64,000 nucleotides of DNA, taken from the NCBI RefSeq assembly GCF_017569225.1, contig NZ_CP071868.1:2542001-2606000 (forward strand), given 5' to 3'. A program made the translations under genes and the position numbers. The notes below the pieces were generated by a model. That model was given only the letters and a program-made list of their open reading frames with translations, was not told the origin of the DNA and did no database searches. This document shows positions 1 to 64,000 of the stretch, in pieces. Numbering within the stretch: the stretch's first letter is position 1; each line of letters begins with the position of its first letter. The DNA comes from Pengzhenrongella sicca. GTDB taxonomy: Bacteria > Actinomycetota > Actinomycetes > Actinomycetales > Cellulomonadaceae.

Positions 1-288
1 GTCGACATCGCCCGGTGGCTGCCCGCCCCCGCCGCCGTGCCCCTCCTCGAGCGACTGGCGCGCGACGCCGGGCTGCGGCCCGGCCACGCGCTCGGGCTGC
101 TGGACGCGCTCGCCGGCCATCGCGGCCGGCGTGCGGCCAGGACCACGCTGCGCCAGCTGCACGAGGACCTCGAGCCGGGACCCCACCCGCGCCCGGCCGA
201 GCCGACACGCGCCCGGACCGCCGCGGCGCGGCTCAGCCCAGCGTCACCTGGTTCGCGGCGTGCTCCGCGTCGGCCCGCGACCCCGTGA
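1..288 (+). CDS. C-terminal part of an unrecognised protein
   Basis: A frame open from the first base of the window ends at a TGA at 286-288, giving about 95 residues rich in Ala, Arg and Pro. The first 60 residues ([19 protein letters not shown] onward) look like ordinary helical protein sequence; the last 30 are a low-complexity Pro/Arg/Ala tail. I do not recognise the family. The frame converges with relA and overlaps its last 56 bases, so the true protein may be shorter or may not be expressed. It could also be a GC-driven open frame; the upstream sequence is needed to decide. Confidence 0.4.
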
Positions 289-2578
289 GGCGGTAGACGT
301 CGAACACACCCTCGACCTTGCGCACCGCCGCGAGCACGGAGGCGAGGTGCCCGGGCTCGGCCATCTCGAACACGAACTTCGACAGGGCGACCCGTTCGCG
401 CGACGTCGACACGCTCGCGGACAGGATGTTGACGTGCGAGTCCGACAGCACCCGGGTCACGTCCGACAGCAGGCGGCTGCGGTCGAGGGCCTCCACCTGG
501 ATCTGGACCAGGAACATCGAGCTGCCGCCCTGGGTCCACTCGACGTCGACGATCCGCTCGGGCTGCGCGAGCAGGCCCTCGACGTTCACGCAGTCGGTGC
601 GGTGCACGCTTACGCCGGCGCCGCGCGTCACGAAGCCCATGATCTTGTCGCCCGGCACGGGCGTGCAGCAGCGCGCGAGCTTGACCCACACGTCGTCGAC
701 GCCCTTGACGACGACGCCGGGGTCGCCCGTGCGGACCCGACGCGAGTTGCGACCCGGCTGGGCCGTCTCGGCGAGATCCTCCTCGGCGCCCGGCTCGCCG
801 CCCATCGACTGCACGAGCCGCTGGACCACCGTCGCGGCGGACACCTGCCCCTCGCCGATCGCGGCGTACAGCCCCGACACGTCCGAGTGGCGCATCTCGT
901 TGGCGAGCGCGATGAGGGCCTCGTGCGACAGGAGCCGCTGGATCGGGAGGTTCTGCTTGCGCATCGCCTTGGCGATCGCCTCCTTGCCCTTCTCGATCGC
1001 CTCCTCGCGGCGCGACTTCGAGAACCACTGGCGGATCTTGTTGCGGGCCCGGGGGCTCTTGACGAACACGAGCCAGTCGCGGCTCGGGCTCGCGGACTCG
1101 GACTTCGAGGTGAGGACCTCGATGACGTCGCCGTTCTCGAGCGTCGAGTCGAGCGGCACGAGGCGCCCGTTCACGCGGGCCCCCATGGTGCGGTGGCCGA
1201 CCTCGGTGTGCACGGCGTAGGCGAAGTCGACCGGGGTCGAGCCGGCCGGCAGCGCCATGACGTCGCCCTTGGGCGTGAAGACGTAGCACTCGGCGCCGGC
1301 GATCTCGAACCGCAGCGAGTCCAGGAACTCCGACGGGTCCGCCGTCTCCTTCTGCCAGTCGACGAGCTGGCGGAGCCAGGCCATGTCGTTGCCCGCGGCG
1401 TCGGTGGTCGCGCCGTCCTTGGTCGACTCCTTGTACTTCCAGTGCGCCGCGACGCCGTACTCCGCGCGCCGGTGCATGTCGTGCGTGCGGATCTGGATCT
1501 CGACGGGCTTGCCGCCGGGGCCGATCACGGTCGTGTGCAGCGACTGGTAGAGGTTGAACTTCGGCATCGCGATGTAGTCCTTGAACCGGCCCGGGACCGG
1601 GTTCCACCGCGCGTGCAGCGCGCCGAGAGCGCCGTAGCAGTCCCGCACCGAGTCGACGAGGACGCGCACCCCGACGAGGTCGTAGATGTCGGCGAAGTCG
1701 CGCCCGCGCACGATCATCTTCTGGTAGATCGAGTAGTAGTGCTTGGGGCGCCCGGACACGACCGCCTTGATCTTCGCGGTGCGCAGGTCGGCGCCGACCT
1801 GCTCGCGCACGACCGCGAGGTACTCCTCGCGCGCCGGCGCCCGCTCGGACACCAGGTGCACGATCTCGTCGTAGACCTTCGGGTACAGGGTGACGAAGGA
1901 GAGGTCCTCGAGCTCCCACTTGATCGTGTTCATGCCGAGCCGGTGGGCCAGCGGAGCATAGATCTCGAGGGTCTCGCGGGCCTTGCGCTCGGCGGACTCA
2001 GCCGCGACGAACTTCCAGGTGCGCGCGTTGTGCAGGCGGTCGGCGAGCTTGATCACCAGGACGCGGATGTCGCGCGACATCGCCACGACCATCTTGCGCA
2101 CGGTCTCGGCCTGCGCCGCGTCCCCGTAGGTGACCTTGTCCAGCTTGGTGACGCCGTCGACGAGCATCGCGACCTCGGGGCCGAAGTCCCGGCGCAGCTC
2201 GTCGAGCGAGTAGTCCGTGTCCTCGACCGTGTCGTGCAGCAGCGCCGCCACGAGGGTCGGGGTCGTCATCCCGAGCTCGGCCAGGATGGTCGCGACCGCG
2301 ACCGGGTGCGTGATGTACGGGTCGCCGCTCTTGCGCAGCTGCCCGCGGTGGGCGCGCTCGGCGACGGCGTACGCCTGCTCGATCGCCGCCAGGTCGGACT
2401 TCGGGAAGTTCGCGCGGATCGCCTGGAGCAACGGCTCGAGCGTGGGGCTCCCGGCGGAGCCGCGGTTCCCGAACCGGACCAGGCGCGAGAGCACGCGGTT
2501 GCCCGCGGGCGTCGTCTCGGTGGAGACCTCGGCGGCGAGCGCCGCGTCGTCGCTGTCGGTGCGCGTGTCCTCGCTCAT
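233..2578 (-). CDS. relA: RelA/SpoT-family bifunctional (p)ppGpp synthetase/hydrolase
   Basis: This 781-residue protein makes and degrades the alarmone (p)ppGpp from GTP/GDP and ATP in the stringent response. The order is that of long RSH proteins. The hydrolase HD domain has HDTVEDTD near residue 115. The synthetase domain has [16 protein letters not shown] and YQSLHTTV at about 290-350. A TGS domain ([20 protein letters not shown]) lies near 430, and the C-terminal zinc-finger-like and ACT regions ([23 protein letters not shown]) follow. Length is typical for actinobacterial Rel. The ATG start gives MSEDTRTD. It lies downstream of apt with 127 bases between them, as in mycobacteria. Both catalytic domains look intact, so it is probably bifunctional. 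Confidence 0.96.
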
Positions 2579-2705
2579 CTGCCCTCCCCCGTCCCAAGCG
2601 CCGTCAACCTGCGGGCCGTCGCACGACCCCAGGTGGAACAGTTCAGTCTAGGGCCGCATTCCAACCGCGCTCGCGCCGGGGCAGCATCGGCGCAGGTGAC
2701 GCCGC

Positions 2706-3239
2706 TCAGTCGACCGAGAGGATCACGTCGAGCGAGCGCGTGCCGAGCATCGACCGGCCCGGCAGGAAGGTCAGCTCGAGCAGGAAGGCGAGGCCGACGA
2801 CGACGCCGCCCGCGCGCTCGATCAGCGACGACGTCGCCGCCGCTGTGCCGCCCGTGGCGAGCACGTCGTCGACGACGAGCACCCGTGCGCCCGGTTCGAT
2901 CGTCGCCGGGTGCACCTCGACGGTGGCCGAACCGTACTCGAGGTCGTACGAGGCGCCCATGATCGGCCCCGGGAGCTTGCCGGCCTTGCGCACGGGCACG
3001 AATCCGATGCCGAGCGCGGACGCGACAGGCGCGCCCATGATGAACCCGCGCGCCTCCATGCCCGCCACCAGGTCGACGCCGCCCGCGCGGCGCGCGACGT
3101 CGGCGAAGTGCTCGACGACGGCGCCGAACGTCGGGCCGTCGGCGAGCAGCGGCGTGATGTCCTTGAACATCACCCCGGCCGCAGGGTAGTCGGGCACGTC
3201 GCGGATCAGCTCGGCGCAGCGCCGGGCGAGATCGGTCAC
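2706..3239 (-). CDS. apt: Adenine phosphoribosyltransferase
   Basis: A 177-residue type I PRTase that converts adenine and PRPP to AMP in purine salvage in the cytosol. The PRPP-binding loop is VLVVDDVLATGGTAAA at about 118-133, and the N-terminal FKDITPLLADGPTF is typical of bacterial APRT. I chose the GTG at 3239 (VTDLARRCAELIRDVPD): it lies only 4 bases after the secF stop, and the frame further upstream runs through secF as meaningless sequence. The secD-secF-apt-relA order matches M. tuberculosis and points to one transcription unit. Confidence 0.94.
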   Translation of the reverse strand: MTDLARRCAELIRDVPDYPAAGVMFKDITPLLADGPTFGAVVEHFADVARRAGGVDLVAGMEARGFIMGAPVASALGIGFVPVRKAGKLPGPIMGASYDLEYGSATVEVHPATIEPGARVLVVDDVLATGGTAAATSSLIERAGGVVVGLAFLLELTFLPGRSMLGTRSLDVILSVD

Positions 3240-3243
3240 GGCG

Positions 3244-4362
3244 CTACTTCCGGCCGGTCTTGCGTCGCTTGGGCTGTGCGGCCGTCCCGAGGTGCTGGCC
3301 GGGCAGAAGATGCCCGCCGAAGCCCACGGTCGCGGCGGCCAGGGTCGCGCCGTCACCGCCCGCGGCAGCCGTCTCGGCGGCCCGCGCGCGCAGCTCGAGG
3401 ACGCGCGCCGTGTGGGCGGCAATCTTCGGCTCGCGTTCGCGGAGCGAGACCTCGAGCGGGGTCGCGATGAAGATCGACGAGAACGTCCCGATGAGCATGC
3501 CCACGAACAAGGCGAGCGAGATGTCCCGGAGCGTGCCCGGACCGAGGATGAACACCCCGACGAACAGGATCGCGGAGACCGGCAGCAGCGCGACGACCGA
3601 GGTGTTGATCGATCGGACCAGCGTCTGGTTGACGGCAAGGTTCGCGAGCTCGGCGTACGTCGACCGGCTCTGGTCGAGCACCCCCGCGGTGTTCTCGCGC
3701 ACCTTGTCGAACACGACGACCGTGTCGTAGATCGAGTACCCGAGGATCGTCAGGAAGCCGATCGTCGTCGCCGGCGTGACCTCCCACCCGATCAGGGCGT
3801 AGAACCCGACGGTGATGACGAGGTCGTGCCCGAGCGCGACGAGCGCCGCCACAGCCATCCGCCAGGCCCGGAAGTACCCGGTCATGACGAACGTGACCAG
3901 CACGAGGAACACGACCAGCCCGGTGATGGCCTTGGTCGAGACGTCCTTGCCCCACGAGGGGCCGACGAACGAGCTCGTGACGTCCTCGACCGGGACGTCG
4001 TACGCGGTCGCGAGGGCCGCGCGGACCTCCGTGACCTCGTCGGCCGTGAGGGTCGCGGTCTGCACGCGCACGCCGGAGGTGCCGACGGTCGAGACGCGCG
4101 CGGCCTCCTCGGACGAGATCGACGCGACGGCGTCGATGGCGGGCTGCTGGGACGACTCGGACGAGCCGGTGATCGTGAACTGCGAGCCGCCCCGGAACTC
4201 GATGCCCGGGTTGAGGCCGCGGCCCGGCAGGAGCAGCAGGACGAGGGAGAGGAAGACGAGCGTGCCGCCGATGACGAACCACAGGCGCCGACGGCCGACG
4301 ATGTCATAGGACGTGCGGCCCGTGTGCAGGGCGTTGCCCCACTGGGCGAATCCGACGGCCAT
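3244..4362 (-). CDS. secF: Protein translocase subunit SecF
   Basis: A 372-residue integral membrane protein that works with SecD and YajC to drive proton-motive-force-dependent protein export through SecYEG. A first transmembrane helix (residues about 25-45) is followed by a periplasmic P1-like domain with GIEFRGGSQF, then five C-terminal helices carrying the family signature GYSIYDTVVVFDKVREN. The ATG overlaps the secD stop as TGATG, so translation is coupled. The C-terminal tail is basic (PKRRKTGRK), as is common in actinobacterial SecF. No anomaly seen. Confidence 0.96.
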   Translation of the reverse strand: MAVGFAQWGNALHTGRTSYDIVGRRRLWFVIGGTLVFLSLVLLLLPGRGLNPGIEFRGGSQFTITGSSESSQQPAIDAVASISSEEAARVSTVGTSGVRVQTATLTADEVTEVRAALATAYDVPVEDVTSSFVGPSWGKDVSTKAITGLVVFLVLVTFVMTGYFRAWRMAVAALVALGHDLVITVGFYALIGWEVTPATTIGFLTILGYSIYDTVVVFDKVRENTAGVLDQSRSTYAELANLAVNQTLVRSINTSVVALLPVSAILFVGVFILGPGTLRDISLALFVGMLIGTFSSIFIATPLEVSLREREPKIAAHTARVLELRARAAETAAAGGDGATLAAATVGFGGHLLPGQHLGTAAQPKRRKTGRK

Positions 4363-6251
4363 CAGGAGTCGTTCCTCTCGGTGTGCGCAGCGCCCGCGGC
4401 GGGGCCGTCAGCGTCGTCCGGCTGCGCGTCGCCCGGGTCCCCCGGGTGCGTGTGGGCCTCGTCCGAGTCGACGGAGCCGCCGTCTGCCTCGACCGCGCGG
4501 TCGGCGGCACGCTGGGCGGCCCGCCGCTCCGCGATCGTCTGGCGGGGGGCATCGGCGCCGAAGCCGGTCGCCGCACGCGCGCCGACCGGGACGGCCGCAG
4601 CGACGACGGCGTCGTCCTGCACCCCGGCGGGCGCGGGGGCGTCCGACCCGGACGCGACGGGAGAACCCGCGTCGGCGCGCGCGACGACCCGGCCGCGACC
4701 GGCGTACCGGACGCCGGGCGCGCCGAGCTGGCGCGGGTCGAGCCCGGAGAACCGGTGGCCCTCCGCGAAGAACTTCGTCCGGGCCAGGAGCGTCAGGACC
4801 GGGTGCGTGAACAAGAAGACGACGATGAGGTCGATGATCGTGGTGAGGCCGAGCGTGAACGCGAACCCGCGCACCCCGCCCACCGCGAGGAAGTACAGGA
4901 CGACGGCGGCGAGGAAGTTCACCGCGTCGGAGGCGAGGATCGTGCGCCGGGCCCGTTCCCAGCCCTTGTCGACCGCGCCGCGGAGCGTGCGCCCGTCGCG
5001 GAGCTCGTCCCGGACCCGCTCGAAATAGACGATGAACGAGTCGGCGGTGATGCCGATCGCGACGATCAGCGCCGCGACCCCGGGCAGGCTCAGGCGGTAG
5101 CCCTGCGTCCACGAGAGCACGGTGATCACGCCGTAGGTGAGCAGCGCCGCCAGGACGAGCGAGAACACCGTCACGAAGCCGAGCGCGCGGTACTGGAACA
5201 ACGAGTACACGACCACGAGCAGCAGCCCGATCAGCCCCGCGAGCAGCCCCTTCTCGAGCTGCTCGGACCCGAGCGTCGCGGAGATCTGTTCCTCGCTCTG
5301 CACCTGGAACGTGAACGGCAGCGCGCCGAAGTTCAGCTGGTTGGCGAGCGACGCCGCGGTCTCGCGGGTGAAGGTGCCGGAGATCTCGGCCTTGCCGTCG
5401 GTGATGATCACGCCCGTGTCGAGCGACGGCGCCGAGATCACGAGGCCGTCGAGCACCATGGCGAACTGGTTCTGCGGCGAGGTGAGCCCCTGCAGGCGCG
5501 TGGTCACGTCGCGGAAGATCGGCCGACCGGCCGAGGTGAACTCGATGTTGACGACCCACTCGTTGGTGGTCGCCCCGGTCGAGGTGGTGCGCAGGCCGGA
5601 GGACGCGCTGGCGATCTCGTCGCCCTGGATCTCGACCGGTCCGAGGATGTACTTCGCGGTCCCGTCGGCGTCGCAGGTGACGAGCGCCGCGTCGTCCTCG
5701 CCGCTGTCGCCGCCCGCGAGGTTCGCGTTGTCGGTGCAGTCGAGCGCGTTCGCCTCGGCGAGCACCGCATCGGTGATGTAGTAGTCCGCGTCGCTCGGCG
5801 AGTCCGGCGCCGCCTTCGGGGTGATCGGCGTGGCCGCCTCGGTGTTGACCGCGGGGTCCAGGATCGTCAGGACCGGCCTGAACCGCATCTGCGCCGACGT
5901 CCGCACGAGGTCGAGGGTCGCCTGATCGGGCGTGCCGGGCAGCGCGACGACGATGTTGCTGCCGCCCTCGCTGGTGATCTCGGCCTCGGAGACCCCGGAG
6001 GAGTCGACCCGCTGGCGGATGATGTTGATCGCCTCGTCGATCGTGTCGCTCGTGATCTCCTGGTCACCCGTGGGGACCGGCGTCATGACGAGCTGCGTGC
6101 CACCCTCGAGGTCGAGCGCGAGCTTGGGGCTGAGGGAGGCGTCAGACCACTGGACCCCTGCGAGCAGGGAGCCGAACAGGGCGACGACGAGTACGCCGAG
6201 AGTCACCAGCGTCCGGGTGGGCCTGGAACGACGTGCTGGTGTGGCAGCCAA
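4362..6251 (-). CDS. secD: Protein translocase subunit SecD
   Basis: About 629 residues with six membrane segments and a large extracytoplasmic domain; partner of SecF in the late steps of Sec export. Seen are the first helix (LVTLGVLVVALFGSLLAG), the D1 motif LALDLEGGTQLVMTPV, and the C-terminal RND-like bundle with GITADSFIVYFERVRDEL. I chose the TTG at 6251 (LAATPARRSRPTRT) because the longer frame to 6317 adds only Arg/Pro-rich sequence; AGGA and GAGA tracts lie upstream. The 100-residue C-terminal extension is rich in Ala, Asp and Pro and looks disordered. It is transcribed after yajC and overlaps secF. Confidence 0.94.
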   Translation of the reverse strand: MAATPARRSRPTRTLVTLGVLVVALFGSLLAGVQWSDASLSPKLALDLEGGTQLVMTPVPTGDQEITSDTIDEAINIIRQRVDSSGVSEAEITSEGGSNIVVALPGTPDQATLDLVRTSAQMRFRPVLTILDPAVNTEAATPITPKAAPDSPSDADYYITDAVLAEANALDCTDNANLAGGDSGEDDAALVTCDADGTAKYILGPVEIQGDEIASASSGLRTTSTGATTNEWVVNIEFTSAGRPIFRDVTTRLQGLTSPQNQFAMVLDGLVISAPSLDTGVIITDGKAEISGTFTRETAASLANQLNFGALPFTFQVQSEEQISATLGSEQLEKGLLAGLIGLLLVVVYSLFQYRALGFVTVFSLVLAALLTYGVITVLSWTQGYRLSLPGVAALIVAIGITADSFIVYFERVRDELRDGRTLRGAVDKGWERARRTILASDAVNFLAAVVLYFLAVGGVRGFAFTLGLTTIIDLIVVFLFTHPVLTLLARTKFFAEGHRFSGLDPRQLGAPGVRYAGRGRVVARADAGSPVASGSDAPAPAGVQDDAVVAAAVPVGARAATGFGADAPRQTIAERRAAQRAADRAVEADGGSVDSDEAHTHPGDPGDAQPDDADGPAAGAAHTERNDS

Positions 6252-6349
6252 CGGAGTTTCTCTTTTCCTGCGCGCACCCCGCCGCCGGCGCGGGGGGTGG
6301 GGTCGTGTGGGTCGCACCCTCGGCCGTCGGGTCGACGGCCGAGGTCACC

Positions 6350-6880
6350 TCACTTCTTGTCGGTGTCGTCGTCCGTGCTCGTGGGGGGCAGGGAGGACAG
6401 GTCGTCCGGAACCTCGATGACATCGTCGTCGGCGACGGTGGCGTCGGCCTCGATGGCGTCGGCCTCGATGACATCCTCGTCGGCCTCGGCCGCGTCGAGC
6501 TCCTCGGCGTCGATGTCCTCGGCGTCGAACTCGTCGACCTCGTCCTCGTCCGCCTCGTACTCGTCCGTCTCGTACTCGTCGTCGTCGAGCTCGTCGTCAC
6601 CCTCGACGTCGTCGTCGGCCTCGTCCTCGACGGGCGGCTCGACAAGCTTCGAGATCGCCGCGCGGATCCAGCGGCTCTCGTTGCCGGGCGTCGACTCCAG
6701 CGTGATCGTGTCGCCGTCGATGGCGACGATCGTGCCGTACAGGCCCGAGCCGGTCATGACCTCGTTGCCGATGTCGAGATTGGCGCGGAAGTCACCCGCC
6801 GCCCGCTGCTGCTTGCGCGTCCGGTTCGTCATGAGCCACATCGCTCCAAAAGCAAGCGCGATGATGATGATCATTTCCAT
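6350..6880 (-). CDS. yajC: Preprotein translocase subunit YajC with an unusually acidic tail
   Basis: YajC is the small single-helix component of the SecDF-YajC complex. The N-terminus (MEMIIIIALAFGAMWLM) is the membrane anchor, followed by the conserved RKQQRAAGDFRANLDIGNEVMT-type region and a small beta domain (GLYGTIVAIDGDTITLE). Usual YajC proteins have about 85-120 residues; this one has 176 because from about residue 83 it carries a tail made largely of Asp and Glu with scattered Ala, Val and Tyr. The tail is cytoplasmic by topology and probably disordered. The gene stands 98 bases upstream of secD in the same direction. Confidence 0.93.
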   Translation of the reverse strand: MEMIIIIALAFGAMWLMTNRTRKQQRAAGDFRANLDIGNEVMTGSGLYGTIVAIDGDTITLESTPGNESRWIRAAISKLVEPPVEDEADDDVEGDDELDDDEYETDEYEADEDEVDEFDAEDIDAEELDAAEADEDVIEADAIEADATVADDDVIEVPDDLSSLPPTSTDDDTDKK

Positions 6881-6994
6881 GGGGGGATGCGTCTCTCGGG
6901 TCAGTGGTGATGTCCGCCGCAGTCTAGGCGCCAGGGCTCACGTTTCCCAACGTGCCCCGGCTGGGAGAGGTTCCACCTGCGGATTCGCTCCAGA

Positions 6995-8062
6995 TCAGCC
7001 GAACAGCGTCGGCCCGGTGACCGGCGGAGTCAGCCCCAGGTGCTCCCACGCGGCGGGCATCGCGACGCGGCCCCTCGGGGTGCGCCCGACCAGGCCCTCG
7101 CGGACGAGGAACGGCTCGGCGACGGTCTCGACGGTCTCCGGCTCCTCGCCGACCGCGACGGCGAGAGTGGTCAGCCCGACCGGTCCCCCGGCGAACCGGA
7201 CGCACAGCGCGGTGAGCACGGACCGGTCGAGCCGGTCGAGCCCCAGCGCGTCGACCTCGTACACCGTCAGCGCCGCATTCGCCGCGACGAGGTCGAGCCG
7301 GCCGTCGCCGCGCACCTGCGCCCAGTCCCGCACGCGCCGCAGCAGCCGGTTCGCGATGCGCGGGGTGCCGCGCGAGCGGGACGCGATCTCGTAGCCGGCG
7401 TCCGGGAACAGCTCGACGTGCAGCAAGCCGGCCGAGCGCACGAGCACCCTCTCGAGCTCGGCGACCGAGTAGAAGTCGAGGTGGCCGGTGAAGCCGAACC
7501 GGTCGCGCAGCGGCGCGGGCAGCAGCCCCGCGCGCGTCGTCGCGCCGACCACGGTGAAGGGCGGCAGCGCCAGCGGGATCGCGCTCGCGCCCGCGCCCTT
7601 GCCGACGACGACGTCGACGCGGAAGTCCTCCATCGCGACGTACAGCAGCTCGGCCGCGGGCCGCGCGAGCCGGTGGATCTCGTCGAGGAACAGGACCTCG
7701 CCCTCCTCGAGCGAGGACAGCACGGCCGCGAGGTCTCCGGCGTGCTGGATCGCGGGGCCGGAGGTCACCCGCATCGGCGTGCCGAGCTCCGCCGCGATGA
7801 TCATCGCGAGCGTCGTCTTGCCGAGCCCGGGCGGCCCCGACAGGAGGACGTGGTCCGGGGCCTTGCCCCGTCCGAGCGCCGCCTGCAGCACGAGCGACAG
7901 CTGGTCGCGCACGACAACCTGGCCCACGAACTCGTCGAAGCGGCGCGGCCGGAGGGCGGCCTCGGCGGCCCGCTCGACGTCGTCGGACCCGGGCCGCACG
8001 AGGCGCTCGGTGGTGACGTCGCCGCTCGGCCCGAGGCCTTCGGCCATGTCGTCGTCCATCAT
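6995..8062 (-). CDS. ruvB: Holliday junction branch migration ATPase RuvB
   Basis: 355 residues. RuvB is the hexameric AAA+ motor that drives branch migration of Holliday junctions loaded by RuvA. Walker A is [11 protein letters not shown], Walker B is LFLDEIHRL, sensor 1 is [10 protein letters not shown], and the arginine-finger region is [14 protein letters not shown]. The C-terminal winged-helix domain ends [13 protein letters not shown]. The first of two adjacent ATGs at 8062 overlaps the ruvA stop (TGATG), supporting coupling; a slightly later ATG ([10 protein letters not shown]) is also possible. The frame upstream of 8062 is a shadow of ruvA. Confidence 0.96.
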
Positions 8063-8691
8063 CACCGCCGCCCCGTCCCGAGCGAACGCAGCGCGGCGCG
8101 CAGGACGGTCGAGACCTCGAGGTCGGAGACCGGGTCGGCGAGGTCCGGGCGGTCGGCGAGCACGCCGGCGACCGCGTCGTCCGCCGCCTTCGCGTTCCAC
8201 CCGAGCCCGACGAGCGCGTCGACGACCTCGCCCGCGCGGTCGGTGCTGACCGGCCGGTGCGCCGTGACGCCGTCGGCCGCGAGCGTGGCCGGCGCGCCGA
8301 GGCGACCGGCCAGCTCGAGAACGATGCGCTGCGCGCCCTTGTGACCGATCCCGGGCACGCGCTTGAGCGCGACCAGGTCCTCCTCGGCGACGGCGCGCCG
8401 CAGCCCGTCCGGCGAGTGCACCGCGAGCATCGCGAGCGCGAGCCGGGGCCCCACTCCGGAGACCGTCTGGACCGTCTCGAACACCGCGCGCTCGTCCGGG
8501 TCGGCGAAGCCGAAGAGCGTCAGGGAGTCCTCGCGCACCAGGAGCGACGTCGCGAGCAGCGCGGTCTCCCCCACCCGGAGGCCGGCGAGCGTGGCCGGCG
8601 TGGCTTGCACGAGCATGCCGATCCCGCCGACCTCGATGATCGCGGCGTCGAGCCTGATCGCCTGCACCGTCCCACGCACCGAGGCGATCAC
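8062..8691 (-). CDS. ruvA: Holliday junction DNA-binding protein RuvA
   Basis: 209 residues. RuvA forms the tetramer that grips the four-way junction and recruits RuvB. The N-terminal OB fold starts [14 protein letters not shown]; the helix-hairpin-helix motifs are [13 protein letters not shown] and [16 protein letters not shown]; the C-terminal RuvB-binding domain contains [18 protein letters not shown]. The GTG at 8691 is preceded by GGGAGGG, a strong ribosome binding site. The next gene upstream, ruvC, ends 170 bases away, leaving room for a separate promoter, although all three ruv genes read in one direction. Confidence 0.95.
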
Positions 8692-8861
8692 GTCGTTGCC
8701 CTCCCAAGCGTCTGAACGAACACATGTACGAACGGCACCCACGATAACAACCCGCGCCACCCGCCGCCGCCACGCCACGCCACGCGCGCGGACGACGGGT
8801 GCGGACAGCGGGTGCGGACTGTCGGCTCGCCGCGCAGGCGCCGCGCCCGGTCGCAGGTGAG

Positions 8862-9434
8862 TCAGCCGCGGGTGGGCCGGCGCGCGGCGTGCTCGGCGGC
8901 CGCCCAGGCGCGCTGCGCGACCGTCATCGCCTGCAGCTCCCGCTGCGGCGCGGCGAGCGCGCCGGCGGGGCGCCAGAGGTGGCAGATCGCCAGCGCGAGC
9001 GCGTCCGCCGCGTCGGCCGGCCGCGGCACCTCCGCGAGCCCGAGGATGCGCGCGACCATGGTCTGGACCTGCGCCTTGTCGGCCCGGCCGGAGCCCGTGA
9101 CCGCGGCCTTGACCTCGCTCGGGGTGTGCAGCGCGACCGGGATCCGCCGACGCGCGGCCGCGAGCATCGCGAGGCCGGCCACCTGGGCGGTGCCCATGAC
9201 GGTGCTGAGGTTGTGCTGGGCGAAGACGCGCTCGACCGCGACGACGTCGGGCATCTGCTCGTCGAGCCACTCGTCGATCCGCTCGGCGATCGCGAGCAGC
9301 CGCCGGTCGACGTCGTCGTCGATCGAGGACCGCGCGACGCCGACGGCGACGAGCTGCACGCGCCGGCCGGGCAGCGAGTCGACGACGCCGAGCCCGCACC
9401 GGGTCAGGCCGGGATCAACTCCAAGGACGCGCAC
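8862..9434 (-). CDS. ruvC: Crossover junction endodeoxyribonuclease RuvC
   Basis: 190 residues. RuvC is the dimeric nuclease that resolves Holliday junctions symmetrically. The RNase H-like fold is clear from [18 protein letters not shown] (first catalytic Asp), the second acidic residue in [12 protein letters not shown], and the C-terminal [13 protein letters not shown] with the last catalytic Asp residues. The GTG at 9434 places DPGLTRCG at the usual position near residue 7; the frame upstream to 9497 lacks similarity. It follows yebC, as in many actinobacteria. Confidence 0.95.
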
Positions 9435-9527
9435 CGCGCCATCGTCGCAGGCCCGCGGGCCCGCGCCCCGCAGCGCGCGCCGGACCAGGTCCGGCAACCC
9501 GGCGCCCGACCGGGCGCCGGGGTGCGG

Positions 9528-10289
9528 CTACTCGTCCTCGGCCTCGAGCTCCGCCATGACCTCGTCGGACGCGTGGAAGTTCGCGTAGACGTTCTGCACG
9601 TCGTCGCTGTCCTCGAGCATGTCCATGAGCCGCAGGATGCGCCGCGCGCCGAACGCGTCGACCTCGACCTCCATCGCGGGCACGAACTGGCTGTCGGCCG
9701 AGTCGTAGTCGATGTGCGCGGCCTGGAGCGCGGTGCGCACGGGCACGAGGTCGGTCGGCGCCGACACGACCTCGAACTGGTCACCGAGGTCGTTGACCTC
9801 CTCGGCGCCCGCGTCGAGCACGGCGTCGAGCACCGAGTCCTCGGTGACGTTCGCCTCCTTCGGCACCAGGACGATGCCCTTGCGGGCGAACAGGTACGCG
9901 ACCGAGCCCGGGTCGGCAAGCGAGCCGCCGTTGCGGGAGAACGCGACCCGAACGTCCGACGCCGCCCGGTTGCGGTTGTCCGTCAGGCACTCGACCAGCA
10001 CCGCGATCCCGCCGGGGCCGTAGCCCTCGTACAGGATCGGCTGGTAGTCCGCGCCGGTCTCGGCGCCCGAGCCGCGCTTGAGGGCGCGGTCGATGTTCTC
10101 GTTCGGGACCGACTGCTTCTTGGCCTTCTGCACCGCGTCGACCAGGGTCGGATTGCCGGCCAGATCGGGGCCGCCCGAACGCACGGCGACCTCGATGTTC
10201 TTGACCAGCTTCGCAAAGAGCTTGCTCCGCTTGCCGTCGACGACGGCCTTCTGGTGCTTGGTGGTGGCCCACTTGGAGTGACCCGACAT
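9528..10289 (-). CDS. yebC: YebC/PmpR-family probable transcriptional or translational regulator
   Basis: 253 residues with the invariant N-terminus [20 protein letters not shown] and the [11 protein letters not shown] and [13 protein letters not shown] segments of the TACO1/YebC family. Family members bind DNA as regulators, and some assist translation of proline-rich stretches; which role applies here cannot be read from sequence. Linkage yebC-ruvC-ruvA-ruvB is widely conserved. The acidic end (MAELEAEDE) is usual. The start is unambiguous from the conserved MSGHSKW. Confidence 0.94.
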
Positions 10290-10340
10290 CGCTTCGCTAC
10301 CCTTCGTCGCCGCCCGGACCCGCTCTGGTCCGCCCGACCC

Positions 10341-10964
10341 TCACAGGCTGGGCGCGTGCTCCGAGAGCGCGTCGCGGACGATGTCTACAAACAATCGGTG
10401 CACGCGGGTGTCGCCGGTGACCTCCGGGTGGAAGGAGGTCGCGAGCAGACTGCCTTGCCGCACCGCGACGATCCTACCGGCGGCGGGACCGCCCGAGACC
10501 GCGGAGAGCACCTCGGCGCGCGGGCCGACCTCCTCGACCCACGGCGCGCGGATGAACACGGCGTGCACGGGCGCGCCCAGCACGCCCTCGATCGTGAGGT
10601 CGGTCTCGAACGAGTCCACCTGCCGGCCGAACGCGTTGCGCCGCACGGTGATGTCCATGCCGCCGAGGGTCCGCTGCCCGTCGATGCCGCCCAGCACGCG
10701 GTCGGCGAGCAGGATCATCCCGGCGCACGAGCCGTACACCGGCAGCCCCGCGCGGATCTTCGCCCGCAGCGGCTCGAACAGGTCGAAGGCCCGCAGCAGC
10801 TTGTCGATCGTGGTGGACTCCCCGCCGGGGATCACCAGGCCGTCGATCGAGTCGAGCTCGCGCTCGCGCCGGACCGGGACGGCGAACGCGCCGGACGCCT
10901 CGAGCGCGAGCGCGTGCTCACGCACGTCGCCCTGCAGGGCGAGGATGCCGATCGTGGGGTTCAC
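10341..10964 (-). CDS. pdxT: Pyridoxal 5'-phosphate synthase glutaminase subunit PdxT
   Basis: 207 residues. PdxT hydrolyses glutamine and channels ammonia to PdxS for de novo PLP synthesis. The class I glutaminase triad is visible: the Cys in [14 protein letters not shown], and His and Glu in SFHPEVTGD near residue 175. The N-terminus [22 protein letters not shown] is typical, and [13 protein letters not shown] is the oxyanion segment. In this genome pdxS is 600 bases upstream with a NUDIX gene between them; in M. tuberculosis tesB2 lies between them. Confidence 0.95.
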
Positions 10965-11003
10965 GAGCCTGGATCCTACGGCGCCGGGCCCCGAAGCGAC
11001 GGT

Positions 11004-11570
11004 TCAGCCCTCCAGGCGGCGAGTCACGCCGTCCCAGCCGGCGAGCAGCCCGTGCACCAGCTCGGCGAGGCGATCGGGAAAGACCTCCTCCTGCGCCGCG
11101 GCGAGGTCGTCCAGGTCCCACCACCGCAGCTCGTCGATCGTGTCGACCTCGATCTGCGTCCAGCCGGCCCGGCTGAACGCGTCGGCGCCGGCGCTCCCCT
11201 GGTACCGGCCGAGGAAGAACACCTCCTCCTGGCGGCAGGTCTCCCGGAAGAAGTCGAACAGCGCGCTGCGCGCGAAGACGGGCCCGACGAGGTCCGCCGA
11301 ATCGATCGAGACGCCGGTCTCCTCGAACAGCTCGCGCACGGCGGCCGCGCGCGGGGACTCCCCCGGCTCGATGCCGCCGCCCACGGTGAACCACCAGGAC
11401 CGCTCGCGCTGGTCGACGTCGCAGCCGTGCAGCAGCAGGACCCGGTCGTTGGCGTCGAGCAGGATGACGCGCGCGGCGTGCCGGAAGCGCACGCCGTCGG
11501 CGCCCGCGACCCATTCGGGCCCGAGCTGGTGGATCGGCCCGTGCACCGCCGGCCGCGGAGCGGTCGTCAC
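11004..11570 (-). CDS. NUDIX hydrolase
   Basis: 188 residues with a complete NUDIX box: [23 protein letters not shown] (residues about 64-86, with the REx2EE core). Substrate is a nucleoside diphosphate linked to some moiety but cannot be named. [19 protein letters not shown] opens the fold. The GTG at 11570 overlaps the pdxS stop as GTGA, so it is translationally coupled to PLP synthesis genes. In M. tuberculosis Rv2609c, a NUDIX-annotated protein, sits near pimA, so this domain has a related neighbourhood there. Confidence 0.9.
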
Positions 11571-12523
11571 CAACCGCGCTCGGCGAGCCGGTGCGGCTCG
11601 GGGATGTCGTCGACGTTGATGCCGACCATCGCCTCGCCCAGGCCCCGCGAGACCTTCGCGAGCACGCTCGGGTCGTCGTAGAAGGTCGTCGCCTTGACGA
11701 TGGCGGCCGCGCGCTGCTCGGGGTTGCCCGACTTGAAGATGCCCGAGCCTACGAACACGCCCTCGGCGCCGAGCTGCATCATCATGGCGGCGTCCGACGG
11801 CGTCGCGATCCCGCCGGCGGTGAACAGCACGACCGGCAGCTTGCCGGCGACGGCGACCTCCTTGACGAGCTCGTACGGCGCGCCGAGCTCCTTGGCCGCG
11901 AGGTAGAGCTCGTCCTCGGGCAGGGACTGCAGGCGGCGGATCTGGTCGCGGAGCGTGCGCATGTGGGTCGTGGCGTTGGAGACGTCGCCCGTGCCGGCCT
12001 CGCCCTTGGAGCGGATCATCGCCGCGCCCTCGGTGATGCGGCGCAGCGCCTCGCCGAGGTTGGTCGCACCGCACACGAACGGGACGGTGAACTTCCACTT
12101 GTCGATGTGGTGCGCGTAGTCGGCCGGGGTCAGCACCTCGGACTCGTCGATGTAGTCGACGCCGAGCTCCTGCAGCACCTGCGCCTCGACGAAGTGCCCG
12201 ATCCGCGCCTTCGCCATGACGGGGATGGACACCATCGCGATGATGCCGTCGATGAGGTCGGGGTCGCTCATGCGCGCCACGCCGCCCTGCGCGCGGATGT
12301 CGGCGGGCACGCGCTCGAGCGCCATGACGGCGACCGCGCCGGCGTCCTCGGCGATGCGGGCCTGCGCCGGCGTGACGACGTCCATGATCACGCCGCCCTT
12401 GAGCATCTCGGCCATGCCGCGCTTGACCTGCGCCGTTCCGACGGCGCCCGAGCGCTGCGCGCCGGCTCCCGCGGCTACGGTCGGGTGGTTCTGGCTGTTC
12501 TCGCTGGTCACTGCAAGCCTCAC
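11567..12523 (-). CDS. pdxS: Pyridoxal 5'-phosphate synthase subunit PdxS
   Basis: 318 residues at this ATG; a GTG four codons later (VTSENSQ) is also possible. PdxS condenses ribose 5-phosphate, glyceraldehyde 3-phosphate and ammonia into PLP as a dodecameric TIM barrel. Diagnostic stretches are [29 protein letters not shown]-like [16 protein letters not shown], the lysine in [18 protein letters not shown], and the phosphate loop [20 protein letters not shown]. Partner PdxT is two genes downstream. Confidence 0.96.
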
Positions 12524-12595
12524 AGAAGGGATCGGCAGAAGGGATCGGAAGGCAACGCGGACGTCTCGCTCGCGATGACGCGCCGCCCACCCATC

Positions 12596-13276
12596 TTAGA
12601 CCGCAGGTGCCTGGCCGCTGGCTCCGGGACGCCCGAGCGCCTCCGGCCACGCGTCGTCGAACTCGACGGTCTGCGGCACGGGCGCGCGGCCCGCCAGCCG
12701 CAGGGTCCGGATCACGAGCTTGCGCCGAACCCGCTGGGTCTGGGCGACGCCCTCGTTGTGGAACCGCCGGGCCAGCTGGACGCGGTACCAGGCCGCGGCG
12801 AGCGCGTCGACCAGCTCGGCGCCGCCGGGCTCCTCGCGCAAGACAGCGACCTCGTCGGCATCCTCCAGCGCGGCGCGCACGGTGTTGCTGAGCTCGCTCT
12901 CGAGCCGCTCGCGATCGATCGTTGCGGTGGGCGCGGAGGTCAGGCCGGAGTCCGCCATCGCGGCGCCCGCCGCGCGCAGCAGCGTGTCCAGGTCGCCGTC
13001 CGCACGCTCGGATCCGGCGCTCGCGCCGCGGCTGCTCACCTCGAGCGCCGCGAACGCCGCCTCGCCGACCAGCACCGAGCTCACGGGGTCCATCACGCCG
13101 GCCGAGGCCAGCTCGACCGCGATCGTGGCCCGCCGCAAGAGCTGGCGATCGAGCACGGCCGCCGACGCCGCGACCTTGCGGTGCAGCCGATCGAGCCGAG
13201 AAGCCTCGACCCACACGGCCCAGGTCAGCACGAGCAGCGCCGCCGCCAGGGCGAGGATCCAGATCTCGATCCTCAC
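12596..13276 (-). CDS. Conserved membrane-anchored protein next to pimA, function unknown
   Basis: 226 residues. One N-terminal transmembrane helix (IEIWILALAAALLVLTWAVW, residues 3-22) is followed by a helical soluble domain that includes EASRLDRLHRKVAASAAVLD. The GTG at 13276 overlaps the pimA stop as GTGA. Its place between pimA and pdxS matches that of Rv2609c in M. tuberculosis, but the NUDIX domain of that neighbourhood is encoded separately here at 11004-11570. A role with PIM lipid synthesis is suggested only by position. No catalytic motif recognised. Confidence 0.8.
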   Translation of the reverse strand: MRIEIWILALAAALLVLTWAVWVEASRLDRLHRKVAASAAVLDRQLLRRATIAVELASAGVMDPVSSVLVGEAAFAALEVSSRGASAGSERADGDLDTLLRAAGAAMADSGLTSAPTATIDRERLESELSNTVRAALEDADEVAVLREEPGGAELVDALAAAWYRVQLARRFHNEGVAQTQRVRRKLVIRTLRLAGRAPVPQTVEFDDAWPEALGRPGASGQAPAV

Positions 13277-14514
13277 GAGTCGCCGCCCCGGTCGCCGCGG
13301 ACGAGCCGGCCGAGCGCGCCGCGGCGCGACGACGGGTCCTCGCCGACGCGCCGGCGTTCGCCGACCTCGCCGGTGTCGGCCCCAGCGACCATCTCGTACA
13401 CGGCGAGGATCTCGCTGGTCACGGCCGACCAGTCGTACTGGCGCACCGTCTCGCGTCCCCGCTTGACGGTCACCGCGCGCAGCTCGGGGTCCGAGAGCAC
13501 GCGGGTCAGGGTCGCGGCCAGGTCGGCCGAGTCGCCGAGGCGGAACAGCGTGCCAGCCGCGCCGTCGTCGAGCACCCGGCGGAAGGCGCCCAGGTCGCTC
13601 GCGACGACCGCCGCGCCCGCGCTCATCGCCTCGACGAGCACAATGCCGAAGCTCTCCCCGCCGATCTGCGGAGCGCAGTAGACGTCGACGGACCGCAGCA
13701 GGCTCGCCTTCTCGGCGTCGGTGATGGAGCCGAGGAACTCGACCGCGCTCGCGGCGTCGCCGATGAGCTCGCGGACCTCGTCCGGGCCGGTCTCGCCCTG
13801 CCCCGCGACGAGGAACCGCGCGCCCGGGCGAGCCTTGAGCACGTCGGGCACCGCCGCCAGGAGCACATGGAGGCCCTTGCGCGGCTCGTCGAGCCGGCCG
13901 AGGAACGCGACGGTGGGGGCCGCGGGGGTGCCCGTCCAGCGCGGGTCGGTCGGCGCGTCCGCGAACTGGTCGACGTACACCCCGTTGGGAATGACGACGG
14001 CGTCGCCCCCCATGTGCTCGACGAGCGTGCGCCGCGCGTCCTCGGACACCGCGATGCGCGCCGAGATCTTGTCCATGCTCTGGCGCACGAGCGGGTAGGT
14101 CATCTGCAGCGGGCGTGACCTGATGAGCGCGGTGTGGAAGGTCGCGACGATCGGCCCGTCGGCGATCCACAGCGCGAGCATCCCGAGGCTCGGCGTGATC
14201 GGCTCGTGCAGGTGCAGCACGTCGAAGTCGCCCGCGATGAGCCAGCGCCGCACGCGCGCGGCGGTGAGCGGTCCGAAGGTCATCCGCGCGACCGCGCCGT
14301 TGTACCGCACCGCGATCGAGCGGCCGGCCGGGGTGAGGTACTCCGGGACCGGCGTGTCGTCCTCGGCCGGAGCGAGCACCGAGACGGTGTGCCCGCGCGC
14401 GATGAGCGCCTCGGCGAGGTCGCGGACGTGGAACTGAACCCCACCGGGCACGTCGAAGGAGTACGGGCACACGATGCCGACGCGCAGGGGGCGCACGCCG
14501 ATCGGCGCGGTCAT
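13273..14514 (-). CDS. pimA: Phosphatidyl-myo-inositol alpha-mannosyltransferase PimA (GT4)
   Basis: 413 residues. PimA transfers the first mannose from GDP-mannose to phosphatidylinositol at the inner face of the membrane. The N-terminal motif VGIVCPYSFDVPGGVQFHV and the GT4 signature GGESFGIVLVEAMSAGAAVVA are visible; the C-terminal tail after about 380 is Arg/Gly-rich. The ATG at 14514 overlaps the stop of the acyltransferase gene (ATGA). The run thrS, HIT, pgsA, acyltransferase, pimA reproduces the mycobacterial PIM operon, which makes the PimA assignment firmer than sequence alone. Confidence 0.93.
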   Translation of the reverse strand: MTAPIGVRPLRVGIVCPYSFDVPGGVQFHVRDLAEALIARGHTVSVLAPAEDDTPVPEYLTPAGRSIAVRYNGAVARMTFGPLTAARVRRWLIAGDFDVLHLHEPITPSLGMLALWIADGPIVATFHTALIRSRPLQMTYPLVRQSMDKISARIAVSEDARRTLVEHMGGDAVVIPNGVYVDQFADAPTDPRWTGTPAAPTVAFLGRLDEPRKGLHVLLAAVPDVLKARPGARFLVAGQGETGPDEVRELIGDAASAVEFLGSITDAEKASLLRSVDVYCAPQIGGESFGIVLVEAMSAGAAVVASDLGAFRRVLDDGAAGTLFRLGDSADLAATLTRVLSDPELRAVTVKRGRETVRQYDWSAVTSEILAVYEMVAGADTGEVGERRRVGEDPSSRRGALGRLVRGDRGGDS

Positions 14515-15473
14515 CGCTGCGGGCCCTGCGCGGCCACGGTCGCGGCGTAGCGCTCGGGGTCGAGGTCGGCGATGAAGATCTTCTGCAGCATGTGCCAGTC
14601 CTGCGGGTGGGCGTCGATCCCGGCCGCGACGGCGTCGACCCAGGCCTGGGTCACGGCCGTGATCTTCTCGTGCCGAGGCCGGTCGTCGGTCGGCACGGCC
14701 AGCGGCGCGCCGAAGTCGAGCACGACGCCCCAGGGTGAGCCGGCCGCGCGGCGCCGGGCCCCGCGCAGGCGTTCGTAGTAGACCATCGTCGGCACGAGCA
14801 TCGCGCCGGTCGCCACCGCGAGGGCCGCGGGGCCTGCGGCCACGCGGGCGCGCGAGCCGAACAGGTCGACCTCGATGCCGTGGGTCGTCAGGTCCCGGTC
14901 GGCGAGCAGGGGCAGCAGGGCGGGGCCGCCGCGGGCGACTGTGAGCAGGGAGCGGAAGACCTGCCCGCCGCCGGCGTCGAGGGCGATGATCGTGATCCCC
15001 ATGCTCTGCCGGAGCGCGAGGAAGTCCTGGAACACCTCCTCGGGCTCGAGCCGCTCGGCGACGGTCGTGACGGGCCCCAGGTGCACCGTCGCGTAGGCGC
15101 CCGCGAGGTCCCAGTTGCCGGTGTGCCCGAGTGCCATGAGCACGGTGCGGCCGGCCGCGATCTCGGCGTGCAGGGGCTCCGCGCCGACCATCCGGGCGCG
15201 CGCGGCGATCTGGGCCGGGCTGTACGACCTCAGCGCGAACGTCTCGCGGTAGTAGCGCAGGTAGGACCGCATGCCGGCGCGCGAGAGCCGGCGCAGCTCG
15301 CGCGCGCTGGCACCCGGGCGGACACGCGCGAGGTTCCGCTCGAGCTGCCGGACCCCGGCCCCGCGCCGCAACCACGCGACGTCGGCGCCGAGCGCGGCCG
15401 CCGCGCGCAGCACCGGCTCGGGCAACCGCCCGCCGACGCGCCACGCGAGCGTGAAGGCGCGGCCCGCGTTCAC
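14511..15473 (-). CDS. Phosphatidylinositol mannoside acyltransferase (PatA-like)
   Basis: 320 residues of the LpxL/HtrB lysophospholipid acyltransferase superfamily. The catalytic motif is GHTGNWDLAGAYA (His and Asp spaced as HX4D) at about 116-128. By position between pgsA and pimA it is the counterpart of M. tuberculosis PatA (Rv2611c), which acylates the mannose of PIM1/PIM2 with a palmitoyl group from acyl-CoA. The start is a GTG overlapping the pgsA stop (GTGA). It is likely membrane-associated through the N-terminal hydrophobic helix; no signal peptide is obvious. Confidence 0.88.
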   Translation of the reverse strand: MNAGRAFTLAWRVGGRLPEPVLRAAAALGADVAWLRRGAGVRQLERNLARVRPGASARELRRLSRAGMRSYLRYYRETFALRSYSPAQIAARARMVGAEPLHAEIAAGRTVLMALGHTGNWDLAGAYATVHLGPVTTVAERLEPEEVFQDFLALRQSMGITIIALDAGGGQVFRSLLTVARGGPALLPLLADRDLTTHGIEVDLFGSRARVAAGPAALAVATGAMLVPTMVYYERLRGARRRAAGSPWGVVLDFGAPLAVPTDDRPRHEKITAVTQAWVDAVAAGIDAHPQDWHMLQKIFIADLDPERYAATVAAQGPQR

Positions 15474-16078
15474 GCGCGCGTCCCCGCCTGCCGACGGACG
15501 GTCGTCATCCGCTGCACGATCGTCACGGCGCTCGCGACCGCGAGCAGCGCGAGGATGACGGTGAGCACCACCGGCGGCAGGCCGGAGCCGACGAGCAGGG
15601 TTCCGAGGAGCACGGCGAACAGTCGGTCGGCGCGCTCCGCGATGCCGATCGCGGCGGTCATGCCGAGGCCCTCCGCGCGAGCCCGCGCGTACGGCACGAT
15701 CGAGCCGAGGACGAGGCAGGCGAGCGCGAGGCCGCCCGCGAGCTCGTCGTCGCCGCGGCCGAAGAAGTACAGGACGAGGCCGGCGAAGATCGCGGCGTCG
15801 GCGAACCGGTCGAGGGTCGAGTCGAGGAACGCGCCCCAGCTGCTCGAGCGGCCCGACTGGCGGGCCATGGTGCCGTCGAGGGAGTCGGTGAGCACGAAGA
15901 CCGCGATCACCAGGGTGCCCGCGAGCAGGTGACCCGTGGGGAAGAGCGTCAGCGCGGCGAGGACGACGGCGGCGGTCCCGGTGATCGTGACCGCGTCGGG
16001 GGTCACGCCCGCGCGCAGGAGGCGCGCGGCGATCGGCGACATGACCGTGGTCATGGCGCCGCGAAGGTGGTTCAGCAC
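15470..16078 (-). CDS. pgsA: Phosphatidylinositol (phosphate) synthase, CDP-alcohol phosphatidyltransferase
   Basis: 202 residues from the GTG at 16078 (VLNHLRGAMTTVMSPIAARL). It joins CDP-diacylglycerol with inositol (1-phosphate) to give the PI precursor of PIMs. The metal-binding signature D-x2-DG-x2-AR-x8-G-x3-D-x3-D is complete in DSLDGTMARQSGRSSSWG followed by AFLDSTLD. Five or six transmembrane helices are visible. The upstream ORF extension to 16141 lies inside the HIT gene; an AGAGGA ribosome binding site about 11 bases before 16078 supports the shorter form. Confidence 0.93.
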   Translation of the reverse strand: MLNHLRGAMTTVMSPIAARLLRAGVTPDAVTITGTAAVVLAALTLFPTGHLLAGTLVIAVFVLTDSLDGTMARQSGRSSSWGAFLDSTLDRFADAAIFAGLVLYFFGRGDDELAGGLALACLVLGSIVPYARARAEGLGMTAAIGIAERADRLFAVLLGTLLVGSGLPPVVLTVILALLAVASAVTIVQRMTTVRRQAGTRA

Positions 16079-16085
16079 GGCTTGA

Positions 16086-16687
16086 TCATCCTCTCGAGGG
16101 GGCGGAGCCGGCGGCGGGCCACGCCGCGGCGAGCCGCTCACGCGTGTCGCCGAGCAGCTCGGGCAGCGCCTTGGTCCGGCCGACGATCGGCAGGAAGTTG
16201 GAGTCGCCGCCCCACCGCGGCACGACGTGCTGGTGCAGGTGCGCGGCGATGCCGGCGCCCGCGGCCGAGCCCTGGTTCATGCCGAGGTTGAACCCCTGCG
16301 GGCCCGACACGGCGCGCACGACCCGCATCGCCGTCTGCGTGAGCTCGGCGACGTCGAGCGTCTCCTGCTCCGTCAGGTCGGTGTAGTCGGCGACGTGCCG
16401 GTACGGCACGACGAGCAGGTGCCCGGGGTTGTACGGGTACAGGTTGAGCACGACGTAGGCGCTCGGCCCGCGCGCGACGATCAGGGCGCTCGCGTCGTCG
16501 AGCGTGGGCGCGCGGCAGAACGGGCACGCGTCGGCGCCGGCCGCCGAGCCGGCCGGTTTGTTCTGGCCGCCGATGTAGACCATCCGGTGCGGCGTCCAGA
16601 GCCGCTCGAACCCGTCTGGGACGCCCGGGTGGCCCGCCGCGTCCTCGAGCGGCGAGTCCGGGGCCTCGGCCATGCTCGCCTCGCCGG

Positions 16688-16691
<4 letters not shown>
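16086..16691 (-). CDS. HIT-family protein, probable Ap4A phosphorylase-like
   Basis: About 201 residues with the histidine triad [10 protein letters not shown] at about residue 152 and a CPFC motif near 57, the layout of M. tuberculosis Rv2613c, a characterised diadenosine tetraphosphate phosphorylase. The conserved segment [20 protein letters not shown] is typical of the HIT fold. A GTG at 16691 overlaps the thrS stop (GTGA); an ATG six codons later (MAEAPDSP) is an alternative start with GAGGCGAG before it. Coupling to thrS and pgsA is conserved in actinobacteria. Substrate remains an inference. Confidence 0.88.
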
Positions 16692-18712
<2,021 letters not shown>

Positions 18713-18884
18713 GGTGGGGCTCTCCTTGCGTTCGTTGCACGCCCGCTCCGGGCGCACGACGATGCTACCGAGCCCGCGAGGAGAGCCGATCGGGTGGCAC
18801 GATCCGCGCGCCCGGGCGCCCCCAGAACGCGCCAAAAGCACCCTGAACTGGGCAAATACCGCAACGAAATCCGTTGTGACGCAA

Positions 18885-18908
18885 TCAGCCCCCCGATCGG
18901 GGGGCTGA
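18885..18908 (-). terminator. Perfect 24-bp palindrome, likely terminator of tRNA-Val(CAC)
   Basis: The 24 bases are an exact palindrome with six C followed by GATCG and six G, flanked by TCAG/CTGA. It lies 14 bases past the 3' end of tRNA-Val(CAC) and 172 bases before thrS, both on the minus strand. There is no T tract, so it is a GC hairpin or cruciform rather than a textbook intrinsic terminator. It could equally mark a protein-binding site. Confidence 0.55.
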
Positions 18909-18921
18909 CCGGGGGTCGAGA

Positions 18922-18996
18922 TGGTGGGCGATACTGGATTCGAACCAGTGACCTCCTCGGTGTGAACGAGGCGCTCTACCGCTGAGCCAATCGCCC
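18922..18996 (-). tRNA. tRNA-Val(CAC)
   Basis: Read on the minus strand the gene starts GGGCGATTGGCTCAGC and ends in ATCGCCC plus ACCA, so the CCA tail is encoded. The acceptor stem pairs GGGCGAT with ATCGCCC. The anticodon loop is TTCACAC between CCTCG and CGAGG, giving anticodon CAC. The T arm holds GGTTCGAATCC. Its acceptor stem is identical to that of tRNA-Val(GAC) at 22097. Confidence 0.96.
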
Positions 18997-19171
18997 GAGG
19001 GCATCGATCACGCTTCCCGCGCGACGACTTGAGAATATTAGCGAACGAACTGCGAATAACCGAACCGGTCGCTTGCCGGCTCACGCATGCGGGTGAAATC
19101 TCCGCAAGATCCACCCTCCCGGGACCTTGGTCACCTAATCTTTCTGGAAAACTGTAGGAAGCGGGTATGAC

Positions 19172-19600
19172 ATGGCACCACGCGCGTTTGACGTCGTCGA
19201 AGTCGTGACGATGCAGTTGGTGCTGTCTGACGCGACCGTGCTCGGCGTCACCGCCGAGCTCGGGTTCCGTGCCGCCGATCCCTACACCGTGCGCGCCGTG
19301 TTCACCGGCCCGCACTCGATGTCCACCTGGCTCATCGGCCGCGACCTCCTCGCGCAGGGTCTGGCCGCCACCCAGACCACCCCCGCGGGCACCGGCGACG
19401 TGCGCGTCTGGCGCGACGACGACCCCGCCTACGTGCTCGTCTCGCTGAGCGGCGTCGAGGGCAACGCCCTGCTGGCCTCCCCCGCCGAGCCCGTCGAGCG
19501 CTTCGTCGCCACGACGCGCCAGCTCGTGCCGTTCGGCACCGAGAGCACCCGGATGGACCCCGAGATCAGCCGGCTCATCGCGGCGCTGCTCACCGCCTGA
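19172..19600 (+). CDS. SsgA/SsgB-family cell division and sporulation regulator-like protein
   Basis: 142 residues, the usual SALP length. Family members in Streptomyces direct FtsZ localisation and septum-site choice; homologues occur in non-sporulating actinobacteria. Diagnostic are the paired-strand core [27 protein letters not shown] and [20 protein letters not shown], then the helical [14 protein letters not shown] end. An AGGAAG ribosome binding site precedes the ATG. It stands alone between a tRNA and the leftward pabC. A second copy of this family is at 57347-57772. Exact role here is inferred from family only. Confidence 0.9.
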
Positions 19601-19630
19601 GCCCCTGGCCGGGCTGCTGGTCGCGTCCGG

Positions 19631-20494
19631 CTACGGATCGATCTGCTCGCCAACCCGCGCGTCAAACAGCCGCTGGGCAGCGACGCAGAGCTCCCCCGGC
19701 ACGACGGCGACGCCGTCGAGGCTCACCGCGGGCACGACGTTGCGCACGCTCGAGGTGATCGCCACCCGAGCCGTGCCCGCGCTGACCTCGTCGAGCACCC
19801 CGTATGGCAGCTCGCCCGGCGTCGCCTCGCGCACCGGGAGGCCCGCCGCCCCCGCCCACTCGAGCAGCAACTCGCGGGTGATCCCGGCGAGGCAACCGGA
19901 GCCGAGGGCCGGGGTCACGAGCTCGCCGCCGCGCTCGACGAACACGTTCGAGCCCGTGCCCTCGCACAGCTCGCCGACGGTGTTGGCCAGCAGCGCCTCG
20001 TCCGCGCCCTGGGCCACGGCCCGCGCGAGGACGACGACGTTCTCGACGTACGACGTCGTCTTCAGCCCGGCGACGGCGGACCGTTCGTTGCGCACCCAGG
20101 GCACCCGCACCAGGCGCACGGTGCTCGCGCGCGCCGCGGGGCCGCCCAGCACGAGGACGGTCTGCGGCACCGAGCCGGCCGCCGCCCGGTTCGACCCGAG
20201 CGGGCCCGGCCCGCCGGTGACCGTGATGCGGATCCGGCCGAGGCCGAGGCCCCCCGCCGCGAGCACGGCCGCGACGCCGGCCCGGATCTCGTCCTCGTCG
20301 GGCGCCGCGAGGCCGAGGCCCGTCGCGGAGCGGTGGAGCCGGCGCAGGTGGCGGGTGAGCGCGAACGCCTGGCCCTGCGCGATGCCGCAGGTCTCGAACA
20401 CCCCGTCACCCACGGTCAGCCCGTGATCGACGGCGGTCGCGACCGCCTCGCCCTCGCCCCGGAGCTTGCCTGCCGACCAGATCACGACGCTCAT
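19631..20494 (-). CDS. pabC: Aminodeoxychorismate lyase / class IV aminotransferase
   Basis: 287 residues of fold-type IV PLP enzymes. It releases pyruvate from 4-amino-4-deoxychorismate to give p-aminobenzoate for folate. The PLP lysine is in SAVAGLKTTSYVENVV (about 150), preceded by the GDGVFET motif (VDHGLTVGDGVFETCG), and the acid motif GELCEGTGSNVFV follows. The ATG at 20494 gives MSVVIWSAGKL. Direct linkage with pabB 26 bases upstream supports PabC over branched-chain or D-amino acid transaminases, which share the fold. Confidence 0.88.
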   Translation of the reverse strand: MSVVIWSAGKLRGEGEAVATAVDHGLTVGDGVFETCGIAQGQAFALTRHLRRLHRSATGLGLAAPDEDEIRAGVAAVLAAGGLGLGRIRITVTGGPGPLGSNRAAAGSVPQTVLVLGGPAARASTVRLVRVPWVRNERSAVAGLKTTSYVENVVVLARAVAQGADEALLANTVGELCEGTGSNVFVERGGELVTPALGSGCLAGITRELLLEWAGAAGLPVREATPGELPYGVLDEVSAGTARVAITSSVRNVVPAVSLDGVAVVPGELCVAAQRLFDARVGEQIDP

Positions 20495-20520
20495 GCCGCC
20501 AGTGTGGCCCACGCCCGGAG

Positions 20521-21687
20521 CTAACCCGAGGCCAACCCCACCAGTCGGCGCGCCTTGAGCTCCGTCTCCGCCCACTCGGCCTCGGGGTCGCTCCCCCAGG
20601 TGATCCCCGCGCCGGTGCCGAAGCGCAGGGTGCCGGGTACCGCGCCGTGGGCGCGCCCGGACTCGGCGCCGTCGGCGCGCACGGGAGCCGCGCCGTCGGC
20701 GGTCCACCAGAAGGTGCGGATCCCGACCGCGAGCTCGGCGCGACCGGCGTCGGCGTCGATCCACCCCACGACGCCGCAGTACGGGCCGCGGGGCGCCCGC
20801 TCGAGCCCGGCGATGACCTCGAGCGCCGAGCTCTTCGGGGCCCCCGACACCGAGCCCGGCGGGTACGTCGCGGCGAGCACCTGCGCCCAGCGGTCGGGCG
20901 CCGCGAGGACGGCCGGCTCCAGCCGACCCTGGACGGTCGAGACGAGGTGCACGAGGCCCGGGTGGTGCTCCACGGCGAGCAGCGCGGTGACCTCGACGGT
21001 GCCGGGCCGGCAGACGCGCTGCAGGTCGTTGCGGACCAGGTCGGTGATCATCACGTTCTCGGCGCGATCCTTGCCCTGCAGGCCGCCCACGGTCGTCGCG
21101 GTGCCCTTGATCGGCGCGGACGTGAGCAGGTCGCCCTCGAGGCGCAGGAACAGCTCCGGGGACGCGGTCACCACCCACACCGGCGGCAGCGGTCCGCCGC
21201 CAGGCACGTGCACTCCCCCGGCGAACGGCGCGGGGTTGCCGGCCTCGAGCACCCGCGCGAGCGCGCGGGCGTCCGGCTCGCGGTGACCGGCGCCCGCGAG
21301 CGGCGCCGCGAGCACCCGGCAGATGTTCGCCTGGTAGACCCGGCCGGTCCGGATCTGCGCCCGGACCGTCGCCACGGCGCCGACGTAGGCGGCGCGGTCG
21401 AGTGACGTCGACCACGCCGACGACGCCGGGCCGCGCCACGGCTCCCGACCCTCGTCGCGCGCGACGGGCACACGTGCGGCGTCGGCGCCCCGGCGGACCT
21501 CCGCGAAGCGCCACGCGCGCACGGGGCCGTCGAACTCCCCCACCACGGCCCAAAATCCCCCCGCGGCAACACGCTCCGGCTCCGCCGCGAGGTCCACGCA
21601 CTGGACCGCGTGCCGCGCCTGCACGCCGTCGAACCACGCCTCGCCCGCGGATTCGCGGTCGTCGAACGGGACAGGGGGGCGCGGCAC
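20521..21687 (-). CDS. pabB: Aminodeoxychorismate synthase component I
   Basis: 388 residues of the chorismate-binding family (anthranilate synthase/ADC synthase). It aminates chorismate for p-aminobenzoate. Hallmarks are TASPELFLRLEGDLLTSAPIKGT (with the PIKGT motif of PabB/TrpE), DLVRNDLQRVCRPGTVEV, TYPPGSVSGAPKSSALEVI and the C-terminal IRTFWW and GTGAGITWGSDPEAEWAE. The start is a GTG. Its position before pabC argues for folate rather than tryptophan synthesis; a PabA glutaminase is not in the window. Confidence 0.91.
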   Translation of the reverse strand: MPRPPVPFDDRESAGEAWFDGVQARHAVQCVDLAAEPERVAAGGFWAVVGEFDGPVRAWRFAEVRRGADAARVPVARDEGREPWRGPASSAWSTSLDRAAYVGAVATVRAQIRTGRVYQANICRVLAAPLAGAGHREPDARALARVLEAGNPAPFAGGVHVPGGGPLPPVWVVTASPELFLRLEGDLLTSAPIKGTATTVGGLQGKDRAENVMITDLVRNDLQRVCRPGTVEVTALLAVEHHPGLVHLVSTVQGRLEPAVLAAPDRWAQVLAATYPPGSVSGAPKSSALEVIAGLERAPRGPYCGVVGWIDADAGRAELAVGIRTFWWTADGAAPVRADGAESGRAHGAVPGTLRFGTGAGITWGSDPEAEWAETELKARRLVGLASG

Positions 21688-21846
21688 GCGGCAACGGTAC
21701 CGAGCGCCGCCGCCTGCCGGTGCGGCTCGCCAGCGCCCCGCCGGAGCCCCGCCGAGGCGCTGGGTTGGAGTCTCGGCAAACGTCGGCTAAAGTCTGGGAC
21801 GCGCCCTGCGGTGGAGAACGGAAACGAACTTCTCCTGCAGAGTCGT

Positions 21847-21918
21847 GCGGATGTGGCTCAGTGGTAGAGCATCACCTTGCCAAGGTGAGGGTCGCGGGTT
21901 CGAATCCCGTCATCCGCT
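21847..21918 (+). tRNA. tRNA-Gly(GCC)
   Basis: The acceptor arms GCGGATG and CATCCGC pair fully, the D arm contains GGCTCAGTGGTAGAGC, the anticodon loop TTGCCAA between TCACC and GGTGA gives GCC, and the T arm is GGGTTCGAATCCC. No CCA is encoded. First of three tRNA genes in a row. Confidence 0.96.
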
Positions 21919-21973
21919 CGGTGGCCCGACTTTCGGTCGGTTTCCCGCCTCTCGCAAGAGAGGCGGGCCGTAC

Positions 21974-22044
21974 GGTGGAGTGGCCGAGAGGCGAGGCAGC
22001 GGCCTGCAAAGCCGTGCACACGGGTTCGAATCCCGTCTCCACCT
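21974..22044 (+). tRNA. tRNA-Cys(GCA)
   Basis: Acceptor GGTGGAG pairs with CTCCACC; the anticodon stem GCGGC/GCCGT encloses CTGCAAA, giving GCA. T arm CGGGTTCGAATCCCG. It lies 55 bases after tRNA-Gly; the spacer holds a CGCCTCTC...GAGAGGCG hairpin. Confidence 0.95.
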
Positions 22045-22096
22045 CGCAAGCGATCGTGCAGCATGTGGGCGCGGTGAACTTTGAGCAGTAGCGCAT

Positions 22097-22171
22097 GGGC
22101 GATTGGCGCAGCGGTAGCGCGCTTCCCTGACACGGAAGAGGTCACTGGTTCGATCCCAGTATCGCCCACCA
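22097..22171 (+). tRNA. tRNA-Val(GAC), probable integration site
   Basis: Acceptor GGGCGAT pairs with ATCGCCC, the anticodon loop CTGACAC between CTTCC and GGAAG gives GAC, and ACCA at the 3' end is encoded. A truncated integrase reads toward this gene from 22867-22487, and integrase-arm-like repeats lie at 22239-22260; both suggest the 3' end of this tRNA was used as an attachment site. Confidence 0.95.
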
Positions 22172-22188
22172 GCATCACAGCAGGTCAG

Positions 22189-22222
22189 AAGCCATTTCGG
22201 AGAGATCCGGGGTGGCTTTTTT
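22189..22222 (+). terminator. Intrinsic terminator after the tRNA cluster
   Basis: AAGCCA (22189-22194) pairs with TGGCTT (22213-22218) and is followed by a run of T to 22222. The stem is short with an 18-base loop, but the location 17 bases past tRNA-Val(GAC) fits transcription termination. Confidence 0.55.
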
Positions 22223-22238
22223 GGCAGACATGGGACTT

Positions 22239-22260
22239 TTTGTAGCCAGTTTTGTAGCCA
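22239..22260. repeat. Tandem TTTGTAGCCA repeats, possible integrase arm sites
   Basis: TTTGTAGCCA occurs at 22239-22248 and again at 22251-22260, a 12-base period. Such short direct repeats beside a tRNA and an integrase gene are typical of arm-type binding sites of tyrosine recombinases. A matching second attachment site was not found in the window. Confidence 0.4.
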
Positions 22261-22486
22261 CGGCCTCAAATTACCGCTCGGTAACATGCCGCTTCATCAG
22301 GCACGACGCCAAATCTTGGCATACAGGACTCTGCATACTTATGCGTGGATCTGTTGCTGGACGCCCTCGGACGCCGGTGGGGCGAGACGGACGAGCAAGC
22401 GCGAGGGGATTCCTGCGATCGCCGAACTGACTGCCTTCTCGGCGATGAGACGTGCGGCACCTTTTCACCGGCCGGCGGCGACGAGG

Positions 22487-22867
22487 CTATAGCCCGAGGT
22501 CTTTCGAGAGGGAGTCCATCGCGGCGCGGGCGATCTCGGGACTCACGTGCCCGTAGACGTCGCCGGTGATCCTGATGTCGGAATGGCCGAGCAGTTCCGA
22601 GACGGCCTTGAGGTGGACGCCCGCCTCCAACATTGAGGTCGCGGCGGAGTGGCGCAGCGTGTGCACGCTCACTGCCTCCAGCCCGGCTCCCTTGGCCGCG
22701 GTCGACATCGCCCGCAGCACGTTTCTCGGGTCCATCGCCGTGCCCACCTCGGTCGTGAAGACCAAACCCGTCTCAGACCAGAGATTGCCTGCGTGCTCGC
22801 GAGCTCGCACTTGAATCTGGCGTTCGGCCACGAGGATCGCGGCCACGCCAGGGGTCAGGGGAAGCAC
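22487..22867 (-). pseudogene. 5'-truncated tyrosine recombinase (integrase), C-terminal catalytic part
   Basis: 126 residues covering only the C-terminal half of a phage-type integrase. Seen are the second catalytic box HTLRHSAATSMLEAG (His and Arg), the LLGHSDIRITGD box with the third catalytic His, and the nucleophile Tyr in VYGHVSPE. The N-terminal arm-binding and core-binding domains and the first catalytic Arg are missing. The 5' end runs into a truncated uracil-DNA glycosylase frame, so a deletion joined the two. Presumably inactive. Confidence 0.88.
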
Positions 22868-23421
22868 CCGGTTCGACTAGCCTTGGGAATCGCACCCGAC
22901 CCGCTCGCAGACTCCGGATACGTCGGGTGACGCACCGTCATGTATGCAGCAGTGCTCGAGGCACCGAGCGGTGTGGTCCGCCAGGCCTGGTACGCCTGGT
23001 CGGCGAGCTGGCCCAGGCTGATGATCGCCTCGATCTGCTGGCCTTTCACGATCGCGTCGATCCACCGATTCCGGTACCGCGTGATCCCCGGATCCGCGAT
23101 GTGCCGAGTGCCGCCGCCCTGACCGTAGACGGAGTACAAGAACGCGTTGATGAAGACGTAGCTGCGCGTGATGCCGAGTCGCGCCAGCAATCCCTGCGCT
23201 CGCTGGCCGGCCTCCCCGACCAGGATCCGGCGCGCGATCGCCTCGTGGGCGGCAGGATCCTGACCGATTACCAAAATTCGTGCCGCCCCGTCCAAGCGGC
23301 CGCGATGGAAGATCGGGCCCCACTCCACCCGGAACGAATCCGCGGGATACACCGACTCGTCCGGATAGCGCCGCACCAACGGCAGGTACCGGCCGCGATA
23401 CCCAGGGTCAAACTCGCTCAC
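22855..23421 (-). pseudogene. Uracil-DNA glycosylase superfamily protein, 3' end lost
   Basis: 188 residues from a GTG with an excellent ribosome binding site (GGGAGGAGG). The family motif 1 is ILVIGQDPAAHEA and motif 2 is TVRHPTYPES, as in a clade of actinobacterial UDG-like proteins. After RHPTYPESASGSGAIPK the frame leaves the family pattern within a few residues and stops at 22855, inside the integrase fragment, so the C-terminal part appears to have been lost by deletion. Residual activity cannot be judged. I infer truncation from motif position and the junction, not from an alignment. Confidence 0.7.
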
Positions 23422-23661
23422 GATCGAGCCTCCTCCCGCTGGACCAATGATGGAGCCCCCAGCCTTCGATACGCCAGTGCGAAAAGCCCATTTAGTCCTG
23501 CCCAGAGGCGGTCTTGAGATCTGCCAGGGTGACGGCGTCATGGCGCCCAACTTGTGTGCACCCGCCCGAAGCGCATGCTGGCGCCCGTCGTGCTCCTACT
23601 GGTGACAACCCACACCGAGAGGCGTCGGGAAAGTCGAAGCCGCAGGGCTCGAGTGCGTCGA

Positions 23662-24207
23662 TCAGCGCCGGTGCGCTCTGCCCGGCGTCTGCGGCTCACG
23701 GCTGCTGCGCCGAACGACGGTCAGGCTGATCCCAGGGGGCGAGTAGCTCGCTCGACGCCGTTCAAGCCGCCGCAACTCCCAGTTGTACGGGATCCTCGCC
23801 GCCTTCTGCTTGTTGTGCCGCGAGCAAAGTGCCTGCCCGTTCCCGACGGTCGTGCTGCCACCCTTCGAGTGCGGGTGGATGTGGTCAGCCTGCAGTTTCT
23901 CGGTGATGGCACATCGTCCGGACAGCAGGCCGTCGTGCTCGCATCGCGCGCCAGCTCGGTACAGGACTGCCGCGCGGTCTGGACCGGCGTACCGCCGCAT
24001 CGGATCACGGCCACTAGCCGATAGCCGGATCCACCGAAACGCCCGGTAGACGCGGACCACGACCAGCAAGGCCAGGAAGATCAGAGGCAGCACCGCTAGT
24101 GGTGACGACGTGGCGGTTTGCCAGAACCCGTGACCGAGCGCACCTAGGAAGCCGTCGAACGGGTCCGGGGCGGGGACGGGCGCCGTCGCTAACTGCGATC
24201 TCAGCAT
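23662..24207 (-). CDS. Membrane-anchored HNH endonuclease-like protein
   Basis: 181 residues. A transmembrane helix (LAVLPLIFLALLVVVRVY, about 38-55) precedes an HNH domain: ADHIHPHSKGG with the paired His, the central Asn in GNGQALC, and CSRHNKQKAAR with the last Cys/His. A further Cys pair (RCEHDG, GRCAI) may bind zinc. HNH domains with a membrane anchor are uncommon; the nuclease may act at the membrane or on incoming DNA, but this is inference. It lies in a mobile-remnant region and reads leftward. Confidence 0.75.
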   Translation of the reverse strand: MLRSQLATAPVPAPDPFDGFLGALGHGFWQTATSSPLAVLPLIFLALLVVVRVYRAFRWIRLSASGRDPMRRYAGPDRAAVLYRAGARCEHDGLLSGRCAITEKLQADHIHPHSKGGSTTVGNGQALCSRHNKQKAARIPYNWELRRLERRRASYSPPGISLTVVRRSSREPQTPGRAHRR

Positions 24208-24431
24208 TTCCGCTCCCCGACATGCACGGGTCGCAGCTCTCGCTGAGGGCCGAGATCAGCGGCCGCTGCGTGCTTGAGTCGCTGCGAGGCGTCGCCGAGC
24301 ACTGCCCCGGCCACCTCGTCCGCGGTGGTTTCGGTGATTCTCACAGTGCTGGCTATCGACAGTTCCGGCCCGCGACTGTAGGCAACTGGAGAGTTGATGT
24401 CGGCGGCGACACGTCCGAAACGCTCCTGCAC
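24201..24431 (-). CDS. Small hypothetical protein preceding the HNH gene
   Basis: A 76-residue frame from a GTG at 24431 (VQERFGRVAADINSPVAYSR) overlaps the HNH start by 7 bases. The segment SIASTVRITETTADEVAGAV has protein-like composition, but no family is recognised and no clear ribosome binding site is seen. It may be a real coupled gene or a chance frame. Confidence 0.3.
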   Translation of the reverse strand: MQERFGRVAADINSPVAYSRGPELSIASTVRITETTADEVAGAVLGDASQRLKHAAAADLGPQRELRPVHVGERKC

Positions 24432-24745
24432 ATGTCGACCAGAACTTGTACGGAGACGTCGAGCCGCGAGCAGCCAAGCGCAGGAATTCGACCGCGTCGG
24501 ACTGCCCTGAAGCTCCCCTGCACCCGCCGGGGTCCGCCGTCCCGACGCGGGCACTACGGCTTGGTCGCGAGTCGGCTTTCCGACCCGACCCGGGCGGAGT
24601 ACGACTCGGACGCCACCTTCGACAGCTAGACACGTAGTGCAAATGGGTGAAATGGGGGCAAGCAGGACATGTCGTTTGCGTGGGTCCCCTACGTTTTTGC
24701 CTGGGCCCTCCGTCCGGCCCTAGGCGACATCGACTAGGAGCAGCC

Positions 24746-27700
24746 GTGCGGTCAAGAATGCGGTGGGCGTCCATGTCGCTCGTCCTGGTCTTCGCCGCGG
24801 TGCTTGTTCCTAGCGTCGCGACGGTCGCGCATGCTGTCCCCACCGTGCTCGGTGACGCGACAATCGCGCCCGCTGTCGGCTCCACGGGCGGTGGTACCAG
24901 TGTGCAGATCGACCTGCCGGGCGCCGCCTGGTCGACGGTCGATGCCGGGAGTCGACACACCCTGGGCCTGGCGCGAGATGGGTCCGTCTATTCGTGGGGA
25001 AAGAACGACTCCGGCCAGCTAGGCAACGGCACACTGACGGACAGTTCCGTTCCCACCCGGGTGTCGCTCCCTTTGCCGACTGGCGTGACCGCCACCGGAG
25101 TGGCGGCCGGGGCCGACTTCTCTCTCGCCGTCGCCAGCGACGGCACCGTCTGGTCGTGGGGCGCCAACGGCCGGGGCCAGCTCGGGCTCGGCACGACGAC
25201 GTCAAGCCTCACGCCGCAGCAGGTACCGGGTCCGAGCGGTGTGCGGCTCCTCACCGCTGGTGACCAGTTCGCCGTGGTCCAGGATGGTTCGTACAAATTG
25301 TGGTCTTGGGGCGCCAACGACGCCGGTCAGCTCGGCATCGGCTCGCAGATCGATGCGACGTCGCCGACGAGAGTCGTCGGGCTGCCTGACTCGTTCTACG
25401 TCGACTACCTGTCTGTCGGTGCACGGCACGTCATTGCGACGTCGTTCTACGAGGTCTTCGGCTGGGGCGACAACACCTACGGTCAGCTCGGCGACAAGGT
25501 GGCTGCCAAGCGAAGCACGAGTGCCACGAGCCTCTTCGTTGGTGGCCTCCGGAGCGCCTATTACGCTGGGTTTGCCGTCGGCGACAGCACCTTCATGCGT
25601 ACCGGCGACGGCGGGGTCTATGCGTTTGGGCGCAATGACCAGGGACAGCTCGGACTGGGGACCTTCTCTGCGAGCTCAACGGCTCGACAGCTGGTCTTCG
25701 CCGAGGGTGCGGTGGCCCCGATCGCGATGGTCGGAGGACCCGGGTTCGTCGCGGCGACGATGTCGAACGGCGCCGTGCTGACCTGGGGCGACAATCGCTA
25801 CGGACAGCTCGGCAGACCCGTCACGACGCGGTCCGCCACACCGGGGGTCGCCGTTGGACTGGCGCCGGAATCTCGGATCACTGCCACCGCCCGCGGCGTC
25901 GTCTTGGTGGCCGCCGAGGGCACCGCGACGGCGTGGGGCACGAACGACGCGGGCCAGCTCGGGGACGGCACATCGACGTTCCGCCCGAGCCCTGTTGCCG
26001 TCCGCTATCCCCTCGATCCCGGCAGGGTTCTGTTCGGGACCACGGCAGCGACCGCGGTGACGCGTGTGTCGCCGACCCGGTTCGCGGCAGTCACGCCGGC
26101 ACGCGCCGCCGGCGTTGTCAGCGTCGCCGTCGAGACACGGACCGCTGGTGGAACGGTGGGCCCGACCGCCGTTCTCACGGGCGCCTACACCTTCACGGCC
26201 ACGGCTCCCCCAGAACTTGGCATCTGGTTTCTGCCCACCGCTCTTCTTGGCTCTCCGTACTCCGTGACCATTCCTGCACGCAGCCCGGTCCCGGTCACTT
26301 TCGCGGTGAGCGAGGGGGCCCTGCCCGCAGGCATGTCACTCGACGCGGCAACCGGGAGGCTCGCCGGCACGCCGACGGCGTTCGCTCCCGAGGGAGCGTT
26401 GGCGATCACTGCGACAAACGCGTACGGAGTCGCGACCCTGCGCTCCAGTCTTACGGTCGCGATTCCGCCGACGATCGAGGACAAGGCGCTCGCGCCCGCG
26501 GCAACAGGTCGCGGCTACTACCAACGGCTTGCGCTCACCGGCCCGCAGGCAACGGTCGCGGTCACGAGTGGCGCCCTTCCGGACGGGATCTCGGCCCGCG
26601 TCGTCACCGGCACAGGCTGGGAGGTTCCGCGCTCGGTCGTCCTCGCGGGCACCCCCACGACCGCTGGAACGTTCACGTTCGCGCTGACGGTCTCCACGAC
26701 GACCGCCGCGCAGACACGCTCCTACTCGATCACAGTCGGGGTCAGTCCCCGTGTCAGCTCACCGATACCGCCGTCGGGCACGATCGGAGCTCCGTACTCC
26801 TTCGCCTTCGCGGCCGCCGGATCTACACCGATCGAGTACTCCGTGAACGCCGGTTCCCTCCCCCCTGGACTGACGCTGAACCCCGCCACCGGGGTGCTCG
26901 CAGGCACGCCCACGGCAACCGGTCGGTTTGGTGTCGTCGTCGGCACGACCAACACGTTCGCTCACGAGGCCACCGACGTCGTGATCCGCATCGCTGGCCC
27001 CAGCCTTTCATCGCCGACATCACCGGCCGTCGGTGCGACCGCTGGCGGCACGAACACCATCGTGAGCGCGCCCGCCCCGAGATTCAGCGAACTCACGACG
27101 ACCACCGGCTCAGCGACCCTTGGCCTTACCGCTGACGGGAACGTCTGGGCCTGGGGGACCGGAGCGGCGCCGCTCTTGAGTGAACGCGGCTCCGACATCG
27201 ACGCCCTGACTCCAGCGCGCCTGGCCCTCGCGTTGCCCGCGGGCCTGCGGGTCGCGCACCTCGTCGAAGGCTCGGCCTCCACCTTCCTGGCCTCGGATGC
27301 CTCGGTGTGGACGCTCGACGCCGACGCGAGCTCACCGACAGGCACCCGTGCGACGAAAGTGCCATTCACCTTGCCCGCGGGAGTCACGATCACCGCTGCC
27401 GCGGCCGGGGCCGACTTCCGGCTCGCGCTCGCCTCCGACGGCAGCGTCTGGGCGTGGGGTGCCAACGACAAGAACCAGCTCGGCGACGGCACCACGACCG
27501 CTCGCGACGTCCCCGTGCGCACAGCCATGCCGGCTGGGACGACCGTTGCCGCGATCAGCGCCGCAGCCGGCTCGCCGCTAGCAGTAGACGCTGCCGGCGG
27601 TATCTGGTCCTGGGGAGTTGACGTCAGCCAGGTCTGCGCACCTTGGGATGACTGCCCCCCGTTGCTGCACGCCACACCGACCCGGCTACCCACACCGGCA

Positions 27701-29161
27701 AGCCTCACCGCGGCCAAGGTCGTCTCGGGACCGAACGCTGCACTTGTCCTTACCCGCGACGGAGCACTGTGGTCGTGGGGCGACAACTGGTACGGGCAGC
27801 TCGGACAGGCCGAAGCCGCCGGTGCCGCGTTCGCCCGAGTGGCGATCCCCCTCGAGCCAGGCGCGACCGTGCGCAGCGCGTCGCTCTCCCGGGAGGGAGC
27901 AGTCGCGGTCTCCTCCGATGGCTCGGTCTGGCGCTGGGGCCGCCTCCAGTGCGCAGTCGACCTCGGCGTCGAGGACTGCGGAAAGTTCGACGACGGCGGC
28001 GAGTACGAGGCCCCCACCCTCGTCGCCGCGCCCACCGACACCGACGCGGTGGCCGCCTCAGCATGCAGGCAGTGTGGCGTGGCGCTGACCACCGACGGCG
28101 CAGTCTGGGGCTGGGGAGCCAATTCCGCCGGACAGCTCGGAGACGGGTCAACCCAACGTCGTCCGGCACCCGTGGTGGCGCGGGCTCCCTTCAAGATCAC
28201 TGGCGTCGCCTTTGACTCCGCCGCGGCGACCATCATCGGCGGGACCGGCGGCGGCACCGTTACCGTGCTCACGCCGTCGCACGCGGCCGGTCCGGTGGAC
28301 GTCCTCGTGACGAGCACCCGACCCAACGGCTCCCCCGGGCCGGCCGTCCGGTACAGCGGCGCCTTCACCTACGGCGGCGCCCCAGTGATCACGTCCGGCG
28401 CCCCGCCGGCCGCCATGACCAAGATCGCCTACTCCTTCGCTGTGAAGACCACCGGCACGACGCCTTTGACGTTCGCGATCTCCGCCGGCGCGCTGCCCGC
28501 GGGCCTGACGCTCAACGGGAGCACCGGGCTGATAGCAGGAACCCCGACAACAGCCGGTACGGCGTCTTTCACCGTCCGGGTGACCAACGCGTTCGGCGCC
28601 GCGACCGCGGCGTACACCCTCCAAGTGACCGCTGGAGTCGCCCCGAAAATCACGACCGCGGGCCCGCCCGCTGGGATGACGAAGCTGGCGTACTCGTTCG
28701 CGGTCAAGGCCTCCGGGACGGCGCCGATGACGTACTCGGTCTCGGTCGGCTCCCTCCCCGTCGGCCTCACGCTCAACTCGTCGACGGGCATCATCTCGGG
28801 CACGCCGACCACGGCAGGCTCGAAGTCGTTTACCGTTCGAGTCGCCAACGCATGGGGGACTACCTCGGCCGCATACACGATGACGGTCACGGCCGGGGCA
28901 GCGCCGAAGATGACGTCAGCCGCGCCCCCCGCAGCCACGGTCCGGGTCGCCTACAGCTACCGGGTCACAGCGTCCGGGACGACGCCCCTAACGTTCAGCG
29001 TGTCCACCGGCAAACTACCGGCCGGCCTCGCACTCAACTCATCGACGGGCGTCATCTCCGGGACACCCACGACCTCTGGCACGTCGTCGTTCACCATCCG
29101 CGCAACAAACGCCTGGGGCACGGCATCAGTCGCGCAAACACTCATGGTCAAAGCTGGCTGA
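24746..29161 (+). CDS. Giant secreted protein with two RCC1-type propellers and He_PIG Ig-like repeats
   Basis: 1471 residues from the GTG at 24746, which has AGGAG just upstream; the longer frame has none. A signal peptide (MRWASMSLVLVFAAVLVPSV, cleavage after AHA) exports it. Then: seven RCC1 repeats (WSWGANGRGQLGLGT type) at about 24930-26000; an IPT-like segment; putative Ig (He_PIG) domains at about 26200-26990; a second RCC1 array at 27080-28170; a GGTGGGTVTV IPT-like piece; and three similar 86-residue He_PIG repeats from 28380 to the end (SSTGVISGTPTT motif). No LPXTG or transmembrane anchor is present. Likely a cell-surface or secreted adhesion/binding protein; ligand unknown. The stop codon coincides with the end of an IS remnant, so the C-terminus may be truncated. 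Confidence 0.88.
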   Translation: MRSRMRWASMSLVLVFAAVLVPSVATVAHAVPTVLGDATIAPAVGSTGGGTSVQIDLPGAAWSTVDAGSRHTLGLARDGSVYSWGKNDSGQLGNGTLTDSSVPTRVSLPLPTGVTATGVAAGADFSLAVASDGTVWSWGANGRGQLGLGTTTSSLTPQQVPGPSGVRLLTAGDQFAVVQDGSYKLWSWGANDAGQLGIGSQIDATSPTRVVGLPDSFYVDYLSVGARHVIATSFYEVFGWGDNTYGQLGDKVAAKRSTSATSLFVGGLRSAYYAGFAVGDSTFMRTGDGGVYAFGRNDQGQLGLGTFSASSTARQLVFAEGAVAPIAMVGGPGFVAATMSNGAVLTWGDNRYGQLGRPVTTRSATPGVAVGLAPESRITATARGVVLVAAEGTATAWGTNDAGQLGDGTSTFRPSPVAVRYPLDPGRVLFGTTAATAVTRVSPTRFAAVTPARAAGVVSVAVETRTAGGTVGPTAVLTGAYTFTATAPPELGIWFLPTALLGSPYSVTIPARSPVPVTFAVSEGALPAGMSLDAATGRLAGTPTAFAPEGALAITATNAYGVATLRSSLTVAIPPTIEDKALAPAATGRGYYQRLALTGPQATVAVTSGALPDGISARVVTGTGWEVPRSVVLAGTPTTAGTFTFALTVSTTTAAQTRSYSITVGVSPRVSSPIPPSGTIGAPYSFAFAAAGSTPIEYSVNAGSLPPGLTLNPATGVLAGTPTATGRFGVVVGTTNTFAHEATDVVIRIAGPSLSSPTSPAVGATAGGTNTIVSAPAPRFSELTTTTGSATLGLTADGNVWAWGTGAAPLLSERGSDIDALTPARLALALPAGLRVAHLVEGSASTFLASDASVWTLDADASSPTGTRATKVPFTLPAGVTITAAAAGADFRLALASDGSVWAWGANDKNQLGDGTTTARDVPVRTAMPAGTTVAAISAAAGSPLAVDAAGGIWSWGVDVSQVCAPWDDCPPLLHATPTRLPTPASLTAAKVVSGPNAALVLTRDGALWSWGDNWYGQLGQAEAAGAAFARVAIPLEPGATVRSASLSREGAVAVSSDGSVWRWGRLQCAVDLGVEDCGKFDDGGEYEAPTLVAAPTDTDAVAASACRQCGVALTTDGAVWGWGANSAGQLGDGSTQRRPAPVVARAPFKITGVAFDSAAATIIGGTGGGTVTVLTPSHAAGPVDVLVTSTRPNGSPGPAVRYSGAFTYGGAPVITSGAPPAAMTKIAYSFAVKTTGTTPLTFAISAGALPAGLTLNGSTGLIAGTPTTAGTASFTVRVTNAFGAATAAYTLQVTAGVAPKITTAGPPAGMTKLAYSFAVKASGTAPMTYSVSVGSLPVGLTLNSSTGIISGTPTTAGSKSFTVRVANAWGTTSAAYTMTVTAGAAPKMTSAAPPAATVRVAYSYRVTASGTTPLTFSVSTGKLPAGLALNSSTGVISGTPTTSGTSSFTIRATNAWGTASVAQTLMVKAG

Positions 29162-29735
29162 CATAGAGCCTGACCCGGTTTCCCGGACTACCGGGAGGTC
29201 TGGGGCGATCAACCTATCGACATCGAGCACACAGACGACCTCCGTGGGGACTTCGTTTCCAGCACTGACATCCGGGAGTAGACGGCGTTGAAGCACGCGT
29301 ATGCGACCCCGGCCCAGGTCGGCACGTAGGTCTGTGACCCACAACCGGTTCGGCGAGAGCGCCGTGAAGCCCCGGTTGACCAGATCCGGCTGGCGCGCCG
29401 CGACCGGGTCAGCCCGAGTCGTGCGGACCCGCTTGATGCTCACCGCGCCCTCGATGCCCTCTGTGCGCAACAACCGGGTGACCTGGTCACGGCCCACGTC
29501 CCGGCCGGCGCGACGAGCGGCCTTCCAGAGCTTGCTGGCGCCGTAGACCTGATAGTTGTTCTCCCACAGCTACCGCAACACCGGGCAGGACCGTGTCGCG
29601 GGCGGCCCGGGCCGACGGCGCGCGGGTCTTGGCCGCGTAGTACGTGCTCGGGGCCGCCTGCAACGCGGTACAGATGGGCTCGACCCCGAGATCGTCACGA
29701 TTGGTGTCAATGAACGCAACTATTTCCTGTGTTGG
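29162..29735 (-). pseudogene. IS3-family transposase OrfB remnant
   Basis: Pieces of the DDE integrase-domain protein are spread over three frames: an N-terminal AFIDTNRDDLGVEPIC piece, then NNYQVYGASKLWKAARRAG and VTRLLRTEGIEGAV, then LWVTDLR with the first catalytic Asp, and TYVPTWAGVAYACF in yet another frame. The catalytic core beyond this point is absent. Clearly non-functional. Confidence 0.8.
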
Positions 29736-30064
29736 CGGTCGAGTTCCGCCCCGAAGAAACTCGCGGCCCGTTTCAGGATCTCGTTGGCCCGGCGCAGCTC
29801 ACGGCTCTCCTGCTCGAGCTCGCGCATCCGGGCCGACTCCGAGGTGCTCACCCCGGGGGCGTGGCCGTCGTCGATGTCGGCCTGACGCACCCACAGGCGC
29901 ACCGACTCGGTCCCGTAGCCCAGCTGGGGCGCGACCCGCTGGACGGTCCCGTGCTTAGTGCCCAACTCGGCCCGCAGCGACCAGACCATCCGCACCGCCG
30001 CGGCCTTCTCCTGATCGGAGTACCGACGCGTAGTCGGCTTCGCCTTCGACAGATCTGTCGGCAT
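29720..30064 (-). CDS. IS3-family transposase OrfA (HTH protein)
   Basis: 114 residues from ATG (MPTDLSKAKPTTRRYSDQEK). The N-terminal helix-turn-helix binds the IS ends; LGYGTESVRLWVRQADID and the coiled-coil leucine zipper ELRRANEILKRAASFFGAEL are typical of OrfA. It has no partner, because OrfB downstream is broken. A diverged partial copy is at 59797-60060. Confidence 0.82.
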   Translation of the reverse strand: MPTDLSKAKPTTRRYSDQEKAAAVRMVWSLRAELGTKHGTVQRVAPQLGYGTESVRLWVRQADIDDGHAPGVSTSESARMRELEQESRELRRANEILKRAASFFGAELDRQHRK

Positions 30065-30220
30065 GGCTCCATCCTCGTTTCCAAGGTCAAGAGCCTCCAA
30101 CCAACCCAGGCGATTCAAGTTCTGGCACTGCACTGCGATTGTGGTTCGAGCCTGGGCATCTGCGACGAGGACGACGCCGAGCGATCGGGGACCCAAAGCC
30201 ACGTCCTTTGGAGACCTGTC

Positions 30221-30676
30221 CTAGTCCGCCGCGGGCCGCGTCGTGGTCTTTCGTTCGGGCTGCCTAATGAGGTCGAGGTCCACTCCTGGGCGACGCGGGA
30301 CGTAGAAGAAGCCTTCGTCGGTGTCATCGTCGTAGTGCACGACGAGATCCTGGGATACAAGCTTCTCATTCCACGAACGTAACCGGCTCCGATCGGTCGC
30401 GGTGAGCTGGTAACCAGCTCGGGCACGGGCCTCCATGCGGAGCAACGCCAGCGGGTAAGCCCAGCGGTGCGCTTCGTTGACGGCCCAGGGGATGAGATCG
30501 TCATCTCGGACGATGCGCCGGGTGAGGCCGCGGCGGCGCCGAAAGTTGCCCCAGAGCGATGGCACGGTCTGGATGTTGTACTTGCGCTCATACTCCTCGG
30601 TCATCCACGCGTACGTGCGACCCTCATTGAACCAACGAACGACTTCGGACTCGTCCTGAATTTTCGTGGCTGGCAT
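30221..30676 (-). CDS. Phage/mobile-element-type putative DNA-binding protein
   Basis: 151 residues from the ATG at 30676 (MPATKIQDESEVVRWFNEGR). The N-terminal 60 residues (TYAWMTEEYERKYNIQTVP, then WGNFRRRRGL) read as a helix-turn-helix. The C-terminal half contains VVHYDDDTDEGFFYVPRRPG. Proteins of this look are, as I recall, frequent in actinophage genomes with unknown function; that is recollection, not a search. It is divergent from 30862-31116 across a 185-base control region, an arrangement typical of an immunity or early-lytic switch. Confidence 0.6.
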   Translation of the reverse strand: MPATKIQDESEVVRWFNEGRTYAWMTEEYERKYNIQTVPSLWGNFRRRRGLTRRIVRDDDLIPWAVNEAHRWAYPLALLRMEARARAGYQLTATDRSRLRSWNEKLVSQDLVVHYDDDTDEGFFYVPRRPGVDLDLIRQPERKTTTRPAAD

Positions 30677-30766
30677 GTCATTCCATCTCGGCGCGGGTCT
30701 ACGTGTGACAGGGTATGCACACCGTCGCATCGGCGTGTAGGTGTGTCAAGGTCAGATTTCACCGAT

Positions 30767-30776
30767 TCGAATTCGA
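30767..30776. promoter_or_regulatory. 10-bp palindrome in the divergent phage-type promoter region
   Basis: TCGAATTCGA is an exact palindrome near the middle of the 185-base gap between two divergent genes. A TACACT hexamer just after it at about 30781 could be a -10 element for the rightward gene. An operator role is an inference. Confidence 0.35.
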
Positions 30777-30861
30777 GTGGATACACTGCGCAATCTCCCC
30801 CTATAGCTGTGTGCAGGCCCACATCAATCGCATCGGATACACCAAAAGGGAGCGTCGAGTC

Positions 30862-31116
30862 ATGGCAAAGCTGCAGGTTACCGTGTGCGACGAGTGCAAA
30901 TCAATCGAACGGCCCACCCGGCACTACCGAGTTGTCAGCGAGGGGCGAGTCGCTCTTGCCGACCTCTGCGAGCAGCACGGCAAGCTGCTTGAGTCCTTCA
31001 TAGTGAACATCGGAGCTCAGCCTGCGACACGGTCCACCTTCGAAGACAAGGTGAAGACGCTCGAGGAGATCGAGAAGGCAAAGCGCGACCGAAGGATCGC
31101 GGCGAGGAAGAGTTGA
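30862..31116 (+). CDS. Small protein with a Cys-His cluster, phage-like
   Basis: 84 residues (MAKLQVTVCDECKSIERPTR). CDEC near the start and DLCEQHGKLLE around residue 43 form a CxxC...CxxH cluster likely to bind zinc, followed by a charged helical tail (KTLEEIEKAKRDRRIAARK). Similar CxxC...LCEEH modules occur in Lsr2-like and phage proteins. An AGGGAGCG sequence precedes the ATG by 12 bases. Function unknown; divergent partner of 30221-30676. Confidence 0.6.
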   Translation: MAKLQVTVCDECKSIERPTRHYRVVSEGRVALADLCEQHGKLLESFIVNIGAQPATRSTFEDKVKTLEEIEKAKRDRRIAARKS

Positions 31117-31347
31117 CGTGGGCTATCAGGGGCGCGGGTTAGCCCGTTAGTTTGCTACCGGATGCACGGGTGGAGGACCTCCACCGCATCCACTAGTGGC
31201 GTTCATCGGTTTCGACGGCGTGCGATGCTCGTGAGGTCGATCGCGCTCGTGAAGACAGCGGACTCGCCGACTCGCCGAACCAGATGCCGAATCATGCCTT
31301 TCCGCTGAGTAAACCTTTTCCGATTGTCGTTGAGGTCGGGGATGGCC

Positions 31348-31398
31348 TCCATCCTCGTTCCCAAGGTCAAGATCCTCCAACCAACCCAGGGCGATTCA
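31348..31398 (-). mobile_element. Left-end remnant of the decayed IS3-family element
   Basis: About 50 bases match 30067-30117 nearly base for base (CCATCCTCGTT, CCAAGGTCAAGA and CCTCCAACCAACCCAGG) and end in the same CGATTCA terminus. No transposase is attached. It abuts the coding sequence of the DUF6011-like gene and probably removed its start. Confidence 0.75.
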
Positions 31399-31579
31399 GC
31401 CCTCCAATGTCGCCGGCATTTGCGTCGTGTGCGGGCAAGAGCTGAGCGACCCAACAAGCGCCTTGCGCATGATGGGGCCTGACTGCTTCCGCAGAGTTGT
31501 CGGGTACGGGCTCACCCTCGAAATCCAGATGAATCGGTTAGAGCTCGGCGAATACCTGACGCGCGTCGCCCGATCGAAC

Positions 31580-32838
31580 GGGTCTGCTGCACGAATAGGT
31601 GACAGTCGGTCTCAGGCGGCGAGTGCGACCTGAGGGGTGTTGATGGTCTCGTACTCGATGGGGGTCAGTCGACCCAGGCGGGCCTGGCGTCGGCGGCGGT
31701 GGTAGGTCCGTTCGATCCACGTGATGATCGCCAGGCGGAGCTCGTCGCGGTTGGTCCAGCGGCGCCGGTCCAGGACGTTCTTCTGCAGCAACGAGAAGAA
31801 GCTCTCCATCGCCGCGTTGTCCCCGGCCGAGGCGACTTGCCCCATCGATCCGACCAGGGCGTGTCGGTCCAGCTCGCGCAGCACCTTTCGGCTTCGAAAT
31901 TGGCTGCCCCGGTCCGAGTGGACGATGCAGCCGGCCACGTCACGACGGCGCTGCACGGCGCTGGCCAGGGCGTTGACCGCCAGGTGCGACGTCATGCGGT
32001 CACTGATCGAGTACCCCACGATCCGGTTGGAGTACACGTCCTTGATCGCACACAGGTAGAGCTTGCCCTCGGCGGTGGGGTGCTCGGTGATGTCCCAGAG
32101 CCACAACCGGTTGGGTGCGTCGGCGCGGAAGATCCGCAGCACGCGGTCGTCGTGGGCTGGCGGGCCGGCCTTCTTGCCGTTCTTGGCGCGCTTCTTGCCG
32201 AACACCGACCACCACTGGTTGTCCCGGCAGATCCGCCAGACCCGCCGGTCACTGGCGCGCAGGCCGGCCTTGTCGGCTTCGTCGGCCAGCAGCCGGTGCC
32301 CGAACTCGGGATCGTCGACGTGGGCATCGAACAGCACGTTCGCCAGGTACGCCTCGTCCAGGTCACGAGCTGTGATCGGCGCGGCGAGCCAGCGGTAGTA
32401 GGGCTGTCTGGCGAGCTTGAGGACCCGGCACGTCACCGCGACGGGGATCCCGTCGCTAGCGAGCTCACTCACGAGCGGGTACATCATTTTCCCGGCAGGT
32501 GCGCCTGGGCAAAGTACGCCGCCGCGCGCACGGATCTCGTTCTCCTGCTCGAGGAGCCGGTTGCGGCGACGCATCTCGCGCAGCTCGGCCGACTCGCTGA
32601 CCGTTACGCCGGGACGGTTGCCGTCCTGGACGTCGGCGGCCTGCATCCAGTTGCGCAGGCACGACTCGCTGATCCCGAAGTCTTTCGCGATCTCTTTGAT
32701 CGGAGCATCACCGCGGCGGGCCACGGCCACGACGTCGTCGCGGAACTCCTCGGGGTGGGGTCTGGGCACGGTGCACATCCTTCCAGCGGCGCCATCCGGC
32801 ACCACAGGTCAGGCGTCACCCATTCGTGCAGCAGACCC
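31580..32838 (-). mobile_element. Complete IS3-family insertion sequence, 1259 bp
   Basis: Both ends begin GGGTCTGCTGCACGAAT when read inward (from 31580 and from 32838), and similarity continues for about 23 bases (GGTGAC follows). The element is flanked by AAC at 31577-31579 and 32839-32841, a 3-bp target duplication normal for IS3. It carries one transposase frame on the minus strand and interrupts a DUF6011-like gene. Confidence 0.93.
31612..32778 (-). CDS. IS3-family transposase, OrfA and OrfB in one frame
   Basis: 389 codons. The N-terminal HTH (EEFRDDVVAVARRGDAPIKE) and leucine zipper come from OrfA; the DDE domain comes from OrfB (LWLWDITEHPT first Asp, VHSDRGSQFRS second Asp, DNAAMESFFSLLQ Glu). 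Normally OrfA and OrfB are in different frames. Here an apparent one-base change near 32533 puts both in the same frame; about 20 residues at the joint (RARGGVLCPGAPAGK) are out-of-frame reading, whereas the alternative frame gives RAAAYFAQAHLPGK and a stop overlapping the OrfB ATG. Whether the fused protein works is uncertain. Confidence 0.85.
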   Translation of the reverse strand: MCTVPRPHPEEFRDDVVAVARRGDAPIKEIAKDFGISESCLRNWMQAADVQDGNRPGVTVSESAELREMRRRNRLLEQENEIRARGGVLCPGAPAGKMMYPLVSELASDGIPVAVTCRVLKLARQPYYRWLAAPITARDLDEAYLANVLFDAHVDDPEFGHRLLADEADKAGLRASDRRVWRICRDNQWWSVFGKKRAKNGKKAGPPAHDDRVLRIFRADAPNRLWLWDITEHPTAEGKLYLCAIKDVYSNRIVGYSISDRMTSHLAVNALASAVQRRRDVAGCIVHSDRGSQFRSRKVLRELDRHALVGSMGQVASAGDNAAMESFFSLLQKNVLDRRRWTNRDELRLAIITWIERTYHRRRRQARLGRLTPIEYETINTPQVALAA

Positions 32839-33179
32839 AACGGATCCGCTCAGGTCTGGGCGCGAGCATTCGCGGTTGATGAGTGGGACTCCGCGCTGCA
32901 CGCGCAATCCGTGTTGCGACTGAGGAAGCACGTGGGCACTCCCTCACGTTCCGGCTAGTAGCAGACGCCTGAGGCCAGCTTCCAGGCGGAGAGGCCGAGG
33001 TTCCTGGTTGCGCGGTTCATGCGCAACACTCCACTCATGTCCAAACCCACGGCCGACTAAGAGGAATCGACTTCTGCTTGTCTGCGCGGGCCTCTGTCTG
33101 TCGGCGACGCCTGAAGACTGATCAGGGATCGACGGCTGAAATCTGACCACCTGCCGCGATCCTGTGGAGGGTGATCGGT

Positions 33180-34397
33180 ATGGAGGACTGGGCAGAGGCC
33201 CGTCGGCTGCGTCGCGTCGAGGGCATGGCGATCTCGGCGATTGCGCGCCGGCTCGGGATCGCGCGGAACACGGTCAAGAAGGCGCTGGCCTGTGATCGGC
33301 CGCCGAAGTACGAGCGGCCAGCTCGCGGCTCGGTGGTCGATGCGGTCGAGGCGCAGGTTCGTGAGTTGCTGGTCTCGTGCCCGACGATGCCGGCCACGGT
33401 GATCGCGGAGCGAATCGGGTGGGAGCACTCGTTGACGGTCCTGAAGGACCGGGTGCGGGTGCTGCGCCCGTACTACCTGCCGCCGGACCCAGCCACCCGC
33501 ACCCAATACGACCCGGGCGCCCGAGTGCAGTGCGATCTGTGGTTCCCCCCAGTCGAGGTCCCGCTCGGTGCCGGGCAGGTGGGTTCACCGCCGGTGCTGG
33601 TGATGGTCTCGGGGTACTCGCGGATGATCTTCGCGATCATGCTGCCCTCGAGGCAGGGTCCGGACCTGATCGCCGGGCACTGGGCCTTGTTGACTTCGAT
33701 GGGCGCGGTCTCGCGCGAGCTGGTCTGGGACAACGAGGGGGCGGTCGGGTCCTGGCGGGCCGGCAAACCCAAGCTCACCGACGACTTCGAAGCGTTCCGC
33801 GGGATCCTCGGAATCGGGATCCACCAGTGCCGCCCACGCGACCCGGAGTCCAAGGGGTTGGTCGAACGCGCGAACGGCTACCTGGAGACCTCGTTCCTGC
33901 CCGGGCGCACCTTCACCGGCCCCGGCGACTTCAACACCCAGCTGGTCGACTGGCTGAAACTGGCCAACGCCCGCCAGCACCGGGCACTGGGCTGCCGCCC
34001 GAACCAGCGGTGGGAGGCCGACCGGGCGGCGATGCTCACCCTGCCGCCGGTGGCCCCCCAGCTCGGCTGGCGCACCCGAGTGCGGCTCCCGCGCGACCAC
34101 TACGTGCGCCTGGGCTCCAACGACTACTCCGTCGACCCGTCCGCAGTGGGCCGGTTCGTCGAGGTCATCGCCGACCTCGAGCAGGTCACCGTCCATCTAG
34201 GCGCCAAGGTCGTCGCGACCCACCCGCGTTGCTGGGCGCGCTGGCAGACCATCACCGACCCCGCCCACCGGGCCGCGGCATTGGCAATGTCCACCACAGC
34301 GGCCGACCGCCCAGCCCCCAGCCAGCCAGCCGACGACGTCGAGCAGCGTGACCTGGGCACCTACGACGCCGCGTTCGGTCTGACGGACGTGGCCTGA
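33180..34397 (+). CDS. istA: IS21-family transposase IstA
   Basis: 405 residues. IstA is the DDE transposase of IS21. The N-terminal HTH is MAISAIARRLGIARNTVKKAL; the catalytic core shows VQCDLWFPPVEV (first Asp), RELVWDNEGAVG (second Asp) and DPESKGLVERANGYLE (Glu). I chose the ATG at 33180, 9 bases after GGAGG, over a GTG at 33171 that lies directly on that sequence. It ends in TGATG overlapping istB. Confidence 0.93.
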   Translation: MEDWAEARRLRRVEGMAISAIARRLGIARNTVKKALACDRPPKYERPARGSVVDAVEAQVRELLVSCPTMPATVIAERIGWEHSLTVLKDRVRVLRPYYLPPDPATRTQYDPGARVQCDLWFPPVEVPLGAGQVGSPPVLVMVSGYSRMIFAIMLPSRQGPDLIAGHWALLTSMGAVSRELVWDNEGAVGSWRAGKPKLTDDFEAFRGILGIGIHQCRPRDPESKGLVERANGYLETSFLPGRTFTGPGDFNTQLVDWLKLANARQHRALGCRPNQRWEADRAAMLTLPPVAPQLGWRTRVRLPRDHYVRLGSNDYSVDPSAVGRFVEVIADLEQVTVHLGAKVVATHPRCWARWQTITDPAHRAAALAMSTTAADRPAPSQPADDVEQRDLGTYDAAFGLTDVA

Positions 34398-35188
34398 TGG
34401 GCGCCGCGACCAAGACCAGCACCCGGGACGTGTCCGCCGAGCTCGCGTTCTTGACCCGGGCGCTGAAAGCCCCGACCCTGCGTGAGGCCGTCGACCGGCT
34501 CGCCGAACGCGCCCGGACCGAGTCCTGGACCCACGAGGAGTTCCTCGCCGCCTGCCTGCAGCGTGAGGTCTCCGCCCGCGAAGCCCACGGCGGTGAGGGC
34601 CGCATCCGCGCCGCCCGGTTCCCGGGCCGCAAGTCGTTGGAGGACTTCGACTACGACCACGCCCGGGGCCTGCCCCGCGACCAGATCGCCCACCTGGGCA
34701 CCTTGGACTTCGTGGCCGCCCGCGAGAACGTCGTCTTCCTCGGCCCGCCCGGCACGGGCAAGACCCACCTCGCGACCGGGATCGCGGTCCGCGCCTGCCA
34801 GGCCGGGCACCGAGTCCTGTTCGCGACCGCATCGGAGTGGGTCGACCGCCTCGCGACCGCGCACCACGACGGGCGCCTGCAAGACGAGCTACGACGCCTG
34901 GGCCGCTACCCGCTGCTCGTCATCGACGAGGTCGGCTACATCCCGTTCGAACCCGAAGCGGCGAACCTATTCTTCCAACTCGTCTCGGCGCGCTACGAAC
35001 GCGCCTCACTGATCGTCACGAGCAACAAACCGTTCGGCCGGTGGGGAGAAGTCTTCGGCGACGACACCGTCGCCGCCGCGATGATCGACCGCCTCGTTCA
35101 CCACGCCGACGTCATCGCCCTCAAAGGCGACTCCTACCGGCTCAAGAACCGCGACCTCGGCCGCCCACCCGCGGCCAGCACCGACTGA
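34397..35188 (+). CDS. istB: IS21-family helper ATPase IstB
   Basis: 263 residues, AAA+ relative of DnaC that assembles the IstA transpososome on target DNA. Walker A is LGPPGTGKTHLATGIAV, Walker B is YPLLVIDEVGYIPFE, and sensor 1 is SLIVTSNKPFGRWGEVF. Full length for the family. Translation is coupled to istA through the TGATG overlap. Confidence 0.94.
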   Translation: MGAATKTSTRDVSAELAFLTRALKAPTLREAVDRLAERARTESWTHEEFLAACLQREVSAREAHGGEGRIRAARFPGRKSLEDFDYDHARGLPRDQIAHLGTLDFVAARENVVFLGPPGTGKTHLATGIAVRACQAGHRVLFATASEWVDRLATAHHDGRLQDELRRLGRYPLLVIDEVGYIPFEPEAANLFFQLVSARYERASLIVTSNKPFGRWGEVFGDDTVAAAMIDRLVHHADVIALKGDSYRLKNRDLGRPPAASTD

Positions 35189-35289
35189 ACAACCAGGCAA
35201 GGTGGTCAACATTCACCCGTCGATCCATGATCAACTTTCAGCCGTCGTTGACACTGTCGACAAGACGCTGACCTCGCAGGCTGCTCCGT

Positions 35290-35712
35290 TCAGCCGTTGA
35301 GTTGAGCCTCGTACTCTCTCGCGGACTCCATGATCTCGTCGTAGGTCACGTATGAGTCCCAATCACGCAGGTATGGGCGCTCCGAGTCGTACCCGTTGCT
35401 GCACATGACGTCGTCGTGCCAGTCGTCGTTGTAGGTGATGGAGTAACTACAACTCCACGCTGGTGCGGTCACCTCGGACGGATCCCCGCCTGGACCCACG
35501 CCGCTGCCGGCTTCAGCGAGATCGGCCGAGTAGCACGACTCGGGCATGTTCCCGCCACCGTCGCAGGGCTGGTCGAGCGGGGGCTCAGGCTCAACGACCT
35601 CAACGTCAGGGCGTGTGTAGTCGTCCATGTTCCGGTCATACGCACAGCCGGTCATCGAGACTGCCAGCGCCGAGACCATGATGAGCAAACTGATCTTCCT
35701 CAAGGCGGTCAT
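35290..35712 (-). CDS. Putative lipoprotein of unknown function
   Basis: 140 residues from the ATG at 35712 (MTALRKISLLIMVSALAVSM); an ATG three codons earlier is possible. The signal peptide ends in a lipobox with the cleavage Cys in SMTGCAYDRN. The mature part is acidic and rich in Asp, Pro and Tyr, with four further Cys residues (QPCDGGG, ESCYSADL, WSCSY, VMCSNG) that could form disulphides. No known domain. It lies just outside the right end of the IS21 element, whose insertion may have separated it from former neighbours. Confidence 0.65.
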   Translation of the reverse strand: MTALRKISLLIMVSALAVSMTGCAYDRNMDDYTRPDVEVVEPEPPLDQPCDGGGNMPESCYSADLAEAGSGVGPGGDPSEVTAPAWSCSYSITYNDDWHDDVMCSNGYDSERPYLRDWDSYVTYDEIMESAREYEAQLNG

Positions 35713-36111
35713 GCCCCTCATCAACGCCGGCGGGCCGCCCGTAAGCATGAGCAGCAGAGCCAGAATACCAACGCAAACCACTCCCATCGGCGCACGTATA
35801 GGGGTGAAATGCCGACTTGGCGGCTGTGAACCGCCCGGGTGGTCGGCTCGCACCCCAGCTGGGAACGCATCGCGAGCCTCAGCTTTGCCTGGGTTCCGCG
35901 ACGATCGCAGTCGTGTCCCCGACACCGAGAACGAGAGCTTCGCGACCTACGTCTACGCCCCGTACACCGACACCGTCCGGCAGGACGGTTCGACGTTCTC
36001 CGGCGCGGATCTGCAGCTCGTGCACTGAGGACTTCGCGTGCTGGTCGACTCGCGGACGAGTGACCGGCGTCAAGTGCGCCCGAGCCGGTAAGAGACGTGC
36101 TCGTGACATAC

Positions 36112-36430
36112 CGGGGTCCCCCGCGCTTGCTCGAGGATTGCTCCGACCTCTGCGAGGGAGAGGTACCGCGCCTCGTGCGGCGGTATCGACGGAGCCTTGA
36201 TCACCGCAGCGGGATTTCGGGCGAGCAGACCGTCTCGCAGCGGGCCGTCCAAGACGATGCGGACGACGGTGAAGACCTTCTACACGCTCGCAGCAGAGAT
36301 GTGCTCCTCGATAGGTGGGGCGCAGCCGATCCAGGCGGCGAGCGCCGAACGGCGGCGGGACGATGTGATTGCGAATGATGTGGCCGTAGAGCTCCTTGGT
36401 CGCAACGTGTCGGTAAGGGTCAGGGCGGGG
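36112..36430 (-). pseudogene. Tyrosine recombinase remnant (core-binding domain)
   Basis: Reading leftward in two frames: YRHVATKELYGHIIRNHIVP and GARRLDRL in one, then VFTVVRIVLDGPLRDGLLAR and NPAAVIKAPSIPPHEARYLS in another, ending near EVGAILEQARGTP. This is the SAM-like core-binding domain and the beginning of the catalytic domain of a phage-type integrase. Stops and frame changes separate the pieces and the catalytic residues are missing. Confidence 0.75.
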
Positions 36431-36449
36431 AGGTTGAAGTTGCTCGGAT

Positions 36450-36671
36450 CCGCCGCCGATCTCGTGCCCGAAGATAAGCGGCATACCGACGGGCATCCAT
36501 GGCGCCGTGAAGGATGTGCAGGTCGGTTCCGCACAGCACCACATAGGCGACCCGCAGGTGGACCTCGCCCGCCCGCGGGGCCGCAGGGACGACGTCATGG
36601 ACGTCGGTCGTCGTGGCTCCCACGTAGGACGCTCCGCGCACCGCGGACACTCGAAGGTCTGTAGACGTCAT
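36450..36671 (-). pseudogene. Zinc-dependent alcohol dehydrogenase, N-terminal remnant
   Basis: From an ATG at 36671 the frame gives the GroES-like start of a medium-chain dehydrogenase: PRAGEVHLRVAYVVLCGTDL with the zinc Cys, HILHGAMDA, then after a frameshift VGMPLIFGHEIGG with the catalytic-zinc His and Glu. It then runs straight into the integrase remnant. It is divergent from the fuconate genes and may once have been part of that pathway. Confidence 0.72.
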
Positions 36672-36779
36672 ATCTATTGGGCTATCCCCCACCAGGATCG
36701 GGCGTAGGTGAGGGTTGTGCGAGTGTTGGGCAGTCATTTGGTATGATGATCTGGCTCAGATGACACGGGAGGTCTCAGC

Positions 36780-36971
36780 ATGGTGACGGGTGGGCCATGG
36801 CGAGGCGCAGTTCTGCTCCGGCACCCCACCGTCGCCGGAGTCGTGATGGGCACCCGCACCGCAGCCCACGCCCGTGGCCTGATCACCCGGTCGACCACGC
36901 ACGTGCCGGGCGAGCTGTGGGCCGACCTGGTGGCCGAGGGTCTGCTCCCGGCCGCGAAATTCGAGGCATGA
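36780..36971 (+). pseudogene. Aldo/keto reductase, C-terminal remnant (probable aldose dehydrogenase)
   Basis: About 63 residues: [20 protein letters not shown] and [17 protein letters not shown] match the C-terminal pattern of aldo/keto reductases of the L-fucose dehydrogenase / pyridoxal 4-dehydrogenase group. The N-terminal barrel is missing and a stop lies shortly upstream. Its end overlaps the start of the L-fuconate dehydratase gene as ATGA, so in the ancestor the two were an operon with matching pathway steps. Confidence 0.7.
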
Positions 36972-38290
36972 GCGCTCCGATGACCACCATCACTGGGGTT
37001 CAAGTCTTCGACGTTCGCTTTCCCACCTCCCTGTCGCAGGATGGCTCGGACGCGATGAACAAGGACGGCGACTACTCCGCCGCCTACGTTGTCCTGGACA
37101 CCGACGACCCGACGCTCGCCGGGTACGGCTTCACGTTCACCATCGGGCGTGGCAACGACCTTGCGGCCGAAGCGGCGCGCCAGCGCGCTCAGTCGCTGAT
37201 CGGCCGCGACGTCGCCGAGCTCGTCGGAGACCTCGGGGCCGCCTACCGCGGGCTGGCCTCCGACTCGCAGCTCAGGTGGCTCGGCCCGGAGAAGGGCGTC
37301 GTCCATCTTGCGATGGCTGCGGTCATGAATGCGCTCTGGGACCTGGCCGCGCGCCGGGCCGGCAAGCCACTCTGGCAGATGCTCGTCGAGATGACGCCGG
37401 AGCAGCTCGTCGACGCCGCGGACTTGCGGTACCTGTCCGACGTGCTGACCCGCGAGCAGGCGATCGCCCTCCTCGCCGAGATGGAGCCCACCCGCCTGGA
37501 GCGGATCGCTGAGCTCAAGGCGCGGGGTGGGTACCCCTGCTACACCACGTCCGCGGGGTGGCTGGGCTACTCGGACGAGAAGCTGCGTCGCCTCCTGCAG
37601 GAAGCCGTCGATGAGGGCTATCGACACGTCAAGCTCAAGGTCGGCGCGGACGTCGAGGACGACGTGCGCCGGCTGCGTATCGCGCGCGAGGTGATCGGTT
37701 GGGACGCCAAGCTGATGATTGACGCGAACCAGGTGTGGGACGTCCCCGAGGCGATCGAGTGGATCGACCGACTCGCTGAGTTCGAGCCCTACTGGATCGA
37801 GGAACCGACTAGTCCCGACGACGTGCTGGGCCACGCCGCCATCCGCAAGGCCGTGGCACCCATCGGGGTTGCCACCGGCGAGCACGGCATGAACCGTGTG
37901 CTCTTCAAGCAGATGTTCCAGGCAGGCGCGATCGACTTCTGCCAGCTCGACGCGGCTCGGCTCGCGAGCGTCAACGAGATCCTCTCGGTCTACCTGATGG
38001 CGAAGATGTTCGACGTCCCGGTCTGCCCGCACGCGGGTGGGGTAGGGCTGTGCGAACTCGTTCAGCACCTGTCGATCTTCGACTACGTCGCCGTGTCAGG
38101 AACGCTCGAGGGCCGCGTCACAGAGTTCGTCGACCACCTGCACGAGCACTTCACCGACCCTTGCGTGGTCAAGGGCGGCAGCTACACGCTTCCCTCGCGG
38201 CCCGGGTACTCCGCCCAGATGCACGAGGAGTCAGTGGCTGCGTACTCCTACCCGAACGGCTCGATGTGGTCGGCCGACCCCTCGTCCTGA
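36968..38290 (+). CDS. L-fuconate dehydratase (enolase superfamily)
   Basis: 440 residues. It removes water from L-fuconate to give 2-keto-3-deoxy-L-fuconate. Family-specific stretches are [14 protein letters not shown] and [18 protein letters not shown]. The catalytic set is complete: KxK in [12 protein letters not shown], metal ligands in [16 protein letters not shown] and ATGEHGMN, and the general His in [12 protein letters not shown]. The ATG overlaps the stop of the aldo/keto reductase remnant. The 3' end overlaps the convergent regulator by 43 bases. Probably cytosolic; upstream steps (dehydrogenase, lactonase) are broken nearby, so its flux may depend on other loci. Confidence 0.9.
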
Positions 38291-39009
38291 TGCTCGACCG
38301 ACAGCTCCACGGCGAGCAGGTGACCCGCCATCCGGATCCTTGCGGCGTCCGGGTCTCGTCGACGCAGCGCATCGAGGATCGCCCGGTGCTCCGACTGGGT
38401 GCGCTCGTTCGCGCCGCGTTCATGGATGGCCCGCCACAGCCTCGACCGGAACGTTCGACTCACCAGGCTCTCCACCAGCGCGGCGAGCACGGGGTTGCCA
38501 CCGGTTCGAGCGATTGTCGTGTGGAACCGGTTGTCCGCGTCGATCACCGCTTCGAGGTTGCCGTTCCCCGCGCCCGCCAGCTCGTGGTCGATCTCATCAA
38601 GCGCGCTGGCGAGCATGTCGAGCTGTTCGTCGGTGATCACGGCAGCTGCGTGCCCGACCGCCTCGACCTCCAGGACACGGCGCACCGCCGAGAGATGCGC
38701 CGAGCTCGCGGGCTGGTGCAGGTCGGCGAAGAAGCCCACCGGACTGAGCAGTCGCGCGGCGTCCAGCGACGTGACGTACGTGCCACTGCCGCGACGGGTA
38801 CCCAGCACGCCGAGGAGGACCAGCGCGCGCACGCCCTCGCGAAGCGGCCCCCGGGAGACACCGAACGCCTCGGCCAGCTCCTTCTCGACCGGGAGCCGAT
38901 CGCCTGGTCCCAGGTCACCACGGATGATCATGGCCTTGATGCCCTTGATCACCACGTCCGTCTGCGAGAGCGACCCGCCGGGTCCGTCCACCGTCCGCTC
39001 GCCAGGCAC
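38248..39009 (-). CDS. GntR/FadR-family (FCD) transcriptional regulator
   Basis: 253 residues. The N-terminal winged HTH is [20 protein letters not shown] with the wing [10 protein letters not shown]; the C-terminal helical FCD domain has the metal/ligand pattern ([34 protein letters not shown]). Such proteins sense sugar acids or their derivatives. It is convergent with and overlaps the fuconate dehydratase, and divergent from the truncated lactonase, so L-fuconate or a product is the likely inducer. The 36-base gap to the lactonase probably holds its operator. Confidence 0.88.
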
Positions 39010-39045
39010 GGCGCCAGTCTAGAGGGACACTATGGGAGGCACGCC

Positions 39046-39252
39046 GTGATCATCGACGCACATCTGCACGTGTGGGACCTTGAGCGCGCGAGCTACCCAT
39101 GGCTCGGACCATCGCTCGCACCGATCAACCGCACCGTCGAGATCGGCGAAGTGCGGCCGGCGCTCGAGCGGGCCGGCGTCACGCAGGTCGTGCTCGTGCA
39201 GCACGTCCGGTTTCACGGGGTCTGCAGCTGGCCGGGTTCGACACCGGGGTGA
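39046..39252 (+). pseudogene. L-fuconolactonase-like amidohydrolase, 3' truncated
   Basis: 68 codons from a GTG with GGGAGG before it. IIDAHLHVWDLERASYPWLG carries the metal HxH motif of the amidohydrolase-2 (L-rhamnono/L-fuconolactonase) family, and VTQVVLVQ is the second strand. After this the similarity stops and a TGA follows; the remaining 200 residues are absent. The next 190 bases to the lacI gene hold nothing I recognise. Paralogue at 47444-48295 is full length. Confidence 0.75.
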
Positions 39253-39440
39253 TCCGCTCGCGCCGCAGCCGCTGAGGCCGCGGTCCGAACCCGCCCTACG
39301 AGACCCTCCATATTCCGATATGACTTCAGGTGATCTCTCATCGACGTGATCGCTCGGATCGAAGTCGGGGAACGCGATCACACTGACTCACGTGGTTCGG
39401 CGAACACTCGCCAGAACGCCACAGGGTGCCCCTGCTCGGT

Positions 39441-40463
39441 CTACTCGCGTGACCGGACCGGTCCCGTCGATCGACGCACGATCAGCTCGGGCCGTCGTGG
39501 CGCCAGCGGCGGCGGCGCCGTTCCGTCGATGAGCGCGAGAAGTTGCTGCACCGCATCTCTGCCCTGGGCGGTGAAATCAAGCCGAAGAGTCGTGAGGGGC
39601 GGCGAGAAGTACGCTGCTTCCGGGGTGTCGTCGACTCCAGTGACGCTGACGTCGTCCGGTACACGGTGACCGCGCTCGTTCAACGCGAGGATGACACCGA
39701 GCGCAATCTGATCGTTGGCTGCGACAAACGCCGTCGCGGGCAGTTCACCCGGCAGCGATGCGATCGCCTCATAACCGGACCGGGCGGACCAATCGCCGTG
39801 AATGACGCTGCGAGAGTTCAGGCCAAGCTCGATGATGGCTGCCTCGTATTCACGGGTGCGGTTGCGCGCCCCCACCCAGGTGCGCGGGCCGGCGATGTGC
39901 ACGATATCGCGGTGACCGAGATCGGAAAGGTGACGCAGCACGGCGAGGAGACCGTTGGCGGCGGGTGTGGTGTCGGTTGGCAGCTTGTCGTGGCCTGTGG
40001 CCAGGTAGAGCGGCACCCGGAACGTCGTGGACTTCACCGCGTTCGTCACCTCGTCGGTCGACGAGAGCGCGAGCACCCCCGCGAGGTCGAATTGGAGTGC
40101 AAGGTCGATGGACTCGCGAATCGCCGCGGGGTTGTGCAGATCCAGGGTGATGACGTCGAGCAAGTAGCCCGCGTCGCGGGCGGCCATGGTGGCGCCCTCG
40201 AGGATCTTGTTCGGACCAACCTGAGTGATCTCGTGGGTGAGCGCAGCGATGCGGTGCGAGCGGCCTGTCGTCAGCGAGCGGGCGTTGAGGTTGGGCCGAT
40301 AGCCGAGTTCGCGGATCGCCTTGGCGACGCGGTCGCGCGTGTCGGGCCGGATGCCCTCGTAGCCCTTGAGCAACCTGCTCACAGTCGCATGGGACACCCC
40401 GGCAGCTCGCGCCACGTCATAGATCGTGGCCGGCCGTTCGACGCTTGGTTGCGCCTCGGTCAT
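39441..40463 (-). CDS. LacI-family transcriptional repressor
   Basis: 340 residues. The HTH is TIYDVARAAGVSHATVSRLL with the hinge helix RPNLNARSLTTG; the periplasmic-binding-like domain ends STGPVRSRE. The dimerisation and sugar-binding parts are full length. It is divergent from the beta-galactosidase operon, and three copies of a 16-bp LacI-type operator lie in the gap, so it represses the operon and probably itself. The inducer is likely a galactoside or galactose derivative. Confidence 0.93.
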   Translation of the reverse strand: MTEAQPSVERPATIYDVARAAGVSHATVSRLLKGYEGIRPDTRDRVAKAIRELGYRPNLNARSLTTGRSHRIAALTHEITQVGPNKILEGATMAARDAGYLLDVITLDLHNPAAIRESIDLALQFDLAGVLALSSTDEVTNAVKSTTFRVPLYLATGHDKLPTDTTPAANGLLAVLRHLSDLGHRDIVHIAGPRTWVGARNRTREYEAAIIELGLNSRSVIHGDWSARSGYEAIASLPGELPATAFVAANDQIALGVILALNERGHRVPDDVSVTGVDDTPEAAYFSPPLTTLRLDFTAQGRDAVQQLLALIDGTAPPPLAPRRPELIVRRSTGPVRSRE

Positions 40464-40489
40464 CGTTCCTCCTTGGCCTTGACACCGTC

Positions 40490-40505
40490 ATGTTACCGGC
40501 AACAT
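40490..40505. promoter_or_regulatory. LacI-type operator 1
   Basis: ATGTTACCGGCAACAT, an inverted repeat with central CG as in LacI-family sites. It is nearest to the lacI start and probably serves autoregulation. Confidence 0.8.
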
Positions 40506-40520
40506 AATCGTGGCCGCGAC

Positions 40521-40536
40521 ATGTTGCCGGAAACAT
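40521..40536. promoter_or_regulatory. LacI-type operator 2
   Basis: ATGTTGCCGGAAACAT, same consensus as site 1 (ATGTTNNCGGNAACAT), 31 bases from it, about three helical turns. Confidence 0.8.
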
Positions 40537-40555
40537 TGGGCTCCAAGTCGCGACG

Positions 40556-40571
40556 ATGTTGTCGGAAACAT
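40556..40571. promoter_or_regulatory. LacI-type operator 3
   Basis: ATGTTGTCGGAAACAT, 35 bases from site 2 and 28 bases before the TTG start of the beta-galactosidase gene, where bound repressor would block transcription. Confidence 0.8.
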
Positions 40572-40599
40572 CCGGCAACCAGCCACAACGGAGTGGACC

Positions 40600-42708
40600 T
40601 TGGCCGACGCGCACCTGCTACCTGACCGGATCTTGTTCGGAGCGGCGTTCTACAACGAGTACCGCGTGAACGGTGACCTCGAGGGCGACCTTGACCTGAT
40701 GGCCGAGGCATCCTTCTCGGTCATTCGCGTTGGCGAGTCTGTGTGGGCGACGTGGGAGCCAGAGCCGGGGGTGTATCACCTCGACTGGCTGCAGCCCGTG
40801 CTCGACGGTGCGCATGCCCGCGGCATCTCGGTCGTGCTCGGTACGCCAACCTATGCCGTCCCCCCGTGGCTTCGCGCGATGGATCCGGAGCTAGCGGGCG
40901 AGGAGGCCACTGGGGTGCGCCATCCCTGGGGGCGGCGTCAGGAGGTCGATATCACGCATCCCCTGTTCCGGCAGCACGCGGAGGGCGTCATCCGGGCGAT
41001 CGCCGCGAAGTATGCCAGCCACCCCGCGATCATCGGCTACCAGGTCGACAACGAGCCTGGCCCGTTCCTCCTGCACAACCAGCGGGTGTTCGATGGCTTC
41101 CTGGGCTGGCTCGAAGGCCGGTACGAGGATGTCGAGACGCTCAACCGGGAATGGGGGCTCACGTTCTGGTCGCAGCGCATCCGCAGCTGGGATGAGCTCT
41201 GGCGCCCCGATGGCAACCACTCACCGCAGTACCAACTCGAGTGGCGCCGCTACCAGGCCGAGCTCGTCACCGAATTCATCGCGTGGCAGGCCCGCATCGT
41301 GCGCGAGTACGCGGGTCCCCGCCAGTTCGTGACGACCTGCATATCGTACGAACGCCCGGCGATCGACGACCGCCAGCTCGTGCAGCAGCTCGATGTCACG
41401 GCGGGCAATCCCTACTACATGATGCAGGACGCACTCCGCATCGGGGTTGAGGTGCCGCGAACCGCGAAGTGGTGGTCGTCCGGAGTGTGGGCACTCTTTG
41501 AGCAGGGTGACCGCATGTTCAGCTCGGCACAGGCTCCGTTCCTGGTCACCGAGACGAACGCGCAGTCCATCGGGCAGTCCCACTGGCAACACCACACGCC
41601 GTACCCGGGCCAGATCGCGCTCGCGGGCCTCGCGCTTGTGGCACGCGGCGCTCGGATGATCGAGTACTGGCAGTGGCAGACACCCCACTACGGCATCGAA
41701 ACCTACTGGGGCGGGGTGCTGCCGCACAGTGGCCAACCCGGTCGCATCTACCGTGAGATCGCGGAGCTCGGTCGCCGGTTGCGCGACCTCGGGCCAGTGC
41801 TCGAGGGGTTCACGCCCGATGCCGATGTCGCCCTGCTCTATTCGATCGACACCAAACACAGTTTCGAGTTCTACCCGCCGCTCGCCGACGCCGAGGGCGG
41901 ACCGGATGGCATGTCGTACCTGCGGATCTTCGATCGCTACTACCGCGCGGCTTTCGAGGCGGGTACCCAGAGTCGGATCGTGCACGCAGCCCAGTTCCGG
42001 GAGCGCGACACGGAGGACTTCGTGGCCGAGTTCCCCACCCTCGTCGTGCCGACCCTCTACGTCGCCGATGACGGCATGCTCGACGCCCTCGTGCGTTACG
42101 CCGAGGCAGGCGGGCACCTCGTGGTCGGCATCCGAACCGGCTACGGCGACCAGCTCGCCAGGGCACGGCCCGAGCGAGCGCCCGGGCGTCTCGCCGCCGC
42201 GGCGGGGGTCTGGTACGACGAGTACTCCTCGCTCGACGCACCGGTCGGCATCGACGGCGCCACCTTCGGTGGCGGCCACGCCGAGGGTTGGGCGGATGCG
42301 CTCGTCGCCGACGGCGCCGATGTTGTTGCCGTGTACTCCTCGGGTATCTACGCGGGCCGGCCCGCGGTGACCTCGCGCGAGCACGGTGCAGGGCGCGTCA
42401 CCTACGTGGGCATGCTGCCCGACCTCGCGCTTGCGACATCCATTCTTCGCTGGGCCGTACCGATCGCGAGCGCGAGCGAATGGCAGTTCGATGCCCCGGT
42501 CACGGTCACCTCTGGCAGCAGTGGCGACGAGCGCGTCTGGTTCATTAGCAACTGGTCATCCGAGCCCGCCACCGCTCACCCGCCGCAACGGAGCGGCGGA
42601 AAACCGATCGTTCTCGAACCGTGGGATGTCACCGTCCTCGTCGAGCAACGCGACCCCGAATCCGGGGCCGTCTACATCCCCGAGCCAGAGAGAGTAGAGC
42701 CATCATGA
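40600..42708 (+). CDS. GH42 beta-galactosidase
   Basis: 702 residues from a TTG at 40600 with GGAG five bases upstream. Retaining enzyme that cleaves beta-D-galactosides. LFGAAFYNEYRV opens the barrel; the acid/base Glu is in GYQVDNEPGPF and the nucleophile Glu in FLVTETNAQS; the GH42 trimerisation domain follows (TLVVPTLYVADDGMLDALVRY). No signal peptide, so it acts on imported oligosaccharides. It overlaps the next gene (ATGA), a sugar-binding lipoprotein. Alternative earlier starts fall in the operator region and are unlikely. Confidence 0.92.
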   Translation: MADAHLLPDRILFGAAFYNEYRVNGDLEGDLDLMAEASFSVIRVGESVWATWEPEPGVYHLDWLQPVLDGAHARGISVVLGTPTYAVPPWLRAMDPELAGEEATGVRHPWGRRQEVDITHPLFRQHAEGVIRAIAAKYASHPAIIGYQVDNEPGPFLLHNQRVFDGFLGWLEGRYEDVETLNREWGLTFWSQRIRSWDELWRPDGNHSPQYQLEWRRYQAELVTEFIAWQARIVREYAGPRQFVTTCISYERPAIDDRQLVQQLDVTAGNPYYMMQDALRIGVEVPRTAKWWSSGVWALFEQGDRMFSSAQAPFLVTETNAQSIGQSHWQHHTPYPGQIALAGLALVARGARMIEYWQWQTPHYGIETYWGGVLPHSGQPGRIYREIAELGRRLRDLGPVLEGFTPDADVALLYSIDTKHSFEFYPPLADAEGGPDGMSYLRIFDRYYRAAFEAGTQSRIVHAAQFRERDTEDFVAEFPTLVVPTLYVADDGMLDALVRYAEAGGHLVVGIRTGYGDQLARARPERAPGRLAAAAGVWYDEYSSLDAPVGIDGATFGGGHAEGWADALVADGADVVAVYSSGIYAGRPAVTSREHGAGRVTYVGMLPDLALATSILRWAVPIASASEWQFDAPVTVTSGSSGDERVWFISNWSSEPATAHPPQRSGGKPIVLEPWDVTVLVEQRDPESGAVYIPEPERVEPS

Positions 42709-44084
42709 GGCAAGGAGCACGCAAGGCCGCGGTCGCGATCACCTCGATTGCCGCCGTGGCGGCATTGACGCTCGCCGGCTGCACGTCCAGCACAGATCCG
42801 GACGACAACAACAGCCCAGGCCCGGATGACACGGGCGGTCAGATCACGGATGCGCAACGCGAAGAAGCGCTGAACACGCCAACGGAACTGACCTTCTGGA
42901 CCTGGGTACCCGACGTTCAGGACCAGGTCGACATGTTCGAGAAGCAGTACCCGGAGATCCATGTCACGGTCGAGAACGTCGGCCAGGGCTTGGATCACTA
43001 CTCAAAGGTGCGCACCGCATCAAAGGCCGGTACCGGCGGCCCTGACGTGGTCCAGTTGGAGTACCAGTTCATTTCCTCGTTCGCACAGACCGGCGAGCTC
43101 CTCGATCTGACGCCGTACGGTGCGGCAGACCTCGCTGACCAGTACGTGCCGTGGGTCTGGAAGCAGGTCCTCTCCAACGACCAGGTGCTCGCGATCCCGC
43201 AGGACTCGGGGCCGATGGGCAACCTGTACCGCGAGGACATCATGAACGCGGCAGGCGTCACTGAGCCTCCCGCAACGTGGGCGGACTACAAGACCGCCGC
43301 GGAGAAGGTGCGCGCGAACACGAGCTCCTACATCTCCAACATGGCGCCGAGCCAGGGCGCAGGGTGGCTCGGGCTGTTGTGGCAGGCGGGTGTCAAGCCG
43401 TTCGGCTATGACGGCGGGCAGAATGTCACGATCGACGTGAACAGCCCTGAGGCGAAGAAAGTGATGGCCTACTGGCAGGACATGATCCAGAACGATCTCG
43501 TCTCGATCGACCCTGACTTCAACGACGAGTGGTACCAGGGTCTCAACCAGGGCAAGTACGCCGGCTGGCTGACGGCGGCGTGGGCTCCGGTCTTCCTCTC
43601 CGGTGCCGCGAAGGACACGTCGGGCCTGTGGCGCGCCGCGCCGCTGCCGCAGTGGGACACGAGCAAGCCGGCCTCGGGCAACCAGGGCGGTTCAGCCGAC
43701 GCGGTGCTCAAGACCACGAAGAACCCGATCGCGGCCTACGAGCTCGCGAAGTGGATCAACAACGCACACGACCCAGCGTTGCTGTTCACGACCCAGCAGA
43801 ACTTCTTCCCGACGGCGATCGCGGTACTCGAGGACCCGGTCTTCGTCGACCAAGAGTCTGACTTCTACGGTGGACAGCAGGTCAACAAGCTGTTCGCGGA
43901 GATCTCCACAACGGTAGACACCGATTGGCAGTGGCTGCCGTTCATGGAGTTCGCCTACTCCAGCTTCAATGAAACGTTCGGGGCCGCCGTCGCGGCCAAG
44001 GGCGATCTCGCTGCGGGCCTGGATGCCTGGCAGGACGCACTCGTCGACTATGCAAAGCAGCAGGGCTTCACGGTCAACGGATAG
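42705..44084 (+). CDS. ABC transporter sugar-binding lipoprotein (CUT1)
   Basis: 459 residues. A signal peptide with lipobox (ALTLAGCTSS) anchors this extracellular solute-binding protein (family 1). Clear fold markers are LTFWTWVPDVQDQVDMFEKQ near the start and the DIMNAAGVTEPPATWADYKT segment. It feeds the permease pair 44156-45966; the ATPase is not in the cluster, as is usual for actinobacterial CUT1 systems that share MsiK. Substrate likely a galactoside or galacto-oligosaccharide because it is co-transcribed with GH42. Confidence 0.92.
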   Translation: MRQGARKAAVAITSIAAVAALTLAGCTSSTDPDDNNSPGPDDTGGQITDAQREEALNTPTELTFWTWVPDVQDQVDMFEKQYPEIHVTVENVGQGLDHYSKVRTASKAGTGGPDVVQLEYQFISSFAQTGELLDLTPYGAADLADQYVPWVWKQVLSNDQVLAIPQDSGPMGNLYREDIMNAAGVTEPPATWADYKTAAEKVRANTSSYISNMAPSQGAGWLGLLWQAGVKPFGYDGGQNVTIDVNSPEAKKVMAYWQDMIQNDLVSIDPDFNDEWYQGLNQGKYAGWLTAAWAPVFLSGAAKDTSGLWRAAPLPQWDTSKPASGNQGGSADAVLKTTKNPIAAYELAKWINNAHDPALLFTTQQNFFPTAIAVLEDPVFVDQESDFYGGQQVNKLFAEISTTVDTDWQWLPFMEFAYSSFNETFGAAVAAKGDLAAGLDAWQDALVDYAKQQGFTVNG

Positions 44085-44093
44085 AAAGCGGTC

Positions 44094-44117
44094 GGCCCGG
44101 GGATCAAACCCCGGGCC
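44094..44117 (+). promoter_or_regulatory. Intercistronic hairpin between binding protein and permeases
   Basis: GGCCCGGGG pairs perfectly with CCCCGGGCC around the 6-base loop ATCAAA. No T tract follows. Such hairpins after binding-protein genes stabilise the upstream message or attenuate readthrough so that binding protein exceeds permease. Confidence 0.7.
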
Positions 44118-44155
44118 GCTCCCGCCGAAACATCACCTGATCGAAGGAGCTCGAG

Positions 44156-45043
44156 ATGACCAGCGCGATCCAGCGGAAGCAGCACCTCGTTGCCTACGGA
44201 TTCATCCTCCCATTCTTTGCCGTGTTCGCGACGATGTTCATCGCACCGCTCGCCTACTCGGGCTACCTGAGCTTTTTCGCGCACAAGCTCGTCGGCGGCG
44301 CGAAATTCGTCGGCTTCGAAAACTATGTGCGCGCGTTCCAGGATCCCGCCTTCCTCTTCGGACTCGGACGCACCGCACTCATTCTCTTGGTACAGGTGCC
44401 CATCATGCTCGGGCTCGCGCTATTCTTCGCGCTCGCGCTCGACTCCGGTCGAGCGCGCGGGAGTAAGGCGGTGCGGCTGCTCATCTTCTTGCCCTTCGCG
44501 GTGCCCGGCGTCGTCGCCGTGCTCATGTGGGGCTACCTCTACGGGCGGGATTTCGGACTCACTGGCCAGATCACCCGCGCACTCGGGTTGCCACCTACGG
44601 ATTTTCTGTCGGATCAGCTCATCTTGTTCTCGATCATGAACATCGTCACGTGGGCGTTCGTCGGCTACAACATGATCATCCTGTATGCGGCGCTCAAGTC
44701 GATCCCCTCCGAGCTGCACGAGGCCGCCGAGATCGACGGCGCGAGCCAATGGCGACTGGCCTGGAGCGTGAAGATCCCAATGATTCGGCCCGCCATCTTC
44801 CTGACGATCATCTTCTCGGTCATCGGGAGCTTCCAGATCTTCAACGAACCGAAACTACTCGTGGAAATCGCTCCTACTGCGATCCCGCAGGGGTTCACAC
44901 CCAACTTCTACGCCTTCAACGTCGCGTTCGTGAACCAGGACATCAATTACGCTGCGGCGATCGCATTCCTGCTCGGCTTCGTCATCATGATCGTCTCGTA
45001 CGTCGTGCAGCTGAGCATGCAGAAGAGGGAGGTGCGGTGGTGA
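44156..45043 (+). CDS. ABC sugar transporter permease 1 (CUT1, MalF type)
   Basis: 295 residues with six membrane helices. The EAA loop is LHEAAEIDGASQWRLAWSVK and the conserved start LVAYGFILPFFAVFATMF is family-typical. GAAGGAGCT precedes the ATG. It ends overlapping the second permease (GTGA). Confidence 0.93.
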   Translation: MTSAIQRKQHLVAYGFILPFFAVFATMFIAPLAYSGYLSFFAHKLVGGAKFVGFENYVRAFQDPAFLFGLGRTALILLVQVPIMLGLALFFALALDSGRARGSKAVRLLIFLPFAVPGVVAVLMWGYLYGRDFGLTGQITRALGLPPTDFLSDQLILFSIMNIVTWAFVGYNMIILYAALKSIPSELHEAAEIDGASQWRLAWSVKIPMIRPAIFLTIIFSVIGSFQIFNEPKLLVEIAPTAIPQGFTPNFYAFNVAFVNQDINYAAAIAFLLGFVIMIVSYVVQLSMQKREVRW

Positions 45044-45966
45044 CCGCCCAGTTGAATCCGGTGACAGCGCCACCCAGCAAGCCGTCCAAGAGCGACAAGC
45101 GCCGCAAGGCGGTCAATCGCGGAAAGCGCCGCAGTAACCTGCTCACCCTGGTGATGTGGTTGAGTGTGCTCTACTTCATCCTGCCGCTCATCTGGCTCTT
45201 CATGTCCGCGACAAAAGACAACAGCGACCTGTTCACCACGTTCGGGCTGTGGTTTGGCCATGACTTCAACCTTTTCGCGAACATCAGGGACGTGTTCGCG
45301 TACCAGGACGGCATCTACGCGCGTTGGGCGCTGAACACGGGCATATACGCGGGCGTTGCCGCGCTCGGCGCGACCACCCTCGCAACAATGGCGGGCTATG
45401 CGTTCGCAAAGTACAAGTTCCCGGGTGACAAGTTGCTGTTCGCCATCACTTTGGGTGCGATCATGATCCCGCTCACGGCACTGGCGATCCCCACCTATCT
45501 GCTGTTTTCCTCGGCGCACCTCACCAATACGCCGTGGGCCGTCATCCTGCCTTCGCTCGTGAGTCCGTTCGGTGTGTTCCTCATGCGCGTGTACGCGGCC
45601 GATGCCGTACCCGACTCGCTCATGCAGGCTGCACGAGTGGATGGCGCGGGCGAATACCGGATCTTCTGGACGGTATCCCTCCGCCTGCTCGCGCCTGGCA
45701 TGGTCACGGTGATGCTGTTCACATTCGTGGCGACGTGGAACAACTACTTCTTGCCGCTCATCATGCTCAATAGCGGAAAGCTATTGCCCTTGACTGTCGG
45801 ACTCGCGCAGCAGCAGGCGACCTCGACGGCGGGCGGTGGCGCACAAGCGCTGTTCTCAACCGTGATCGCAGGCGCGTTCCTGTCGATCATCCCGCTGGTC
45901 ATCGTGTTCTTGTACCTGCAACGTTTCTGGCAGACCGGTCTCGCGACCGGCGGTGTGAAGGGCTGA
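45040..45966 (+). CDS. ABC sugar transporter permease 2 (CUT1, MalG type)
   Basis: 308 residues from a GTG overlapping the first permease stop. Six helices; EAA loop LMQAARVDGAGEYRIFWTVS; the start has a basic cytoplasmic stretch (KPSKSDKRRKAVNRGKRR). It forms the membrane channel with permease 1. The operon then runs into a degenerate region at 45968-46289. Confidence 0.93.
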   Translation: MTAQLNPVTAPPSKPSKSDKRRKAVNRGKRRSNLLTLVMWLSVLYFILPLIWLFMSATKDNSDLFTTFGLWFGHDFNLFANIRDVFAYQDGIYARWALNTGIYAGVAALGATTLATMAGYAFAKYKFPGDKLLFAITLGAIMIPLTALAIPTYLLFSSAHLTNTPWAVILPSLVSPFGVFLMRVYAADAVPDSLMQAARVDGAGEYRIFWTVSLRLLAPGMVTVMLFTFVATWNNYFLPLIMLNSGKLLPLTVGLAQQQATSTAGGGAQALFSTVIAGAFLSIIPLVIVFLYLQRFWQTGLATGGVKG

Positions 45967-45967
45967 C

Positions 45968-46289
45968 GTGATCTGGTACGGCGGGGACGACAACCCCGAG
46001 CATTGGCCGCGAGTGAAAGCAGGATTGCAGGTCTCATCGCGTCGGCCGGGATGCGTATCCCCGGTGCTGTTTGGGAGGAGTTGGAACATCTTGTCCCGCC
46101 CGCTTCGACGTGGCTCGATCGCCCTTCGCATGGCCGCCTCTCCTCGCGTCTATGCGCAGGCATCCCTGGACCGGTCCGCGGTGCCTCGGTTGTGGGTCGC
46201 CGCCGACCGCATCTTCTGGCATGCCAACAGTGGCAGGACACCGCGGTGCCCTGCTCTCCGCGCACCAAACGACCTATGAAGGGTGATGT
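45968..46289 (+). pseudogene. Degenerate remnant: GH42 start fused to an unrelated C-terminal piece
   Basis: IWYGGDDNPEHWPR just after the permease stop is the N-terminal signature of another GH42 beta-galactosidase. Within about 15 codons the similarity ends; in another frame ESRIAGLIASAGMRIPGAVW and EELEHLVPPASTWLDR resemble the C-terminal end of an aldo/keto reductase. A deletion has apparently joined two former genes of the cluster. The second assignment is weak. Confidence 0.55.
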
Positions 46290-47447
46290 ATGAAGATCAC
46301 CGGCTACCGCTGTCTGCGGACCTTCCACGACTGGGGCAGGCCCGTCGGAGACGTGAACGGGTTCACCGATCCGGGCATCAGTGAGGTCTCGATCGTCATC
46401 CTCGAGACCGACCAGGGCATCGAAGGCGTCGGCATGGGGTCGCACCAGGACATCGACCGGCTCTTCCCGGCCATCGAAGGCGAAGACCCCCGAGCCGTGA
46501 CCGCCCTCTACGACCGCATGCTCGCCCGCGTGTTCAAGGCGGGGCACTCGGGTGCGACGTTCGGGGGAATCGGCACACTCGACACAGCGCTCTGGGACCT
46601 GAAAGCCAAACTCGCCGGCGAACCTCTGTGGCGGTTGCTCGGCGCACGCGACCGCTTCGTGAGCGGGTACGCGTCAGGTCTCGACATCGCCCTCGACGAC
46701 GACCAGCTCGCGACCTGGTACCGCACGATGGGTGAGCGAGGCTTCGCTAGCGGAAAGCTCAAGGGCGGTCGTGATCTAGATGGCGACATCCGACGTCTGG
46801 GGATCGTCGCCGACGCCCTGAGCGGCAACGGGGTCACTCCGGCAGTGATGCTCGACGCAAACGAATCGTGGAACCTCAGGCAGGCCGTGCGGTACGTCAC
46901 GGCGATCGAGGCACGCCGCGACCTGACCTGGATCGAGGAGCCGCTGCGGCGATGGGACGCTGCCGGTCACGCACGCCTCGGCACCGCGATCCATGCCGCC
47001 GTCGCGACCGGTGAGAACCTGACCGGTCTAGAGCAGTTCACCCCGCTCTTCGATCGCGGCGCGGTCGACATCGTGCAGGTTGGCTGCGGGTGGGGCGTGA
47101 CGCATTTGCTGCGGGTGGCCTATGCCGCCCACTCCCGCGACCTCCCCGTCAGCCCCGTCGGCCTGACAGCGAACCCCTCGGTCGCACACGCAGCGGCCGC
47201 CGTGCCGAACCACCTCGCCTCCGAGGTGCAGGACCTCGGGTCGCCGTTCGGCATCTCGGTCGACCAGGATTTCATCGACGGCGGGGTCGTACTGGGGGAC
47301 CTTCCCGGCAACGGCATCACGATCGACGAGGATGCCATTGCCGCCAGCCATCACGCGGGCAATTGGACAGCGCCAGCGGGGCCGCACGTACGTTCACACC
47401 GTGCCGGTCTCCGCCTCGTCGCCGACGCGGATACGGTCGGCGGATGA
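46290..47447 (+). CDS. Mandelate racemase/muconate lactonizing enzyme family protein, probable sugar-acid dehydratase
   Basis: 385 residues of the enolase superfamily. Seen are the KxK motif (SGKLKGGRDLDGD), metal ligands VMLDANESWN, TWIEEPLRRW and VATGENLTG. In the place of the usual second general base His on strand 7 the sequence is VSPVGLTANP, with Val at the corresponding point by my reading. It likely dehydrates or epimerises an aldonate; the exact substrate (galactonate, fuconate or related) cannot be told. ATG with GGGTGATGT upstream; its stop overlaps the next gene (ATGA), an amidohydrolase/lactonase, which fits a lactone-to-acid-to-keto-acid route. Confidence 0.82.
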   Translation: MKITGYRCLRTFHDWGRPVGDVNGFTDPGISEVSIVILETDQGIEGVGMGSHQDIDRLFPAIEGEDPRAVTALYDRMLARVFKAGHSGATFGGIGTLDTALWDLKAKLAGEPLWRLLGARDRFVSGYASGLDIALDDDQLATWYRTMGERGFASGKLKGGRDLDGDIRRLGIVADALSGNGVTPAVMLDANESWNLRQAVRYVTAIEARRDLTWIEEPLRRWDAAGHARLGTAIHAAVATGENLTGLEQFTPLFDRGAVDIVQVGCGWGVTHLLRVAYAAHSRDLPVSPVGLTANPSVAHAAAAVPNHLASEVQDLGSPFGISVDQDFIDGGVVLGDLPGNGITIDEDAIAASHHAGNWTAPAGPHVRSHRAGLRLVADADTVGG

Positions 47448-48295
47448 ATCAGCTTGACCGTCCTGCCGCTGAAACACGCCTTATCGACAGCCACGTGCAC
47501 ATCTGGGATCCCACGGTTCTGCAGTACTCCTGGCTGGAGGGTGAGCTGGACCGCCCCTATCTTCCGGCCGAATACCAGGCTGGGGCGCCGGCCACCACCG
47601 GTGTCATATTTGTCGAGGCGGGTCCGGAGAGCAAGGCGGACGAGGTGGCCTGGGCCGAGTCTCTCGGCTGGCCGGAGCTGCTGGGAGTCGTCGCCCATGC
47701 ACCGCTGGAGCGGGGCAGGGGGGCTAGGACGGAGCTGGCGGCCCTGCGCGAAGCCGGCCGCACAGTCGGCATCCGCCGGATGCTGCAGGATGAGCCACGG
47801 TCGTTCTTTGAGAATCCCGGCTTGCTTGAGGGTTTGCGCGAGCTCGCGCAGGCGGGGCTGCCGTTCGATGCGTGCATCCGGCATCACCAGCTTGCTGCCT
47901 TGACTGCGCTCCTTACGAAGGTTCCGGACCTGCCCGTTGTGCTCGATCATCTCGCCAAGCCGCCCGTCGCAACGGGTGATGACGGAACCTGGGATAGGGA
48001 CCTACGCGCGCTGGCCGCCCTGCCCCAGGTCAGCGTCAAACTGTCAGGGATGCCCCCCGAGCTACGTGACGACCAGGAACTCGTTCCCGCAGCTCGCCCG
48101 TGGCTCGGGGTCGCGCTCGATGCGTTCGGCGCGGACCGAGCGATGGTGGGTAGCGACTGGCCGGTTTCGGCGATGATGCCCCGACGGCTGCCCCCCGGCC
48201 GGTGGCTGTCGATTGTGCTGGACGAGCTGGGCGCCAGCCCCGCGGAGCGCGAACACCTGTCCTGGCGCACGGCGTCGCGCTTCTACGGCGTCTGA
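47444..48295 (+). CDS. Amidohydrolase family 2, probable aldonolactonase
   Basis: 283 residues. The HxH motif is LIDSHVHIWDPTVLQYSWL and the last metal Asp is in MVGSDWPVSAMMP; VVLDHLAKPP contains the further His. The family includes L-fuconolactonase and L-rhamnono-lactonase, which open aldonolactones. Coupled to the preceding dehydratase by ATGA. It may replace the truncated lactonase at 39046 in the fucose pathway. Confidence 0.85.
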   Translation: MNQLDRPAAETRLIDSHVHIWDPTVLQYSWLEGELDRPYLPAEYQAGAPATTGVIFVEAGPESKADEVAWAESLGWPELLGVVAHAPLERGRGARTELAALREAGRTVGIRRMLQDEPRSFFENPGLLEGLRELAQAGLPFDACIRHHQLAALTALLTKVPDLPVVLDHLAKPPVATGDDGTWDRDLRALAALPQVSVKLSGMPPELRDDQELVPAARPWLGVALDAFGADRAMVGSDWPVSAMMPRRLPPGRWLSIVLDELGASPAEREHLSWRTASRFYGV

Positions 48296-48365
48296 GCTGA
48301 GCCGCCCCCCGCACGCGCGTCGTCCCTCACCCCGCCCACGCATGCTGCTTCTGCCGCGGGGTGAA

Positions 48366-48382
48366 GGCCCGGATCGCGGGCC
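48366..48382. terminator. Hairpin between convergent genes
   Basis: GGCCCG and CGGGCC flank a five-base loop in the 113-base gap between the rightward lactonase and the leftward ROK gene. It could end transcription from both sides; no T tract is seen. Confidence 0.45.
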
Positions 48383-48408
48383 ATCCTGCGATAGGAATGA
48401 AGGCTCAG

Positions 48409-49605
48409 CTAGGTGGCGGCAGGCTCAGGTGACTTCTCGGCCCAGTCGGCGAGGGCGGACTCGCTGGTGATGTGGTCGAGCCCGACGGCGGCTGCGCCGT
48501 GCAGTGCGCCGTCGTCGCCGTGCACGGCGTCGAGGACAGGTGGGGGCTGCGCCCGCAGGAACGTCATCAGGCCGCCGCGAAATGCCGCGTCGAACTCGGT
48601 GGGTGCGGCGATCCGCAGTGGCACTGCGAGCCCACCGAGGGTGATGACCTCGGGGGCGTGGGCGTTCGCGAGTCCGGCGATCCCGGCCGCGAGTGCGGTG
48701 ACGGTGGCGGCGACCGCGCGCGCGGCGCGCGGCTCGTGTGGTGCCCGGTCGAGGACCTGGCGGGCGTAGCGGCGCGGGTCCGCTGGCGGCTCTTCGCCGA
48801 GGTGGCGGGCGAGGGCCCGGCCATCGACCTCGAGGTCCCAGCAACCTCGCGCGCCGCAGGGGCATTGCGATGCAGGGTTGCCGAAGGGAACGTGCCCGTA
48901 CTCACCGCCTGCACCGCCGGCGCCGGTGAGGGGATGTCCGTCGAGAAGCAGTGCGCCGCCGATCCCGACCTCGACGGTGAGGTGGAGTGCCGTCTTGGCG
49001 CCCGCGGCGGCGCCCGTTCGGGTCTCGGCTACCCCGGCCAGCGTGGCGTCGTTGCCGAGCAGGAAGTCGAGGCCGGTCCCGGCGGTGAGCCCGGAGAGGT
49101 CGACCGCGCCCCAGCCGAGAGTGGAAGCCTGCACCAATTCGTCGTTACGGACGGTCCCGGCGACAGCGAGCGACACCGCGCGCAGCCGCTCGGGGTAGCG
49201 GCTGCGCGCTTGGTCGAGCGCTTCTCGCAGGTCGGTGAGCACTGACTGCGGGTCCTGGCTGCGGTGCCGGCCGGACTGGACGTCGTGCAGGCGTCCGTCG
49301 AGGGTGACCACCGCGACCCGCCAGTCCTCATGGCGCAGCTCGGCCGCGAGCACGAGCGGTCCGCGCGCGTGCGGGTGCAGGACCGTCGTGGGCCGACCTC
49401 GTCCCGCGGCCGGCGCCGGGGACTCCGTCAGCAACCGGAGGTTGCGTAGCCGCGCTGAGATCTCGGTGGCGGTACCGCTGCTCACGTTGAGTCGCCGGGC
49501 CGCGTCGGCGCGCGTGATCCCGGGCTGGCGGCGCACCAGTTCCAGCAATTCCGCGGCTGCGCGCCAGCGGGCGTTACGGGCCCGTTCGGGTCGTTCGGTT
49601 GCCAT
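48409..49605 (-). CDS. ROK-family transcriptional regulator
   Basis: 398 residues. An N-terminal winged HTH (PGITRADAARRLNVSSGTAT) precedes a sugar-kinase-like ROK domain with the signature GGEYGHVPFGNPASQCPCGA and zinc ligands CPCGARGCWDLE. The ATP-binding kinase motif is weak, so it is a regulator of the NagC/XylR type rather than a kinase. It is divergent from a HAD phosphatase; a perfect inverted repeat lies between them. Confidence 0.88.
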   Translation of the reverse strand: MATERPERARNARWRAAAELLELVRRQPGITRADAARRLNVSSGTATEISARLRNLRLLTESPAPAAGRGRPTTVLHPHARGPLVLAAELRHEDWRVAVVTLDGRLHDVQSGRHRSQDPQSVLTDLREALDQARSRYPERLRAVSLAVAGTVRNDELVQASTLGWGAVDLSGLTAGTGLDFLLGNDATLAGVAETRTGAAAGAKTALHLTVEVGIGGALLLDGHPLTGAGGAGGEYGHVPFGNPASQCPCGARGCWDLEVDGRALARHLGEEPPADPRRYARQVLDRAPHEPRAARAVAATVTALAAGIAGLANAHAPEVITLGGLAVPLRIAAPTEFDAAFRGGLMTFLRAQPPPVLDAVHGDDGALHGAAAVGLDHITSESALADWAEKSPEPAAT

Positions 49606-49627
49606 CTCGGGCTGTTCTCCCTTTATG

Positions 49628-49640
49628 CTCGTTGCACGAG
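49628..49640. promoter_or_regulatory. Inverted repeat, possible ROK operator
   Basis: CTCGTTGCACGAG has perfect 5-bp arms around TGC in the 55-base gap between the divergent ROK and HAD genes. Confidence 0.45.
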
Positions 49641-49660
49641 GATACTACGGAGGAGATGTC

Positions 49661-50311
49661 GTGGAGCTGAAACCTGTGGACCTGACAACCATCGATGCGG
49701 TGCTGCTGGACATGGACGGGACGCTGGTGGACTCCGACGCCGCCGTTGAACGCGCCTGGCGGGCCTGGGCGGGCGAGCACGGAATAGAACCCGCTGCCGC
49801 GCTCGCGATCTCCACGGGGTGCACGTCGGAGCACACCGTCCGGCGTCTGCTGCCACACCTGGACGACGCCGCCGTGGCTGTCTCTGCGGCGCGCGAGCTC
49901 GAGCTGCAGTACGACGATCTATCGGACGTGACGCCGGCGACCGGTGCCCACGAGTTGGTTGCGGTCCTCGAGCGGCTCTGCCTTCCGTGGGCCGTCGTCA
50001 CCAGCGCCGACGTCCGGCTCGCCACCGCCCGCCTGGGTGCTGCCCGCATCACCGCACCGTTGCTGGTCACCGCTGAGGACGTTGCCCACAGCAAGCCCGA
50101 TCCGCAGGGCTACCTGCAAGCGGCGGAACAACTCGGCGTCACGCCGGGCCGCTGCTTGGTCGTGGAAGACGCCGAACCCGGTCTGGCAGCTGGGCGGGCC
50201 GCCGGCGCGATGACCGCGGCCCTCAAGGGCTTGACCGGCGACGTATGCCTGGACAACTTGGGTCAGCTGGCGACGCTCCTGACGGACGCCGCGGGCGGGC
50301 CACGGGTGTGA
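49661..50311 (+). CDS. HAD-superfamily sugar-phosphatase-like hydrolase
   Basis: 216 residues from a GTG with ACGGAGGAG upstream. Motif I is DAVLLDMDGTLVDSD (nucleophile and acid Asp), motif II VVTSADV, motif III Lys in VAHSKPDPQGY, motif IV VVEDAEPGLAAG. The helical cap and motif pattern match beta-phosphoglucomutase / DOG phosphatase-like enzymes that act on small sugar phosphates. Regulated probably by the divergent ROK protein. Substrate unknown. Confidence 0.88.
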   Translation: MELKPVDLTTIDAVLLDMDGTLVDSDAAVERAWRAWAGEHGIEPAAALAISTGCTSEHTVRRLLPHLDDAAVAVSAARELELQYDDLSDVTPATGAHELVAVLERLCLPWAVVTSADVRLATARLGAARITAPLLVTAEDVAHSKPDPQGYLQAAEQLGVTPGRCLVVEDAEPGLAAGRAAGAMTAALKGLTGDVCLDNLGQLATLLTDAAGGPRV

Positions 50312-50962
50312 CCACCGACGTCGCCCCCCAGCAGATCCGCGCGAAAAAGTTCGGTGGGCATCCCCCCGTAGCGCGGAGACATCGCCATACCCAATCAGCA
50401 CACATAGTTGATGCAAGCTGTCGAGTGCGGCGCGAAGCCGCTCCCCGGCGATGGCCGGCGTTGCGCCCACCGAGACCCAGGGCGAGCAGCACGTCAGGCA
50501 CGTCGCACAGGTCCCAGAACTCGTCGTTGTAGTGGTTGGTCACGTGTGCGCTGGGGAAGCTAGCGACCATGATGAACCAGCCGCCACCAAAGCACGGCGC
50601 ACCCAATGACCAGCAAGGGAAGGGCGCACCCCCCGCTCAGAAATGGCGAACCCGAGAGGGGTAACGCTCACCCGCCAATGCGCTATAGGGAGATGGTTTG
50701 CACCTCTGGCGCGCGCCTTTCGCGCATCGAGGCCGTGGATGCCGGGCCTCTCCGAGGCGTCGCGACGGCACGATCTGGGCTGGCTGACGAGTTCCGGGAG
50801 CGGGGCGTCGCCCTTGAGTTCGAGATGATGGAGCGATTCCACATCATGGAAGTCGTTTCCGTATCGCGGGAGCACCGGCAAGTATGTCAACTACCCACAT
50901 CGCGTCGGAATTGCCGGCGGCTCGACGATGTGACCACGCTTCGACGACGAAGGTGACCAACG
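50312..50962. other. Intergenic region with no recognisable gene
   Basis: 650 bases with several short frames on both strands, for example a leftward FPSAHVTNHYNDEFWDLCDV and ALDSLHQLCVLIGYGDV in different frames, which look like pieces of a decayed gene. I cannot assign a family. The last 50 bases probably carry the promoter of the permease gene at 50963. Confidence 0.5.
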
Positions 50963-52393
50963 ATGTCCACTACTCAAGGCGCTAGCAGTCCGGGCGCCGC
51001 CCAGATCAACGAACACGACCTTCGCCGCGCTGCGCTCGCTAGCACCCTCGGAAGCGCCTTGGAGTACTACGACTTCGCGCTCTACAGCTTGGCGTCGGCC
51101 CTCATCTTCGGGCAGCTCTTCTTCACCGACGCTGACCCAGCCACGGGTCGCATCCTCGCGTTCGCCACGTACTTCATTGGCTTCGCGGTGCGTCCCCTTG
51201 GAGGGCTCTTCTTCGGCTCGCTCGGCGACCGGATCGGCCGTAAGCAGGTGCTGCTGATGACGGTCCTGCTGATGGGGGGCGCCTCCACTCTGATCGGCGT
51301 TCTGCCGACGTACCAGCAGGTGGGCATGTGGGCTCCCGCGCTGCTTATCGTCCTGCGGATCGCCCAGGGCTTCGGCGCCGGCGCGGAGCAGGCTGGCGCC
51401 GCGACCTTGATGACGGAGTACGCCCCGCCGCGTCGTCGCGGGTTCTACGCGGCCCTGCCGTTCATGGGGATCCAGGTCGGTACCGTGATCGCTGCGGTCG
51501 TCTTCTTCGCTTTGCTCGTGCCGAGCGAGGAGGTTCTTTACGGCTGGCTGTGGCGGGTGCCGTTCCTCGCGAGCGCCGTCCTGATCGCCATCGCCGTGTG
51601 GATCCGATACAAGCTCAAGGAATCGCCGTCATTCACCAAGCTCGAGGCGCGTGAGCAGATCGAGATGCAGCCCCTGCGTAGCCTGCTACGCACCTCACGC
51701 CGCACCGTCGCCATCGGCATCGGCCTGCGCATGGCTGAGAACGGAGGCTCGTCGGTTTATCAGGCGCTCGCCATCAGCTATGTCGTCACGGTCGCTCTGG
51801 CCGACGTCGCCAACCCCGGTCCGATCGGCGCGATCGCCCTGATCTGCGCTGCCACCGTCGGCGCGGTCACCGTGCCGGTCGCTGGCAAGCTCACCGACCG
51901 CTTCGGGCGGATCCCGGTATACCGGGGATTCGCGATCGCCCAGCTGGTTCTCGTGTTCCCCGTGTGGTGGATCCTGTCGACTGGAAACATCCCGGCAACT
52001 GTGGCGGCGATCTCGATCGCCCTCGGTGTCGCGACGTGGGGAATGTTCGGCGCGCAGGGCGCACTCATGCCCGAGCTTTTCGGTGCTCAGCACCGCTACA
52101 CCGGTGTGTCGGTGGCCCGCGAGACGTCTGCGGTCATCGCCGGCGGCGTCGCGCCCCTGGTCGGCTCGCTGCTGCTGTCCTGGTTCGCGGATAGCTGGGT
52201 GCCGATCGCGGTCTACCTCGCGCTTCTCACCCTCATCACCATCGCGACAACGTTCATCACCCCGGAGACGCGCGATCGGGACCTCGATTCCGACCTGGAC
52301 GCTCTGGATGAGCTGCCCGGCCGGCCCTCTGCGGAGATTTCCGACGCCGACCTGACGACGCGCCCAAACACCGACAGCATCCCGGCCCGGTGA
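50963..52393 (+). CDS. MFS transporter, metabolite:H+ symporter (MHS) type
   Basis: 476 residues with 12 membrane helices. The MHS signature is clear at LGSALEYYDFALYSLASALI and the loop motif LFFGSLGDRIGRKQ; the second half has GKLTDRFGRIPVY. Related carriers import organic or sugar acids such as shikimate or alpha-ketoglutarate. Its position before the IclR regulator and the FAH-kinase-HPS-PHI operon suggests it imports that pathway's substrate. It is convergent with IclR, 41 bases apart. Confidence 0.86.
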   Translation: MSTTQGASSPGAAQINEHDLRRAALASTLGSALEYYDFALYSLASALIFGQLFFTDADPATGRILAFATYFIGFAVRPLGGLFFGSLGDRIGRKQVLLMTVLLMGGASTLIGVLPTYQQVGMWAPALLIVLRIAQGFGAGAEQAGAATLMTEYAPPRRRGFYAALPFMGIQVGTVIAAVVFFALLVPSEEVLYGWLWRVPFLASAVLIAIAVWIRYKLKESPSFTKLEAREQIEMQPLRSLLRTSRRTVAIGIGLRMAENGGSSVYQALAISYVVTVALADVANPGPIGAIALICAATVGAVTVPVAGKLTDRFGRIPVYRGFAIAQLVLVFPVWWILSTGNIPATVAAISIALGVATWGMFGAQGALMPELFGAQHRYTGVSVARETSAVIAGGVAPLVGSLLLSWFADSWVPIAVYLALLTLITIATTFITPETRDRDLDSDLDALDELPGRPSAEISDADLTTRPNTDSIPAR

Positions 52394-52434
52394 GAACGGC
52401 ACGGATGGCTCCCCCGGCGTCCCAGCTCTCGAAA

Positions 52435-53214
52435 TCAGCGGTGCGGCAGGAGTGCCGCCAGCCGCTCCGCAGCGGCGGTCAGGGGCGGCAGGAAGTCGCC
52501 CATGCCCTTCAGACTGACCCGGAAGGCGGGGCAGGCGATCGCCACGGCCGCAACCACGGTGCCCGCGGACCCGAAGACCGGGACGGCTATCGCACGGATA
52601 CCCTCTTCGTGCTCTTGGTCCGTGATCGCGAAGCCCTTGCCGCGAACGAGGGCGACCTCGGACCGCAAACGATCACGGTCTGTAACGGTGCGGTCGGTGA
52701 AGCGCACGAGGGAGATGCTGGAGATCAACTCCTCACGCGTAACCGGGTCGGCGAACGCGATGAGGACCTTGCCGATGCTGGTGCAGTGCAGAGGCCCGAG
52801 GCCACCGGGGTCTCCTTTGACACCGATCTGATGACGCGCCTCGACGTGGTGGACGTAAAGCTGGTGGTGTCCGTCCCGCACGGACAGCAGGCTTGCCTCG
52901 GTCGTCACCTCAGACAGGTGCTCGAGCACCGGCAGTGCGACCCCGCCGAAACCGAGCGACGCGGACACCCTCGCACCCAGCTGGAACAGACGCAGGCCCA
53001 GGCGATACCTCTTGGCCACCGCGTCCAGCTCGACGAAGCCGTCACGGCCCAGGGACGCCAGCAGCCGGTGGGTCGTGGAGAGCGGAAACCCGGTCTCACG
53101 GGCCAGCTCCGACAGGGACGCACCATCCGTGTGCCGCCCCACCACGGTCAGCAGCAGCAGCGCCTTGCCGACCATGTCGCGCGGAGGCGAGTCTGCCGTC
53201 GTCGTGAGTTCCAT
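52435..53214 (-). CDS. IclR-family transcriptional regulator
   Basis: 259 residues. The winged HTH is ASLSELARETGFPLSTTHRL; the effector domain carries GLGPLHCTSIGKVLIAF and EEGIRAIAVPVFGSAGTVV, both standard. It is divergent from the FAH-family gene, with palindromes over its own start codon, so it is probably autoregulated and controls the sugar-acid operon. IclR members near such operons respond to 2-keto-3-deoxy acids, which would fit the kinase downstream. Confidence 0.9.
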   Translation of the reverse strand: MELTTTADSPPRDMVGKALLLLTVVGRHTDGASLSELARETGFPLSTTHRLLASLGRDGFVELDAVAKRYRLGLRLFQLGARVSASLGFGGVALPVLEHLSEVTTEASLLSVRDGHHQLYVHHVEARHQIGVKGDPGGLGPLHCTSIGKVLIAFADPVTREELISSISLVRFTDRTVTDRDRLRSEVALVRGKGFAITDQEHEEGIRAIAVPVFGSAGTVVAAVAIACPAFRVSLKGMGDFLPPLTAAAERLAALLPHR

Positions 53215-53240
53215 ATGGAAACCCTATCCATAATGTGGAA
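53209..53240. promoter_or_regulatory. Pair of palindromes in the IclR/FAH control region
   Basis: TTCCATATGGAA (53209-53220) is an exact 12-bp palindrome spanning the IclR start codon. A second site, TCCATAATGTGGA (53227-53239), has TCCA/TGGA arms. The two share TCCAT, are about 18 bases apart and cover the short divergent promoter. Confidence 0.6.
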
Positions 53241-53252
53241 GGCAGGAGTCCT

Positions 53253-54023
53253 ATGAGGATCGTCCGCTATTGGGATGCCGGCGTCGTCCAGACCGGTGTG
53301 CTCGTCGGGGGCGGCGAGCGGGAGACCTCGGCGAACCGCGTCCAGCCGGTCGCGTCCTTGATCGACACCACCCCGATCGGGCCCGACGTCGCGCTGGAGC
53401 GGGTGCGGCTGCTCGCTCCGGTGATCCCCCGGGTCGTGGTTGGCATGGCCCACAACACCGGCGTTGCTGATCGGCTCCTGCCTCCCAGTGCGTTCTTGAA
53501 GCCTGCCGGCTCGGTGATCGGCCCCCTTGACGCGATCGAGGTGCCGGACGATATCGGACGTGTCGACGCCGAGGCCGAGCTGGCCGCGGTCATCGGTCGC
53601 CGCGCCCGCGACCTTCACCCGGCCACCGCGCTCGACGCAGTCCTCGGCTGGACCTGCGCGAACGACGTCACGGCGCGCGACCTGCAGGCCAACGACGACT
53701 GCTGGACCAGAGCCAAGGGGTACGACACCTTCACCCCGCTCGGGCCCTGGGTCGAGACCGACCCCGCCTTCGACCCGGACGACGTCGTCGTCCGCCTCGA
53801 CGAGATCGGTGCCACCAGTGGCGGTCTCGCTCGCTCCGTGGGCGAGGTCCTGGCCTATCTGACGAGCTTCATGACACTCGACGTAGGCGACGTCGTGCTT
53901 CTGGGCGCGCCCGGCCCGAGCCGCCCACTGCACGACGGCGACGTCGTCAGCGTCACTGTCGCCGGCCTCGGCACCCTGCGCAACCCGGTTCGGCTGCGTC
54001 AGACCCTGGCGGTGGCGCGATGA
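53253..54023 (+). CDS. Fumarylacetoacetate hydrolase (FAH) family protein
   Basis: 256 residues from the ATG at 53253 (MRIVRYWDAG; GGCAGGAG upstream). Metal-binding residues are in DAEAELAAVIGRRARDLHP (ExE pattern) and WTCANDVTARDLQ; KGYDTFTPLGPWV is the family hallmark. Members hydrolyse acylpyruvates or dehydrate 2-keto-3-deoxy sugar acids; sequence does not separate these. First gene of a four-gene operon, overlapping the kinase by ATGA. Confidence 0.87.
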   Translation: MRIVRYWDAGVVQTGVLVGGGERETSANRVQPVASLIDTTPIGPDVALERVRLLAPVIPRVVVGMAHNTGVADRLLPPSAFLKPAGSVIGPLDAIEVPDDIGRVDAEAELAAVIGRRARDLHPATALDAVLGWTCANDVTARDLQANDDCWTRAKGYDTFTPLGPWVETDPAFDPDDVVVRLDEIGATSGGLARSVGEVLAYLTSFMTLDVGDVVLLGAPGPSRPLHDGDVVSVTVAGLGTLRNPVRLRQTLAVAR

Positions 54024-55039
54024 CCGCGACGGGAACCGGCGTCGGTGTCGACGTCGTGACGTTCGGTGAGGTCATGGGCATGTTCGTTGCCGACGACGCC
54101 GGCGATCTGGCGGACGTGACCCGGTTCACCCGGTCGCTCGCAGGCGCCGAGTACAACGTAGCGGTCGGCCTCGCCCGCCTCGGCCACACCGTGGCGTGGG
54201 TGGGTCGGCTCGGGGACGACCCGGTGGGTCGCAGCGCCCTCGCGGCGATGCTCGGCGCTGGCTTGGTAACAGACGCTGTCGCCATCGCGCCCGGTGAACG
54301 CACCGGGCTGCAGCTGAAGTCCCGGACCATCGGGGGCGACCCGGAGGTCGTCTACTTCCGAAGTCATTCCGCCGGCCGCGAGCTCACCGCTACCCCCTCC
54401 TCGGACGCGCTGGTCCGTAGCGCCCGGCACCTGCACGCGACAGGGATCCCGCTAGCCCTCAGCGGGCGGCTTCGCACCTTCGCCCACGACGCCGTCACGC
54501 TCGCCCGAAGGTCCGGCGTTCGGGTCAGCGTCGACCCCAACCTGCGACCATCCCTTTGGGCCTCCACGCGCGAGATGGTGCGGGAGACCAATGCACTCGC
54601 CGTTCGCGCCGACTGGGTCCTGCCCGGCCTGGACGAAGGGCGCCTGCTCACCGGCGCCCGCGAACCGGCCGGCGTCGCGGCCTTCTACCTCGAGCGGGGA
54701 GTTCAGCTCGTCGCCGTCAAGGACGGGCGGCGCGGAGCACACGTGTTCACCGCCGACGACCACGTCCGCGTCGGCCCGCTGCCCGTCACCGCTGTCGACA
54801 CCGTCGGGGCCGGCGATGGGTTCGCGGCAGGCCTCATCAGCGCCGGGCTCGACAACCTAGACCCGGCTGCCAGGGCGCTACGCGCCGCCGGGGCCGGCGC
54901 CCTGGCGACGACCGCATTCGGCGACCAGGAGGGCCTACCGACCCGCGTCGAGCTCGCAGCTCTCCTGACGGCGGCCGGCCGCGCGAGTACTTCCCCGCTG
55001 ACAACCTCGTCGACTCTCCCCTGGATGGTGGCCTCATGA
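54020..55039 (+). CDS. PfkB-family sugar kinase, 2-keto-3-deoxygluconate kinase-like
   Basis: 339 residues. N-terminal signature VVTFGEVMGMFVADDAGDLA and GGAEYNVA-like LAGAEYNVAVGLARLGH; C-terminal PfkB signature DTVGAGDGFAAGLISAG with the catalytic Asp; SVDPNLRPSLW is typical of KdgK. It would phosphorylate a keto-deoxy sugar acid or ketose with ATP. Coupled to both neighbours by ATGA overlaps. Because the next gene is an HPS-like enzyme rather than KDPG aldolase, the true substrate may differ from 2-keto-3-deoxygluconate. Confidence 0.85.
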   Translation: MTATGTGVGVDVVTFGEVMGMFVADDAGDLADVTRFTRSLAGAEYNVAVGLARLGHTVAWVGRLGDDPVGRSALAAMLGAGLVTDAVAIAPGERTGLQLKSRTIGGDPEVVYFRSHSAGRELTATPSSDALVRSARHLHATGIPLALSGRLRTFAHDAVTLARRSGVRVSVDPNLRPSLWASTREMVRETNALAVRADWVLPGLDEGRLLTGAREPAGVAAFYLERGVQLVAVKDGRRGAHVFTADDHVRVGPLPVTAVDTVGAGDGFAAGLISAGLDNLDPAARALRAAGAGALATTAFGDQEGLPTRVELAALLTAAGRASTSPLTTSSTLPWMVAS

Positions 55040-55704
55040 TGCAGATCCAAGTAGCACTCGACCGGCTCCCGCTCGACCGCGCCATCGCCATCGCGAGCTC
55101 CATCGCCCCATGGGTAGACGGCATCGAGGTCGGGACGTCGCTCGTCAAGGAGCACGGCATGTCCGCGGTCCGCGAGGTCGCAGACGCCGTTGCGGCCACC
55201 ACCAACGGTCCGTGGGTCCATGCCGACCTCAAGACCGTCGACGACGCCGTGACCGAGGTGACCGCCGCCCTGGCTGCGGGCGCCACGTCCGTGTCGGTGC
55301 TCGCCCTCGCGTCCGACACCACGATCCGCGCAGCGATTCGCACGGCCGACGAGCGGTCCGCGGAGGTCGTCCTCGACCTGATGCTCACCGATAATTCCCG
55401 CCGCAGTGAGCTGGCCCGTTGGCTGCCGCCGCACATAAGGCTCGGCGCCCATGTCGGCAAGGACGACCAGGCCGGCGGCACCAGCGTGCTGGACATGCTG
55501 GGTGACTGGGCGACCGGGCGACGCCTCGCGGTCGCTGGCGGACTCGGGCTCGACCACGTCCCAGCCCTACGCACGATTCCCGACCTACGGCTCGTCGTCG
55601 GATCTGCAGTCACCGGGGCCAGCGACCCCTCCGGAGTCGCCCGCGCGCTCGACGAAGCCCGCCGCCTCCCAGCCGCCGTCCACCCCGGACCCGACGTCCG
55701 CTAA
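55036..55704 (+). CDS. Hexulose-6-phosphate synthase / 3-keto-gulonate-6-phosphate decarboxylase-like protein
   Basis: 222 residues of the OMP decarboxylase suprafamily. The signature DxKxxD is present in HADLKTVDDAV (Asp64, Lys66, Asp69), the metal Glu is in GIEVGTSLVKEHG, and LGAHVGKDDQAGG supplies the His. HPS joins formaldehyde to ribulose 5-phosphate; KGPDC decarboxylates a 3-keto hexonate 6-phosphate. The two cannot be told apart safely here. The sequence is Ala-rich and VLALASDTTIR differs from the commoner HPS pattern. Overlaps the kinase stop (ATGA); PHI follows after 51 bases. Confidence 0.82.
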   Translation: MMQIQVALDRLPLDRAIAIASSIAPWVDGIEVGTSLVKEHGMSAVREVADAVAATTNGPWVHADLKTVDDAVTEVTAALAAGATSVSVLALASDTTIRAAIRTADERSAEVVLDLMLTDNSRRSELARWLPPHIRLGAHVGKDDQAGGTSVLDMLGDWATGRRLAVAGGLGLDHVPALRTIPDLRLVVGSAVTGASDPSGVARALDEARRLPAAVHPGPDVR

Positions 55705-55755
55705 CTGACCTCTCGCCCCCCACTGATCCCGCTCCCCCATCTCCAGGAGAACCCC

Positions 55756-56343
55756 ATGCCAATCACCACCCAAGCTGCCTTCCCCACCACCACCGCTGGC
55801 CGGATCACCGCGGTCGAGGCCGAGATCTCTGCCGTGCTCGCCCGCACCAGCACTGCCGACCTCGAGGCAGTGACCACCGCACTGCTCAAGGCGGGCCACG
55901 TGTTCGTCACCGGCGAAGGCCGGTCCGGGTTCATGGCACGGGCGTTCGCCATGCGCCTCATGCACCTCGGCCTGCACGTCCACGTCATCGGAGAAACCAC
56001 CACACCCGCGGTCGGCGAAGGCGACACGCTCGTCGCCGTTTCCGGGTCAGGCACCACCACGGGAACAGTCCGGGTCGCCGAAACCGCCGCCCGCAGCGGT
56101 GCGCACGTGCTCGCAGTCACCACCGACCCGGGTTCCCCCCTCGGCACCGCAGCGGCCATTTCCCTCGTGGTCCCCGCCGCAACGAAACTCCGCCGCGCGG
56201 ACGAGGCACCCACCATCCAGCCGCTGTCGAGCCTCTTCGACCAGGCCACCCACCTACTGCTCGACGTCATATGCCTAGGTATCGCCGCCGCCCGCAACGT
56301 CGACAACTCCGCCGCCGCATCTCGCCACGCGAACACCGAGTGA
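55756..56343 (+). CDS. 6-phospho-3-hexuloisomerase-like SIS protein
   Basis: 195 residues. SIS fold with FVTGEGRSGFMARAFAMRLM, HLGLHVHVIGETTTPAVGEG and VAVSGSGTTTGTV, the hallmark pieces of PHI, which interconverts D-arabino-3-hexulose 6-phosphate and fructose 6-phosphate. CCAGGAGAACCCC precedes the ATG. HPS and PHI adjacent is the classic ribulose monophosphate pair. An IS1380 remnant begins 18 bases after the stop, so downstream genes may have been lost. Confidence 0.86.
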   Translation: MPITTQAAFPTTTAGRITAVEAEISAVLARTSTADLEAVTTALLKAGHVFVTGEGRSGFMARAFAMRLMHLGLHVHVIGETTTPAVGEGDTLVAVSGSGTTTGTVRVAETAARSGAHVLAVTTDPGSPLGTAAAISLVVPAATKLRRADEAPTIQPLSSLFDQATHLLLDVICLGIAAARNVDNSAAASRHANTE

Positions 56344-56361
56344 CGACAATCAGGACCCTAG

Positions 56362-56586
56362 GGCCGGGACCTGTCGGCGGCGCTCGCGCCGTGGCGTAAG
56401 CCGTTGGCGGTGCGCGATCCCGCGAAGGTCGTCACCGGCCTCGCCCTCATGCTCGCGCTCGGTGGGGACTGCCTGGCGGATATCGCGGTGCTGCGCGCCG
56501 AGCCCGGAGTGTTCGGCCTCGTCGCCTCCGACCCGACGGTGTCCCGCACGATCGACGCCCTCGCCAAGAACGCCCGGCAGCGTTGA
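56362..56586 (+). pseudogene. IS1380-family transposase, N-terminal remnant
   Basis: RDLSAALAPWRKPLAVRDPA and LALMLALGGDCLADIAVLRA and FGLVASDPTVSRTIDALAK are characteristic of the N-terminal part of IS1380 transposases. The frame stops at 56586, far short of the usual 450 residues, and the catalytic domain is missing. Confidence 0.82.
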
Positions 56587-57346
56587 AGGCGATCAAGAGC
56601 AGTGAATGGCCATCCATAGCCGATGCCAGGCACCGGCCAGCACCCCGCGCGGGCAAAGGCCGCGGACATGTAGCCACAGATGTGGCAACGCACACCCGTT
56701 TCGCGCCGATCCGCGGCGGCTCGAGTCTTCCCGTCTTGCCTGCTGACCTGTTCACACGGGACCGGCGATGACAAGCAACATAGAGGTCGTCCTCGACCGC
56801 CTCGCCGCCCACTGCGACCGAGCGGAGCCTTCGCCGGCCTCCGGGGCCGAGTGGCGACCCGTACCAGGGGCGCTTACGTCACGTGTTGCACATTCGCAAA
56901 ACCCGTCTAGCCTTGGCGCAGGGTAAAGACGCCGCCCTTGATCACTGGTCAAGGGAGCAACATGGCCGTTCTTTCGCGCCATCCCGAAGTCGCAGTCGAG
57001 CTGTGGGCGCAGAGCTGCGGAGGATCGCCCCCCGATGCGGCGGCCGAGCGACTGGGCTCCGCGGGCCGAATCAGTGAGTGCCGCCGAGAGTCGTTGAGCG
57101 CTCGCAAGCCGCACAGAGTCCCTGGCGTTGCGCCTCGTCGTTCACCAGGATCACTCTCGGTCGGAGGTCATCCTCCGAAGATCGGCACGTCGCGTCGTGG
57201 CGGCCGGCAATATGAATGGTTCGTCGCGGTCCATCATGGCCCAGCTGGCATGCCCTTTCCCGGTGTGCGGCTCTGCCAGCCGCGTGGCGGTTCTCGGCCA
57301 GACGCCCCGTGCGGCTCAGTTCGAGCTCTCAGGGGGGCCGGACGTG
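56587..57346. other. Region without a recognisable gene
   Basis: 760 bases. A 52-codon frame at 56768-56926 (MTSNIEVVLDRLAAHCDR) looks protein-like at its start but has no recognised family. The rest shows only short frames. The last part probably holds the promoter of the SsgA-like gene. Confidence 0.5.
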
Positions 57347-57772
57347 ATGCGACGCGGGTTTGAAGTGACTGCAGTGATTACCACAATGCTCATATCTGAA
57401 TCGAACACGAACTGGCTCTACGCCACGCTGCGCTATTCCAGTTCGGACCCGTACGCCGTCCACGCGGATTTTGCGTCCGCCGACGGCCCAGCAAGGACAT
57501 GGGTGTTCGCGCGCGACTTGCTCGTTCAGGGTTTAGAGGGCGACGAAGCCGCACCTGCCGGGCGCGGCGACGTGTGCATCTGGAGGGACCAGGACCCGGA
57601 GTACCTTTTGGTGACTCTCGGCGGAGTCGATGGGCATGCCCTGATCGCGACGTCCGCCGGACCGGTCGATCGCTTCGTGCGGGCGACGCGCGCGCTGGTG
57701 CTGGTCGACTCCGAAGCCGACTGCGTCGGCGCCGCCGTGGACGCATTTCTCTCAAGCCTCCTTGCCCCGTGA
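57347..57772 (+). CDS. Second SsgA-family (SALP) protein
   Basis: 141 residues from the ATG at 57347 (a GTG one codon earlier is possible; AGGGGGG lies upstream). PYAVHADFASADGPARTWVF followed by ARDLLVQGLEGDE and GDVCIWRDQDPEYLLVTLGG parallel the first copy at 19172-19600 strand by strand. The C-terminal helix is FVRATRALVLVDSEADCVG. The start region (ITTMLISESNTNWLYATLRY) diverges from the first copy, so this is an older paralogue. Stop overlaps the GGDEF gene as GTGA. Confidence 0.86.
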   Translation: MRRGFEVTAVITTMLISESNTNWLYATLRYSSSDPYAVHADFASADGPARTWVFARDLLVQGLEGDEAAPAGRGDVCIWRDQDPEYLLVTLGGVDGHALIATSAGPVDRFVRATRALVLVDSEADCVGAAVDAFLSSLLAP

Positions 57773-58899
57773 ACGCCTCGCGCAAGACCGAACGGCTGTG
57801 GACCTACCTGACCGCCGACGGCGGACGGTTGAGCGGGCAGCTGACGGTCACCACGATCGGGGATGGGCACGGCGATGTCGCTGGCAACAGCGGGGTGGGC
57901 GTCGACGTCACCACCCAGGAACGTGCCGGACGGGCCCTGGATGAGAGCGAGGCCCGATTCCGCAACGCCTTCCTGACCGCGCCGATCGGCATGATCCTGG
58001 CCACCGCCACCACCACCACCACCACCACGACCGATCAGCCGGCCGGCGCGGTCGCTGTGGTCAATTCGGCGCTGTGCACGCTGCTCGGCCGCAGCGAGGG
58101 TGCGTTCAAGAAGTCCGGGCTGCTGCCGTGCGTGCACCCGGACGACCGTCCCGCCCTGCTGGAGGCGCTCAGCATGCTGTGGTCCGAGCAGGACGCACCC
58201 GCCGGGCCAGAGCGCGTCCGGCTCGAACTCCGGTTCGTCCGGCCAGACGGCGCCGAACGGTGGGGATCGCTGTCCGGGTCGGCCATCGCCGCTACCCCCA
58301 ACACCGCCCGGCAGGTCATCGCCCTGGTCGAGGACATCACCGCCCGCAAGCACGCCGAGCAAGCCCTTCGCCATCAGGCTTTACACGACGGGCTTACCGG
58401 CCTGCCGAACCGGACGCTGCTGCACGACCGGGTCGAGCACGCCCTGGCCAACCGCACCCGCACCGGCCAGGCCGTCGGTCTGCTCTACCTGGACCTCGAC
58501 GGGTTCAAGACCATCAACGACCTGGCCGGCCACGCCGCCGGCGACGAGCTGCTCACCCAGACCGCCCAACGGCTGCTGGCCAACGTTCGCCCAGGTGACA
58601 CCGTCGCCCGGCTCGGCGGCGACGAGTTCGCCGTGCTATGCCCCGACGCCGAATCCCCTTCCGACGTCACCACCGTCGCCCAGCGCATCCTGAGCGCCCT
58701 GCGCACCCCCGTCCTGCTATCGACCGGCACGCACACCATCAGCGCCAGCATCGGGATGGCCCTCGCCGTCGCGGACAGCACCGCCGCGGAGCTGCTGCAC
58801 GCCGCCGACACCGCGATGTACCAAGCCAAGCGCGGCGGCAAGGATCAGCTCGTGCTGCACAACGACGCCCACACCGCCCCCGCCGCCCGGCGCGACTAG
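57769..58899 (+). CDS. PAS-GGDEF diguanylate cyclase
   Basis: 376 residues from a GTG overlapping the SsgA-like stop. Residues about 8-55 look like the last strands of a PAS domain (GQLTVTTIGDGHGDVAGNSG, VGVDVTTQERAGRALDESEA), so a sensory N-terminus may be missing. A full PAS domain follows (ARFRNAFLTAPIGM to EDITARK), then GGDEF: LHDGLTGLPNRTLL, DLDGFKTINDLAGHAAGDEL and active site VARLGGDEFAVLC. The Asp residues and GGDEF are intact, so c-di-GMP synthesis is likely. A run of nine Thr codons (ACC repeats, 58009-58030) sits in the PAS domain. No EAL domain. Confidence 0.87.
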   Translation: MNASRKTERLWTYLTADGGRLSGQLTVTTIGDGHGDVAGNSGVGVDVTTQERAGRALDESEARFRNAFLTAPIGMILATATTTTTTTTDQPAGAVAVVNSALCTLLGRSEGAFKKSGLLPCVHPDDRPALLEALSMLWSEQDAPAGPERVRLELRFVRPDGAERWGSLSGSAIAATPNTARQVIALVEDITARKHAEQALRHQALHDGLTGLPNRTLLHDRVEHALANRTRTGQAVGLLYLDLDGFKTINDLAGHAAGDELLTQTAQRLLANVRPGDTVARLGGDEFAVLCPDAESPSDVTTVAQRILSALRTPVLLSTGTHTISASIGMALAVADSTAAELLHAADTAMYQAKRGGKDQLVLHNDAHTAPAARRD

Positions 58900-59182
58900 G
58901 GAGTTTGACAGGGTGGACCTACCCAGAAGGGTGAGCCTGAGCGCCCGCTGCTGGCCCGGGGGCGGGCTCCAAGACGGTCTCGCCACCAGGCAGGACCCCA
59001 AGATCTTGCGGCGGGAACCCGCCCTGGACTCGCCCAGCACGAGGAAAGTCAGGTTTCTCCCGGCGCTGACACCACCGTCGAACACCCGAGGGACCTAGGG
59101 CCCGGTCTGTCAGTGCGGACTGCCGGTAACGTCACCTTTGGTGAAGAAGCCGCCTCCTTGTGGAATGACCCGGAGGCGGGCA

Positions 59183-59605
59183 ATGTCGCAGGACTACAAC
59201 TGGGTCGACGACTGCGCACGCGAGCGCCGGTCGACAGCGGTCTTCGAGGCTGCCGACGCCACTGCCGAGATCCAGGGGCTGGCGACAGCCCTTGAGGACG
59301 AGTGGTTCAGCCGCGATTTGTGGATCGACTGGTCGAGCTTCGTCGCGGACCTGAACTGTGTCGTGATCCCCTCCACCGGGCGGGACTTGGACTTCGGGAT
59401 CGATCCCGGGTCGCCCGCGATGGTTCGGGTCCAGCGTCGCATCCGTCGCCATCGCATGGCGAGCATCACCCGGTGGAAACTCACCGCCGACCGCACCGCC
59501 GGGGCCGTCATCGCCAAGCCAGCCTCGTGGGCAGCCACCGGACTGACCTGCGTCGATGGGTCGCGCAGCACCGCGATCCCCGATACCTCGTCCAGGACAT
59601 GGTGA
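59183..59605 (+). CDS. Hypothetical protein
   Basis: 140 residues from an ATG with CGGAGGCGG upstream (MSQDYNWVDDCARERRSTAV). The segment LWIDWSSFVADLNCVVIPST and GRDLDFGIDPGSPAMVRVQR have balanced protein composition; the end (IPDTSSRTW) comes just before an IS3 remnant, so the gene may be cut at its 3' end. No family recognised. A competing long frame on the same strand is less protein-like. Confidence 0.4.
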   Translation: MSQDYNWVDDCARERRSTAVFEAADATAEIQGLATALEDEWFSRDLWIDWSSFVADLNCVVIPSTGRDLDFGIDPGSPAMVRVQRRIRRHRMASITRWKLTADRTAGAVIAKPASWAATGLTCVDGSRSTAIPDTSSRTW

Positions 59606-59796
59606 GCCCCGGGCCGGTCCTGGGCAGCGACCGGGCGGCACCCGACCCGGACGTCGAGCCAGTTGTGCACGGCACATGGGGCGACCCCTGCTACGCGCGC
59701 GATTCCGGCTTCTACGGCGAGGATGGCGGGGGGCAGCACCAGCCCGCCGCACCTTCGCGTGCCCCAGATCCAGCCAGCACTACGGAACCGCGCACC

Positions 59797-60160
59797 CGCT
59801 CGCTGCGGGTCGAGCTGGGCACTGAGCACGGGACGGTCCAGCGGGTCGCGACCCAGCGGGGCTACGGGACCGAGCCGGTGCGCCTGTGGGTGCGTCAGGC
59901 CGACATCGACGGCGGCCACGCCCCCGGGGTGAGCAGGTCGGAGTCGGTGCGGATGCGTGAGCTCGAGCAGGAGATCCGCGAGCTGCGGCGGGCCAACGAG
60001 ATCCTGAAGAGGGCCGCGAGTTTCTTCGGGGCGGAGCTCGACCGCCAGCACAGGAAGTAGTCACGTTCATCGACGCCTACCGCGAGGACGTCGTGGAGGG
60101 CAGCCGGCTCGGTGTCGAGCGCATCTGCGAGGTCCTTCTGCGCGCTCGCATCAGAGAGGG
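59797..60160 (+). mobile_element. IS3-family remnant, same family as 29159-30117
   Basis: SLRVELGTEHGTVQRVATQR and LWVRQADIDGGHAPGVSRSE and RRANEILKRAASFFGAELD match OrfA of 29720-30064 closely, but its first 35 residues are missing. A second frame starts VTFIDAYREDVVEGSRLGVE, the OrfB beginning, and ends after ERICEVL. The fragment reads rightward, opposite to the copy near 30 kb. Confidence 0.8.
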
Positions 60161-60634
60161 CTCGAGATTCAGTGGTGGTGCCATCGGGTGCGGTCTTGAA
60201 CTTCGCTCGACTGCAAGATGCACGGCGCTGGCGATCGACGTCGTCGCACCGTCTCGGGCACAGCCGGCCGCGTCGCGCTGCCGGTAGCTGCCTACCCGCT
60301 GCAGCAGGCGTCGCCGGTGCAGCCTAGAAGAACGTGCTTCCCCGGGCTCCCCGACTCCCTGGCGCTCGCTTCGAGCGTCCCAAACGCTGTCCAACTCCGC
60401 AAGAAAGGCGTCCTGCTCGGCGGCGGTGAGAACGAACCGGATGCTCTCCCCATGTGGCTCTATCGTGTGGGGGAAGCGCTGAAGTCCACCGTAGAGAACC
60501 GCGTTCAGCCAAGGATGAACCTCCGCTGAGTGCTCCTCCTGTGCCGCCCTACCGAACACAGCGCACGTTCCGCTCGTCCCGATCCCCTGACCGACCGCGC
60601 TCACGCCAAGCAAGTAGAGCCAACGCGTAGCCAA
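60077..60634 (-). CDS. Hypothetical protein, probably truncated by the IS remnant
   Basis: The middle of this leftward frame (AEVHPWLNAVLYGGLQRFPH, ESIRFVLTAAEQDAFLAELD) reads like a real protein; the last 60 residues lie over the IS3 remnant and are Arg/Ser-rich nonsense, so the true gene probably ended or was cut near 60200. ATG at 60634 gives MATRWLYLLGVSAVGQ. No family recognised. Confidence 0.4.
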   Translation of the reverse strand: MATRWLYLLGVSAVGQGIGTSGTCAVFGRAAQEEHSAEVHPWLNAVLYGGLQRFPHTIEPHGESIRFVLTAAEQDAFLAELDSVWDARSERQGVGEPGEARSSRLHRRRLLQRVGSYRQRDAAGCARDGATTSIASAVHLAVERSSRPHPMAPPLNLEPSLMRARRRTSQMRSTPSRLPSTTSSR

Positions 60635-60779
60635 GCGGCTCTCGCGGCGACGACGTCAGACGTCGAGTTGGTGAACACCCAAGAGGGCGCCCTTCTGGCT
60701 CATCACCGTCCTCGCCGGCGGACACGCCTCGAGAGCCCAAGGAGCATGGGCCCGCGACGAGGGGTTCGGTGCCGTGGCG

Positions 60780-62603
60780 TCAGTGGCCACCGCGGCGAGC
60801 GAGATCGAGCCTGAAGAGCGTCGTCGTGCCCGAGACCTCGTTCGCGACGGCGAGCATCGGCTGCCGGGTCGGCGAGGCGCTCGCAGAGATGAACGTCAGC
60901 CCCTCCGGACCGAGGTCACCCGCCGTTGGAAGCGTCTCGGCGCCGTCCTCCTCCACCGAGACGGCGAAGTTCCGGTTGTTCACGTAGGTGACGAACACGG
61001 GGCGGCTCGGTCGGGTGATGTCGAAAGCCATCACCCCGCCCACTCGCTCGAGCCCGATGAACGCGTAGGTCCGACCGCGGACCTCACCGATCGCAATGCC
61101 CTCCGGCTCGGGGCCTTTGTCGTCGCTGCGTCCTTCGAGCGCGGACTCCGTGTGATTGGTGTTGAAGAACTCAGGGAGCACCTGCGCGGTGATCTGCTCG
61201 ATCAGGTCACCAGAGTCGAACACGAGCCGCCCCTGCGTGTCCCAGATCGAGAACGACCTCGCGCCGAACGCATAGAGATCCTCGTAGCAGGTGCCATCTG
61301 CATTCAACCCGCTCGCGGTCGTCACGTTGAGCCGGCCGAGGTCGGCATCACCGGTCAGCGCAGCGAGCGGACTGCCTGCGCAGATGGGCGCGAGACCATC
61401 GGAGCCGAGATCCTTCACCCGTGCCGGCTCGGCATAGTCGCCCCACTCACGCGCGTCACCCTCGTTGGCTGTGACCAGGTAGCTGCGCCCCCGGGCCTCG
61501 TAGGCCGCGATCGCATCCGGCATGTACAGACCTTGCAGGCCCGCAACGGCCCGGATGTTCACGGCGCCGTCCCGGTCGGAGGGGTCGAGACCCTGGCCGG
61601 ATACGCCGTGGTCCTTCGCTCCAAGCGGCCAGATCGCGCTGACCTTCGCCTTCTGCAGGTCGACGACGGCGATCGCGTTCGCCTCCTGCAACGTCACGTA
61701 CGCCGTCATGCCCTCGATGGCCACATACTCGGGTTCAAGGTTCGCCGACACAGGGAAGCCGGTATTGACCTCTGGGCCGAAGACACGGACGCCGTCGGCC
61801 AGGGCGCCGGCCGCCTCAAACGCATGGAAGTCGGCCGTTCGCACGGCCGACTGCTTCGGGACACGGATCCCGCGGGGCAGGCTGACGAGGGAGACGGAAC
61901 CCTCCGGGTCGACTGAGTAGTCCTCGCTCGGCTCGCCCTCGTTCGCGACAACCGCCACGCGCCCCTTGTCCCCGAGCGCGACCATGTCCGGCAGCGCTCC
62001 GACCCGTACAGCGCCGAGCGCCCGCGGGTTGCGCGCCCCGGCGTCGAAGAAGACAAGCCAGCCGGGCTCAGTCTTGATGACGGACTCCACCGCGATGACC
62101 CCGAGGCCGTCCTGGCGTACCGCGACCGAGTTCGCGACCGCGCCAACCGGGACCGTGGAACCGTCCTGGCTCGGCGTTCCAGCCGTCACCAGCTCCGCGA
62201 GCTTGGTCGGATGCGCCGGCTTAGCGGCGTCGAGGACGTCGACGATACCCGCCGCAGCATTGACGGTAAACAGACGCTTCGACTCCGCGTGGAACGCCAC
62301 GATCTCTGCCGCCGACTCGTCGAACACCCCCGTCTCGTAGCTACCGAGCGGAACGAGCGCAAAGGCTGCATCGGCCGCTGCACGCTCGCTCGGGTCATCT
62401 ACGACCGCAGCGCTCGCCGGAACGAACCCGGTCACGGCAAGGGAAACCCCGATCGACAGGCCGATCGCAGCGGCGAACGGACGGAGCGGGCGCCACCTCG
62501 CCTTCCCGATACCAACTGGACCGCGGATCACCTTTTTCGCGGACCGCACAGAAGACGAACGAGGCGCTCGACCCGAACGCCCATTGGCGGCATTTGTACC
62601 CAT
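60780..62603 (-). CDS. Secreted choice-of-anchor-I beta-propeller protein
   Basis: About 607 residues from an ATG at 62603; a GTG nearer the signal peptide (VIRGPVGIGKARWRPLRPF) is a possible start. Export signal: FAAAIGLSIGVSLAVTGFVP ending ASA. The mature protein has repeated propeller strands (GVIAVESVIKTEPGWLVFFD; GRVAVVANEGEPSEDYSVDP; VTLQEANAIAVVDLQ; LVTANEGDAREWGDY; GPEPEGIAIGEVRGRTYAFI), the pattern of the choice-of-anchor I family found in secreted phytase- or phosphatase-associated proteins. It ends LFRLDLARRGGH without an LPXTG or membrane anchor. Likely extracellular; substrate unknown. Confidence 0.82.
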   Translation of the reverse strand: MGTNAANGRSGRAPRSSSVRSAKKVIRGPVGIGKARWRPLRPFAAAIGLSIGVSLAVTGFVPASAAVVDDPSERAAADAAFALVPLGSYETGVFDESAAEIVAFHAESKRLFTVNAAAGIVDVLDAAKPAHPTKLAELVTAGTPSQDGSTVPVGAVANSVAVRQDGLGVIAVESVIKTEPGWLVFFDAGARNPRALGAVRVGALPDMVALGDKGRVAVVANEGEPSEDYSVDPEGSVSLVSLPRGIRVPKQSAVRTADFHAFEAAGALADGVRVFGPEVNTGFPVSANLEPEYVAIEGMTAYVTLQEANAIAVVDLQKAKVSAIWPLGAKDHGVSGQGLDPSDRDGAVNIRAVAGLQGLYMPDAIAAYEARGRSYLVTANEGDAREWGDYAEPARVKDLGSDGLAPICAGSPLAALTGDADLGRLNVTTASGLNADGTCYEDLYAFGARSFSIWDTQGRLVFDSGDLIEQITAQVLPEFFNTNHTESALEGRSDDKGPEPEGIAIGEVRGRTYAFIGLERVGGVMAFDITRPSRPVFVTYVNNRNFAVSVEEDGAETLPTAGDLGPEGLTFISASASPTRQPMLAVANEVSGTTTLFRLDLARRGGH

Positions 62604-62748
62604 TTTGACGAAACTACTGTGCGCACCACGACAGAGGGCGAACGACAGATGAACCTCAGGCGAACCCATTGTGACTGAGGACGGCCGCGACTCCGCGCGC
62701 TGTGCGACATGGTTGGCGGAAGATCTCCGCGGCGGCTGATCCGCGCAA

Positions 62749-63222
62749 CTAGAGGAACGGGACAGGCGGCAGGTACTCCAGTTCAGGGGGGCCATTCGCG
62801 CCGCGGGTGACCCGCCACGCCGCACCCTTCTCAGTGACCCTCGCGGGGGCGGTGATCAGACCCGCGTCGCGACCAGCGGCGAGCAGGGCCTTGAACACCT
62901 CACCATGGGTACACATCACCCAGGGGTCATTCTCGTGGGCGAGCAACCACGTCAGCAGGGCGCCGATCGGGGCGTCCTTGGCGAGCAGTTCACTCGCATG
63001 GACCGGAACAGCGCGGTCGAGTGCGAGCGGCTCGACCGTTTGGCGGCACCGGATCGCCGCACTCGTCCACACCGAGCTCACCGGGTCGACTGACAACGTC
63101 TTCACGAGCGAATCAGCCTGCAGCCGGCCACGTTTTGACAGTGGCCGAAGGCCGTCGTCGCGGTGCCACTGCGCCTTCGTTCCGGCATGGGCGTGGCGGA
63201 CGAGGATCACGTCCACGACCAT
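62749..63222 (-). CDS. SixA-type phosphohistidine phosphatase (histidine phosphatase superfamily)
   Basis: 157 residues. Catalytic RH motif in VDVILVRHAHAGTKAQW; GLRPLSKRGRLQADSL is the SixA-like continuation; the second His is in WVMCTHGEVFKALL. Members dephosphorylate phosphohistidine or small phosphoesters. The protein contains a full fold for this short branch. The 145-base gap to the secreted protein gene has no clear promoter, and the two may form a unit. Confidence 0.88.
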   Translation of the reverse strand: MVVDVILVRHAHAGTKAQWHRDDGLRPLSKRGRLQADSLVKTLSVDPVSSVWTSAAIRCRQTVEPLALDRAVPVHASELLAKDAPIGALLTWLLAHENDPWVMCTHGEVFKALLAAGRDAGLITAPARVTEKGAAWRVTRGANGPPELEYLPPVPFL

Positions 63223-63416
63223 AGTCGCGTCGCGGGCACCTCGGCCCAGCGAAGCCTGACTGGCACAGGGCGGCGGCCTCGAGCCTCAGCAGGAGGACCG
63301 CTCGAGGCCAACGCCGTCCGCCTCAATAGAGCCTATGCTCTAACTACGACGGGTAGATGAGTGAAGTAGCAGTTCACGCTCCCCGACCGAGAGCTGATGA
63401 GTAGGCGGTACATCGA

Positions 63417-63833
63417 GTGGCACGCACACGTAACATCCTCACCGCGACATTGGTCTTCAATTCGTTGTCCGCGCTCGGTGGCGGTCTCGCCCTGGTGGCG
63501 GGGGCGCTCCCGGTGCCGATGTATCTGCTGCGGAACACACCATTCGACTCCTTCGTCATCCCTGGCCTCTTCCTCGCGATCGTGATCGGTGGAAGTTCAG
63601 CAGCCGCCGCGGTGGCGTCGTGTGCGCGAATGCCCCGGTCGCTGCTCGTCGCTGGGGCGGCCGGAGTCATCCTGATCGGGTGGATCGCGGGCGAGACGAT
63701 CCTGATCGAGGGTTTCAGCTGGCTTCAGGGCCTGTACCTGCTCACCGGTGCGACCGTCGTCGCACTGGCGACGCACCTGGCTGGCGGGGCGCGGTCGCCT
63801 CATCGGCTCGGTCGCGACGCGACCCGAACCTGA
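63417..63833 (+). CDS. Small integral membrane protein, unknown function
   Basis: 138 residues from a GTG. Four hydrophobic helices: ILTATLVFNSLSALGGGLAL, FVIPGLFLAIVIGGSSAAAA, SLLVAGAAGVILIGWIAG and GLYLLTGATVVALATHLAG. A FxSLSALGGGLALV start and GETILIEGFSWLQG loop are shared by a family of small actinobacterial membrane proteins. The 3' end is Arg-rich. Confidence 0.7.
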   Translation: MARTRNILTATLVFNSLSALGGGLALVAGALPVPMYLLRNTPFDSFVIPGLFLAIVIGGSSAAAAVASCARMPRSLLVAGAAGVILIGWIAGETILIEGFSWLQGLYLLTGATVVALATHLAGGARSPHRLGRDATRT

Positions 63834-63883
63834 ACCTCGGTCGCATTCTGCTTCCCCCCAAGAAGCTCACCTAGGGAGTCGCT

Positions 63884-64000
63884 ATGTCGAAGCACGTCGT
63901 GGTCGGAGCGGGACCGATCGGCGCTGCCACCGCACGCGTTCTCGCGGAGCGGGGCGACGACGTCGTCGTTGTCACGCGCTCTGGCTCGGGTCCGAACCAC
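63884..64000 (+). CDS. NAD-dependent epimerase/dehydratase-like protein, start only
   Basis: 39 codons to the window edge. MSKHVVVGAGPIGAATARVL is a Rossmann dinucleotide-binding loop (GxGPIG) with the beta strand DDVVVVTRSG. TAGGGAGTC lies before the ATG. Family beyond a short-chain epimerase/reductase cannot be fixed. Confidence 0.8.
   Translation, partial: MSKHVVVGAGPIGAATARVLAERGDDVVVVTRSGSGPNH

Follow-up and report, generated by a model that had tools for sequence, protein, structure and literature searches.

A recurring operon in Pengzhenrongella sicca couples modified HPS-like and PHI-like proteins to a sugar-acid kinase and may encode 2-keto-D-gluconate catabolism

We analysed a 64,000-nucleotide stretch of the Pengzhenrongella sicca genome (contig NZ_CP071868.1, positions 2,542,001 to 2,606,000; hereafter the window) and assigned its genes to families with Pfam and NCBIfam profiles, which gave strong E-values. 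A four-gene operon on the forward strand encodes an accessory FAH-family protein (53253–54023, scanned from 53256; FAA_hydrolase, 7.2e-48), a PfkB kinase of the KguK group (54020–55039; PfkB, 1.2e-50), an HPS-like protein (55036 or 55039 to 55704; OMPdecase/HUMPS) and a PHI-like SIS isomerase (55756–56343; TIGR03127). An IclR-family regulator (IclR_C and HTH_IclR) is encoded divergently on the reverse strand (52435–53214), and next to it lies a forward-strand gene for an MHS-type MFS permease (50963–52393; Pfam MFS_1/Sugar_tr), likely an acid importer. All six genes had been named in an earlier sequence-only reading and were recovered at the same or nearby positions. ATGA junctions join FAH to kinase at 54020 and kinase to HPS at 55036; the PHI gene starts 51 nt 3′ of the HPS gene, with AGGAG preceding its ATG. 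We found a single perfect 6-7-6 palindrome in the IclR/FAH gap (53214–53232, TATGGAAACCCTATCCATA), a candidate operator. The permease scores 360.8 bits against TIGR00883, under the cut-off of 443, and copies 74–76% identical to it adjoin the same operon in loci L002 and L003.

The gene set recurs in other genomes, confirming that it is more than a chance grouping. IclR, kinase, HPS and PHI genes occur together in nine Pseudonocardiaceae loci (L002, L003, L068, L069 and L071–L075), so that the conserved co-occurrence on which the earlier proposal depended does exist; L075 is decayed, lacking the kinase and carrying an FAH copy split over two frames. Four Lactobacillales plasmid records carry kinase, HPS and PHI genes, annotate the PHI gene as hxlB and also hold a KDPG aldolase within the module. 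Across the recurring loci, identity to the window proteins is 46–54% for HPS, 51–62% for the kinase and 55–68% for PHI, and an IclR relative with 51–64% identity is present in all nine sibling Pseudonocardiaceae loci. A different palindrome (TTACCACATnnTGGTAA), unlike that of the window in sequence, lies in the corresponding gap of L073 and L075. FAH is present in five of the ten actinobacterial-type loci (window counted) and missing from the other five and from all three Lactobacillales loci tested; we therefore dropped it as a core enzyme and treat it as optional, contrary to its earlier inclusion in the pathway set. Several loci stand outside the simple module: L048 has kinase and PHI genes with an SDR, an amidohydrolase and a sugar-binding protein, and HPS was not found there; genome G215, a draft assembly, has kinase and PHI genes but yielded nothing matching HPS at 1e-5; L070 is a lone PHI gene, and G782 has a second PHI gene standing alone. 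L076 retains only the remnant of a PHI gene, flanked by genes similar in length and order to the neighbours in L073. Kinase adjacency by itself is not unique to the module: a distant PfkB kinase (25% identity) lies beside HPS and PHI genes in 1 of 19 ordinary HPS loci (L004), a weak control since the flanks of 9 of the 19 (L004–L012) extend for no more than some 1.5 kb.

Sequence comparison links the kinase to 2-keto-D-gluconate (2KG) metabolism. Its identity to three KguK proteins is 46–47.5%, as against 37% for Thermus KdgK and 28.5% for E. coli KdgK, and it shares a 100/100 branch with KguK, which puts it closer to 2-ketogluconate kinase than to the KDG kinase suggested by its previous label 'KDG-type'. 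A characterized 2-ketogluconate kinase prefers 2KG and also accepts KDG (PMC6651773). Three further kinases share the branch: one from Diaphorobacter, encoded beside an altronate dehydratase, one from Mycetohabitans that lacks pathway neighbours, and one from Aerococcus whose gene adjoins that of a KDG permease. Kinase placement alone therefore cannot fix 2KG over KDG as the substrate. A single group of module kinases was lost once KguK and other kinases entered the tree; Lactobacillales module kinases then joined KguK and Aerococcus (96/97) and the remaining module kinases stood apart. The closest solved kinase, 4du5 (PfkB, 254 bits), was deposited with no named substrate.

Further links to 2KG come from the sibling loci. 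In seven of nine, the permease is 50–53% identical to Klebsiella aerogenes KguT, against 24–28% to DgoT or ExuT for those compared, and a KguE homologue is present in all three Lactobacillales loci tested (E values of 2e-23 to 1e-27). KguT has no match in the window; KguE has none there, nor in any of the Pseudonocardiaceae loci. The window's own connection to 2KG passes through its kinase and the sibling loci. The reductase KguD has no match at 1e-5 in any of the 14 loci tested. A KguD-like gene (42–46%) does occur elsewhere in the six Pseudonocardiaceae genomes searched, and the reductive route may therefore coexist there with the module; the best KguD-like match in the window's genome is 35%. 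Together, these relationships suggest that the operon is probably a 2KG catabolic module in which a modified HPS/PHI pair replaces KguD. Also counted against this reading are the exceptions in G215 and G782, the KDPG aldolase in the Lactobacillales modules, the FAH protein, to which the scheme assigns no step, and the absence of the KGPDC residues E112, T169 and R192 from the HPS-like protein.

Were the kinase instead to act on KDG or another 2-keto-3-deoxy acid, HPS, PHI and FAH would serve side reactions. We consider this unlikely, even though the best NCBIfam match of the kinase is a KDG/KDGal kinase (under cut-off), sugar-acid dehydratase-like and lactonase-like genes lie upstream (46290–48295), the Lactobacillales modules include the aldolase, and KguK also accepts KDG (PMC6651773). 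Family scans place the upstream genes in a separate galactoside/sugar-acid cluster. KDPG aldolase is absent from the operon (2.59–2.60 Mb); two aldolase/PfkB pairs lie at other sites in the genome, with the aldolases at 3.67 and 3.99 Mb, as does a 6-phosphogluconate dehydrogenase, and the operon is therefore not explained by a missing pentose pathway or KDG-type kinase. The kinase is also closer to KguK than to KdgK and, on chemical reasoning, PHI would find no hydroxyl at C3 of a 3-deoxy acid to oxidize.

The HPS-like and PHI-like proteins depart from the enzymes whose names they carry. The HPS-like protein scores 144.8 bits against TIGR03128, under the curated cut-off of 200, and 67.2 and 52 bits against the KGPDC profiles NF009832 (cut-off 250) and NF009831 (cut-off 294). 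Module HPS-like proteins form one clade (99/95), apart from ordinary HPS and from KGPDC; the grouping with formaldehyde-fixing HPS that would have spoken against the earlier proposal was thus not seen. In the comparisons that follow, membership of the ordinary HPS set was assigned from residues and tree, as was that of the seven KGPDC-type proteins other than UlaD and SgbH. With residues numbered from 55039, S34 (codon 55138–55140) is present in 13 of 13 module proteins and in none of 49 other HPS or 9 KGPDC-type proteins, which have P (48 of 49; G in L013) and I or V (9 of 9), respectively. K141 (55459–55461) is likewise found in all 13, where the 49 other HPS have I, L, Y, V or T and the nine KGPDC-type proteins have R. 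R9 (55063–55065), which adjoins the conserved D8, occurs in 12 of 13 module proteins, the exception being a gap in L075, whose match starts at residue 15; it is absent from all 49 other HPS and from all nine KGPDC-type proteins. These signature residues fall in aligned columns of a published functional-residue table (PMC5980557). The PHI-like protein scores 200.7 bits against TIGR03127, over the curated cut-off of 160, and module PHI proteins also form their own clade (97/96). Here LFE has become LFD, with D162 in 13 of 13 module proteins as against E162 in 19 of 19 ordinary rows, which include two repeat fetches; S158 and H166 are present in all 13.

These differences bear on whether the pair is an ordinary RuMP system (hxlA/hxlB) that fixes or detoxifies formaldehyde, with kinase and permease unrelated, an idea considered first, and raised as an alternative in the sequence-only reading, which residues, trees and neighbourhood now make quite improbable. 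The family names fit it, as do the PHI score over TIGR03127 and an HPS-like protein closest to TIGR03128. The module also shares with the RuMP pair its fold, the residues D8, E30, D63, K65, D68 and H138 and the adjacency of the two genes; the nearest solved sequences to the HPS-like protein are HPS, and its predicted structure (mean pLDDT 91.7) is closest to solved folds of HPS, then KGPDC. Against it, the HPS-like protein falls short of its cut-off, both proteins form separate clades, P34 and the neutral residue 141 are replaced in every module member, as is E162 of PHI, R9 is specific to the module, and the pair is accompanied by a sugar kinase and an acid permease. Among six annotated ordinary pairs viewed, by contrast, three lie near a formaldehyde-type dehydrogenase and one near zwf/gnd/pgi. 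The other two lie near a formate dehydrogenase and a PTS permease, respectively. Prauserella (G199) retains two ordinary HPS copies in addition to its module HPS.

A KGPDC-type route is equally improbable. Here, on the model of the E. coli yia-sgb operon, kinase and decarboxylase would process 3-keto-L-gulonate or a relative, and the pentulose phosphate would be the substrate of the SIS protein. The kinase and decarboxylase logic matches that of yiaK-sgbE, and the module protein shares with KGPDC the OMPDC suprafamily, a proposed beta-keto acid decarboxylation and a basic residue at KGPDC position 139. However, this residue is K and not R, E112, T169 and R192 are replaced by D, A and S in the window protein, and the module clade is separate from KGPDC. 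The window operon has no epimerase gene, unlike the ula and sgb operons with their 3- and 4-epimerases, and we set ascorbate-type catabolism aside on this and on the differing hallmark residues; such a route would also leave a PHI-type isomerase with no clear job, and the KguK, KguT and KguE links indicate 2KG. The reverse RuMP shunt, which leads from fructose 6-phosphate to ribulose 5-phosphate and is in use in archaea, would employ the same PHI and HPS homologues, and is the least credible explanation given the genome's 6-phosphogluconate dehydrogenase, the presence in the operon of a regulator, a permease and a kinase, as is typical of catabolic gene sets, and the altered HPS-like residues.

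The pathway we infer for the 2KG module would begin with import of an acid, most likely 2-keto-D-gluconate, by the MHS permease (KguT-like permeases in sibling loci), followed by phosphorylation to 2-keto-6-phosphogluconate by the kinase. Since this product equals fructose 6-phosphate with a carboxylate at C1, the PHI-like protein could run the PHI reaction in reverse on the acid, shifting the carbonyl from C2 to C3 to yield 3-keto-6-phosphogluconate. The HPS-like enzyme would then cleave C1–C2, like HPS in reverse, giving ribulose 5-phosphate and, because C1 is a carboxylate, CO2 and not formaldehyde. Ribulose 5-phosphate would feed the pentose phosphate pathway with no reductant used and no epimerase needed, and IclR may sense the acid or a pathway intermediate. 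The core of the scheme proposed previously, import and phosphorylation followed by a decarboxylating HPS-like enzyme and an SIS isomerase, is retained; the order is changed, as the isomerase probably acts first and the decarboxylase second.

The module resembles the kgu operon (KguE, KguK, KguT and KguD) of Pseudomonas and Klebsiella in its KguK-group kinase, in the KguT-like permease of seven sibling loci and in the KguE homologue of the Lactobacillales copies. It differs in that KguD is absent from 14 of 14 loci, with HPS-like and PHI-like proteins in its place, and in having IclR in place of PtxS (window and Pseudonocardiaceae) and an MHS permease (window). The two 2KG routes described in PMC11837542 and PMC6651773 both proceed by reduction and 6-phosphogluconate; the route of 2-ketogluconate reductase and gluconate kinase shares its substrate with the module, but needs NADPH and passes via gluconate and 6-phosphogluconate (PMC11837542). 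The OtnI/OtnK/OtnC tetronate pathway (PMC12540250) similarly combines 2-keto to 3-keto isomerization, phosphorylation and decarboxylation, but on four-carbon acids, with other enzyme families and with the kinase acting after isomerization. In the papers listed by searches of an open-licence library, no title or abstract opening describes a route like that proposed here.

On balance, we lean towards a third natural 2KG route, free of reductant, in which a kinase and an HPS/PHI pair adapted to sugar acids in evolution work through free 3-keto-6-phosphogluconate. If so, members of the HPS-like clade would be 3-keto-6-phosphogluconate decarboxylases, a new enzyme activity, and those of the PHI-like clade would act as 2-keto/3-keto aldonate 6-phosphate isomerases, both spread between Actinomycetota and Lactobacillales, and a pathway new to 2KG metabolism would lead to ribulose 5-phosphate free of reductant. 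KguE, whose reaction is described as still unknown in PMC11678583, gains a new context, as its gene accompanies a set from which KguD is missing. Structure 1xbx is of crystallized KGPDC E112D/R139V/T169A with ribulose 5-phosphate bound, R139 corresponding to module K141, and the module may be a natural counterpart of the HPS/KGPDC residue switch that structure titles describe in mutants. Two activities would thereby be added to families annotated as formaldehyde enzymes in genomes, with S34 and K141 of the HPS-like protein and D162 of PHI as a residue signature separating both uses.

We located all six genes of the sequence-only reading and confirmed their families by Pfam and NCBIfam: an MHS-type permease (50963-52393, + strand), an IclR regulator (52435-53214, − strand), an FAH-family protein (53253-54023, +), a PfkB kinase (54020-55039, +), an HPS-like protein (55036 or 55039 to 55704, +) and a PHI-like protein (55756-56343, +). 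The proposed ATGA coupling holds at two overlapping junctions; the PHI-like gene comes next, after a 51-nt gap. One perfect palindrome lies in the IclR/FAH gap. The window covers 2,542,001-2,606,000 of one 4.4 Mb contig, whose high G+C and sequence relatives indicate an actinobacterium, and a genome search at E up to 1e-3 returned no second HPS-like match. Directly after the operon lies a 74-residue, DDE-type transposase remnant (56362-56583), which fits acquisition by transfer; a second transposase-like ORF is within 59302-60060. A separate sugar cluster at 39441-48295 encodes a LacI regulator, GH42 β-galactosidase, sugar-binding protein, ABC permeases, an enolase-family sugar-acid dehydratase and an amidohydrolase lactonase-like gene; the ORFs that were scanned gave neither a KDG kinase nor an aldolase.

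By sequence comparison, the HPS-like and PHI-like enzymes are not ordinary HPS and PHI. In a 42-row tree, the 13 HPS-like proteins of the kinase–HPS–PHI module group in a single clade (99/95), separate from both ordinary HPS and KGPDC, in keeping with the earlier doubt that this is a standard RuMP route. Across 71 aligned proteins, all 13 carry S34 and K141 (numbered from the start at 55039), and 12 carry R9, the Prauserella-family locus L075 having a gap there. Among the other HPS proteins, 49 rows of which 48 are distinct, P34 is present in 48 rows and position 141 is occupied by I, L, Y, V or T; the KGPDC type (UlaD, SgbH and seven more) has I or V at 34 and R at 141. Both positions are columns of a functional-residue table of the fold, which lists P34 of HPS 3ajx as predicted functional with l137 aligned and not predicted, and I37 of KGPDC 1xbv with r139 likewise aligned and not predicted (PMC5980557). 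Among solved structures, those closest to the AlphaFold prediction for the HPS-like protein (mean pLDDT 91.7) are HPS folds, followed by KGPDC ones, one of which is the E112D/R139V/T169A mutant of KGPDC bound to ribulose 5-phosphate. The promiscuous HPS activity of KGPDC is reportedly enhanced by changes at these sites. Similarly, 15 module-type PHI proteins form one clade (97/96), and PHI position 162 is E in 19 ordinary rows (two being repeat fetches of one gene) and D in 13/13 module members. Other layouts also occur: locus L004 (120-3592) combines an HPS bearing the ordinary residues P34 and V141 with a PfkB kinase of 25% identity and a pair of PHI genes, and on a Salmonella plasmid (L084, 3901-7636) the neighbours of hxlB/hxlA are a PTS glucose-type permease and a gene of the phosphoglucose isomerase family, another non-formaldehyde-looking setting.

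The co-occurrence of kinase, HPS and PHI is conserved in Prauserella-family loci and on Lactobacillales plasmids. Loci of Qaidamihabitans (L002) and Prauserella (L003), retrieved directly with the HPS-like protein as query, arrange permease, IclR, kinase, HPS and PHI as in the window, without FAH. PHI at E up to 1e-40 occurs in 10 of 390 Prauserella-family genomes, at 11 places; the HPS-like gene adjoins it at nine, with the kinase also at eight, IclR at all nine and FAH at four (L068, L073, L074 and L075). L075 lacks the kinase, its HPS match starts at residue 15 and its FAH is split over two frames. The other two places are a remnant (L076) and a lone module-clade PHI (L070, 8026-8835); the genome with this PHI carries a full module as well, and a sarcosine oxidase/GcvT-like gene lies roughly 1 kb away from it. 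The palindrome TTACCACATnnTGGTAA is shared by L073 (4400-4570) and L075 (10930-11070), where it sits in the gap separating IclR from the KguT-like gene and is a candidate regulator site. Outside this family the module is rare, the window genome being the sole carrier found among 199 relatives and 396 phylum genomes. The HPS-like search of the latter gave 280 bits for the window and 156 for the next best; K141 is absent from all 31 genomes examined (L088-L116, plus G125 and G185 as L007 and L008) of the 49 others with a match, and from all 17 examined of 21 non-self matches among the relatives. Among 394 class genomes, G215 has a clade-member PHI and kinase without an HPS match. At locus L048 (8085-14049), an SDR, an amidohydrolase and a sugar-binding protein accompany a kinase and PHI of the module type, and the draft genome gave no HPS match. 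Four Lactobacillales plasmid records (Lacticaseibacillus, Loigolactobacillus and Tetragenococcus) carry the module in the order TIM-barrel protein, permease, kinase, HPS-like, PHI and KDPG aldolase, together with a LacI regulator.

Three links, through permease, kinase and TIM-barrel protein, point to 2-keto-D-gluconate as substrate, upholding in part and sharpening the initial proposal of an imported, phosphorylated sugar acid. Permeases of seven sibling loci (L068, L069 and L071-L075) share 50-53% identity with the KguT encoded in a Klebsiella kgu operon, whose kgu gene names are those of its depositors; two of them, from L068 and L073, were also compared with DgoT and ExuT of E. coli and gave 24-28%. 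The window kinase shares 46-47.5% identity with three KguK proteins, compared with 37% for Thermus KdgK and 28.5% for the KdgK of E. coli. The 13 module kinases fall on a 100/100 branch with the three KguK and kinases of Mycetohabitans, Diaphorobacter and Aerococcus; within it the Lactobacillales kinases group towards KguK (96/97) and the remainder lie apart. The Lactobacillales TIM-barrel protein is homologous to KguE (identity 27-32%, 89-111 bits, versus ≤27 bits to OtnI, UlaE or SgbU). In the kgu pathway as published, KguD reduces 2-keto-6-phosphogluconate to 6-phosphogluconate (PMC11678583; PMC11837542). At 1e-5, none of 14 loci, the entire window included, has a KguD homologue; outside these loci, the closest KguD-like gene reaches 35% identity in the genome of the window and 42-46% in those of six Pseudonocardiaceae.

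Against this reading, neither KguT nor KguE is in the window, one characterized KguK is described as accepting KDG too (PMC6651773), and the KguK branch includes kinases from other gene contexts. The window genome has 6PGD and two KDPG aldolases, each adjoining a PfkB-family match. 2-Ketogluconate catabolism does not account for FAH, for the KDPG aldolase in Lactobacillales modules or for the G215 locus without HPS.

2-Keto-6-phosphogluconate differs from fructose 6-phosphate in having a carboxylate at C1. A reverse PHI reaction would convert it to 3-keto-6-phosphogluconate, and a reverse HPS reaction would then cut C1–C2; since C1 is a carboxylate, it would leave as CO2, yielding ribulose 5-phosphate. 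K141 and R9 of the HPS-like protein may handle the charged C1 group. The route would need no epimerase, unlike the L-ascorbate and yia-sgb routes, and the four-carbon Otn pathway, as outlined in PMC12540250, follows similar logic with other enzymes. On this comparative evidence, the operon is best read as probably encoding a new variant of 2-ketogluconate catabolism.
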